In this document: in pieces, positions 1-36,758 of the stretch
Layout of the letters: every line of letters begins with the position of its first letter
How positions within the stretch are numbered: the stretch's first letter is position 1
Source of the DNA: a virus
Strand: one strand, 5' to 3'
Length of the DNA stretch: 36,758 nt
IMG/VR virus record: IMGVR_UViG_3300046517_001183
Span: 1-36,758 of that record
The notes under the pieces: generated by a model
Told to the model about the DNA's origin: nothing
The model's input: only the letters and a program-made list of their open reading frames with translations
The model's database searches: none
Program-made: the position numbers and the translations under genes

Positions 1-127
1 GCAATCGCTTGTTTTTGAGGCTTTCCTGCTTCCATTTCTGTGCGGATATTTTCACTCACAGCTTTTTTTGATTTACTTTTCTTAAGTGGCATGTTATAAT
101 CCTTTAAAAATTAATGGGTAATGAATC
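1..127. repeat. Left copy of 127-bp exact terminal repeat
   Basis: These 127 bases are identical to positions 36632-36758. A direct terminal repeat of exactly 127 nt is what a de Bruijn assembler with k=127 leaves on a circular contig, so the molecule was probably circular or circularly permuted. On the minus strand, 1-92 is the 5' part of the DUF6496-like gene that is complete at 36571-36723. Confidence 0.95.
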
Positions 128-328
128 ATGTTTAAAGCTAGAATTGAAAAAAGAAAAGATGGAAATATTTACATTTGCAAAGGATATTTCTTTTTTAAAG
201 AATATTGGAACATTATTTTTAAATGTTGGATGCCTCTTTCTTATGAAGAAAATCGATTTCAATTCGAATTTCATGATTTGGCACATGCTAATTCTTTCCT
301 TAACTCAATGGTGTCTGATATTGGATAG
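128..328 (+). CDS. Hypothetical 66-aa protein, antisense to the fibre operon
   Basis: This short plus-strand ORF begins MFKARIEKRKDGNIYICKGY and is rich in aromatic residues, alternating strand-like segments with a final helix (FHDLAHANSFLNSMV). The composition looks like a small folded protein rather than random translation. The ribosome site is weak (GGGT about 10 nt before ATG). It starts 35 bp from the divergent DUF6496-like gene and its 3' end overlaps the end of the minus-strand fibre gene by 29 nt, so it lies antisense to late transcription. I do not recognise a family. A second plus-frame ORF starting at 114 is less protein-like. Confidence 0.45.
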   Translation: MFKARIEKRKDGNIYICKGYFFFKEYWNIIFKCWMPLSYEENRFQFEFHDLAHANSFLNSMVSDIG

Positions 329-1775
329 CATATTTAAAAGCGCCAGTTAAAGCCGCTTGATTTTGCAACATAGCATCCGTTCCGCCAGTTCTTAAAAAAG
401 CCACAACATTACTATTTGTATTACATTGTAAATTTCCTGCTGTTGGAGCTGTCGGTCCAGCACCAAGTTCATAACAAAATGCAGGGCCTGCCCAAACATC
501 AGATGTATTATTATAAAATTTATATGGTATTCTTTGCTGTAATGACACCAATCCAGATGTTCCTGCTGTAGAAATATTCCATAAAACGAAATTTAAACTT
601 ATCAATCCTGTTCGTGTCAACCAAAAGGACATTTCTTGTGTAGCGGAAGAGGGTTCTGTCCCTGCTGTTGAATTAAAGTATTTTCCAGAAACATTACCAA
701 AAGCCCCTGTTGGAACTTGAAATTGTATGCCTTCTTGAAAATTGTTAATGCCATCGGTTGTACTTAATGATTGAACATCCCAATAATTATTGGTTGTACC
801 TGATTTTCTCATGCGAAATGATCCAATATTCATACATGGATTTCCATCATAATCTGTTACTGTGGGATTGCCAAGAGCAAAGAAATCACCTTGTCCCACA
901 TTAACAACAGATCCGGATTTACCTATAGAAGCTGACGCAGGTGAAACATTTGCATGAGGAACCCTGGCAACCATAAAATTAATCGCATTCTCTGCATCAT
1001 TGCTTACAGCATATAACCAAAATGGAAAATCTTGAGCATAATCAATATCAACTGTAAATCCAAATCTATTATTTGATATTGATCCACCTGTTCCATAGGT
1101 AAAAGTTTGATTAGCAGTAATTGCATAGCTTTTTAAAAGCCCTGGATTGTTTTTATCTTGAAGGGTAACAAATCCTTGATTTGTTGAACTTAGCGCCGTT
1201 CCATTTGCAGAACAAACGGTAAATGTACTTGCTGTAGCTGTAATTCCTAAATTTTGCACCCCAACAGAGGTAAAATTTATAACAGGCTGAACGAAACCAT
1301 TGGTATCTACATAAAATTGTGTTGAATCAAAATGAGAAACGCCATTTTTAGTTGAATCTGTTGAAATATTATTTGTTGTTCTTTGAATTTGTATAGCATA
1401 TGTATTTGCCGATGACGAATCCGTCCTAATTACATTAGCCCCTACAGTTCCAGATGCAACCTGTGCGCCTGTTATTGTAATTACTCCTGCTCCACTTGGA
1501 ACAACAGGGTCTGTACCAGGGGCAGTGAATGAATCAATATTTAAAGATAAAGTTGAAGATGGTGCTGCCCAAACAGGATTTGCACCTGATACGGCAGTTA
1601 AAATCTGCCCTGTACTTCCAGCTGTCGTGGCCTGAAAAGCCCCCGCCCCCTCTGAAATAACTACGCCAAATTGCGTAAGACCTGAATCTGTTCCGATAGC
1701 TTTAAAAGCAGAGCTTGAAGTCACCCCTGTTGCAGTGAGAACTTTACCCGCTGTTCCTGTTCCTACGTTTGCCAT
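300..1775 (-). CDS. Tail fibre-like protein, 491 aa
   Basis: The protein is Gly/Ser/Thr/Ala-rich and beta-prone. It opens with a module (residues ~1-70: MANVGTGTAGKVLTATGVTS and a following GQILTAVSGANPVW) of the 'GKVLTADG..W' type often found in phage fibres and other repeat surface proteins. The remaining ~400 residues contain no repeats I recognise and probably form the receptor-facing part. The first ~50 residues are nearly identical to those of the next gene upstream (1784-2773), so the two share an anchoring or trimerisation module with different distal domains. It is the last of a run of five short-spaced fibre-like genes. No enzymatic motif was seen. Confidence 0.7.
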   Translation of the reverse strand: MANVGTGTAGKVLTATGVTSSSAFKAIGTDSGLTQFGVVISEGAGAFQATTAGSTGQILTAVSGANPVWAAPSSTLSLNIDSFTAPGTDPVVPSGAGVITITGAQVASGTVGANVIRTDSSSANTYAIQIQRTTNNISTDSTKNGVSHFDSTQFYVDTNGFVQPVINFTSVGVQNLGITATASTFTVCSANGTALSSTNQGFVTLQDKNNPGLLKSYAITANQTFTYGTGGSISNNRFGFTVDIDYAQDFPFWLYAVSNDAENAINFMVARVPHANVSPASASIGKSGSVVNVGQGDFFALGNPTVTDYDGNPCMNIGSFRMRKSGTTNNYWDVQSLSTTDGINNFQEGIQFQVPTGAFGNVSGKYFNSTAGTEPSSATQEMSFWLTRTGLISLNFVLWNISTAGTSGLVSLQQRIPYKFYNNTSDVWAGPAFCYELGAGPTAPTAGNLQCNTNSNVVAFLRTGGTDAMLQNQAALTGAFKYAIQYQTPLS

Positions 1776-1783
1776 ATTTTTCC

Positions 1784-2773
1784 TTACGCAAAATAAAATC
1801 CTGATAAACCTATTGTGCTAGTGTTAGCCATATTAGTATTGGTAAAATTTGCTGTTGCAGTGCTTGAACCATAAGCAACGGTAGTCATTACAGTGCTTGA
1901 AGCAGAAGTTTCTGCATATGCAGCTGTGCCAACAGGAAAGCTAGTGGATATTCCAGCTGTCCACATAAATAAATCTACAACGGCCGTAGAAGTGAATGGA
2001 AGACCGGTAATGGTAAGATTGCCTGTGGAAGATCCTTTACTACTCAAAACAATTTTAGCATATATGAAAACAACATTTCCAATCTTATAATAAGTTCCTG
2101 TTTGTGTTGTATACGTAATTCCTGTCGTGCCACCACCAAATGCAATTGCTGGAGTCCAAGTTGAATTTGTTTGAATTGCTATTGCTACAGTAACAGATGC
2201 CCAATTTGTACCATCTGATTGAAGAAGATTTCCAGATGTTCCTGCCGTATCTGGATAAGTTGCTGTTGTAGGAGTCCAGTTAGTTCCATCTGCCCGTAAA
2301 ATCTTTCCTGTTCCTGTCGCCACATCAGGATATGTTGCGGTAGAAGCCGACCAATTAGTGCCATCTGCACGAAGAATCTTTCCAGCTCCTGTAGCAGTTG
2401 ATGGATAAGTTGCCGTGCTATATGCAGGATTTGCAGCATTACCACCAGATTGTAATACCTGTCCCGAACTTCCCGGTCCAACCGAAACAACACTACTCGC
2501 GCCATTACCAATAATTACATCAAACTTTGTCGTTGTTCCTGAGATGCCAGATGCTGGTAAATCTTGCCAGGTAGGATCACTTAAGGAATTAGCTGTTAAA
2601 ACTTGACCTGCATTTCCTACAGCCGTAGCTGAAAAAGCGCCCGTTCCTTGTGAAAGCACGACACCGTGTGCCGTTAAACCTGAATCTGTTCCAATAGGTT
2701 TAAATGCTGAGCTCGATGTTACACCGGTTGCGGTGAGAACTTTTCCTGCAGTTCCTGTTCCTACGTTTGCCAT
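1784..2773 (-). CDS. Tail fibre-like protein with GKILRADGTNW repeats, 329 aa
   Basis: The N-terminus (~1-60) matches the neighbouring 491-aa fibre. It is followed by tandem repeats of about 24 residues with the core GKILRADGTNW and a TATYPD linker (roughly residues 115-200). This motif is common in long, thin trimeric fibres. The C-terminal ~120 residues (from about TNSTWTPAIAFGGGTTG) resemble a compact beta head of the kind that ends short tail fibres. The gap to the following gene is 8 nt, implying co-transcription. Function as a host-recognition fibre is inferred from composition and position. Confidence 0.7.
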   Translation of the reverse strand: MANVGTGTAGKVLTATGVTSSSAFKPIGTDSGLTAHGVVLSQGTGAFSATAVGNAGQVLTANSLSDPTWQDLPASGISGTTTKFDVIIGNGASSVVSVGPGSSGQVLQSGGNAANPAYSTATYPSTATGAGKILRADGTNWSASTATYPDVATGTGKILRADGTNWTPTTATYPDTAGTSGNLLQSDGTNWASVTVAIAIQTNSTWTPAIAFGGGTTGITYTTQTGTYYKIGNVVFIYAKIVLSSKGSSTGNLTITGLPFTSTAVVDLFMWTAGISTSFPVGTAAYAETSASSTVMTTVAYGSSTATANFTNTNMANTSTIGLSGFYFA

Positions 2774-2782
2774 GAATACTCC

Positions 2783-3265
2783 TTAGAATGATTCATAAGA
2801 TACACCATTAAATAAAAGTTCAAGTGATTCATAAGGATCAACGAAAGTTTGAGATGTTGAACCATCAATTGTTACTACTCCACCCGCTGTGGTTACGGTA
2901 ACGGGCGACGCGGCTGCATTTCCTGTTCGATCTTTTACGATAAACTGCTGATATTGTGTGGGAGCATTCAATAATCTAATAGTTATTGGCCCGGTTGAAG
3001 AATCACAAGAAATGAAATAATCGGTTGATAAAACAGTATAAGGTGACATAGCATTTGTCACATTGACATAACTTGGTGAAACTTCATCTAATTTGATGAC
3101 CATGTTATTGCTTCCATTAGGATTGGCAATAACCAAAACTCCAGGACCTCCATTGACATTAACAATATTTAATGCCGGCACTACAGTTCCGGAATCTGTA
3201 ACAAAACTTGTTGGGACAACCGGAGGAAGATTGCCAGATGTAGTTCCTACGAAAAATTGACTCAT
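2783..3265 (-). CDS. Small fibre/virion protein, 160 aa
   Basis: This is a beta-rich protein of 160 residues. The N-terminus ([20 protein letters not shown]) resembles the start of phage fibre or 'prophage tail' proteins in which a short GTTSG...PP segment precedes repeated beta strands. The C-terminal half contains [20 protein letters not shown] and VTIDG, a pattern seen in beta-prism tips that bind DNA-packaging-independent tail parts. It lies 9 nt downstream of the 1784-2773 neighbour's start on the same strand and 20 nt after the next upstream gene. Exact role unknown; a head-fibre or tail-fibre component is likely. Confidence 0.6.
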
Positions 3266-3285
3266 ATTATGCCTTTTGTGTCATT

Positions 3286-3672
3286 TTAGCGATACCCAGA
3301 TATATAAATATTCAATCCAGCACTTGAGGCCGTTCCCTTGCCATATACCAATTGCCCTTGTCGACCGTTTAGAGTGCCCGTGCCAGACGTGCTTCCATCA
3401 CTATGATTAGTCTGTAGGTCTATGATCATTGTCCCTTTAGAAGGCAAGTAATCGTGTTTTACGACACCATCAAAGCTAAACGTGACGCCAGTTGAGCCGT
3501 CATTGTAGACTTTGAGGATTTTAATGGGGGCTTGGAATCCTGTAGATCCAGTATCCGCTTGCTGCGTAGCTGTATTCATTGCTTGATAGGTTCCTGAAAG
3601 AGTAGAAGCGTCAAAAACAGCCATCTCAATACATTGAAAACAGGCCAATTCTGCATTTATAACCAACGTCAT
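3286..3672 (-). CDS. Hypothetical virion protein, 128 aa
   Basis: The predicted fold is all-beta, with an aliphatic-rich middle (APIKILKVYNDGSTGVTFSF) and a Gly-rich end (GRQGQLVYGKGTASSAGLNI). The start at 3672 is supported by AAGGG seven bases upstream; an internal ATG 16 codons later has a poorer ribosome site but would give a more typical N-terminus (MAVFDASTLSGTY), so the true start is uncertain. Proteins of this look commonly sit among fibre genes in short-tailed phages. No family assigned. Confidence 0.6.
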   Translation of the reverse strand: MTLVINAELACFQCIEMAVFDASTLSGTYQAMNTATQQADTGSTGFQAPIKILKVYNDGSTGVTFSFDGVVKHDYLPSKGTMIIDLQTNHSDGSTSGTGTLNGRQGQLVYGKGTASSAGLNIYISGYR

Positions 3673-3746
3673 ATTAATACCCTTTTTTCATGGGTTTTTC
3701 TTTCTTTTTTTCTTTGCTCATTTCTTTTTTTTCTTCATGATGAAGA

Positions 3747-3977
3747 TTACTCGATAATTTCGACAACTTCGTTTTCTTCTTCTGGGACATTTTCTGCCTC
3801 TTGTTTTTCTTTTTCAGCTTCTTGTTGTATGCGAATTTGATCTTCTACAGCAGCTATTTGTTTTTGCATTTGAAAAATCATTTCTTTACATATTGGAATG
3901 GGGGTTTCATTTGGTAAAATCCACATACTTTCCCATTGATCAACTTTCACACTTAGGCTTGCTATTGTTCTAAACAT
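3747..3977 (-). CDS. Hypothetical acidic coiled-coil protein, 76 aa
   Basis: Residues 1-35 form a mixed segment (MFRTIASLSVKVDQWESMWI) and residues ~36-76 a charged, probably coiled-coil tail ending in many Glu residues. I place the start at 3977 because AAGGA sits seven bases upstream; the longer frame would need a GTG inside the hairpin at 3994-4022. It lies between two fibre genes on the same strand. The function is unknown; a fibre-assembly chaperone would fit the size and location but nothing in the sequence proves it. Confidence 0.55.
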   Translation of the reverse strand: MFRTIASLSVKVDQWESMWILPNETPIPICKEMIFQMQKQIAAVEDQIRIQQEAEKEKQEAENVPEEENEVVEIIE

Positions 3978-3993
3978 TTTTTTCCTTTTTTTA

Positions 3994-4022
3994 GGCACGA
4001 TTTCTTTTAATGAAATCGTGCC
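3994..4022 (-). promoter_or_regulatory. Perfect 11-bp hairpin between two fibre genes
   Basis: GGCACGATTTC and GAAATCGTGCC form a perfect 11-bp stem around a 7-nt loop. In the minus-strand transcript the stem is followed by A-rich sequence, not U, so it is not an intrinsic terminator. It ends about 10 nt before the ribosome site of the 76-aa gene. An RNA-processing site, mRNA stabiliser or translation control element is possible. Confidence 0.6.
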
Positions 4023-4047
4023 ATTATCATCTATTTCTGTCTAGACG

Positions 4048-6735
4048 TTAATCAAGTACCCAGAAAACAAAAGTGATGTTTGCTGTTGTTGTAGTCAATC
4101 CAGCTCCGTTTGCTACTACAACGTTAAATGTTCCAGCTCCAGGAGTGTAACTCTGAATTACCGGAGCACTTCCTGTTGTTGCTCCATACATGCTAATCAT
4201 GATGTGAGATCCAGCTGTTACAATTGTATTCGTAATGGTGAATGTCTGAACCGCACTTGCTGCAATAGATACACCACTAAATATAACATGTCCATGTCTT
4301 CCTGAGCATGTCTGTGGAGATCCGCCCGCTGTTACTACAACAGGAGTAACTTTAAGACCGCCGACATTTGATAGTAAGTCAGGAACTGTTATACCACTAG
4401 AAGTAAGATCAAGACACCTTCCTGTTCCTGAAGCTGTGTTAATTGTGATCCCAACAGCTGAACCAGAAGCTAATGTATGAGTTGTAGGACCATTGATCGC
4501 GATTGTTGTTGTAACTTGACCGATAGTGACGGCGTGCGCAGCAATTCCTGTTGCTATGTTGACTGCTCCAGCGCGTGTCGCACCAGATGCCAACATATTT
4601 ATTGTCTGCGTACCCGCACTTCCTGCGCCACACATAACGTTAAGGGTTGTATTAGCTCCGGGAGTTACACCATTCAGAATATTTACAATGTTAGCGCCTG
4701 TGTTTGATGTAGCGCTAGCAATAGAAACGGTTTGTCCAGTAACGTTGGTTGCTTTTCCAATTATGATCAATCCTGTGCCGGTAGCGCCGCCTAATGTGAT
4801 AGTTCCAGAGGTCATTGCATCGCCAACACTAAATGTTCCAGTGGTTGTTGTGTTATTAATCGCAACAACGTTTGCCCCAGTTCCGCCGATTGTTACATCT
4901 GTACGCGCTGATCCTGTACCAATAGCAACTGTTTGCGTTGTTCCTGTTGATGCGCCAGTTAAAATATTAACGGCATAAGTACCTGCTGATCCGACGCCCG
5001 TCATGATATTTAGTGTTTGGCTTGCTGCCGGTGTTGCTCCAGCAAGAATGCCAACGATATTAGTCCCAGCAATTGAAGCACCAGAATTAATAAGTACTGT
5101 CTGACCAGTTGCGTTTGTCGCTTGACCGATTGTAATAGTTCCAGTTCCTGCAGTTCCACCTAAAGTGATAGTTCCACTAGTAAGAGCATTTCCTATTGCA
5201 ACAGATCCTGTTGTTTGGGTGTTACCAATAGTGATCACATTTGCCGCAGTTCCACCAATAGCAATTGTTTTTACACCTGTTGTACCTGTACCGATATTGA
5301 TTGCACCCGCATTTGTCCCGGTAAATAGATTGAACGTCTGGGTTCCTCCAGAGGCATTTCCTGTGAAAATATTTACTGCATGTGTCCCTGCAGTTACTGC
5401 ACCTGAGAGAATATTTACAGTTGAGTTAGCTCCTGTTGCACCATTATTAATGCTAGTAACATTAGCTCCTGCTGTACCGCCGCCAATTAATGTTGTTGAA
5501 GCGCCAGCGCCGCCTTGAATAATCACAGTTGATGCTGCAGATGACGACCCCAATGTAATAGCAGTAGCGCTATTATGTGCAGTACCGCCGATAAGGATAG
5601 TACCAGTAGTCATTCCAGCTCCAATTGAGACACTTCCCAACGTTTGAACGTTCGCCAGAGCAAGTGTAGTGGCTCCAGAACCATTAGCTATTAGCACGCT
5701 ATTTGATCCCGAACTCGACCCCAAAGTGATTGTTCCTGTTTGTGCCGTTCCTCCAACAGTAATAGTCCCTCCAGTAAAAGCAGCACCAACATTAACAGCT
5801 CCAGATGTATTAGAATTTGAAATATTGACTGTTGAAGCCCCTGATCCGTCTGCGATTAGGACGCTTGAAGTTCCAGATGATTTTCCGAAAATCATATCTC
5901 CTGTTTGGGCTGTGCCACCAATCGTCCAAATTCCAGAAGTAATTGCCGCGCCTAAAGTAACGGCCGTGGTCGCTGCACCTGTAAATATTAGACCGCCGCT
6001 TCCTGCTTTTAGGGTTAATGTTGAAGTTGTTGTATTTGATCCTAGCGTGACAGTCATAGCAGAGGCGGCATTTCCAATACTTACTGTTCTAGCTCCTGAC
6101 CCTGTACTTGCTATATTAATTGCGTCTGTGGTTGCGTCCGCTCCAATCGAAATAGCCGTCCCCCCCGTAGCCCATGTACCACCAGCAGTTCCTGTTGCTG
6201 TAGTGAAGCCTAATGTTGTAAATACAGCTGCCGCAGGAGTTGTTCCACCTGTTGCCGGAGGAGCTGCGAAAATTGCAGCTAGATTAGATGGTTGTACTAC
6301 AAAAGCTGTGACGCCAGGCGTGTTAACTGTTCCCGCTACGGCTATAGCATCAGTAGAAAGTTTGGTTGTTCCGAAATTTGTTGTCTGTGCTAATGGGACA
6401 GCTCCAACAACAATGGTTTGAGCAAGTGCAAAAACATCTGCAGCTAATGTTGCATTATTTGTTCCTGTTCCGGCTAAAACTTCTGCCGTTGTCGCATATC
6501 TTGTTATGCCAGCGATTGTAGTAGTAGCTTGAGCGTTACCGCCCGTTTCCCAGATACCCGCTCCAACAGTTATATAAAGCACTGGAGGTGACACACTTCT
6601 ATCTTCCCACTGTGTGCCTGCATTATAAAGATCATTAACGGTTGGCGCTCTCATTGCTGTGATAACAGGAGGGTTTACATAAGGATCGAGGCCCATATAG
6701 CCTAGAGGTGAACTTGACGAATTTGGAATTGACAT
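4048..6735 (-). CDS. Long repeat tail fibre, 895 aa
   Basis: The N-terminal ~160 residues include TTTIAGITRYATTAEVLAGT, the pattern of phage tail-fibre N-terminal repeats (Phage_fiber_2-like). Residues ~165-780 are repeats with cores such as SGTITLGGTAGTGTITIG, predicting an extended beta-helical or beta-spiral shaft; two adjacent units of roughly 125 residues are clearly related. The last ~110 residues (from about GGSPQTCSGRHGHVIFSG) resemble a TNF-like trimeric head. The layout anchor-shaft-head indicates a receptor-binding fibre. Base composition is GC-richer than its neighbours because of the Gly/Ala/Thr repeats, which also create long spurious antisense frames. Confidence 0.8.
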   Translation of the reverse strand: MSIPNSSSSPLGYMGLDPYVNPPVITAMRAPTVNDLYNAGTQWEDRSVSPPVLYITVGAGIWETGGNAQATTTIAGITRYATTAEVLAGTGTNNATLAADVFALAQTIVVGAVPLAQTTNFGTTKLSTDAIAVAGTVNTPGVTAFVVQPSNLAAIFAAPPATGGTTPAAAVFTTLGFTTATGTAGGTWATGGTAISIGADATTDAINIASTGSGARTVSIGNAASAMTVTLGSNTTTSTLTLKAGSGGLIFTGAATTAVTLGAAITSGIWTIGGTAQTGDMIFGKSSGTSSVLIADGSGASTVNISNSNTSGAVNVGAAFTGGTITVGGTAQTGTITLGSSSGSNSVLIANGSGATTLALANVQTLGSVSIGAGMTTGTILIGGTAHNSATAITLGSSSAASTVIIQGGAGASTTLIGGGTAGANVTSINNGATGANSTVNILSGAVTAGTHAVNIFTGNASGGTQTFNLFTGTNAGAINIGTGTTGVKTIAIGGTAANVITIGNTQTTGSVAIGNALTSGTITLGGTAGTGTITIGQATNATGQTVLINSGASIAGTNIVGILAGATPAASQTLNIMTGVGSAGTYAVNILTGASTGTTQTVAIGTGSARTDVTIGGTGANVVAINNTTTTGTFSVGDAMTSGTITLGGATGTGLIIIGKATNVTGQTVSIASATSNTGANIVNILNGVTPGANTTLNVMCGAGSAGTQTINMLASGATRAGAVNIATGIAAHAVTIGQVTTTIAINGPTTHTLASGSAVGITINTASGTGRCLDLTSSGITVPDLLSNVGGLKVTPVVVTAGGSPQTCSGRHGHVIFSGVSIAASAVQTFTITNTIVTAGSHIMISMYGATTGSAPVIQSYTPGAGTFNVVVANGAGLTTTTANITFVFWVLD

Positions 6736-6779
6736 GGAATGCTCCTAAGGTGATAGTCTAAATTTTATTTGCTAGCTTA

Positions 6780-6808
6780 AAGTTAATTTTTTTGCATATA
6801 AATATCAA
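6780..6808 (-). promoter_or_regulatory. Weak sigma70-like promoter before the long fibre gene
   Basis: On the minus strand TTGATA (6803-6808) and TAACTT (6780-6785) are separated by 17 bp in the AT-rich gap upstream of the 895-aa fibre gene. The -10 is poor. It may be an internal promoter for the fibre genes, or chance in AT-rich DNA. Confidence 0.3.
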
Positions 6809-6813
6809 TGAAT

Positions 6814-7476
6814 TTATCTAATTCTTTGATATTGAAATCCCCCATTTACAAGATACTGATTTACAGCTGCCCCTAAACTTGGATTTTTCATCGGCCACCA
6901 TTCACCCCAACGATTTTTCCCTTTTGTCTTTGCTGCTGCATTGCCATGATAAATAATCTGTGCAATATTTTCTGGCACCCCGTCATATTGATAAACAGGC
7001 TCTCCATTCTCTCCGTGGAATCTTACCCAAAGCTTTTGACTTCTGGGATCATATTTCATTCCCGAAACATTAGAAGAAGCTAATTGAGCATTTGGTATTC
7101 CATCTTCACCTTGACCAGCCGGCGCGATTGGATTGGTTTTTTGAAAGTGTTGAATAAGTTGATTAAGGGCATTAGGATTGGATGCAAGCTGGTCGAATCC
7201 TTTTCCAGGAAAAGTTCTTAGGTAATTGACAAAGGCATTAACATCTCCACCAGATAATATCCAAATAAGGTCTGCGCCCTGAGGATAAGAGGGCGGCTGC
7301 ATTGCTTGAGCAGGTCCTTCCTGCTCTTCTGCCTGAACTAATTTATGCATCAAATTATTCAATGTTTCAGCTAATTGCCCTTGAAATTCATCGGTAAGCC
7401 CTTCCCCTGAGGCAATTGTTTGTTGAATTACCTGGACTAATTGAGAAAGCATTTGACGAATTTCTTCAGGTCTCAT
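6814..7476 (-). CDS. KTSC-domain virion protein, 220 aa
   Basis: The N-terminal ~60 residues are helical (MRPEEIRQMLSQLVQVIQQT). A Pro/Gln linker follows. Residues ~132-212 match the KTSC domain pattern: SSNVSGMKYDPRSQKLWVRF, then a Y.YDGVPE segment and a short C-terminal helix. KTSC domains occur in phage and lysyl-tRNA-synthetase-linked proteins and are of uncertain, possibly nucleic-acid or protein-binding, function. The start overlaps the stop of the preceding gene in ATGA fashion (4 nt), indicating translational coupling to the ejection-type protein cluster. Confidence 0.65.
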   Translation of the reverse strand: MRPEEIRQMLSQLVQVIQQTIASGEGLTDEFQGQLAETLNNLMHKLVQAEEQEGPAQAMQPPSYPQGADLIWILSGGDVNAFVNYLRTFPGKGFDQLASNPNALNQLIQHFQKTNPIAPAGQGEDGIPNAQLASSNVSGMKYDPRSQKLWVRFHGENGEPVYQYDGVPENIAQIIYHGNAAAKTKGKNRWGEWWPMKNPSLGAAVNQYLVNGGFQYQRIR

Positions 7477-8063
7477 CCTAACCGCTGATTAATCTGTTGA
7501 AGAATCTGCATAAGAGCTGCTTGTCCCCCACCCTGTGGCTGCCCTTGATTAGCTCCTTGAATCTTTTGTCGTTCTAATTTTTCTGCTTCTGAACGTTCTT
7601 GTAAGATTTGTTTGTTTTGTTGTTTTTGTTGTTTTTGCATTTCATGTCTAATAAAACGATCTTCTCCTCCCAATTCTTTACGCAACTTTGCTCTTGCAGG
7701 AGAATCTTTAGAAGCTGCTGCGCGAAATTCTTCAAGTTTTTTTGCAACAGGAGAGTTCTGTGCTTCGTTTCTAAGATATTCAATTGCACCGGATGCGGGA
7801 AGCCCTTTTTTTATACCCTCTTCAATGAACTTGCCAAACTTGCCATTGATTTTAGAAATCCCTTTAACCGCTATTTCTTCTGGAAGTGCTTTGTTTAAGA
7901 AGGGAAGTAGTCGTTTAATCATATTCTTTCCAACACCCAAGCTACCCAGGCCTAAGCCTCCTGCCGCTATACTAACCCCTGTTGATAAGGCTTTTTTAGC
8001 TAAACGTTCGGGCCTTTCTGATTCTTCAATTTCTCTTTCCGCAGATTCTCTTTCAACTCTCAT
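7473..8063 (-). CDS. Putative internal/ejection protein, 196 aa
   Basis: Charged helical N-terminus (MRVERESAEREIEESERPER), then a Gly-rich, hydrophobic segment at about residues 27-45 (STGVSIAAGGLGLGSLGVG), then a long basic, Gln-rich helical C-terminus. A glycine-rich hydrophobic patch inside an otherwise helical, charged protein is typical of proteins carried in the capsid and inserted in the cell envelope during DNA entry by short-tailed phages. No sequence family was recognised; the assignment relies on composition and on the adjacent Q-rich virion genes. Confidence 0.55.
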   Translation of the reverse strand: MRVERESAEREIEESERPERLAKKALSTGVSIAAGGLGLGSLGVGKNMIKRLLPFLNKALPEEIAVKGISKINGKFGKFIEEGIKKGLPASGAIEYLRNEAQNSPVAKKLEEFRAAASKDSPARAKLRKELGGEDRFIRHEMQKQQKQQNKQILQERSEAEKLERQKIQGANQGQPQGGGQAALMQILQQINQRLG

Positions 8064-8064
8064 T

Positions 8065-9420
8065 TTATAATCCCCAGTCTAGCCACATATCTGGCCATGT
8101 TGGTTTAATTTCAGCTACCGAAGTGAATTCTTTTATTTGTCTCTCAGCCAAATTGGGTAAATACCCTTTATCATATAAATTTTTCATTTCACTCATAAAA
8201 GCATTCGGATCTAATCCTTTGGCGTAAAGTTTATTGGCTATTCCTAATAAACTATCTTCATCTGTCAAAAGCTTACTGATTTTGTATGCTTGATTCCTGC
8301 TCAGATCTTCAACACCTCTAGTAAAATTATCTTCCTGTAATCCTGGCTTTCGATTTACCTTCTTAATTGAACTAAAATATTTTGAAACCGGATCAGATAA
8401 AGGATAGGCATACTCACTGGCTTTTGCCATGCTTAAACCTCCTGCTTTAATCAAGTCATGTTTCATAATTTCTAGAGCATCAAAATCTGCATATTTTTTC
8501 TGATTGTTTTTCAAAAAAGTATCTAATTGTTTTCTGTCTGCAAAAGATTTCGTCAGCTCTTTTTCTGTATTCAATCTTACATCAGAGAAGTCCTTATATT
8601 TTTTTGTGGCATCCTGCTCAGCTTGTAATCTTGTTTTATCTCCATTCGCAACGTCTTGCGCAGCTTCATCTTTCCACTGTAGTAATTTTTGCCCCGTTCC
8701 TTCTTTCCAAAGTTCCGAAAGATTTTGCGCTTCTAATACTTCTTTTGTGCGTTTATCGATATTATTTCTTAAATTTTGATCCTCTTGTATTCTTGAATTA
8801 TATGCCTTTACTTCAGAATCATGTCTAGCTTCTCTTTGTGCCTCATCTCTTCTTACTTTAGCCTCTGCTGCGTCTTTGTTGGGATAAAGACTGGGCGCCT
8901 TCGCTTGTAAGATCGCAGCTTCTTGGTCTATTTGTTCTGGAGTTTTAGGAACATAAGGATTTAACGCGGCATGTTCCTGGCTTTTTGTCACAAGTCCGTT
9001 GTTGGCTCTAATTGATGGCTGTTGATTTTGTCCAACTTGTGGTTGATTCTGTCCTTGAGGAGCCTGCTGCCTTTGTTGCTGCGGTGGTTGCTGTTGCTGT
9101 TGTGGCTGAAATCCTTCCCGTTGTTGTTGACCAGATATTCCACCTTGATTAGCAATGTTTTGAGCTTCTCGGTTAGCTTGTTGTTGTTGTATAAATGGTA
9201 AAAGAGTGGAAATTTGCTGATCCGTGGCTCCATTGGCATATAATGTTGACAATTGTTGCAAGGGGCTTCCATTGCCTTTCTGCAATTGATTTAAGGAGCT
9301 GGAGAGCCTTCCTCTCTGCATTCCTTGAGGGAATGATTCACTAAATGCATCAGCTATAGACTTACCGAACTGAGAACCTGCATAAGATGCACTACTTTTA
9401 TCTTCAGGTAGAATAAACAT
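8065..9420 (-). CDS. Putative internal virion (ejection) protein, Gln-rich, 451 aa
   Basis: Residues ~90-140 form a Gln/Pro-rich low-complexity linker; residues ~145-300 are strongly helical and charged with coiled-coil potential (for example AEAKVRRDEAQREARHDSEV), and the C-terminus ends in PTWPDMWLDWGL. Size, helix content and place beside the Gly-rich 201-aa protein match the two or three ejection proteins of P22-like phages (gp7, gp16, gp20 group) in architecture, though I cannot see sequence identity. Its start overlaps by one base the stop of the upstream gene. Confidence 0.55.
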   Translation of the reverse strand: MFILPEDKSSASYAGSQFGKSIADAFSESFPQGMQRGRLSSSLNQLQKGNGSPLQQLSTLYANGATDQQISTLLPFIQQQQANREAQNIANQGGISGQQQREGFQPQQQQQPPQQQRQQAPQGQNQPQVGQNQQPSIRANNGLVTKSQEHAALNPYVPKTPEQIDQEAAILQAKAPSLYPNKDAAEAKVRRDEAQREARHDSEVKAYNSRIQEDQNLRNNIDKRTKEVLEAQNLSELWKEGTGQKLLQWKDEAAQDVANGDKTRLQAEQDATKKYKDFSDVRLNTEKELTKSFADRKQLDTFLKNNQKKYADFDALEIMKHDLIKAGGLSMAKASEYAYPLSDPVSKYFSSIKKVNRKPGLQEDNFTRGVEDLSRNQAYKISKLLTDEDSLLGIANKLYAKGLDPNAFMSEMKNLYDKGYLPNLAERQIKEFTSVAEIKPTWPDMWLDWGL

Positions 9421-10025
9421 TAATATCCTCCGTTTTTATTCCCATAGGGGCTAGAAGATCCTTTAGTAGATTGATTAAGCCAGCCAGAAGCCATATTACC
9501 GACGCCTTGTCCAAATTTTTGACCAAAACCACCACCAAAAGCACCACCAACCCCACTAGCCACAGAAGATAAAAAGCCCTGTGTTCCTGGTTGGTAAGTG
9601 TTTTCTCCATACTGTTGCAACCCTTGCTGCCCAAGATTCATTAGCCCTTGTGCCCCCTGCTGCTTCAGTTGAGCCCTGATACTAGCTAAACGCTCTTGAA
9701 GATCTGTACCAGCAGCCACTCCAGCATTTCTAAAACCACTTGAAGAGAGACCGCCAGATCCCATTCCAGCAAACTGCTCTGCAAGTCCAGGAATAATTTC
9801 TTCGTTGAAGTTTCTCATTTCTGGTGCAAACATTGCTTGAGCTGTCTGGCTGTCTGGACTCATTAGATCGCGATAGTAATCGGCAGCAGACCCATAGGCT
9901 CCGCCAGCGCCTTCGCCCTGGATAGCGGCGTATAGCTGCTGTAAAAGTGGCTGTTGCTCTTTGCTCAAATTAGATTGATATTTTGTTTTCGGTTTTTTAC
10001 CGAAGAAAAAATCTTTAATTCCCAT
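9420..10025 (-). CDS. Putative DNA-transfer/ejection virion protein, 201 aa
   Basis: Begins MGIKDFFFGKKPKTKYQSNL and continues with helical segments (QQPLLQQLYAAIQG) and a Gly/Ser/Ala-rich C-terminal third (FLSSVASGVGGAFGGGFGQK). Proteins opening with a 'G.K..FFG' motif followed by a Gln-rich helical body are frequent as DNA-injection or internal virion proteins in short-tailed phages. It leads the ejection-type group: upstream is the conserved 163-aa protein, downstream the 451-aa Gln-rich protein. Identification is by pattern and context. Confidence 0.55.
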   Translation of the reverse strand: MGIKDFFFGKKPKTKYQSNLSKEQQPLLQQLYAAIQGEGAGGAYGSAADYYRDLMSPDSQTAQAMFAPEMRNFNEEIIPGLAEQFAGMGSGGLSSSGFRNAGVAAGTDLQERLASIRAQLKQQGAQGLMNLGQQGLQQYGENTYQPGTQGFLSSVASGVGGAFGGGFGQKFGQGVGNMASGWLNQSTKGSSSPYGNKNGGY

Positions 10026-10034
10026 GATTGTCTC

Positions 10035-10526
10035 CTATAGTTCTTGCATGTATTCGATAGTACAAAAAGCTCGCGCGTAGCCAGCCGTTACATTTATTGT
10101 AACGTTTGTCGCATCCATACCTTGTATATTATTTCCTGCAATTCCATTTGGTATAGGTATAGCAGGAGATCCGCTCGCGTCTGTCCCAGTAGCATACATA
10201 TGCAATAGAGTGAATCTAGCGTTAACTGAAATTCCATGCGCTCTGACATTAGCACCAGGAATTAACGGGCTGAAATCTATCACTTTCCTTAGTACACTTC
10301 TAAACTGCTGTTCTGTCTTGTCACCCGCTATCTTCACCCCAGGAATCATCTGTTGTCCGGTCAAAAGCTCCTCATCAAGTAGCCAGCCAATTTCTCTTGT
10401 ATTGATCGCATTTGCATGTTCTTTCAACACTTCTACAAGAAATAATCTCAATTCTTCTAACGTTTCCGGCGCTGCATCGTATACCGGCACATAACTTTCA
10501 AACTGTTGACTGCTGTTATATGTCAT
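10035..10526 (-). CDS. Conserved-looking virion protein, 163 aa
   Basis: An N-terminal acidic helical part (residues ~20-55, PETLEELRLFLVEVLKEHAN) is followed by a beta-rich half with PGVKIAGDKTEQQFRSVLRK and ending in FCTIEYMQEL. It starts directly after the stop of the tail-fibre fragment and is followed 9 nt later by the ejection-type genes. I do not recognise a named family. Position suggests a tail component, perhaps a tail-needle or plug-associated protein. Confidence 0.5.
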   Translation of the reverse strand: MTYNSSQQFESYVPVYDAAPETLEELRLFLVEVLKEHANAINTREIGWLLDEELLTGQQMIPGVKIAGDKTEQQFRSVLRKVIDFSPLIPGANVRAHGISVNARFTLLHMYATGTDASGSPAIPIPNGIAGNNIQGMDATNVTINVTAGYARAFCTIEYMQEL

Positions 10527-11132
10527 CTATGATCCTATAGCCATCCAATAACAATTTACAATTCCACCAGATGTTCCCGAAGTATTAAAAATAGAAAATC
10601 CCCCTGTAGCTTCAGATCCCTGCACAACAAATACGCTCGACGAATTTGTTGTTCCTCTTGTACCAGCTAATGTTATTGAATATGGTACATTTGTATATGT
10701 TACACTAAAATTAACAGGGAATGCTCCGCCTGCATTTACGCTGATTTTCCCATATTGCATTATCAAACCACCAGGAAGAAATGTCCACCCTGGATTGGTT
10801 CCAAACGTACCAAATTTCCCTGTCACTGTTCTGGTTAATTGATATTCTAACGCGGATCCATCAGGCGTATAAAAGACATCACTTTCCATTGATGCGCCTT
10901 CTGAAGTAGCTTGTTTTGTATATACACTTCCTTCTCCAGCAATCGTCGGTGGAATAGTCTGGTTTACCATATCTACAAACTTATGTTTTCCATTGTTTAC
11001 CGTAGCATCATTAAAAGGAAAATGATTAGTTCCAAAACTATTATTTGCTGTTGCAAAATTCGTTTGAATGTCTGTAACCGACTGATCGAGGAAGTCCTGG
11101 GGAGATGGCTTAAGTGGTTGGTAGCTAATGGT
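10527..11132 (-). pseudogene. Tail-fibre gene separated from its start codon by an HNH cassette
   Basis: The frame is open for 201 codons but has no ATG, GTG or TTG until codon 55 (ATG at 10970, giving a 147-aa product). The upstream 54 codons are clearly protein-like: SYQPLKPSPQDFLDQSVTDI, then QTNFATANNSFGTNHFPF, the usual opening of podoviral fibre proteins. The C-terminus (GGLIMQYGKISVNAGGAFPV ... CYWMAIGS) matches the gp53-like tail-fibre C-terminal domain. The nozzle gene upstream ends TTATGAGT, offering a start (Met-Ser) 695 bp away on the far side of the HNH cassette. So the gene was probably intact before insertion. It may now be expressed from an AUU at codon 2, from 10970, or not at all. 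Confidence 0.7.
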
Positions 11133-11140
11133 TTATATTC

Positions 11141-11156
11141 AGTCACTTAGGTGACT
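11141..11156. repeat. Palindrome at the downstream edge of the HNH cassette
   Basis: AGTCAC-TTAG-GTGACT is a 6-bp inverted repeat overlapping the HNH stop codon. Its right arm is part of AGGTGACT (11149-11156), which recurs directly at 11830-11837 at the other edge of the cassette. The pair may be a target duplication or a trace of the homing site. Confidence 0.55.
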
Positions 11157-11773
11157 GCCTCCTTGTAAAGTTTATCATCTTTCCATGTTCTTTTATGTTT
11201 GATAAAGTGAATTACATGTCTTCCCACCCCAAACAACCTACCTATATGTGCTTGCGGTAAGTTTTCACTTAACATTTTTTTTATTTGATTCACTTGGTCA
11301 TTCGTTAGAATGGCAGATGGATTTCTTTCTCCCGAAACACTTCCCGCTTCAGTACGATCTTGCATATTATCTTTATGCGTTCCTAATCTTAAATGCTCAG
11401 GATTTATACATGCTGGCTTATTGCATGAATGTAAAATAAGCATTCCCTCAGGTATTTCACCATTGAAAATTTTATATGATTCTCTATGCGCTGTAGAGTG
11501 TTTGGTATTAATTTTCAATTTTCCATATCCTGATGAATTGAGTTGTTTTTTCCAGATCCAACATTCCCCATCTTTCTCTATTCTATTTAATAGATAACAT
11601 TTTATTGAGCACTCTTTCAACTTTAACTTGTAAAACTTTTCTTTGCAAAAAAGACATTCGTGAATTTGTTTTTTTTCATGCCTTTCTCTTAAATATTTTC
11701 TTCTACACCCCTCGCATTTTTTCCCATGCTTATATTTTTCTACTTCTTTATTACATTCTGTACAAATTTTCAT
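11147..11773 (-). CDS. HNH homing endonuclease, 208 aa
   Basis: The N-terminus has paired zinc-binding cysteines (CTEC..., CEGC, CLFC). Residues ~90-145 carry the HNH_3-type core: AHRESYKIFNGEIPEGMLIL, then HSCNKPACINPEHLRLGTHK with the catalytic His and structural Cys/His, then DNMQDR. The C-terminal ~45 residues (from LTNDQVNQIKKMLSENLPQA) look like a helix-turn-helix DNA-binding tail. It has its own consensus promoter (11795-11823) and AGGAG ribosome site. It sits between the nozzle gene and the decapitated fibre gene. The non-coding flanks (about 50 and 15 nt) are too short for a group I intron, so it is a free-standing mobile endonuclease. Confidence 0.88.
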   Translation of the reverse strand: MKICTECNKEVEKYKHGKKCEGCRRKYLRERHEKKQIHECLFCKEKFYKLKLKECSIKCYLLNRIEKDGECWIWKKQLNSSGYGKLKINTKHSTAHRESYKIFNGEIPEGMLILHSCNKPACINPEHLRLGTHKDNMQDRTEAGSVSGERNPSAILTNDQVNQIKKMLSENLPQAHIGRLFGVGRHVIHFIKHKRTWKDDKLYKEAVT

Positions 11774-11794
11774 GATAACTCCTGGTTTATAAGA

Positions 11795-11823
11795 AGTATA
11801 TCATATTGTTATATCGATATCAA
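11795..11823 (-). promoter_or_regulatory. Promoter of the first HNH gene
   Basis: On the minus strand TTGATA (11818-11823) and TATACT (11795-11800) are exactly 17 bp apart, each one base from the sigma70 consensus. The spacer contains the perfect palindrome ATATCGATAT (11811-11820), a possible operator. The -35 lies in the first bases after the nozzle gene's stop, so the cassette brought or formed its own promoter. Confidence 0.7.
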
Positions 11824-11824
11824 C

Positions 11825-14371
11825 TCATAAGGTGACTCCAAGCCTACCCCCGACCCGAGACCATATAACTTGAGCGTCAATCTGTAAGTCTGATTCTTGC
11901 TCTGGCCCGATCATTTGTGCGTTAGAGAGTGTATATTCTAATGTAATAAAATTTGAATTCGTGGGACAGAAAACTCTTCGCCATTGTTTTTGTCCACCAT
12001 TTACACTTAAAGGTAATGTTGTAGTTTCAATGGTTTGATTGAAAAATGTGTCATTATCAGAATTTTCTGGGAATTGATTGCTTGCCTGACCAGAGATAGG
12101 ATCATCATAATCATTATAAACATTTAATGTTAATGCCCCCTCTGCAGTCGTATTAGTCAAGATGTCAATGTAACCAAGTTGATATTGTTTGCCTTCGTCC
12201 ATATGATTGAATCGCTTGGAAACAATATTAAAGTTATCTCTAACTTGAATCTCAGCTTCGCCTGTATAAGTTGCCGGCAAATCCAATTGAGGTATATCGA
12301 ATTGACCATTAATTGTGTTATATTTCCAAAGAGAAAATGAGTCTGGTGTAAGCACGCGAATGCTGAAAATCTTATTGTTTAAATTCGTAAAGAAGGAAGA
12401 ATTTGCTGGAAGATTCACTATTTTGATTATAGCGCCAGATTGCATATTATGACTAGGGCTCGTAATTACAGTGTTAGTAGTCGTGTTACCCGTTATAGCT
12501 GAGACAAATAGAGATTCGGCATTAGTAGTAACTTGATTAAGATAGAGGATATATCCCTGCTGGTTACCACCCATAATGTTAGGGAAGTCGGCCTGTTGAG
12601 TAATCCAATTGAAGTTGGCCTCTTGCCACATTGTTTTTCCTTCTTTTCCTTCAACAAAATCAGACCATCTTAGTCCATTTTGATTCTGATAAGTTCCAAG
12701 CGCAGTAAGTGAATCTGTGAATATTCCCCAAGAATCACCTTCATAATTATAACATAAACGACGATCAGGATAGGTGCCGCGATTTTCTACGGCAGGATAA
12801 ATCCAATAAGCCAGTTTATTTTGGAAATCACGTATTCCATGAACTCGTTTTGCTCCGTTATTCTGATTCTGAATAAGAGATTGAACGAGATCGGGAATCT
12901 TGACATCAATACGCTTGCTTTGATAGCTATCACATTCGACGATCCCCTTGTCTCCGATCCCCACCAATGACGTATCAAATTGAACTCCTGAAAATGTAGA
13001 TTCAACTCCCAATTCCGAGTTTACTTTTTCTATCTGAAAAGGAGCAATAGATCTTCCGGTATATCTTAATTGCCATGTGGATCGTTCGCAATAAATGACT
13101 AGGTTATCTCTTACGAAACCAACGGTAATAATATCTTCTGAAGTAGGAATATCAAGAAATCCCCCTTTTCCTCTAATGTCATCTTTCCAAGCATCAGCAC
13201 TTATTACTGTAACAATAGCGCTGACATCTGAAAATGGATTCCCAATAGCTGCCCATCTTATGCGATTGGGAAATTGAACGTTATTTTCAACAGTATTAAA
13301 AACTACCATTCTTCCCCTAAAAGGAAGCATACATCTGCAAGTGTTGAGCTTATCTCCTGCTACATTGATTGTAGGAGAAAAATTTATCCAGTTTGTTCCA
13401 AATTGACCATTTGTGTATCTGATAGGATCCGAAGTGTCATTGGTTTCCCAAAAAACTTTAAAGTTTCCATCGGAGACCCAATAATTTGTTGTCCAAAAGA
13501 AATCAGAATTAGATCCCGTCCATGTTGTTCCTGGTAAAAACTCTTCGAATCCTGAGTTATATTCATAGGCATATTTTGTATCAAAGAAAACTGTCTGCTC
13601 AATGTTAAGCGCTTCATCTTCTCTTGTTCTAATTCCCATCACAGGAAGCCCTGGAAAATAATTAAAGCTTACCATTGTCGGTAATCCAGCAGTTGCACCG
13701 ATGATTACTATATTCCCTGTAAGATAATTGATGGTTCCTGTTATTCCACTTGGAGGGTCTGTGGCTAGTGTTCCATCGCCCTGATCAATAAGTTTATCTG
13801 TCCATCCTGTTACAACAGACCATGTACCACCTGCTAGATATGTTCCCCATATTGCAGAACTGACGTTCAACTGGAAATGATCTACATCAACTACAGTGAT
13901 TGTATATGATCCTTCATTGATCTCATTATCCCCACTACCATCAACTATTGTAACTCCTGAAATTGTAACTACATCTCCTGTAGATCTTCCGTGCGCAATA
14001 GCGGTAACATCGCAATTTGCTTCTATGGTATATCCAGTAATAGCACCTGTAGTAAATGTTGGATTAACCCATACAAATACACTCCCTGGTTCAATCTGCG
14101 CATTAGGCTCTTTTGTGAAAGGGGTGACTATATCAGTATAAAGATTGAAAGAAAAAGGATCGGCACTTACTGGAGTAAGCAACACATCAATAAACATACG
14201 TCGAAGCCTGCCAAGCTTAAGCCATCCTTGCTTTCGCTTGATTCTTTCACGCCAGACATATGCATTAATGAGCGTGGGATAAGCATCATCAGGCAAGAGG
14301 AATTCTTCTCTATTCTGGACTAGTCCAGTTGAGTTACCGGCTACCTTTAGAGGCTGATAACCGCTACCCAC
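11825..14371 (-). CDS. Putative tail nozzle/stabilisation protein, 848 aa
   Basis: The N-terminus (GLVQNREEFLLPDDAYPTLI, then NAYVWRERIKRKQGWLKLGR) is the pattern that opens large tail-tube proteins of short-tailed phages, analogous in place to P22 gp10 or T7 gp12. The rest alternates beta-rich blocks with an apparent inserted repeat domain around residues 85-220 (VTAIAHGRSTGDVVTISGVT), which recurs in form near residue 650 (NTVITSPSHNMQSGAIIKIV). The gene follows the adaptor candidate with an 8-nt overlap. It ends in TTATGA, where its stop overlaps a potential ATG for the now separated fibre gene. Function is by synteny and size. Confidence 0.6.
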   Translation of the reverse strand: MGSGYQPLKVAGNSTGLVQNREEFLLPDDAYPTLINAYVWRERIKRKQGWLKLGRLRRMFIDVLLTPVSADPFSFNLYTDIVTPFTKEPNAQIEPGSVFVWVNPTFTTGAITGYTIEANCDVTAIAHGRSTGDVVTISGVTIVDGSGDNEINEGSYTITVVDVDHFQLNVSSAIWGTYLAGGTWSVVTGWTDKLIDQGDGTLATDPPSGITGTINYLTGNIVIIGATAGLPTMVSFNYFPGLPVMGIRTREDEALNIEQTVFFDTKYAYEYNSGFEEFLPGTTWTGSNSDFFWTTNYWVSDGNFKVFWETNDTSDPIRYTNGQFGTNWINFSPTINVAGDKLNTCRCMLPFRGRMVVFNTVENNVQFPNRIRWAAIGNPFSDVSAIVTVISADAWKDDIRGKGGFLDIPTSEDIITVGFVRDNLVIYCERSTWQLRYTGRSIAPFQIEKVNSELGVESTFSGVQFDTSLVGIGDKGIVECDSYQSKRIDVKIPDLVQSLIQNQNNGAKRVHGIRDFQNKLAYWIYPAVENRGTYPDRRLCYNYEGDSWGIFTDSLTALGTYQNQNGLRWSDFVEGKEGKTMWQEANFNWITQQADFPNIMGGNQQGYILYLNQVTTNAESLFVSAITGNTTTNTVITSPSHNMQSGAIIKIVNLPANSSFFTNLNNKIFSIRVLTPDSFSLWKYNTINGQFDIPQLDLPATYTGEAEIQVRDNFNIVSKRFNHMDEGKQYQLGYIDILTNTTAEGALTLNVYNDYDDPISGQASNQFPENSDNDTFFNQTIETTTLPLSVNGGQKQWRRVFCPTNSNFITLEYTLSNAQMIGPEQESDLQIDAQVIWSRVGGRLGVTL

Positions 14372-15479
14372 CGAACCACCCCTGACTTCCGTTGTTCCAT
14401 CCTTGCGTTTGCTGAGTAGAGCTGAATATAGTGCTATTGCGCTGCCCTATTTCCTCTACGCCATTGCGCTCTAAAACAAGAGCTTCTTGTTCTTTAAACA
14501 TCCTGCCTACATTATCAACGCCATCAGTGTCTTGACGGTCATTAAGAATATCCATAGCAGCGCCCATAGCAATATACTTAGCCCATTGATTGAGGATGGG
14601 ATTATCTGTCGTTGCCATGAATTGAACCGGAGACAAATAGGTTTCTACTTCAACCTTATGGATCAATTTAGGAACAGGTCTTACAATAAAGTAATTATTC
14701 CAGAAGAGTAGTGAATACGGCCTGCCTGTTTGATATTGAGACACCCATAGAGTCATTTGCTGGCCCGAAGTGGGAGCAACGGGGAAGTTAATGCTAAATG
14801 CCCCTGTGACATAATCAACCGTTCCTATAGCGTTCGTAAATGGAGTGGTTTGCGTCGAAACATTATTCAATCCAGGATTTAATGTGTTTTGATTGTGCAT
14901 TCCGGGAATAGGTTGACCAACCAATGAAGGAACGGGCGCATTTGCTATTGTATAGAGATCTGTGTACGGAGGAATCGTTACTATAGGTTTAGGCACTTGA
15001 AGTTGAAGATTTCCATTTCCATCATCAGCCACAGAAATTGCGTTTCCATTAATATCTACCCCACCCAATACCACTTCACCTCGAAGGAATGGGGTACCAC
15101 CAATAGTAAAATTGAAGGCTGTAGTAACGCCATCGCCTGTTATGGGCTGAAACTTAGTTGGCCATCGTGGCCACATAGCATAAAATGCATCTCTATCTTT
15201 GAATAAAGAACCTCTTATTCCTTCGAAATAAACAGGCTCACGCACACCCTGATTATAGTTAACATCCAGAGGGTATTTATCAATGTTTGGTTCTGTATAG
15301 AATGTGTATACACTTCTTGTTACATCAAGCTTGATAGCATAAGGGAAATCAAAATTGTAAAAATTATTGATTGCCTGATCGATTTGTGAGGTGGGCAAAG
15401 AAGCTTCACTCGCAGACGCTGTTAACCGTCTAACTTTTCGCCTTATATATGCTACTGTTGAGTCTGCGGGTGAAACCAT
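14364..15479 (-). CDS. Putative head-to-tail adaptor, 371 aa
   Basis: The first ~80 residues (STVAYIRRKVRRLTASASEA, SQIDQAINNFYNFDFPYAIK) resemble the helical adaptor that sits below the portal in short-tailed phages. A beta-rich insertion of about 150 residues (Pro/Gly-rich, VDYVTGAFSINFPVAPTSGQ) follows, and the last ~110 residues return to helices (NPILNQWAKYIAMGAAMDIL). This makes it longer than the ~160-aa P22 gp4, closer to adaptors with an Ig-like insert. Its stop overlaps the start of the nozzle gene by 8 nt. Confidence 0.6.
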   Translation of the reverse strand: MVSPADSTVAYIRRKVRRLTASASEASLPTSQIDQAINNFYNFDFPYAIKLDVTRSVYTFYTEPNIDKYPLDVNYNQGVREPVYFEGIRGSLFKDRDAFYAMWPRWPTKFQPITGDGVTTAFNFTIGGTPFLRGEVVLGGVDINGNAISVADDGNGNLQLQVPKPIVTIPPYTDLYTIANAPVPSLVGQPIPGMHNQNTLNPGLNNVSTQTTPFTNAIGTVDYVTGAFSINFPVAPTSGQQMTLWVSQYQTGRPYSLLFWNNYFIVRPVPKLIHKVEVETYLSPVQFMATTDNPILNQWAKYIAMGAAMDILNDRQDTDGVDNVGRMFKEQEALVLERNGVEEIGQRNSTIFSSTQQTQGWNNGSQGWFGG

Positions 15480-15494
15480 CTTTAAACCTATAAT

Positions 15495-15896
15495 TTAGAA
15501 TGAGATAGGAACAAATTCGTGCAATTTTTCGTTCTGGCCATCTTTAATAGTAGGCACACCATTAGCATCTAAAAGATCAGATCTTCGCGCCAATCCAGGG
15601 CTTTTATTAACATCATCTACCAGACCCTTGGGGACGTCATATTCATGATTCGGGATAAAATGCCATGTATCAATGGAATCACCAGCATATTTACAATATG
15701 GTTTAGTAAGTCGCTCACCGAGACCTCTATGGTTGATATATCTCGCTTTCACGATCTTGGCATCTTCTTCTTTTTGTTTCAAATATTGTTCTTTATGTTT
15801 TGGATCAATGGACTTGCCTCCATGATCTTTCACACTATTTGCTACGCTGTTAATAAGACCGTGTCTTTCACCGTTTTTTGTTATCATCGCTTTCAT
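15495..15896 (-). CDS. Conserved small virion-cluster protein, 133 aa
   Basis: A basic, probably helical N-terminal half (EQYLKQKEEDAKIVKARYIN) with the motif INHRGLGERLTKPYCKYAGD, then a Pro/Asp-rich tail. Small proteins with an 'hRGxxERLxxPYcxyxGxpI' segment recur next to capsid and adaptor genes of short-tailed phages, but I know no function. The ribosome site overlaps the end of the preceding gene, whose stop is 4 nt away, suggesting coupling. Confidence 0.6.
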   Translation of the reverse strand: MKAMITKNGERHGLINSVANSVKDHGGKSIDPKHKEQYLKQKEEDAKIVKARYINHRGLGERLTKPYCKYAGDSIDTWHFIPNHEYDVPKGLVDDVNKSPGLARRSDLLDANGVPTIKDGQNEKLHEFVPISF

Positions 15897-15899
15897 CTC

Positions 15900-16280
15900 T
15901 CAATTTCCTTGATTATTCAATGATTGGAAAGGCACTTTCGTACAATCATTTGTAATTGTTAAATTCCTAGATCCAGCAGGCGCCATTGTAGCTGGCATTT
16001 CCTGTCCTGTGCCTGGCACCGAGAATACATCAAAATAACTTGAATTGATATCTAAACTGAAAACATTCGAATTTATCGCTATGATTTGTCCTATAAGGCC
16101 ATTTGCTTGCTGCATTCCATAAGATGCAGGAATATTAAGACGGACACATTGTCCGACGATGTATGTATTTTCTACCGTGTCTGTAAATGTCACCTGCATT
16201 GGAGAGTTATTCGTGATAGCAGTGATGACAAGAAACCCAGGTATTACTTTAGTGGGTGGTAGATATATATTAGCGCTCAT
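15900..16280 (-). CDS. Decoration-like virion protein, 126 aa
   Basis: This beta-rich protein is a short paralogue of the C-terminal half of the 349-aa protein upstream. Both contain a segment of the form vG..v.f.iP.SfGM.Q.N.L.G.I.AvN (here VRLNIPASYGMQQANGLIGQ) and a later ATMAPAGS/ATLAPAGS motif. It starts with MSANIYLPPTKVIPGFLVIT, preceded by AGGA. Duplication of a surface domain is likely; it may decorate the capsid or form a head fibre. The gene lies downstream of a hairpin at 16295-16319 that may reduce its expression. Confidence 0.55.
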   Translation of the reverse strand: MSANIYLPPTKVIPGFLVITAITNNSPMQVTFTDTVENTYIVGQCVRLNIPASYGMQQANGLIGQIIAINSNVFSLDINSSYFDVFSVPGTGQEMPATMAPAGSRNLTITNDCTKVPFQSLNNQGN

Positions 16281-16294
16281 AAATTTCCTATAAA

Positions 16295-16319
16295 GAGCGC
16301 CCCTTTTTACAGGGCGCCC
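16295..16319 (-). terminator. Hairpin between the two decoration-like genes (possible partial terminator)
   Basis: In the minus-strand transcript GGGCGCCC (16312-16319) pairs with the GAGCGCCCC complement (16295-16303) through eight pairs, one a wobble, and is followed by UUUAU. It stands out as GC-rich in an AT-rich setting. It could end part of the transcripts after the abundant capsid and decoration genes. Confidence 0.55.
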
Positions 16320-16339
16320 TATTGAGATGACAGTGGATA

Positions 16340-17389
16340 TTAGGTTTCAAACTTATATGCAATCCAATTAATTACATCCGAAGCTGCTCCAGCAGGAGAT
16401 TGTGCGCCCCCGGACAAGAAAATATATGGAGTAAACTGCCCAGTGTGGAAAGGAGTCTTTTGGAACTCATATCCAGTTTGAACTAGAGTGTTTGGGTTGA
16501 AAGTTGTTGCAGATCCAGCAGGCGCTAATGTTGCAAACAATGCGGCTGTAGGGCTACTTGTTGTTAAAGGGAAAGTGAAAGTTGTGAATGCAGAGGAGTC
16601 AATATCAACTGTTACGTTATATGCTCCAATAGGATCAGATGCTGACACTGCATTTACTGCTACAATAGTTCCTGTAAGTTGATTCATTTGCGTCATTCCA
16701 AATGAAGAAGGAACGCTAAAGTGAATTTTATTTCCAACAACATAGAATGGAGCTGGATCAACAGATGTTGAAACAACCGCTTGAGATGCTTTAGAAATGT
16801 TAGTGATATACAAGAATTCAGGATCGACCGCTGCATGAGTAGATACTCTTCTTGTAAATCCGGCTGTTGCAGCTGCAAGTCCGTTTGCCGCCGTGTTAGC
16901 AAGACCTAATAGAGTATATCCAGAACCAGAAACGCTAGAAATTTGAAATACCATTCCGCCAATTGTTAGATCACCGGTAGTACTATAAATTCTAATGAAA
17001 TCACCATTTGAATATGTATTCGTTTGAGAAACAACTGCTGGATCTGCTGCTGTAATACCAGTGATCGCATTAGCTGCTTGAGGTTCTACAACAGGTGAAG
17101 TAGTCACATATGTGAATCCATTAGAAGCTGTAGAAGTAGCGAAAGTATCCAAGTTTAATACGCTTGTATTCGCCGATTTTTTCCAGCGCAGGCCATCATT
17201 AGCAGCCGTTTGACCAGCTCCAAATTTAGGACCATACCATTCTGATCTTACTACTACTGGAGTAGCTGGAGCGAGTGGAAGCTGAGTGATATTTGTAGCG
17301 ACAAAATAATCTGCTGAAGAGGGAAGATTAATTTTAACCCCTGCTCCAGTAGAAGTAAATGAATCGCCTGTAATGATTGTAAAAGGCAT
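16340..17389 (-). CDS. Putative capsid decoration/structural protein, 349 aa
   Basis: Located 9 nt downstream of the major capsid gene. Composition is beta-rich with many Ala, Thr and Ser. The first ~45 residues (MPFTIITGDSFTSTGAGVKI) resemble the beginning of virion surface proteins. Residues ~215-300 carry a domain repeated in the next gene (IHFSVPSSFGMTQMNQLTGT and a late TLAPAGS), and the C-terminus ends with SDVINWIAYKFET. Proteins of this size next to N4-gp56-type capsid genes are often virion structural. Decoration is an inference from place and abundance-type codon content. Confidence 0.55.
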   Translation of the reverse strand: MPFTIITGDSFTSTGAGVKINLPSSADYFVATNITQLPLAPATPVVVRSEWYGPKFGAGQTAANDGLRWKKSANTSVLNLDTFATSTASNGFTYVTTSPVVEPQAANAITGITAADPAVVSQTNTYSNGDFIRIYSTTGDLTIGGMVFQISSVSGSGYTLLGLANTAANGLAAATAGFTRRVSTHAAVDPEFLYITNISKASQAVVSTSVDPAPFYVVGNKIHFSVPSSFGMTQMNQLTGTIVAVNAVSASDPIGAYNVTVDIDSSAFTTFTFPLTTSSPTAALFATLAPAGSATTFNPNTLVQTGYEFQKTPFHTGQFTPYIFLSGGAQSPAGAASDVINWIAYKFET

Positions 17390-17398
17390 GATTTACTC

Positions 17399-18355
17399 CT
17401 ATAGTCTTTGTGTTACGTTAAGGCCTGAGATCCAGTTTTGGTTTGTGATCGCACGTGCGATGGCAAACTTAGCATATAACTGGCTGTTTTGTGCAACAGA
17501 AGATACAACATATGGAGGGCGATAACCCAAGATAGCGGTATAATTATTTTGCTCAATTTTTGCGGCAGCTTCTAGACCATACATCGGTATAGTATAAACA
17601 GTCGCACCGCGTAATGAAGCCCCTGGAATTTTGTTCGCTTTGCTAGAAACAAAGAATCTGAATCTAGAAATAGAGCAATATTCTTCTGGGCGTAAACCTT
17701 CTTGTGTTGGATATGCTGATTTTAGCAATACACCCTGTACGTTTTGAAGGTCGGGAGTAATATCAGTAGAAGCAAGAGCAATGAAAGCATCACGAACTCC
17801 AGCTGTACCGAAATTCCGTCCAGCATCTACGCTTTCAAGCATTGTTCTAGCATCATTACCCAATAAAATTCTTTCTATATTGTTTACATCGTTGCGAGTG
17901 ATTTCCGAAGGCTGGTCCCCGTTAACACCTCCTGTAGCGTTGATGTAACTCACTGAGCTAGCGTATAGATCTCTCATTAGAAGATCTTCTTTTTCACGAA
18001 GCCACTGCCCGCAAAGAGCCGTAAATTTCGTTAAGACCTTATCGTTCTCATAGAGAGTGACCTGCTCATTGATAACAACTGTTTTAGCGTAGATTTCCAT
18101 TGTTGCATCTACATCAGTACGAACGACAACTTCTGGAGCTGGATCAATACCAGAACCATCAAGTTGACCGCCGTCTGTACTTAATCTTTCGTATCTTGAC
18201 ATACGAGTAGTTTTACCAATGTTTGACTCTGCATAGTGAAGGTCTGCGCCGAAACTATGAATAAGGTTAAACATTGGCGTGGACAATAGGTCTTCCGAGA
18301 ACTGTAATGGAAGTTCCGGAGCCATATTGTTAATATTGGTTATTCCCTGTGCCAT
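17399..18355 (-). CDS. Major capsid protein, N4-gp56 family
   Basis: The 318-aa protein starts MAQGITNINNMAPELPLQFS and shows the hallmarks of the N4-gp56 family of HK97-fold capsid proteins: an early 'F...LL.......' helix, GADLHYAESNIGKTTRMSRY with the basic E-loop region, VTLYENDKVLTKFTALCGQW and a conserved PEEYCSISRFRFFVSSKANK segment. Length is typical for compact members of the family. It follows the scaffold candidate and DUF551 genes and is separated from them by a structured 133-nt leader with a possible promoter of its own. It will form the icosahedral shell. Confidence 0.85.
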   Translation of the reverse strand: MAQGITNINNMAPELPLQFSEDLLSTPMFNLIHSFGADLHYAESNIGKTTRMSRYERLSTDGGQLDGSGIDPAPEVVVRTDVDATMEIYAKTVVINEQVTLYENDKVLTKFTALCGQWLREKEDLLMRDLYASSVSYINATGGVNGDQPSEITRNDVNNIERILLGNDARTMLESVDAGRNFGTAGVRDAFIALASTDITPDLQNVQGVLLKSAYPTQEGLRPEEYCSISRFRFFVSSKANKIPGASLRGATVYTIPMYGLEAAAKIEQNNYTAILGYRPPYVVSSVAQNSQLYAKFAIARAITNQNWISGLNVTQRL

Positions 18356-18383
18356 ATTGGTTACCTGTAGGTGGTTAAATTAT

Positions 18384-18453
18384 GTTTCGTTTTGGCGAAA
18401 AACAATTACAGCCACGGTGGCGAACCGGATACGGCCAGGGCTAGCGAAGCCTG
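18384..18453 (-). promoter_or_regulatory. Structured leader upstream of the major capsid gene
   Basis: Within 70 bases there are four small GC-rich inverted repeats: TTTCG/CGAAA (about 18385-18400), GCCAC-G-GTGGC (18411-18421), CCG-4-CGG (18425-18434), and CAGGGCT-AGCGA-AGCCTG with one bulge (18436-18453). The surrounding genome is AT-rich. The element lies in the untranslated leader of the most abundant virion mRNA and may stabilise it or control translation. No known riboswitch or tRNA pattern was recognised. Confidence 0.5.
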
Positions 18454-18468
18454 AAGTCAGCTAAGATC

Positions 18469-18497
18469 AGATTATGACATTAAATATTTTATTGCAA
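18469..18497 (-). promoter_or_regulatory. Possible promoter of the major capsid gene
   Basis: TTGCAA (18492-18497) and TAATCT (18469-18474) on the minus strand are 17 bp apart, just inside the end of the DUF551 gene. Both hexamers deviate from consensus. It would place the transcription start directly before the structured leader. Confidence 0.4.
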
Positions 18498-18716
18498 CGT
18501 TGATTTTTCCTCTTCACGCCATTTGACTACATCAAACATAGGCTCACCAGTTTCAGAGTTTGCCCAATGGTGAGGTTTGTGCCCATAAAATATAAGCCAA
18601 TTATTTTTATCGCTATAAAAATGAGCTTTTGTTATATCCCCATTAGCGGTTTGCACAGTAACTCTTCCGGCAGCGAATCTTTTTGGAAGTCGATCTTTAA
18701 CATCTACCCAGCTCAT
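18489..18716 (-). CDS. DUF551-like protein, 75 aa
   Basis: Begins MSWVDVKDRLPKRFAAGRVT, the W[IV].V.DRLP opening of DUF551, followed by a central 'A.FY.....W' and an ending HHWANSETGEPMFDVVKWRE. DUF551 proteins are small, frequent in phages and of unknown function. Its ATG overlaps the TAA of the scaffold candidate by one base, so it is coupled to that gene and lies inside the capsid cluster, an unusual location. A second DUF551-like gene occurs at 33061-33276. Confidence 0.65.
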   Translation of the reverse strand: MSWVDVKDRLPKRFAAGRVTVQTANGDITKAHFYSDKNNWLIFYGHKPHHWANSETGEPMFDVVKWREEEKSTLQ

Positions 18717-19432
18717 TAAACCATTTTCCTCGCTTTAACCATGCGCTCCCAATTTGCTGCTTTTTTTGCATCATCTAAGTAGTTCGGCGCACTATCTCCA
18801 GTCTGTGTAATACCCGGAATAGACATCGACTGAGGTTTGTTTAGGTTCTGATCGATGCGCTTTTCATCTTTCTTAGAGTTTGGGTTAGGTACTAGTTTTT
18901 TAATAGCTGTGTAGACGGAAGCCCATTTATCGAAGGAGTCTGGCATATATTGAAATGCTTTGGCTATTTCTGGATGATGGAATTCCATATAATCGAGGTT
19001 CTCTTGATTGCAAACGCTTCCAAAATCATTAAAAGTTTGATTTAGTTTCTGAGGAAGATCTTTCATTTCTTGTTTCATTCGCTCTTCTTTTTGTCTAGCA
19101 TCGCGCGCCTGGAGGATATTCTCGAGCTTTCTTTCTAGAAGTTTGTCTTCATTTTCTTCTTCATATTGGTTTTCATAATGTGTTTGCATTGAACTTGGCT
19201 TATTAAGCACTGAGTCAAGGGCCGCCTTGAGAGCTTCGGCTTCGGTGGCGGCTTTAGCTGCTCTTTCTTCAGCCTCTTTTCTTCTTGCTTCAGATTCCGC
19301 GCGATCTTGTCTGAATTTGCGCCAATTTATCTGCTCTGCGGTTTCCTCTTGTGGCACGGCTTCTGTTTTTTCTGGCTCAACTTGTGTTTTTTCTGCTACA
19401 TTTGTATTTTCAATAACTTTTTCTTCTGACAT
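18716..19432 (-). CDS. Putative capsid scaffolding protein, 238 aa
   Basis: Starting at the ATG 19430-19432 the protein opens MSEEKVIENTNVAEKTQVEP, is acidic and Gln/Glu-rich, has a coiled-coil region at about residues 40-140 (RAESEARRKEAEERAAKAAT) and a basic C-terminus ending ANWERMVKARKMV. Acidic coiled-coil proteins with a basic helix at the end, placed just before the major capsid gene, are the usual scaffold of P22-like and N4-gp56 phages. A longer in-frame extension upstream is antisense to the 19442 gene and lacks a ribosome site, so I reject it. Confidence 0.7.
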   Translation of the reverse strand: MSEEKVIENTNVAEKTQVEPEKTEAVPQEETAEQINWRKFRQDRAESEARRKEAEERAAKAATEAEALKAALDSVLNKPSSMQTHYENQYEEENEDKLLERKLENILQARDARQKEERMKQEMKDLPQKLNQTFNDFGSVCNQENLDYMEFHHPEIAKAFQYMPDSFDKWASVYTAIKKLVPNPNSKKDEKRIDQNLNKPQSMSIPGITQTGDSAPNYLDDAKKAANWERMVKARKMV

Positions 19433-19441
19433 AGGTTCCTC

Positions 19442-19762
19442 ATGAATGATGATATTAAAGACTCTGAAACTGTTAAATTTGATGATACAACACTCCAAGA
19501 GGAAGTGCAAAAGTATTTTACTTCTAAACGCTTTAACGAAGATTTATTTCATTATCGTGATTTAATGAGCGTGATTCAAACTGACGTGCCATTGAGTGCT
19601 ATATGTCTGCCAAAAAAGTTAGAAAACATGCTAATTAAACAAGGGTTCAATCGCATCAGTGATTTTAGGGGGATTAATCTTGCTGAAATCGAAGGCCTCG
19701 GTAATACCTGGAGGCATCTCCTTTGCGCCCGCCTGGATGAGTTCTTCACGGTGGGTATTTAG
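19442..19762 (+). CDS. RNA polymerase alpha-CTD-like protein, 106 aa, antisense in capsid operon
   Basis: Residues ~50-101 (PLSAICLPKKLENMLIKQGF, RISDFRGINLAEIEGLGNTW, RHLLCARLDEFF) follow the helix-hairpin-helix pattern of the C-terminal domain of the RNA polymerase alpha subunit: 'L....LKxxgI.tI.DL....L..I.GLG.k....I...L'. Residues 1-48 are an acidic helical segment. It begins 9 bp from the divergent scaffold gene and its last 132 bases overlap the 3' end of the 19631-20263 gene on the opposite strand. The ribosome site is weak (TAGG). If expressed it could mimic the promoter-contacting domain of host polymerase and steer transcription; other HhH DNA-binding roles are possible. Whole setting suggests regulation by antisense too. 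Confidence 0.6.
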   Translation: MNDDIKDSETVKFDDTTLQEEVQKYFTSKRFNEDLFHYRDLMSVIQTDVPLSAICLPKKLENMLIKQGFNRISDFRGINLAEIEGLGNTWRHLLCARLDEFFTVGI

Positions 19763-20263
19763 ATATTCTATTTCTGAAAGCATATTTATTTCATGCTGCT
19801 TTCGTATGAATTCCCAAAACTTGCCATCATAGAAAGCTTCAGCCCATTCTTTCATAGTCTGATATTGTTTAGGAACATTTACGGTTTGATATAAACGCTC
19901 CATAGTCCAGGCTTGAGGGTTACCGGAGAAAGCGGCAGGCAGTATCCATAACCGTTTAGTGAAAGCAGCCAAGGTCTTATTATAAAGGAATACTGCCTGC
20001 TCCGGGCGAGGAGAGGGAAGGTAAAGCATTGCGAAAAACTTTCTTCGCATGATCCCTTTGATTAAGGGGTCAGAAGTGATAACAAATCCAACACAAAATT
20101 CATCTTCATCGAAGATTTTACTGTGATGTATTGCGCATTCATATAGATTCTTTTCGATAGAGCCATCATCGGCAAGATGTTGTCCTATTTCACGAGCATT
20201 ATATTTAGTCTGGTCGGAGGCTGCCTCGAGTGTAAGCGCCCCCGCCGTCTTTCTTTTTTTCAT
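19631..20263 (-). CDS. Conserved-looking phage protein, 210 aa
   Basis: The start at 20263 overlaps the preceding stop (TGATG). The protein is mixed alpha/beta with FCVGFVITSDPLIKGIMRRK, FFAMLYLPSPRPEQAVFLYN and an aromatic-rich WEFIRKQHEINMLSEIEYLN region, ending in a Pro/Ile-rich tail (INPPKITDAIEPLFN). It lies between the portal-side small genes and the scaffold, in the main late operon. I do not recognise a family; a capsid-maturation or packaging-related role is possible from its place. Its last 44 codons are antisense to the alpha-CTD-like gene. Confidence 0.6.
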   Translation of the reverse strand: MKKRKTAGALTLEAASDQTKYNAREIGQHLADDGSIEKNLYECAIHHSKIFDEDEFCVGFVITSDPLIKGIMRRKFFAMLYLPSPRPEQAVFLYNKTLAAFTKRLWILPAAFSGNPQAWTMERLYQTVNVPKQYQTMKEWAEAFYDGKFWEFIRKQHEINMLSEIEYLNTHREELIQAGAKEMPPGITEAFDFSKINPPKITDAIEPLFN

Positions 20264-20478
20264 CAATGATCTGTCGAATTAACTTTATTATGCATTGTTG
20301 GACGATCTTTAGCACATTTAGGATCAAAAGCATGTAAAGGATCGGGCTTCTGGTCCCCTTTTGACACGCTATATCTTATTTCCCAATGTTTTTTAGGCGT
20401 TGAAGATCCCTTTCCTGGAACTGAAGCGTCAGGTCCATGATTATCATGATGCTTTTGATAGCTTGGGCTTTTAGACAT
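20263..20478 (-). CDS. Small KKHWE-motif protein, 71 aa
   Basis: Hydrophilic, His/Lys/Pro-rich protein with little predicted structure (MSKSPSYQKHHDNHGPDASV). It contains PKKHWEIRYSVSK, which aligns with PKEHWEVDHNVLE in the next gene upstream; the two are probably diverged duplicates. Coupled by overlap to the following 210-aa gene. Function unknown. Confidence 0.55.
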   Translation of the reverse strand: MSKSPSYQKHHDNHGPDASVPGKGSSTPKKHWEIRYSVSKGDQKPDPLHAFDPKCAKDRPTMHNKVNSTDH

Positions 20479-20479
20479 A

Positions 20480-20665
20480 TTAGTACTTCATTCTATGGGT
20501 TTCAACATATTTGACTAATTCATTGTTAGCTTTTGTAAGCTCTTCAGGATTGTCCATTGAATCTTTGCCAGCATATTTAGCTTTGCAAACTTCTAGAACA
20601 TTATGATCCACTTCCCAATGTTCTTTAGGCATGTGAACGGATTTCATTCCTTTTTCTTTTTTCAT
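20480..20665 (-). CDS. Small KEHWE-motif protein, 61 aa
   Basis: I start it at the ATG 20663-20665 because GGAG lies seven bases upstream; a TTG four bases further is also possible. The product is charged and helical (NPEELTKANNELVKYVETHR) after the motif MPKEHWEVDHNVLE, shared with the neighbouring 71-aa protein and, as MAKEHWIKNAIKKPG, with the protein at 36392-36571. Located directly after the portal gene. No function is known to me. Confidence 0.55.
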   Translation of the reverse strand: MKKEKGMKSVHMPKEHWEVDHNVLEVCKAKYAGKDSMDNPEELTKANNELVKYVETHRMKY

Positions 20666-20667
20666 TT

Positions 20668-22698
20668 TCAAACTCCTGTTTGACTTGGTTGATTTTCTAA
20701 ACGACTAGCTTCTTTTCGCTGTTGTGCGAAGTCAAAAGCTTTTTTAATTTGATTGAATTGCACATCTTCCATTTCCATCGCAAGTTTAACGAGATTGTAG
20801 TCAGATTCGATTTCTTTATGTTCTGATGTTGCATGGATTTCTTCTACCCTGGCCATTTTCTCTTGTGCCGAAGCCATTAATTCTTGTTCTCGTGCTAGAT
20901 CTGCTCTAGACTTGGCATATTCTACCATCATTTTAGATTGATCTTTCTGCGCTTCGGATTGAGCTTGTGCTTGCTGTTGCTGCATTTGTTGTTGTTGTTC
21001 TTCTTCCATATTAGCAATGACTTGCTTTTTGTTGGTAATGAATGCAGCGCCGAGAATATCTTTGTTTGAGATAGGAAGTCCGATCTCTTTGAAGTAAAGA
21101 AGCTGTTGAAGCTCTGTTTGTCTCTGTGTTGCTGAGTAATTACCTTCTTCAACTTGAACAGAATACTTCAAGGATTTCGACGAGAAGAAACCGGGAGACG
21201 GTTCCCGGCCAAGAATCTGTGCAACTTTTCCTTTGCTAAAGTTTTTACGGATAGCTTCTAATCTTATTTTGCCGTAGATTCTTTGTGTATAGTCTGATTT
21301 ATCAAAAATAGTTTGAAGTGTTGTAAGGCCCGCTCCTTGGCGAAGCATGGAGAGGATGCCCGCTTTATCATCTGTTGCAGAACCTAGCAATTCTTCGTTG
21401 ACTCCACTAATCTTCATGATATCTTCTGACAAGATACGAGATAACTCCAACATAGACATTGGGATATCAGGCGCTGTTATCCGTTGAATTTCATTGGGAA
21501 GGCGTCCTGCTTTAAGTGGCACAAGGAACCCTTGTCCTGACTGTCTGAAAGCTTTAGGATCAACAACAGCATCAATTGGATAGATCCAGCCTGAATTGAT
21601 CTGAGACTGAAGTATATCCATCTCAATCACTTTGCGCATGTTATAGCAGTATTGCACATCACGTAATGCTCTGACTACACCCTGAATTCTCCATTGATAG
21701 GATTGAATATCAGGTTCATGGTAGCAAAGGTGCGGTGCGAATGGATACATGTCGATATTAAGAAGGTTAGGGCCGTGATAGACAACCTTATTTCCAATCA
21801 ATATACCAAGTTTTACAGTTGGTATCTCCATGTCCTTAACTTTAAGCCAAGGCTGCATACGTAACACTTGCTCTAATTCGTCCTCTATTTCTTCCTCTTG
21901 ATCTTCTTCCCATTCCATGCTTTCGCCTGTCTTTGGATCGATGATCATTTTAGCTGTACGTGTTGTTCTATAGTAAAATTCATCAAAGGCAAATAGTCTA
22001 TTTGTATCGAGATTGATTAACTCTGCCTGAAGAGGAAATCTACCATCTTTTGCTCCCGATGGAGAGAGTTTATCAATGAATTCACTTTTGCCCGGTAGTA
22101 AAGCTTTGGCCGCGTTTTTATTCACCCAACGACGGCGCCAAATGAATCCACAATCTGTAAGATCCATCTTGCGGAAATAGGGATCAATTAGAATGTTATT
22201 ATAGCTTACTTGATCAGTGAAAAGATCGCCGGATACAGGATCGAGTGTATAATCCGGGTACATATGTAACATGTTAAGTCCAACATCAACACCACCGGCA
22301 AAAGACTGACTAAAATACTCTTGGAAACCATCACGATTTTCACACCACTTCAAAACTGAATTATAATCATCACAGAGTGCATCCTCTTGATGCAGTGGCA
22401 TTGTGATAGTCGACTTGCGATTACGCCTCTGGAAGCCTTCTATCATGTTTGTTTGACGTCGGATGAGATTAAAGAAGAATCTCCGTGATTGGAAATATTG
22501 GTTATCTCCGTAAATCATAGACCAAAGAGATTGGTCTCCAGCTTTAAACCTTTTATCTATACTTCCTTGCTGCCAAAAAGCGGCATTAGCAGGATATGAT
22601 GACGTATAATAATGAGCCATCATCTGCTTAAGATTCTTAGAGTCAACATCCGTATCTTCTACGTAGAACCCACTACCTTCGCTGTCGTATGAACCCAT
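20668..22698 (-). CDS. Portal protein, P22-like
   Basis: At 676 aa it has the size of P22 gp1-type portals. Recognisable parts are an N-terminal 'YY.......W' region, RRFFFNLIRRQTNMIEGFQR, the clip/stem portion YQWRIQGVVRALRDVQYCYN and IMKISGVNEELLGSATDDKA, and a C-terminal barrel helix that is Gln- and Glu-rich (about residues 565-650; EEEQQQQMQQQQAQAQSEAQ). Twelve copies form the vertex through which DNA enters and leaves. It follows terminase, from which it is separated by an HNH endonuclease cassette. Confidence 0.85.
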   Translation of the reverse strand: MGSYDSEGSGFYVEDTDVDSKNLKQMMAHYYTSSYPANAAFWQQGSIDKRFKAGDQSLWSMIYGDNQYFQSRRFFFNLIRRQTNMIEGFQRRNRKSTITMPLHQEDALCDDYNSVLKWCENRDGFQEYFSQSFAGGVDVGLNMLHMYPDYTLDPVSGDLFTDQVSYNNILIDPYFRKMDLTDCGFIWRRRWVNKNAAKALLPGKSEFIDKLSPSGAKDGRFPLQAELINLDTNRLFAFDEFYYRTTRTAKMIIDPKTGESMEWEEDQEEEIEDELEQVLRMQPWLKVKDMEIPTVKLGILIGNKVVYHGPNLLNIDMYPFAPHLCYHEPDIQSYQWRIQGVVRALRDVQYCYNMRKVIEMDILQSQINSGWIYPIDAVVDPKAFRQSGQGFLVPLKAGRLPNEIQRITAPDIPMSMLELSRILSEDIMKISGVNEELLGSATDDKAGILSMLRQGAGLTTLQTIFDKSDYTQRIYGKIRLEAIRKNFSKGKVAQILGREPSPGFFSSKSLKYSVQVEEGNYSATQRQTELQQLLYFKEIGLPISNKDILGAAFITNKKQVIANMEEEQQQQMQQQQAQAQSEAQKDQSKMMVEYAKSRADLAREQELMASAQEKMARVEEIHATSEHKEIESDYNLVKLAMEMEDVQFNQIKKAFDFAQQRKEASRLENQPSQTGV

Positions 22699-22743
22699 GC
22701 TATACCTAAAGATTTTACTTTTCTTATAGCATAAAGTTTTATT

Positions 22744-23343
22744 TTACGACAAAGAAATATCTTTGGTCACGGTGTACCCATATGACTCAATAAATTCTTT
22801 CGCCCAAGCAATCTTATCCTCTACTCTTTGGCCAGCAGGTTGTCCTTTGTGCCACAATTCAAGATTTTCAATCCGATTGTCATTTCTAATTCCATTTTTA
22901 TGGTGAACAGATTCATCTTTTCGTATAGATCTTCCAAGATGCTGGCTCATTACATATGTATGTTCTGCGATTCTTCCTGTTTTACTTGTACAGTTCGGAT
23001 GGCCTAATTTAGTCATTTGGAAATATCCATTTTTATCAAGATGACCATCCCCATTTTTCCTTTTCATCAAAGGGGCTTCGGGATCTTGACCCCTGCATTT
23101 TCTTCTAGATTTAAATTTAGCTATCCGTTTTTTTTCCTTGTAAATAGGATCTCTACCCTCTAACATCTTAATATAACATGTTTTACACAATCTGTGAGTT
23201 TTATTAGCTATATAAACATTTGTTCTTTTACAAGAAGAACAATTTATTCCTAAAGTTTTTTCGAATCTTTTTTTTTCCGCACATGTATGACAAAAATATC
23301 CGGGATAATTAAATTCTTTGAAACAATGTTTGCATGATTTCAC
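22744..23343 (-). CDS. HNH homing endonuclease, 199 aa
   Basis: I use the GTG at 23343 (VKSCKHCFKEFNYPGYFCHT) because GAGG precedes it at the proper distance; the longer frame starts inside the operator palindrome. Four zinc-type Cys pairs fill the first ~65 residues. Residues ~130-175 carry the HNH core: RIAEHTYVMSQHLGRSIRKD, ESVHHKNGIRNDNRIENLEL, W. This subclass is different from the 11147-11773 enzyme. The cassette lies between large terminase and portal, both apparently intact, and has its own promoter and a palindrome over the start site. Confidence 0.85.
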   Translation of the reverse strand: MKSCKHCFKEFNYPGYFCHTCAEKKRFEKTLGINCSSCKRTNVYIANKTHRLCKTCYIKMLEGRDPIYKEKKRIAKFKSRRKCRGQDPEAPLMKRKNGDGHLDKNGYFQMTKLGHPNCTSKTGRIAEHTYVMSQHLGRSIRKDESVHHKNGIRNDNRIENLELWHKGQPAGQRVEDKIAWAKEFIESYGYTVTKDISLS

Positions 23344-23354
23344 ATAAACCTCAC

Positions 23355-23370
23355 TGTATACAAGTATACA
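23355..23370. promoter_or_regulatory. Operator-like palindrome at the HNH start site
   Basis: TGTATAC-AA-GTATACA is a perfect 7-bp inverted repeat with a 2-bp centre. It lies just downstream of the -10 box, covering the expected transcription start, which is a typical repressor position. It suggests autoregulation of the endonuclease or control by the host or phage. Confidence 0.6.
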
Positions 23371-23371
23371 C

Positions 23372-23400
23372 ATTATACATACACTCCAAGTTGAAGTCTA
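23372..23400 (-). promoter_or_regulatory. Promoter of the second HNH gene
   Basis: On the minus strand TAGACT (23395-23400) and a perfect TATAAT (23372-23377) are 17 bp apart. The -35 overlaps the stop codon of the large terminase gene. Confidence 0.6.
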
Positions 23401-24675
23401 GAAATATCCTCCGTAACCTTGGTGAATTCCCAACATTTCCTCACCTCCATATACTTTTCTGCGAAGTTGTTCAATTGAAAGATTTTCATCGGGGTGTGAA
23501 AATTCTCCTCTCGGAAAAGCGCTATGGACACAATAGCGAAGTGCATCAACGATATGATCCTGAACCTTAAGGGGTTTGTCTTCCCCTCGATCAGCGGCTT
23601 TTGGATCCCATGCATAGCTTTGTATGTGATCGATCAAAGTTCGACATCCTTTTTGGATGACGATATTTTTGTTAGATATGAAGCGTCCGACAGTTTTAAT
23701 CCCTGGCAATACATCATTCTTTGCATCAATAACCGGTAGGTCAATTTGTTGCATAGCCACTTTGAGCGACGCCGCCGCTGGATCGACATAAATTGCTCTA
23801 ACATTACGGTGTCCCACAAACTCTTTGATGTCTTGGGCCAATTCATCATCTGCTTTTGATCTGCCCTTAACTGCCGAATCATAGTAATATTCTTCTTCAA
23901 CAGTAAGTTGCGGCCATTGGTTTGGCCTAACGCCGACCAGAACGGCTGCTGTTGCATTTGTCGTACCATAATCTACACCAACTATGTAATAAAGAGGGTT
24001 ACAAAAAGGGTGCTCATATTCATTGTTAAAGTCGTAAGTGTCGTAAACTAAACCATGGGCCGCCGCCCATTGTCCTAGCACATACCTTTTATACCACATT
24101 CCTGTATAGCTTGCTTTTATTCGTTCTTTATACTCTTTGTCAAGAGAAGGATTGTCATCTAATGTGAAATTCCAATATTTCAATTTAAGAACCTCAGCTC
24201 TATCTATATATTCTTTTTTAAGCCAATGTGCTGGGCCTTCTGGATTGCAGGTCGCAAGTAATTGAGATTTGGGAACAGATAGTCGACTGATTAACATACG
24301 CCAGAATGGGGCAGGAATACACGTTGCTTCATCGATATATGCGAAAGCGAGCGTGCTCCCTTGGATTCTACGTACGGCCGACTCATCAGACGCACCGACG
24401 AAGTAAACATTGCGTCCATATAGTTTTGTCTCCGTTGTTTTTGATGGGGGAAGACCGAATCCTAAGAATCGGAATAATTCGGTTAAAATATTCCTCTGGA
24501 TGCTATCTCGAGTTACTCCGATCAGCATGCAATCGCCAGGAGGTCCATTCTTAAGCAGATCTATAAGTTTGAAAATGCTGCTGAAAGTCTTGCCTGAGCG
24601 TACTGCGCCAATCCAAATACAAAAAGGGGCGTCAGCTTGTTGGAAGCTCATCAACTGTTTCTGACTGAGTTCCAT
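23398..24675 (-). CDS. terL: Large terminase subunit (TerL)
   Basis: A 425-aa PBSX-type packaging motor. Walker A is GAVRSGKT (residues 23-30), Walker B LAFAYIDEA (109-117), and ATCNPEGP (141-148) is the coupling motif. The RNase H-like nuclease domain starts at GVDYGTTNATAAVLVG (Asp235) and continues with AIYVDPAAAS (Asp298) and the final DHIVDALRY (about 373-381). All catalytic positions are present. The N-terminus overlaps the small terminase gene by 44 nt, in a frame typical for coupled translation. Cuts concatemeric DNA and pumps it through the portal. Confidence 0.9.
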   Translation of the reverse strand: MELSQKQLMSFQQADAPFCIWIGAVRSGKTFSSIFKLIDLLKNGPPGDCMLIGVTRDSIQRNILTELFRFLGFGLPPSKTTETKLYGRNVYFVGASDESAVRRIQGSTLAFAYIDEATCIPAPFWRMLISRLSVPKSQLLATCNPEGPAHWLKKEYIDRAEVLKLKYWNFTLDDNPSLDKEYKERIKASYTGMWYKRYVLGQWAAAHGLVYDTYDFNNEYEHPFCNPLYYIVGVDYGTTNATAAVLVGVRPNQWPQLTVEEEYYYDSAVKGRSKADDELAQDIKEFVGHRNVRAIYVDPAAASLKVAMQQIDLPVIDAKNDVLPGIKTVGRFISNKNIVIQKGCRTLIDHIQSYAWDPKAADRGEDKPLKVQDHIVDALRYCVHSAFPRGEFSHPDENLSIEQLRRKVYGGEEMLGIHQGYGGYF

Positions 24676-25129
24676 TGTCTAAATTTTCCACTTGTATTAT
24701 GTTTTCGGGTGCTTTTGCTTGGGTAATAAGGTTATCTAATTTGTCGTCATTTGGTGGTTTTTCTTTGATAGGCTCTGGCTCTCTTTGCCCTAACCGCACC
24801 TTCCCGAGCCATATTAGCATTTGCGCGTTACCCTTCGCTTGGCTATTAAGTGACTTCTGGTGCTGGCTAAGAAGCAAATGTGCCTCTCCTTTAGGAGCGT
24901 GAAGAGACGCATAATTGGTGTATGTCATGGCATATTTTTCGACCACCCGATCATAAAAAGTATGAGGATGTAGACCAAAATGAGAAGAGATTTGAACGCC
25001 ATTACATCCTGCCTCAAGGAATTTGTCTACAAGGTCCCAGTCTATTGGCTTTTCAGGGCGCCCCATTTTCTTCAATTCTTCCGGATCAACACCAAGTCTT
25101 TCAAACTTTTTTCGTGCCTTTTTTCGCAT
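24632..25129 (-). CDS. terS: Putative small terminase subunit
   Basis: The 165-aa protein has a basic N-terminus, then DWDLVDKFLEAGCNGVQISS and HFGLHPHTFYDRVVEKYAMT, a helix-turn-helix of the kind that recognises the packaging site, a central helical oligomerisation part, and a disordered acidic tail. Its end overlaps the large subunit's start by 44 nt. Identification is by this pairing and the DNA-binding motif. Confidence 0.75.
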   Translation of the reverse strand: MRKKARKKFERLGVDPEELKKMGRPEKPIDWDLVDKFLEAGCNGVQISSHFGLHPHTFYDRVVEKYAMTYTNYASLHAPKGEAHLLLSQHQKSLNSQAKGNAQMLIWLGKVRLGQREPEPIKEKPPNDDKLDNLITQAKAPENIIQVENLDNGTQSETVDELPTS

Positions 25130-25132
25130 GAT

Positions 25133-25330
25133 TTACTTTTTCTTTTTCTTCATCATTTTATCGCATTTTTCAATCTTTGGATCGCGGATATCGCGATCGA
25201 TCTTTACGAGTTTTTCATTTTTCTTTTCGGCGTGTTTAAGTTTTTTTTCAGCATCTTTTGATTTACCATGCTTAAGAGATTTCACTGCAGATTTCATTTC
25301 TTCAGTTACTTTATGCATTTTCTTGTCCAT
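25133..25330 (-). CDS. Small Lys-rich helical protein, 65 aa
   Basis: Lys/Glu-rich throughout (MDKKMHKVTEEMKSAVKSLK), likely one or two helices ending in a run of Lys. ATG overlaps the previous TAA by one base and the gene precedes the small terminase by 3 nt, so it is in the operon. It could be a DNA-binding or nucleoid-like accessory protein; no family recognised. Confidence 0.5.
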   Translation of the reverse strand: MDKKMHKVTEEMKSAVKSLKHGKSKDAEKKLKHAEKKNEKLVKIDRDIRDPKIEKCDKMMKKKKK

Positions 25331-25839
25331 TATCTTTTTCCTTTTTTCTTCTTAACTTTCTGCCCGCAAGCGTCGCATTTTTCATCGTCGCATTTGTCTT
25401 CGTCTGCTGGGGATTCATCGGCCTCGTCGAAACATCCATCGATGTCATCCATCGTAAAACCCCACTCCAGCAGATCGGGGATATCGAACTCATTAGCTAG
25501 AATGTCGTAATCAAATTTTCCTGTATTCCGGTTCAATCTGATGCAGAGCTCATCACAATCTTCCTGTGTCATCTCCTCAAATGGCGTCCAGCATTCGATC
25601 TCTTTGATCTTTGCCTTTTTCAGCAGCTTGAGCCGCTGATGGCCACCGATGATCTGACCATTTTTATTTACAATTGGCCGCTCGATAATACCAAATTTGT
25701 CCATGCTCTTGGTAAGCTGTGCCATATCATGCTTGGAAAGCTGCCTGGGATTCTTGGGATTCTCATGGAGATCTTTGACTTTCCAGTTTTGGAGAAACCA
25801 CCTTTCATTAGACTGTGACCATCCTTCAGTTTTAGTCAT
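25330..25839 (-). CDS. ParB/sulfiredoxin-fold protein
   Basis: Residues ~18-100 carry the ParB N-terminal fold: VKDLHENPKNPRQLSKHDMA, then a central 'Q...G..RPIVNKNG', IIGGHQRLKLLKKAKIKEIE with the GxHRR-like phosphate loop (here GGHQR), and DELCIRLNRNTGKFDYDILA. The C-terminus is acidic with a Cys4-like pattern (CDDEKCDACG) and a basic tail. Phage versions near terminase often act as nucleases or DNA-modification helpers; some are CTP-binding partition proteins. No helix-turn-helix follows, so plasmid-type partition is less likely. Confidence 0.75.
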   Translation of the reverse strand: MTKTEGWSQSNERWFLQNWKVKDLHENPKNPRQLSKHDMAQLTKSMDKFGIIERPIVNKNGQIIGGHQRLKLLKKAKIKEIECWTPFEEMTQEDCDELCIRLNRNTGKFDYDILANEFDIPDLLEWGFTMDDIDGCFDEADESPADEDKCDDEKCDACGQKVKKKKGKR

Positions 25840-26101
25840 TTAACACCCAGTTTTCTATATTTTCATGTTGAGAAATATTTAAGGGGCCACACCAAAATTT
25901 AATTTTCACATAGGGATAAGTATCTTTTTTTAATTCATATTCATCCTGATCAGCTCCGCACTCAGAATCATCGTCGCAAAGATTTGCCCATCTAGCTATA
26001 GAAAAGTTGATTCCATCAGATACCAAAAACAATTCATCTTTATGTTCTGGTATGCGTGGGACCGCTTCATCTGCATTAATAAATTTCATAATTAATGACA
26101 A
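25832..26101 (-). CDS. Hypothetical protein, weakly DUF551-like, 89 aa
   Basis: The TTG at 26099-26101 is the best start because GAGGTG lies five bases upstream; ATG four codons later has no ribosome site. The segment ELFLVSDGINFSIARWAN followed by KIKFWCGPL recalls the layout of DUF551 (strand, 'dg', small-x-W, W.PL), but the match is weak. It overlaps the ParB-like gene by 8 nt. Confidence 0.45.
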   Translation of the reverse strand: MSLIMKFINADEAVPRIPEHKDELFLVSDGINFSIARWANLCDDDSECGADQDEYELKKDTYPYVKIKFWCGPLNISQHENIENWVLND

Positions 26102-26167
26102 AGCGCACCTCGGTTTGTAAAATATGGTGTGTTGATCATCAAAATTTTTGTCATGAGGCGCGCTCTG

Positions 26168-26455
26168 TTAAATATTGTTTTTGCGTCGGTATTCGTCAAC
26201 CGCTTCAAGCGCCAATTGACCGAACTTCTTAGAAAGATCGAAGTCTCTAAATTTTATTATAGGTGCAAACTGCTCTTTTCCGTCAATGAGAACCTCTTTA
26301 TTTGGCAAAGAAACCCATCGACTGCCATTTTTCTCATAGACGCCGCAAGATTTGATTTCGATCTGCCATTTTGGGACGAATAACTCGGCAAAGCCGATAA
26401 GATAGTTTTTCTCGTAAGGAACGAATTTTATACATTCAATTTGATTCTGAGACAT
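26168..26455 (-). CDS. SpoVG-like conserved protein, 95 aa
   Basis: Contains IKFVPYEKNYLIGFAELFVP, KWQIEIKSCGVYEKNGSRWV, SLPNKE and APIIKFRDFDLSKKFGQLAL. The order (strand, 'gF..i..p....i..c.v...ng..wv.lP', strand, helix) is that of SpoVG-type small nucleic-acid-binding proteins found in phages near recombination genes. SpoVG binds DNA/RNA; here the role is unknown. Its ATG overlaps the TAA of the preceding gene by one base. Confidence 0.5.
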   Translation of the reverse strand: MSQNQIECIKFVPYEKNYLIGFAELFVPKWQIEIKSCGVYEKNGSRWVSLPNKEVLIDGKEQFAPIIKFRDFDLSKKFGQLALEAVDEYRRKNNI

Positions 26456-26736
26456 TATTTCCCCCTGATCGCCATTTTCTCTTGAGTCTCTTGCATAAGT
26501 TTGTAGAAATATTTTTCTGCATCTAGAGATTCTGCTAGCTGTTCTAAATGTCCATAGAGTCTTTGAGCATCGAAGTCGTCAATTCCGTAAACCATTTCGG
26601 CAATGGCTGCGAAAAAATCTCGCGCGTCTGCTAGTTTTGTTTCATAGGGCTCTATAATTTCGTCTCTATAATCCCCTTCCATTTCTTTCATCCTCATATT
26701 ATCTTCGTACAATCTGTCAAATGTTTCCCAGCTCAT
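26455..26736 (-). CDS. Hypothetical acidic helical protein, 93 aa
   Basis: Mostly helical and acidic (RDEIIEPYETKLADARDFFA, AQRLYGHLEQLAESLDAEKY), without a recognisable motif. Coupled to the SpoVG-like gene by TAATG overlap. A good ribosome site (GAGG) precedes the start. Confidence 0.5.
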   Translation of the reverse strand: MSWETFDRLYEDNMRMKEMEGDYRDEIIEPYETKLADARDFFAAIAEMVYGIDDFDAQRLYGHLEQLAESLDAEKYFYKLMQETQEKMAIRGK

Positions 26737-26793
26737 ACATGCCTCGTTTAGGTGTTTGTTGTTAACTTTGAGTATATCAAAACGTGGTATTTA

Positions 26794-27192
26794 TTACAAT
26801 CTGTTTTTTATTTCAGAGAATTTTTGTGGATTTTTGTCGATTTCGATTGTGATTCCGCGCTGGAGTTTGTTTGTGGTATTAGCAGTCTCTTGAATATAGT
26901 GCCAAGTTATATCAGGATGAGAGTCCGCTTGACCGGAAATTGTGCCAGGAACTAGCCACATAGCTACCGAATCACGGATTGATTTGAATGAGACAGGGAA
27001 ATTATCGCTATCTTGGATGCGATCACCCAATCTCGTAAATGTAACCGAAACAGGCAGCTCCGGGCGCTCCTGTTTCGATAGATAAGAGTTAACGACTGTG
27101 TGCATTTTTTTCGTGTATTTTGCTCTAGTTATCCAATGCATAGATAAGAGTTTGTTGAGCGGGTGAGGAAGTATCGGGATAAATATTTTCAT
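26794..27192 (-). CDS. RusA-type Holliday junction resolvase candidate, 132 aa
   Basis: Residues ~1-30 (IPILPHPLNKLLSMHWITRA) match the RusA opening 'P..lN.....hw..R..y', and RIQDSDNFPVSFKSIRDSVA carries the D.DN....K..rDa core in which catalytic aspartates bind metal; here the usual lysine after DN is replaced in part by FPVSFK. The protein is of normal RusA length. It would cut branched DNA before packaging, consistent with its place just upstream of the terminase group. Confidence 0.65.
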   Translation of the reverse strand: MKIFIPILPHPLNKLLSMHWITRAKYTKKMHTVVNSYLSKQERPELPVSVTFTRLGDRIQDSDNFPVSFKSIRDSVAMWLVPGTISGQADSHPDITWHYIQETANTTNKLQRGITIEIDKNPQKFSEIKNRL

Positions 27193-27217
27193 TCCGATAC
27201 GTTAACAAACAGCTTGT

Positions 27218-27655
27218 TTATTGGCAAATTTTCCAGGTCATTCTCCACCCCAACGAGCTATGTCCAACGTTTAATAAAACATTAGAATCTTGAAACGAAA
27301 ATACCAAAACATCCAAGTCGCTGTGTTCATATGTATCGCATTTTTTAGAGAAATATTTAGTGTTATCTTTCATATTTGTTATCATAGCAACAAGCTCATT
27401 TTCATCTTTAACATAAAAAATTTCAACTCGAGATTCGGTTTTTCTGTCATATGCTTGCAATTCATTTTCCCCATTTACTTTCATTGATTGAGCTGAGAAA
27501 AATCCTGTTGTTTTATATTTATGCCCAGAAGATTCTGATTGTTCCCAGTCAAATGTTTCTTGGAATTTATGAAAGTTGTCCGCTCTTACAGGAAATTCTG
27601 CCATCAAACTAAAATTTGATAGAGTTAAAAGAGCTATTGTGATTAATTTTTTCAT
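27218..27655 (-). CDS. Putative secreted protein, 145 aa
   Basis: The start at 27655 is chosen because GGAGG lies six bases upstream. The N-terminus MKKLITIALLTLSNFSLMAE is a typical Sec signal peptide with cleavage probably after SLMA. The mature part (~125 residues) is beta-rich with two nearby cysteines and no known family. A secreted phage product transcribed from the promoter at 28015-28044 could alter the host envelope or prevent superinfection. Confidence 0.6.
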   Translation of the reverse strand: MKKLITIALLTLSNFSLMAEFPVRADNFHKFQETFDWEQSESSGHKYKTTGFFSAQSMKVNGENELQAYDRKTESRVEIFYVKDENELVAMITNMKDNTKYFSKKCDTYEHSDLDVLVFSFQDSNVLLNVGHSSLGWRMTWKICQ

Positions 27656-27681
27656 TTTGGCCTCCATGCCATTGATTTATT

Positions 27682-27909
27682 TTATTTCCCTTCAAGTTGA
27701 TCAAGATATTCTAAAAAAGCCCCTGCTTCTTCAGGAGACAGCTGCAAATCCTTTAACTGCCGGATAAGCTCTAATTCATATAATTGTATTTCTATATCTC
27801 TCAGTTTTTTCACATGAGGAGCTCTTTCTTCTTTTTGCACTTCCTCTTTTGTGCTTTTATCGCGACATGCAAGCATAATTGCTGCTATAATAAATATTAT
27901 AAATATCAT
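27682..27909 (-). CDS. Small lipoprotein-like membrane protein, 75 aa
   Basis: MIFIIFIIAAIMLACRDKST: a hydrophobic segment ending in MLAC, close to a lipobox, then a charged helical tail (DIEIQLYELELIRQLKDLQL, SPEEAGAFLEYLDQLEG). Could be an outer-membrane lipoprotein, for instance an Rz1-type spanin or exclusion protein, but nothing more is visible. ATG overlaps the TGA of the 31-aa ORF upstream. Confidence 0.55.
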   Translation of the reverse strand: MIFIIFIIAAIMLACRDKSTKEEVQKEERAPHVKKLRDIEIQLYELELIRQLKDLQLSPEEAGAFLEYLDQLEGK

Positions 27910-28001
27910 TTTCTCCCCTCTCCTCCTAAACGCTTTTTGTTATTTTTATCTACTCTCTGCTTTTGTTGTCTAAGGCTTTTAGCGCTTAGGTCTATTCGCA
28001 T
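27906..28001 (-). CDS. Possible 31-aa basic leader ORF
   Basis: MRIDLSAKSLRQQKQRVDKN ... GGEGRK: a basic helix-forming peptide whose TGA overlaps the ATG of the lipoprotein-like gene (ATGA). It is the first frame after the promoter at 28015-28044 and contains the ribosome site (AGGAGGAGAGGGG) of the next gene in its last codons. No ribosome site precedes it. It may be a coupled leader peptide. Confidence 0.35.
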   Translation of the reverse strand: MRIDLSAKSLRQQKQRVDKNNKKRLGGEGRK

Positions 28002-28014
28002 TTTCGATAACTTA

Positions 28015-28044
28015 AATATAGCATATTCGTTTACTTTTTGTCAA
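28015..28044 (-). promoter_or_regulatory. Strong sigma70-type promoter (lipoprotein/secreted protein operon)
   Basis: Perfect TTGACA (28039-28044) and TATATT (28015-28020) on the minus strand, 18 bp apart. It lies just downstream of the intrinsic terminator at 28066-28100, so it opens a new transcription unit toward 27909 and beyond. Confidence 0.75.
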
Positions 28045-28065
28045 CGCATGAGACAAAATAAAAGC

Positions 28066-28100
28066 AAAAAAAATGACGACCAGTAATTAGCTGGCCGTCA
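28066..28100 (-). terminator. Intrinsic terminator
   Basis: TGACGGCCAG and CTGGTCGTCA form a 10-bp stem (one G-U pair) around CTAATTA, followed by eight U in the minus-strand transcript (A run at 28066-28073). It ends transcription coming from the 28162-28543 genes. Confidence 0.85.
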
Positions 28101-28161
28101 AACAACATCAAACACTCAGACCGAATCTGAGGACGAGAGAGAGAATATCTGGTAATGGCGT

Positions 28162-28356
28162 TTAGTTCAATGGAATATCGTGGAATTCTTCACATGACCA
28201 GCATTTATAAGTCTTGGCGTTGGCGTCGAGTTTGTACATGCTTGAATTCTCATTTACAGCGCAATAGAGCACGCGCCAGCAGATTTGCCCATCGGAAGTC
28301 GTCTGGCTTGCCTTAAGCGCGCTATCGCGATCTATGTAAGTTTCTGGATTATTCAT
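28162..28356 (-). CDS. Hypothetical 64-aa protein
   Basis: Hydrophilic, with ICWRVLYCAVNENSSMYKLD and a terminal CWSC pair that may bind zinc. It follows the membrane protein gene with an 8-nt overlap of the end and start. The segment DRDSALKASQTTSDGQICWR resembles small phage proteins of unknown role. Confidence 0.5.
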   Translation of the reverse strand: MNNPETYIDRDSALKASQTTSDGQICWRVLYCAVNENSSMYKLDANAKTYKCWSCEEFHDIPLN

Positions 28357-28543
28357 CTTTGTGTATAAGCTCCGGCGGCATGATGTTTTTCAATATCATG
28401 ATTGTCTTGATTATAGCCACGTCTTTCTCTATCTGTCCAAAACGAACGTCAACAGAGTTAAATTTTCCATTCATCCAAAGAACGCTGCTTATTACAGCCC
28501 CCAGAATTATCACAGTATCCACGTGTTTTTTTATTATTTCCAT
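28349..28543 (-). CDS. Small single-TM membrane protein, 64 aa
   Basis: One hydrophobic segment at residues ~9-24 (VDTVIILGAVISSVLWM), then a short coiled-coil-like part (FGQIEKDVAIIKTIMILKNI). Downstream of the best promoter in the genome (28563-28591), with a good ribosome site (AAGG). Plan similar to the plus-strand protein at 34932-35192. A holin, antiholin or exclusion role is possible; not provable here. Confidence 0.5.
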   Translation of the reverse strand: MEIIKKHVDTVIILGAVISSVLWMNGKFNSVDVRFGQIEKDVAIIKTIMILKNIMPPELIHKDE

Positions 28544-28562
28544 CCTTCACCTCACTTCCTTG

Positions 28563-28591
28563 ATTATACCATGTAAATGGTTAATTGTCAA
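28563..28591 (-). promoter_or_regulatory. Perfect-consensus sigma70 promoter
   Basis: TTGACA (28586-28591), 17-bp spacer, TATAAT (28563-28568) on the minus strand, 20 bp before the membrane protein's start. Exact matches at both hexamers imply strong, unregulated or tightly repressed transcription. Confidence 0.85.
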
Positions 28592-28604
28592 CATTTTCCC
28601 CGAA

Positions 28605-28871
28605 TCAAGAATTAATTAAAAGTTCAATTTGGGCAAGTTTGTTTTGATGGTAAATAATGTCCTCATGAAGAAGTTGAATATATTTGTGATATGCATCTTG
28701 TCTAGTTCTAAACGGCCCAATATTTTCATCATCAATTTCTCTCATAATTTGCCACCCATCAGGAGCCTCATAAATAATATCAGGCAAATTTCCTGAAAAT
28801 TGATTGGGAATCTCTCCCTCGATAAAACGCCCATCCCTAAAAATTTGCACTCCTAAAATTGGATCATTCAT
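28605..28871 (-). CDS. Hypothetical 88-aa protein
   Basis: Beta-rich first half (MNDPILGVQIFRDGRFIEGE, PDGWQIMREIDDENIGPFRT) then a helical part (DAYHKYIQLLHEDIIYHQNK). The middle resembles small phage proteins with a '.GW.i......g.f.t...A......' layout. AAGGAG ribosome site. No function assigned. Confidence 0.55.
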   Translation of the reverse strand: MNDPILGVQIFRDGRFIEGEIPNQFSGNLPDIIYEAPDGWQIMREIDDENIGPFRTRQDAYHKYIQLLHEDIIYHQNKLAQIELLINS

Positions 28872-28913
28872 GTTTTTCTCCTTTTTAAATTAAAAGTTTT
28901 ATTAAGCGATTAT

Positions 28914-28943
28914 ATTATAACACGTTACGCTGCTTGCCTGCAA
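28914..28943 (-). promoter_or_regulatory. Probable promoter for the 88-aa gene
   Basis: Perfect TATAAT (28914-28919) with TTGCAG (28938-28943) 18 bp upstream on the minus strand, overlapping the last codons of the replication initiator gene. Confidence 0.55.
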
Positions 28944-29782
28944 CCTTTTAGTTTCCCAATGAAAGCTCTAACAAGCTTTTCAAAATCAATTTGATCAATT
29001 GTGTACTTTTCTAAACATACGCCACCTCTGATAAATTCCACGTACTCATTTCCAAGATCAACGCGAGTATTAGAGAGTGATCTCCCATCTATTTTTTTAT
29101 TTCTTAGATCCTCAAGAAAATTCATGTTCTTGCTGATGATGTCTTCTTTTTTGGGTTTATCTTTCCACTCTTCGGGATGGTTGAGTAAATGATAAAGCGT
29201 TGCTTCAATAGTCACTACATTTGCAATGGTCTTCAAGCGCTCAATGGCAAGATCCACTTGGGCTTCTGAATATTTTTTTGAAATTTTAACTTTGAATGGT
29301 TCGGCAACCTCTAAATCTTTAAGAGATAAAAAAACAACAACCGGCGAAGCCGCCTTCCCTTCTTGTTGTTGTTCTTCTAGAACAACTTCTTTATTTTTAG
29401 TATTATGTTTTAATGATTGGTGGGCATTTTTGTCCGCCCCCCCCGGACATTTTTGTCCGCCTCTTTGGACATTTTTGTCCGCCCTAAAATTATTTTGAAT
29501 TATGAATATTTTCCTCTTTGTTTTTCCGTTTTCTACAAATTCATTTCTTTTAATGAATCCCTCGTATTCCAGCTCATTAAGCCATCGTCTAATGGTTCGG
29601 TCGTTGACTTCGTAAAGGTTTGCAAAATATTCATTGGATGCCCAGCAATACCCCTCTTTTTCGCAAAGTGACGTTATTTCGGCATAGAGGAGTTTTGCGT
29701 TAGCGCACAACTTATTACAATAGCGTACGTTAGCGGGAATAACTGCATAAAAACTGGGCTTGATTTGATTGTCTTGAGACAT
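28925..29782 (-). CDS. Replication initiator-like winged-helix protein, 285 aa
   Basis: Residues ~10-95 form a HTH_36-type winged helix: YAVIPANVRYCNKLCANAKL, LYAEITSLCEKEGYCWASNE, YFANLYEVNDRTIRRWLNEL, EYEGFIKRNEF. A Gly/Gln/Lys linker (~96-150) contains the iteron-coded stretch, and a C-terminal helical domain (ISKKYSEAQVDLAIERLKTI) may bind a helicase or loader. This is the plan of phage replication initiators such as lambda O or of plasmid Rep proteins, with the origin inside the gene. Ribosome site AAGGAG. A G8 tract (29437-29444) in the linker could slip. Confidence 0.7.
   Translation of the reverse strand: MSQDNQIKPSFYAVIPANVRYCNKLCANAKLLYAEITSLCEKEGYCWASNEYFANLYEVNDRTIRRWLNELEYEGFIKRNEFVENGKTKRKIFIIQNNFRADKNVQRGGQKCPGGADKNAHQSLKHNTKNKEVVLEEQQQEGKAASPVVVFLSLKDLEVAEPFKVKISKKYSEAQVDLAIERLKTIANVVTIEATLYHLLNHPEEWKDKPKKEDIISKNMNFLEDLRNKKIDGRSLSNTRVDLGNEYVEFIRGGVCLEKYTIDQIDFEKLVRAFIGKLKGCRQAA
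29422..29483. repeat. Three 17-bp iterons, putative replication origin
   Basis: Copies of GGACATTTTTGTCCGCC lie at 29422-29438 (one mismatch), 29445-29461 and 29467-29483, start-to-start distances 23 and 22 bp, about two helical turns. Each contains GGACA-TTTT-TGTCC, an inverted repeat. An AT-rich stretch (29484-29530) follows as a possible unwinding element. The array lies inside the linker-coding part of the initiator gene, as in lambda O. Confidence 0.75.
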
Positions 29783-29819
29783 GATTTTCTCCTTAAAAGT
29801 TGTGTATTTATTCTTTTAA

Positions 29820-29914
29820 GGAGCTGGGGGCTTGACTTTTAGATCTTTTCTAGCTATGATCTCTTGCAGTTTAAGTCAAGATATCATAGGATCTAAGAAG
29901 CTGCCCACAGCTCC
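29820..29914. promoter_or_regulatory. Nested dyad upstream of the replication initiator
   Basis: Arms GGAGCTG(G)GGGC (29820-29831) and GCCCACAGCTCC (29903-29914) enclose AGATC/GATCT, then CTATGAT (29854-29860) and ATCATAG (29884-29890), and also CTTGACTT (29831-29838) / AAGTCAAG (29873-29880). The two TATGAT sequences face each other. It may be an operator or an RNA fold controlling the initiator gene that starts at 29782 to the left. Confidence 0.6.
29832..29860 (+). promoter_or_regulatory. Near-consensus plus-strand promoter
   Basis: TTGACT (29832-29837), 17-bp spacer, TATGAT (29855-29860). Transcription would start near 29867 and run away from the initiator gene into the terminator hairpin at 29922-29950; no protein frame follows, so it should make a small RNA. 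Confidence 0.7.
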
Positions 29915-29950
29915 CTATATTAAGAAACCCGGTCACACACCGGGTTTCTT
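29867..29950 (+). ncRNA. Putative ~85-nt small RNA beside the replication gene
   Basis: Bounded by the promoter above and a 12-bp GC-rich hairpin. It contains a small stem AGCTG-CCCA-CAGCT (29899-29912). Position and direction are those of plasmid counter-transcribed RNAs; it would be antisense to the initiator leader if that gene is transcribed from beyond 29950. No minus promoter for the initiator was identified with confidence, so this remains a hypothesis. Confidence 0.45.
29922..29950. terminator. 12-bp perfect hairpin, probable bidirectional terminator
   Basis: AAGAAACCCGGT and ACCGGGTTTCTT pair perfectly with a 5-nt loop. The 3' arm of either strand ends in U-rich UUUCUU, so it can terminate in both directions. 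The rest of the 29783-30215 intergenic region holds a second terminator, a promoter and otherwise AT-rich DNA with the motif TTGCATG repeated in inverted form. Confidence 0.65.
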
Positions 29951-30073
29951 GCTTTATCCAGCCTAACCCACTCGCCAATATTAAACAAAAACTTTCTGAA
30001 AAAACTTTTTCCTGGTAGGATTTACTTGCTTGCATGTTTTACATTTGCATGTAAGTTCAGTTTTGTCGCTCTT

Positions 30074-30103
30074 AGCCGCGTTATCACCTAGCGCGGCTTT
30101 TTT
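30074..30103 (+). terminator. Intrinsic terminator
   Basis: AGCCGCG, 11-nt loop, CGCGGCT and then six T on the plus strand. It ends plus-strand transcription, presumably from the small-RNA promoter read-through, and insulates the promoter that follows. Confidence 0.8.
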
Positions 30104-30104
30104 A

Positions 30105-30133
30105 TTTACATTAAATGTGTTAAATGTTAGAAT
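30105..30133 (+). promoter_or_regulatory. Promoter for the 79-aa plus-strand gene
   Basis: TTTACA (30105-30110), 17-bp spacer, TAGAAT (30128-30133). An ~80-nt leader follows, with GCGGT/ACCGC stem-loop next to TCTTTTC, possibly an attenuator, before the ATAGGTG ribosome site. Confidence 0.65.
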
Positions 30134-30215
30134 GTTAAGTGAAAATAACGAGAGTTTTTAGGGCGGTGAATGGCGGCGGTCGCTGTTAACCGCTCTTTTC
30201 AAATATAGGTGTATC

Positions 30216-30455
30216 ATGAGTTCAGATTCCATTTTCCCCAACAATAGCTATAGCTTTCATTCTGCGCGCGCATTAACCTTCCCCGATGGCAGACTAACCC
30301 CCGAGGGTGAAGAGCTGTTAAAACGAAAGCCTGACGATATTTCAGAGACTTTGGTTGCACAGAACGAAAGGATCAAAGAATTGCTGGTTCAGGTAAAAAA
30401 ACTTGAAGAAGAAAATAAAGCGGCAAGAGAGCGCGTGGGCAAACTTCCTCTTTAG
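30216..30455 (+). CDS. Hypothetical coiled-coil protein, 79 aa
   Basis: N-terminal 40 residues are loosely structured (SYSFHSARALTFPDGRLTPE), the rest forms a coiled coil (ISETLVAQNERIKELLVQVK, KLEEENKAARERVG). It stands alone on the plus strand with its own promoter and overlaps the 3' end of the next minus gene by 4 nt. An independent unit of this kind is often an early or lysogenic accessory gene. No function known. Confidence 0.6.
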   Translation: MSSDSIFPNNSYSFHSARALTFPDGRLTPEGEELLKRKPDDISETLVAQNERIKELLVQVKKLEEENKAARERVGKLPL

Positions 30456-30733
30456 ACTGAATTTGCCCGCGGCCTTCTAATGCTGTCTTGTATCCAGGCA
30501 TTAAGGTTTGGCTGCCAAATGCTTTTATGAAGGCCGGCTTTCGGAATCTCTTTAATAATTTTAAAGCTGTGCAATCCAAGAGTTAAGGCGTATCCGACGG
30601 CAAAATCTCTATTAGCAAATCTTATGCCTATCCCGTCATATTTGCAGTACCCAGCGCCTAAAATAGGAATTAGGACATACGCGTGTCCGGATGGGATATA
30701 AGATTGAGGAGGTGTGGGGTTAAATGAGGCCAT
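30452..30733 (-). CDS. Hypothetical protein, 93 aa
   Basis: Contains Gly/Tyr-rich SGHAYVLIPILGAGYCKYDG, IGIRFANRDFAVGYALTLGL and a basic end (IQDSIRRPRANSV). Not membrane-like overall. It overlaps the preceding Cys-rich gene by 14 nt in another frame. Unknown. Confidence 0.5.
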   Translation of the reverse strand: MASFNPTPPQSYIPSGHAYVLIPILGAGYCKYDGIGIRFANRDFAVGYALTLGLHSFKIIKEIPKAGLHKSIWQPNLNAWIQDSIRRPRANSV

Positions 30734-30923
30734 GATTCCCCTTTTCTTTTATATGTTTTTTCTCATTTCTGGCCCTTGTATCTAGAAAATAGTCACAATC
30801 CTGATCTTCTCTAGGCGATTCCAAAAAGTATGGTTGTCCGCGGACATCTGCGGACGAAGTGAAACGCCTACAATTCTGACGCATAGGGCATTCGGCATCT
30901 GTGCATTTACATAAATCAATCAT
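30720..30923 (-). CDS. Cys-rich small protein, 67 aa
   Basis: From ATG 30923 (AGGTG before it): MIDLCKCTDAECPMRQNCRR, then PYFLESPREDQDCDYF. The pattern C.C....CP....C.R......P.......D.....C is a frequent small phage/bacterial protein that probably binds one metal. The gene contains the palindrome TGTCCGCGGACA at 30835-30846. Its start overlaps the end of the previous gene. Confidence 0.6.
   Translation of the reverse strand: MIDLCKCTDAECPMRQNCRRFTSSADVRGQPYFLESPREDQDCDYFLDTRARNEKKHIKEKGNHGLI
30835..30846. promoter_or_regulatory. 12-bp palindrome sharing the iteron half-site
   Basis: TGTCCGCGGACA is perfectly palindromic. TGTCCGC also ends every origin iteron, and another GCGGACG follows at 30850-30856. 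It lies 1.4 kb from the iterons, inside a coding sequence, and could be a second binding site of the initiator. Confidence 0.5.
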
Positions 30924-31107
30924 CTTTTTCACCTAATAATTCCTCATTTACACCAGATAACGATATAAGTTTTTCTAATTTATCATTATATGATTCTAGT
31001 GGACAACCGCATTCCTCCTCACAAATACAAGATTTGAATATTTTACCATCATACACAAAAGGGAATTCAGGGGACTTTATACCTAATATTTGATTATCTG
31101 GCGTCAT
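30916..31107 (-). CDS. Hypothetical 63-aa protein with a portal-like peptide
   Basis: MTPDNQILGIKSPEFPFVYD, then a Cys cluster (SCICEEECGC) and KLEKLISLSGVNEELLGEKD. The nonapeptide SGVNEELLG also occurs in the portal protein (encoded at 21382-21408), with nearly all codons different. It starts directly at the integrase stop. Function unknown. Confidence 0.5.
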   Translation of the reverse strand: MTPDNQILGIKSPEFPFVYDGKIFKSCICEEECGCPLESYNDKLEKLISLSGVNEELLGEKDD

Positions 31108-32127
31108 CTAAAACATCCTAAGTTTTTTAGTCACATTGTCTTCGATCGCGCGTTTGTCGTAATATGATATCATATTTAGGCCTGTGTGTCCAGTGACGAT
31201 CATCATATCTAGGGGATCTGTTCCTTGGCGAAGCGCCTCAGTAACCCATGTAGCACGCAGCATGTGGGGGTGGACGTGTTGAATTCCGGCATTCGAAGCA
31301 GCAAGCTTGAAGGCGTCACCTACAGCTGTCCGTCCTAGCTTTTTTTTGAACTTAGACACAAAAACCCATCGGTTATGATCCCGGTAATTTTCTGTGGCGT
31401 CTATGTATGCTTTTAGTTCAAACAAGAACTCGGGCGGGAATGAAACAGGAATCATCTTAAGAGTGCCGCTTGTTTTGAGTTGCGTAAAATTTATTGTGTT
31501 TTTTTCGTAGTCTATATCCGTAGTTTTTATATTCAGAACCTCCGAAACTCTCTTTGCTCCCTGAAACAAACAGCGAGCGATTAGAGACTCGCGGTGGCTG
31601 ATGTTTCTGAGCTCAAATATGAATTTAGCCCATTCTTGTCGCGAAAGGGCTTCTGTTGCTGCTTTTTCTCTTGGCTTGACGAATGTTGCACCAACCCCGC
31701 GCTTTGCTATGGCTATGCGTGTTTTACCGTGTGTGCGGCGACTAAGGAATCTTGTAAATGAAATAAAAACTTTTGCGCGGGTTTGCCTAACATTTTCCGT
31801 CCAGCCTTCGTATGCCTTGATCTTATCAACAATTAATTCTAAATTAACTGAAGCAAATCGATCAATCGTATGGTTTGGAAAAAACCCCCTGTCAATAAGA
31901 TTATTCATGTAGTAGTAATAGGCGCGAGAGGTGGTTTTCCCTAGAGATTTTAGCCACTCGTCGATGTAATCCCAGACAAAAAGTCCAAAGGTTCCCGTGG
32001 CAATAATCTCGCAATCGTCATGGGCGTGGGAGCTTAAAACTGCTGTTGGTTCGGACACGACAGGGCTGCCGCCTCCAGTTACAATTGTTCTTGTAGACTG
32101 ATTATTTATGTTTCCGATGTATGTCAT
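31108..32127 (-). CDS. int: Tyrosine recombinase (integrase), chlamydial plasmid-like
   Basis: From the ATG at 32127 (339 aa) the core-binding domain occupies ~50-135 and the catalytic domain ~155-339. Catalytic residues: Arg193 (QGAKRVSEVL), Lys218, His288 and Arg291 (HPHMLRAT), His314 (VTGHTG) and Tyr322/323 (SYYDKR). RAKVFISFTRFL, LSRQEWAKF and RWVFVSKF match, in order, segments I remember from chlamydial plasmid integrases pGP7/pGP8 (ISFTKFL, SKQEW, RVFVSK, LRA). The longer frame to 32202 would pass through its promoter. Expected to integrate and excise the circle; a host attachment site was not found. Confidence 0.85.
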   Translation of the reverse strand: MTYIGNINNQSTRTIVTGGGSPVVSEPTAVLSSHAHDDCEIIATGTFGLFVWDYIDEWLKSLGKTTSRAYYYYMNNLIDRGFFPNHTIDRFASVNLELIVDKIKAYEGWTENVRQTRAKVFISFTRFLSRRTHGKTRIAIAKRGVGATFVKPREKAATEALSRQEWAKFIFELRNISHRESLIARCLFQGAKRVSEVLNIKTTDIDYEKNTINFTQLKTSGTLKMIPVSFPPEFLFELKAYIDATENYRDHNRWVFVSKFKKKLGRTAVGDAFKLAASNAGIQHVHPHMLRATWVTEALRQGTDPLDMMIVTGHTGLNMISYYDKRAIEDNVTKKLRMF

Positions 32128-32170
32128 GCGAGTAATCCAATTTAAAGTTTTAATTAAGTTGTTGAGTATA

Positions 32171-32199
32171 AGTATACCAGAAAGTGTTTTCAGTGTAAA
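32171..32199 (-). promoter_or_regulatory. Integrase promoter
   Basis: TTTACA (32194-32199), 17-bp spacer, TATACT (32171-32176) on the minus strand, 44 bp before the integrase start. The -35 and spacer are covered by the inverted repeat at 32181-32205, so repression is likely. Confidence 0.7.
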
Positions 32200-32219
32200 C
32201 ACTTTAGATTACTCTAAAG
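32181..32219. promoter_or_regulatory. Two adjacent operator-like inverted repeats at the integrase promoter
   Basis: AAAGTGTTT-7-AAACACTTT (32181-32205) is a perfect 9-bp dyad covering the -35; CTTTAGA-TTAC-TCTAAAG (32202-32219) is a perfect 7-bp dyad just upstream. They are probable binding sites for a repressor or an excisionase-like protein. The rest of the gap to 32406 is AT-rich with a TTGACA-17-TAACGT promoter-like sequence (32310-32338) for the next plus gene. Confidence 0.65.
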
Positions 32220-32367
32220 AATATTAAGTGTTTTATTGATTTTTCTTGACAAATAAATAGGAAATGTTGTCTGTTTCGTTGTTGTTTTTCTTCATTTCTA
32301 ATTCTTTTTTTGACATAAATTCCTTTAAATTGTAACGTCAAATAAAAACGTGGTCGCTTCGTTTTTG

Positions 32368-32389
32368 CCCCGCGCCGTGCGGGGATTTT
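32368..32389 (+). terminator. GC hairpin before the secreted 90-aa gene
   Basis: CCCCGC-GCCGT-GCGGGG followed by ATTTTC on the plus strand. It lies 10 nt before the ribosome site of the next gene, so it may be a weak terminator, an attenuator, or a 5' leader stem. Confidence 0.5.
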
Positions 32390-32406
32390 CATAAAGGAGA
32401 GTATGT

Positions 32407-32679
32407 ATGATAAAGATCGTTGTTTTCTTGTTATTTTTTTTTCCATCTATTGGGCTGTTTGCTGAGTGTGACGATGTCGGTCCAGTAAAACAACTTCCTC
32501 CATTAAATTCATTAGATGATCATTTTTATTTTTATCGTATGATTTTGATCGAAAGCGTTATATTTGATATGAGGAGAGAAAATTATGATCGTACTTTATT
32601 TAATATTAATCATAGCCTTGATTTACTTGAGTATCTGCTCGGTAAACCTATTGAAGTGAGTTGCGAATATGATGATTGA
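32407..32679 (+). CDS. Small secreted protein, 90 aa
   Basis: MIKIVVFLLFFFPSIGLFAE is a clear Sec signal peptide (cleavage after FA), followed by ~70 residues, mostly helical (DHFYFYRMILIESVIFDMRR, YDRTLFNINHSLDLLEYLLG), with Cys at both ends of the mature part. AAGGAG ribosome site. Isolated plus-strand cassette between integrase and early genes, the common place for lysogenic conversion genes. A minus frame in the same place (32204-32446) is spurious. Confidence 0.7.
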   Translation: MIKIVVFLLFFFPSIGLFAECDDVGPVKQLPPLNSLDDHFYFYRMILIESVIFDMRRENYDRTLFNINHSLDLLEYLLGKPIEVSCEYDD

Positions 32680-32815
32680 TTTAAGCTCGGATGAATTATT
32701 GCAGATCTTAGATTTGTTTGAGCTGGCTCAGGACATAGACAGACATGCTGTTACGATAGATCTTTATGAAAAGATTGAAGATGCCTATGAGATCGCTCAG
32801 AATATTGAAGGATAA
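32672..32815 (+). CDS. Small acidic helical protein, 47 aa
   Basis: MIDLSSDELLQILDLFELAQ, then DIDRHAVTIDLYEKIEDAYE: almost wholly acidic helix. The ATG overlaps the stop region of the secreted protein gene (8 nt), indicating coupling; an ATG one codon earlier is also possible. Probably a partner of the secreted protein or a regulator; unknown. Confidence 0.55.
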   Translation: MIDLSSDELLQILDLFELAQDIDRHAVTIDLYEKIEDAYEIAQNIEG

Positions 32816-32818
32816 TTT

Positions 32819-33064
32819 TTATCGTTCTCTCGTTCTCATTTTCAACATCTCGATTAAATGATTCTGCCGTTCAATAATATCCTTAGATTTTACCAATTCT
32901 TCTTTGGCCTGTTCCATGTATTCTTTACATGTATTTTTAAACGATTCTGTTTCTTCCATGATACTTTTTATTTTCCATGCGTGACATGCTTTACAAAGGC
33001 AATATCCCATATAACACATTATGCAATAAGAGGAAATGATTGTGAAAATTTGCAATAAAATCAT
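32819..33064 (-). CDS. Small membrane protein with Cys motif, 81 aa
   Basis: Hydrophobic N-terminus with six Cys (LLQIFTIISSYCIMCYMGYC), then CHAWKI and a coiled-coil C-terminus (KEYMEQAKEELVKSKDIIER). ATGA overlap with the preceding DUF551-like gene. Last gene of the early minus operon. Unknown. Confidence 0.5.
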   Translation of the reverse strand: MILLQIFTIISSYCIMCYMGYCLCKACHAWKIKSIMEETESFKNTCKEYMEQAKEELVKSKDIIERQNHLIEMLKMRTRER

Positions 33065-33276
33065 AAATGTAAAATTGGTTTAAAGGGTTCTGGAAGCTCT
33101 CTCCATGCGATTACTTCTCCGAATAAAAGTTCGGTCATAAATGTACTTTCATCTCCGACTTCTTGATAGCGATCTGTATCAATTTCCATTTCTGCATTCT
33201 CATAACTTATATAGCATATAAGCACCTTCCTGTCGTCTGTAGGAAGATCATCATCAACATGAATCCATTCATCCAT
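33061..33276 (-). CDS. DUF551-like protein, 71 aa
   Basis: MDEWIHVDDDLPTDDRKVLI ... GEVIAWRELPEPF: the W[IV].V...LP start and V..WREL end are those of DUF551, as in the 18489-18716 protein. Within the early operon transcribed from the HTH gene. Function unknown. Confidence 0.65.
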   Translation of the reverse strand: MDEWIHVDDDLPTDDRKVLICYISYENAEMEIDTDRYQEVGDESTFMTELLFGEVIAWRELPEPFKPILHL

Positions 33277-33277
33277 T

Positions 33278-33499
33278 CTATTTATCCTTGTTTGGACTCA
33301 TTAACAAAAGCACGTTAAAAAGCTCTTCATGGCGCATCATAAGTGTTCTTCTTATTAGGTCTAGCTTATCCCCTCTCTTCCCATCCCAGAATGGATTTGT
33401 CTCGTGAAAGTCTTCCCATGGGGTTATCTCATAATAGAGCTGTTCTAGCCTATGTCTTGCCTCTCCCATTCTCATTAAAAACTCGCTATCGCTACTCAT
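33278..33499 (-). CDS. Hypothetical 73-aa helical protein
   Basis: Helical, with EARHRLEQLYYEITPWEDFH and LIRRTLMMRHEELFNVLLLM. No motif recognised. Follows the 76-aa gene without spacing, so in the same operon. Confidence 0.5.
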   Translation of the reverse strand: MSSDSEFLMRMGEARHRLEQLYYEITPWEDFHETNPFWDGKRGDKLDLIRRTLMMRHEELFNVLLLMSPNKDK

Positions 33500-33730
33500 T
33501 TAATCCTCATAGACTTTTACATGTTTCAGGGTTACTTTCAGCGCCGTACATAGATTGTCGACCACTTCCTCGTGTTGATGTGGATGATATATATTGAAGA
33601 TGATTTTTGCTATACAAATCATGAGAATATCTAGCCATTCATCTTCATCTTCGTAAAGTTTTGAAAGCTCTAAAATGATCTGTGTTGCAACGTCATTGTC
33701 ATCAAAATAATCGTCAGGAGATTTTTTCAT
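33500..33730 (-). CDS. Hypothetical 76-aa protein, coupled to the HTH gene
   Basis: I start at ATG 33730, which overlaps the TGA of the HTH gene (ATGA). Product: MKKSPDDYFDDNDVATQIIL ... HHPHQHEE-like, acidic and helical with a His-rich turn (YHPHQHEE). Tight coupling to a regulator suggests a partner or antagonist. Unknown. Confidence 0.55.
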   Translation of the reverse strand: MKKSPDDYFDDNDVATQIILELSKLYEDEDEWLDILMICIAKIIFNIYHPHQHEEVVDNLCTALKVTLKHVKVYED

Positions 33731-33918
33731 TTTAATTTCAATATCTCCACTGCCTTCACTTTTCCTTCGCAAAAGGCTTCTATCTTTCTTGCTAATTGTA
33801 ACGAGGGAATTCTTCTTTCGTTAATGATTGTATTGAAATAGCTTCTAGAGATTCCCAACTTTTTCGCCACTTTTACAGCAGACAATCCTTTGTCTTCTAA
33901 ATAATCTTTTATCTTCAT
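33727..33918 (-). CDS. Cro/CI-type HTH regulator, 63 aa
   Basis: From ATG 33918 (GAGG upstream): MKIKDYLEDKGLSAVKVAKK, LGISRSYFNTIINERRIPSL, the HTH_3 fold with recognition helix SRSYFNTIIN. Too short to carry a cleavage or dimer domain, so Cro- or HigA-like rather than CI-like. It is the first gene of the early minus operon, divergent from the recombination operon, and should bind the dyads at 33941-34010. Confidence 0.75.
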   Translation of the reverse strand: MKIKDYLEDKGLSAVKVAKKLGISRSYFNTIINERRIPSLQLARKIEAFCEGKVKAVEILKLK

Positions 33919-33940
33919 GTGTACCTCTTTTCTTGAATTT

Positions 33941-34010
33941 ATGTTAACATGTCGGTTAATTAATGTACACGAAAATATCAATCGTTTTGATTGACTTAAA
34001 TTAAACGATT
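33941..34010. promoter_or_regulatory. Operators in the divergent early control region
   Basis: ATGTTAACAT (33941-33950) is a perfect palindrome. AATCGTTT (33980-33987) and AAACGATT (34003-34010) form an inverted repeat around the plus promoter's -35, with TCAATC/GATTGA nested in it. Typical arrangement for control by a Cro-like protein. Confidence 0.6.
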
Positions 34011-34019
34011 TGATAAGAT
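33991..34019 (+). promoter_or_regulatory. Promoter of the recombination operon
   Basis: TTGACT (33991-33996), 17 bp, TAAGAT (34014-34019), 33 bp before the 91-aa gene. Overlapped by the dyads above. Confidence 0.7.
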
Positions 34020-34052
34020 TTAAGCACAACAACAAACGCTCAGGAGATTATC

Positions 34053-34328
34053 ATGAGAAAACATTTAGAATATCTGAAAACAGATGATTGCGAATATTAT
34101 ATATCTGATAAAATGGCTCTAGATATATGTATGCACGATATGAAAACCTACTTCAACGAAATCATAAACGTATTATTGGGCAACAAAAAAATGAGCGATG
34201 ATGATCTTTTTTTCTGCGTGGATAAAGTCAGTTATCACTTGGGATTATCTATCCCAGAAAACGCACGATTTGCCATAGCATTTAGTGACGTGAAAAATGA
34301 TTGCGTTATTGACAAAGAGGTGTGGTAA
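34053..34328 (+). CDS. Hypothetical 91-aa protein, first in the recombination operon
   Basis: Charged N-terminus (MRKHLEYLKTDDCEYYISDK) then CMHDMKTYFNEIINVLLGNK. AGGAG ribosome site. TAATG overlap with the ERF gene. Position suggests a helper of recombination or a host-nuclease inhibitor; no family recognised. Confidence 0.6.
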   Translation: MRKHLEYLKTDDCEYYISDKMALDICMHDMKTYFNEIINVLLGNKKMSDDDLFFCVDKVSYHLGLSIPENARFAIAFSDVKNDCVIDKEVW

Positions 34329-34930
34329 TGGATTTGCATTCAACAGAAATTTCAGAGATCGCAAAAGCTCTTTCAAAGGTTCAATCCGTTCTTGAGGGTG
34401 CCTCTAAAAGCTCGGTAAATCCGCATTTTAAGTCAAAGTATTCAGATCTAAGATCTATATGGGACTCTCTAAGAGACATCCTTCCTGAAAATGGACTATC
34501 TGTAACGCAGATTATGAGTCCGATTGATGGTAGAGATTACATGATAACCATGCTCATGCACACTTCTGGGCAGTGGATTAAGTCTGTGCTTCCGTTAATG
34601 ATAGAGAAGGTTACTAGCCAGGGCCTGGGATCGGCGATTAGTTACAGTAGGCGATATGCGCTAGCTGCTATCGTGGGAGTATATCAAGAAGATGATGACG
34701 GTAATGCTGCTACATTCATTTCAAGGAAGCAGGTTGCTGAGCTTGTGTCGCTGCTAAAAGGTCATTCGGAGATACATTCTCATCTAATGACACAACTTGC
34801 TAAAACCAACACCCTCGCATTAGATAAAATTCAAGTAGATGATTATGAGAAAATTTATGCAATGGTAGATGGTTGGGTGAAAAAGAAAACAGAAAAATTA
34901 GAGGAAAATAAAGACGAAGGAGAACAATAA
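34328..34930 (+). CDS. erf: ERF-type single-strand annealing protein
   Basis: The 200-aa protein shows the ERF family pattern: IAKALSKVQSVLEGASKSSV, NPHFKSKYSDLRSIWDSLRD, ILPENGLSVTQIM, and GSAISYSRRYALAAIVGVYQ followed by EDDDGN. It anneals complementary single strands, pairing with the exonuclease at 35189. Start ATG 34328 follows GAGGTG; a GTG two codons earlier is possible. C-terminus is a charged helix. Confidence 0.85.
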   Translation: MDLHSTEISEIAKALSKVQSVLEGASKSSVNPHFKSKYSDLRSIWDSLRDILPENGLSVTQIMSPIDGRDYMITMLMHTSGQWIKSVLPLMIEKVTSQGLGSAISYSRRYALAAIVGVYQEDDDGNAATFISRKQVAELVSLLKGHSEIHSHLMTQLAKTNTLALDKIQVDDYEKIYAMVDGWVKKKTEKLEENKDEGEQ

Positions 34931-34931
34931 A

Positions 34932-35192
34932 ATGGATTCAGCACAGATTTTAACCGTGTTTGCTGTTGTTGCAGCAAATCTTGGCACCGTCATTACATTA
35001 TATATTCAGACAGACAACAAAATTGAAGCTAATAGAAAAGAGGTTACGTCGGTAATCGAATCTAATAGAAAAGAAACAACAGCAATGATTAATGCAATAA
35101 GAGAAGATATCCGGGATTTTCACGGAAAACTTGAACGTCAAGATGCAGAATTCAAGGCCCACATAATTCACAATCACCAGAAGTCTCAATGA
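34932..35192 (+). CDS. Small membrane-anchored coiled-coil protein, 86 aa
   Basis: One membrane segment (residues ~5-24, AQILTVFAVVAANLGTVITL), then a coiled coil (IEANRKEVTSVIESNRKETT, IREDIRDFHGKLERQDAEFK). Layout like the 28349-28543 protein. It lies between ERF and exonuclease genes; its end overlaps the next start by 4 nt. Function unknown; could tie recombination to the membrane or be an exclusion factor. Confidence 0.55.
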   Translation: MDSAQILTVFAVVAANLGTVITLYIQTDNKIEANRKEVTSVIESNRKETTAMINAIREDIRDFHGKLERQDAEFKAHIIHNHQKSQ

Positions 35193-35809
35193 AAAAGATT
35201 AGCCTACAGCAAGGAAGCGACCTTTGGCTGGAATTCAGGCGCACCCGAATTGGTGCGTCTGATCTTCCTATCATTGTAGGAGAAAGCCCATATATGACAG
35301 TTCAATCTCTCTGGGAAGAAAAGTTATTGTTTAGATCGCCTCAGATTATGAGTTACTACATGCAACGCGGTGTTGATCTAGAATCAACAGCAAGAGGTCT
35401 AATTTGCGATGTAATGGGCTATCCGTTCGATCCATGCGTGATTCAGCATGACAAGGTCGACTATCTGATAGCCAGCTTAGATGGCCTTAATGAAGATGCT
35501 GGCGTTATCTGTGAAATCAAATGCCCAGGAATGAAGACACATCTCATGGCTATCAATGGAGAAATCCCCGCCCATTATCAATGGCAGATAGAACATCAAT
35601 TTCTCGTTTCTGGCTTAAAAGATTGCCTTTACGTATCTTATAATCCAGATCACACAGAAAAACCTTTGATTATAATTGAACGATCCGTAAACTTAGAGCT
35701 ACACAATTTCATTTTAGAGAAAACTAAAGAGTTCTGGGAGTGTCTGCAGTCCATCACACCGCCCCCCAAAAAAGAACGCAAAAACAAAAAAAGGGAAACA
35801 GAGGGTTAA
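35189..35809 (+). CDS. YqaJ-type exonuclease
   Basis: A 206-aa RecB-like nuclease: QQGSDLWLEFRRTRIGASDL, PIIVGESPYMTVQSLWEEK, RGVDLESTAR, the catalytic ASLDGL and CEIKCP (Asp, Glu-x-Lys), and HYQWQIEHQFLVSGLKDCLY. Digests one strand of duplex ends so the ERF protein can anneal. ATGA overlap with the preceding gene. Basic C-terminus. Confidence 0.85.
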   Translation: MKKISLQQGSDLWLEFRRTRIGASDLPIIVGESPYMTVQSLWEEKLLFRSPQIMSYYMQRGVDLESTARGLICDVMGYPFDPCVIQHDKVDYLIASLDGLNEDAGVICEIKCPGMKTHLMAINGEIPAHYQWQIEHQFLVSGLKDCLYVSYNPDHTEKPLIIIERSVNLELHNFILEKTKEFWECLQSITPPPKKERKNKKRETEG

Positions 35810-35810
35810 A

Positions 35811-35990
35811 ATGCAGCTAGATTTATTCAATGAAGTACAGGAACTCGAAATCTTATCTCGATTAAAAAAAGTCGAAGATGCACTTGCTAAAACGCGCCGA
35901 TCATTGTTTGCTCGCATAAACGAACTTGAAAGAGAAGTTTTGGAGTTGAGAAAAGAGGAAGAGACTGAACTAAAAATTAAGAATCAATAA
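35811..35990 (+). CDS. Small coiled-coil protein, 59 aa
   Basis: MQLDLFNEVQELEILSRLKK, then NELEREVLELRKEEETELKI: a continuous charged coiled coil. GAGGG ribosome site; it follows the exonuclease stop by one base and precedes a terminator. Last gene of the recombination operon. Possibly an oligomerisation partner. Confidence 0.6.
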   Translation: MQLDLFNEVQELEILSRLKKVEDALAKTRRSLFARINELEREVLELRKEEETELKIKNQ

Positions 35991-36019
35991 TTTTAACATT
36001 GAGCCGTTTAAAGGATAAT

Positions 36020-36046
36020 AAAGCGAAAAATCTAGCTGCTTTTTTT
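36020..36046 (+). terminator. Terminator of the recombination operon
   Basis: AAAGC, 13-nt loop with AGCT, GCTTT and then five more T. The stem is short but followed by a seven-T run; it overlaps the 3' end of the convergent CxxC gene. Confidence 0.55.
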
Positions 36047-36227
36047 ACACCAGAATTTCACGAGTTTCAGAATATTTTCTAACATTACTAGGAAAATTGA
36101 AAACAGTTTTTTTGGTAGCTTTTTTAGGTTTTTCAAGATCACACCCACATCTAATACATTTTTTAATGTTTAGGTCGACATCTAAAGTTTTTGTCAGATA
36201 GCAATGCTTACAATCATATACATACAT
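36045..36227 (-). CDS. Small zinc-ribbon-like protein, 60 aa
   Basis: MYVYDCKHCYLTKTLDVDLN, IKKCIRCGCDLEKPKKATKK: two CxxC knuckles about 19 residues apart form a likely zinc ribbon, followed by a basic tail. Adjacent to the lipoprotein gene with no gap. Role unknown; many such phage proteins bind nucleic acid. Confidence 0.6.
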   Translation of the reverse strand: MYVYDCKHCYLTKTLDVDLNIKKCIRCGCDLEKPKKATKKTVFNFPSNVRKYSETREILV

Positions 36228-36389
36228 TTAATCACCTGGGGTTAGATCGATTCTTAATCCTGTTTCCTGATCAATAATAAACTCAACAAATTGTTCTACC
36301 GGATTATCATTCGGAAGGCTGAGATATTGATTAATTGGTGCACAAGAGGTCAAAATAATCAAACATGTGAATTTAATGCAATGGTTCAT
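36228..36389 (-). CDS. Small lipoprotein, 53 aa
   Basis: MNHCIKFTCLIILTSCAPIN: signal peptide ending in lipobox LTSC|A. The mature part is ~38 residues (SLPNDNPVEQFVEFIIDQET). An outer-membrane lipoprotein of this size could be an Rz1-like spanin or an adsorption-blocking protein. It follows the fibre genes in the late operon after circularisation, which suits a lysis role. Confidence 0.6.
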   Translation of the reverse strand: MNHCIKFTCLIILTSCAPINQYLSLPNDNPVEQFVEFIIDQETGLRIDLTPGD

Positions 36390-36391
36390 TT

Positions 36392-36571
36392 TTATTTCTT
36401 TAGTTTTCTTAATGTTTCGGCAAGATGTGCTCTTTTAGCTTCTTTTCCGCCTTTCTTTTCTGCTGCTTTAAGTTTTTTAAGAGGGATTTTTTCGCCTTCT
36501 TTTATTCCAAGTTCTTTATGCAAAGCACCAGGCTTTTTTATTGCATTTTTTATCCAATGTTCTTTAGCCAT
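36392..36571 (-). CDS. Small basic phage protein with KEHW motif, 59 aa
   Basis: MAKEHWIKNAIKKPGALHKE, LGIKEGEKIPLKKLKAAEKK, a short and widespread phage type ('W...AIKKPGAL...LG.k.GekIP..kL..A...') of unknown function, probably a virion-associated or DNA-binding peptide. ATG overlaps the TAA of the DUF6496-like gene by one base. Confidence 0.65.
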   Translation of the reverse strand: MAKEHWIKNAIKKPGALHKELGIKEGEKIPLKKLKAAEKKGGKEAKRAHLAETLRKLKK

Positions 36572-36723
36572 TATTTCTTTCCTTTTTTAGGAATATGTGC
36601 CCCTGATTTTCGCGCAACATTCAAGGCAATGGCAATCGCTTGTTTTTGAGGCTTTCCTGCTTCCATTTCTGTGCGGATATTTTCACTCACAGCTTTTTTT
36701 GATTTACTTTTCTTAAGTGGCAT
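36571..36723 (-). CDS. DUF6496-like small protein, 50 aa
   Basis: MPLKKSKSKKAVSENIRTEM, EAGKPQKQAIAIALNVARKS: the pattern kgKskk.is.Ni...m.aGkPqkQAiAIAl..a.k of DUF6496, common and uncharacterised in phages. AAAGGAT ribosome site. The gene lies across the terminal repeat (also seen as a 5' fragment at 1-92). Confidence 0.75.
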   Translation of the reverse strand: MPLKKSKSKKAVSENIRTEMEAGKPQKQAIAIALNVARKSGAHIPKKGKK

Positions 36724-36758
36724 GTTATAATCCTTTAAAAATTAATGGGTAATGAATC
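36632..36758. repeat. Right copy of 127-bp exact terminal repeat
   Basis: Identical to 1-127; see the left copy. Counting it once gives 36,631 bp. Confidence 0.95.

Follow-up and report, generated by a model that had tools for sequence, protein, structure and literature searches.

The virus record considered here encodes an integrase in which the first-pass annotation saw segments of the chlamydial plasmid proteins pGP7 and pGP8, and so raises the question of whether tailed temperate phages infect chlamydiae. The question matters since Chlamydiota are an obligate intracellular phylum in which hardly any work has been done on the ecology of phages or on transduction. To our knowledge, the cultured, well-known chlamydial phages are all Microviridae. 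The annotation's statement that only Microviridae are well known is thus right for cultured phages, but tailed-phage gene sets had already been reported on chlamydial plasmids, that of Criblamydia sequanensis being placed in a 'phage group' (PMC7846284). The same survey (Koestlbacher et al. 2021) found the Pgp7/8 family to be exclusive to chlamydiae and inferred a phage donor for pgp7/8 (PMC7846284). A Hi-C study of soil includes Chlamydiae among phage hosts and, in the text available, does not name phage genes (PMC10667309). Apart from the phage genes of plasmids, papers describing tailed chlamydial phages were not found.

The window (the whole stretch of DNA analysed, 36,758 nucleotides) represents an entire phage genome, which is circular; the phage itself is uncultured. 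The two ends of the IMG/VR virus record are an exact direct repeat of 127 bp, which makes it a closed circle of 36,631 bp. Most genes lie on the minus strand (Table 1). A long tail region runs down to base 300, and the early region comprises a DnaD-like initiator, the integrase and a helix-turn-helix (HTH) repressor, this last facing a plus-strand operon of ERF and YqaJ-exonuclease genes. Neither tRNA genes nor Rfam families were found in the window. As first annotated, an endolysin is lacking among the window proteins scanned, part of the small ORFs lying outside that scan. Between 300 and 6735 lie genes for several putative tail-fibre proteins of low complexity and rich in repeats (491, 329 and 895 amino acids), the first two sharing a nearly identical N-terminal stretch, and two HNH endonuclease genes (11147-11773 and 22744-23373), present in some relatives only, lie within the head/tail cluster.

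Table 1. Positions of features in the window and, in the last row, of a tail-fibre domain found elsewhere.
Feature	Position	Strand	Remarks
Terminal direct repeat	1..127	.	identical to 36632-36758
Large conserved tail-region protein, 848 aa	11825..14371	-	52-65% in group relatives; present in G323, G327, G332, G333
N4-gp56 family major capsid protein	17399..18355	-	phrog_1357; TIGR04387 91 bits
Conserved gene flanked by those for portal and capsid; position alone suggests a scaffold	18716..19510	-	common to at least 77 relatives
P22-like portal protein	20668..22698	-	PF16510 E 5e-59
Terminase large subunit (TerL), PBSX-like	23398..24675	-	PF03237, PF04466, phrog_2
Probable terminase small subunit (TerS)	24632..25129	-	35% over 94 aa, TerS-like gene of Criblamydia plasmid phage module
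ParB-like / DNA-methylase N-terminal domain protein	25330..25839	-	34% over 145 aa, Criblamydia plasmid methylase
Small protein, weak holin/anti-holin match	28349..28543	-	phrog_10340 E 0.008
DnaD/O-like replication initiation protein	28925..29782	-	PF13730, phrog_19658, phrog_270
Pgp7/8-type tyrosine recombinase (integrase), 339 aa	31108..32127	-	alternative GTG start at 32202
Helix-turn-helix repressor, divergent from recombination operon; putative lysogeny switch	33727..34035	-	PF01381, phrog_35
ERF single-strand annealing protein	34322..34930	+	PF04404, phrog_2324
YqaJ/RecE-like exonuclease	35189..35809	+	PF09588, phrog_434
Tail-fibre domain (outside the window)	L093 23011-23712 and 46848-47513; L092 11568-12443		also L120, L106, L111, L150, L165

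The integrase frame, opening with an ATG at 32127, would be lengthened to 364 amino acids by the GTG start. Its product is an intact tyrosine recombinase (PF00589, E 3.9e-21; phrog_1, E 4.8e-30), all six catalytic residues being present by alignment (R193, K218, H288, R291, H314 and Y323). Its likeness to chlamydial plasmid integrases, judged by database comparison, is far above chance. Among 72,556 plasmids the nine top records are all chlamydial (E 3e-49 to 1e-22), headed by Simkania (3e-49), Criblamydia (9e-45) and Waddlia (2e-39), then two from Rhabdochlamydia and four from Chlamydiifrater. These proteins are 27-38% identical to the window integrase over about 85% of its length, roughly residues 50-338, and score 109-180 bits with the single window sequence as query over residues 50-338. 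The plasmid matches that follow have E values of about 1e-9 or weaker, most covering the catalytic half only (the first of them, at about 2e-9, spans half the length), and 50,697 phage records yield just four weak, partial matches. For comparison, the best integrase score in 295 control genomes, all of the phylum to which a metagenome-assembled genome (MAG) titled Nitrospiraceae belongs, is 43 bits, confined to the catalytic domain; a profile search of 58 further control genomes gives at best 71 bits, again in the catalytic domain. The resemblance first noted is thus borne out, and the segments first likened to pGP7/pGP8 correspond to conserved blocks of the alignment (FISFTRFL, QEW, RVSE, WVFVSK and LRA).

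Viral contigs scanned with the single integrase sequence gave no match; a profile built from the window and chlamydial integrases found 14 viral contigs bearing an integrase of this type. In a maximum-likelihood tree with plasmids, phages and one control phylum as outgroups, 21 sequences (the window, 13 viral and 7 from chlamydial plasmids) lie behind one branch with 100/100 support, recovered in two trees, and the clade so defined contains only chlamydial plasmid Pgp7/8 and viral-contig integrases. Chlamydia pgp7 and pgp8 themselves were left out of the tree, Chlamydiifrater standing in for them. Near-full-length clade members score 380-499 bits against the clade profile, partly by construction because the profile was built from them, and the best of everything else scores 81 bits. 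By tree and profile, then, the window integrase is assigned to the Pgp7/8 clade. The family is further defined by carriage on a chlamydial plasmid or chromosome; the window is instead a phage circle, and its integrase is therefore to be regarded as a phage member of the clade rather than as a plasmid Pgp7/8.

Within the clade, the window integrase falls into a phage-only subclade (99/100) with L144-L147, nested among the Chlamydiifrater, Rhabdochlamydia and Waddlia/Criblamydia/Simkania lineages; the tree does not resolve the earliest splits in the clade. A single clade of chlamydial plasmid integrases is rejected (p-AU about 1e-73), and since these enzymes are not monophyletic, several transfers between phages and plasmids are indicated.

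Five of the 14 viral contigs (L144/G321, L146/G323, L150/G327, L155/G332 and L156/G333) also encode homologues of the window portal and/or other head/tail proteins, and one of them, G332, is likewise a closed circle. This repetition bears on the suspicion that a chlamydial integrase was joined by assembly error to an unrelated phage. The nearest structural relatives of the window do lack the integrase gene, as such a chimera would have it, but independent records unite clade integrases with homologous portals, so the linkage is not an accident of assembly; with the exact repeat that closes the record and the continuous gene order and strand, this renders a chimera extremely improbable. The G332 capsid gene (20168-21588; L166 1046-2466) is apparently split in two frames, with matches at 20258-20554 and 21040-21582, perhaps owing to an intron or insertion.

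The P22-like portal and N4-gp56 capsid named by the first-pass annotation both stand, scoring above curated cut-offs (PF16510, 201 bits against 26; TIGR04387, 91 bits against 60). Structural homologues of the window are very common in environmental viromes, with 258 matches in IMG/VR for the capsid and at least 588 for the portal. Two such relatives, G410 (L250 949-1995) and G002 (L016 8262-9068), have different tyrosine-recombinase genes near the capsid, directly after the scaffold-like gene. That of G410 is unrelated to the window integrase and that of G002 is decayed; the latter (L105), on a long branch and missing the last catalytic residues, was taken out of the final tree.

Sequence comparison and phylogeny, the kind of check originally proposed, place the integrase in the Pgp7/8 clade. 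The named relatives of portal, capsid and TerL are distant and belong to many different phyla. To proteins of proteobacterial phages the portal shows about 22% identity, a close named relative of the capsid was not found, and neither protein has a match among the plasmids. TerL was rejected as a host marker, its named matches lying at 35-40% identity in phages of many phyla; TerL of the G331 type is 46-48% identical to proteobacterial phage proteins. When genome contigs were scanned with the capsid, three relatives appeared on MAG contigs labelled Bacteroidetes, Deltaproteobacteria and Nitrospiraceae, which were rejected as host evidence since they are short, bear phage genes and look like mis-binned phage pieces. 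Portal, capsid and TerL carry no phylum signal, and neither support nor refute a chlamydial host.

A member of the clade is also carried by the Criblamydia sequanensis plasmid (NZ_LK031773.1), which its gene content shows to be a real tailed phage element of chlamydiae. Between 64 and 87 kb this plasmid encodes a DUF1073 portal, minor head protein, DUF2184 capsid, DUF3383 sheath, baseplate and spike, and between 20 and 27 kb an integrase, TerL, TerS, methylase and DUF1064 protein. Its methylase, TerS, TerL and, where covered, DUF1064 proteins are 84-94% identical to those of viral contigs L148, L149, L151 and L157, the corresponding integrases being 62-79% identical. Among the genes of G326, the fullest of these Criblamydia-like contigs, are those for a DUF3383 sheath, a major capsid protein and a Mu-F-like minor head protein; this last (L160 12343-14178) has an intein-splicing match just below the cut-off (PF14890, 35 bits). 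The 89.5-kb Criblamydia plasmid (L169/L093/L170) looks like a phage-plasmid, for besides a complete contractile-tail structural module it has genes for ParA, DnaB and integrase and operons that confer resistance to heavy metals and arsenic. DnaB, ParA and integrase are usual neighbours on chlamydial plasmids, and viral contigs G329 and G331 unite all three with TerL. In the viral-labelled G331 (L154) there is, besides a Tn3 transposase, a gene for an F-box protein (15262-16137), of a kind typical of bacteria living inside eukaryotic cells. Since chlamydial plasmids carry the clade, and tailed phages of two head types do too, plasmids and phages must have exchanged it more than once.

A C-terminal tail-fibre domain without a Pfam family is common to the Criblamydia and Rhabdochlamydia plasmids and to G003, G005, G016, G327 and G332, and is absent from the window itself. 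It was dropped as a chlamydia-specific marker when a profile search turned it up in 4 of 245 control genomes, and lends support at most.

As to the host, the Pgp7/8 family is otherwise reported only from chlamydiae and their plasmids, and environmental chlamydiae are therefore the probable hosts of the window phage. This attribution is the best supported and is likely, based on the integrase clade and, more weakly, on the TerS and ParB/methylase links to the Criblamydia module. Integrases do, however, move between elements, and one gene is weak evidence of host. The phage might infect another soil or freshwater bacterium, possibly another amoeba-associated one, having acquired its integrase by recombination; the clade would then be a phage clade of which chlamydiae are merely the best-sequenced carriers. 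Consistent with this, a recognisable Pgp7/8-type integrase is absent from all 65 closer portal/capsid relatives searched, G410 having one of another kind, capsid relatives occur in MAG contigs of three other phyla, and the phage donor of pgp7/8 inferred earlier (PMC7846284) need not be chlamydial. Yet 72,556 plasmids, 50,697 phages and 353 control genomes of two other groups contain not a single non-chlamydial carrier of the clade, and it is borne by at least five phage lineages that differ in their heads, one with packaging genes nearly identical to those of Criblamydia, all of which makes a host outside the Chlamydiota rather unlikely. We consider it probable that the window represents an uncultured temperate phage, probably with a short tail, that infects environmental Chlamydiota and has a Pgp7/8-family integrase. 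The first-pass proposal of a tailed temperate chlamydial phage accordingly survives in part: the clade of the integrase is confirmed, the temperate reading is reasonable, and a chlamydial host is likely rather than proven. More doubtful is the wider proposition that the whole P22-portal/N4-gp56 group infects environmental Chlamydiota, comprising abundant, mostly lytic tailed phages that were the source of the plasmid Pgp7/8 integrase.

The window encodes both an integrase and an HTH repressor, and the phage is probably temperate, lysogeny and chromosomal integration being inferred. In the cycle we propose, the phage DNA would circularise in the cell, the repressor would silence the lytic genes, and the integrase would use Tyr323, in an active site completed by Arg, Lys and His, to cut the attachment sites of phage and host and join them. 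Once the phage is induced, its DNA would be replicated by ERF/YqaJ and the DnaD-like initiator, and TerS and TerL would package it through the P22-like portal into the N4-gp56 capsid. Alternatively, the integrase could serve to resolve multimers or to keep the phage as a circular phage-plasmid, a role that Pgp7/8 may have on chlamydial plasmids. The clade is found mostly on plasmids and plasmid-like elements, of which G329, G331 and the Criblamydia plasmid, with their ParA and DnaB, resemble phage-plasmids, and a tRNA-like attP core was not found in the window, where matches are no more than expected by chance. However, besides the phage-type DnaD protein no ParA or plasmid replication initiator is recognised in the window, which does have a repressor and phage recombination genes, and an integration target other than a tRNA gene is possible. 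We regard such a maintenance role as a minority possibility, and favour chromosomal integration.

What is new here is the existence of phage genomes carrying the Pgp7/8 integrase clade, and of a second head type, tailed-phage genes in chlamydiae being already known. So far, the widespread integrase of chlamydial plasmids has been traced back no further than to 'some phage'; complete genomes of phages with the clade offer concrete donor candidates, and its distribution shows repeated exchange between phages and chlamydial plasmids. The results point to tailed phages of environmental chlamydiae.

Comparison with known systems sets the window apart from each. The Chlamydiaphages (Microviridae, Gokushovirinae; e.g. 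phiCPG1) also infect chlamydiae, but are tiny ssDNA phages unrelated to the window. With the IMG/VR P22-portal/N4-gp56 group it shares the capsid (82-93%), portal (60-79%) and order of head/tail genes, but differs from the 65 members searched in having a Pgp7/8-type integrase. With the Pgp7/Pgp8 proteins of chlamydial plasmids (OG0000907 / ENOG4106VZX) the integrase shares its clade, full-length alignment across core-binding and catalytic domains, catalytic residues and clade-specific motifs, whereas its setting is a circular tailed-phage genome without recognised plasmid genes and its identity to them over the alignment is 26-36%. Finally, the Criblamydia plasmid module has an integrase of the same clade and, beside its packaging genes, TerS and ParB/methylase genes to whose products those of the window are distantly related; its DUF1073 portal, DUF2184 capsid and DUF3383 contractile sheath contrast with the P22-like portal and N4-gp56 capsid of the window, in which no sheath was found and TerL is of a different type.
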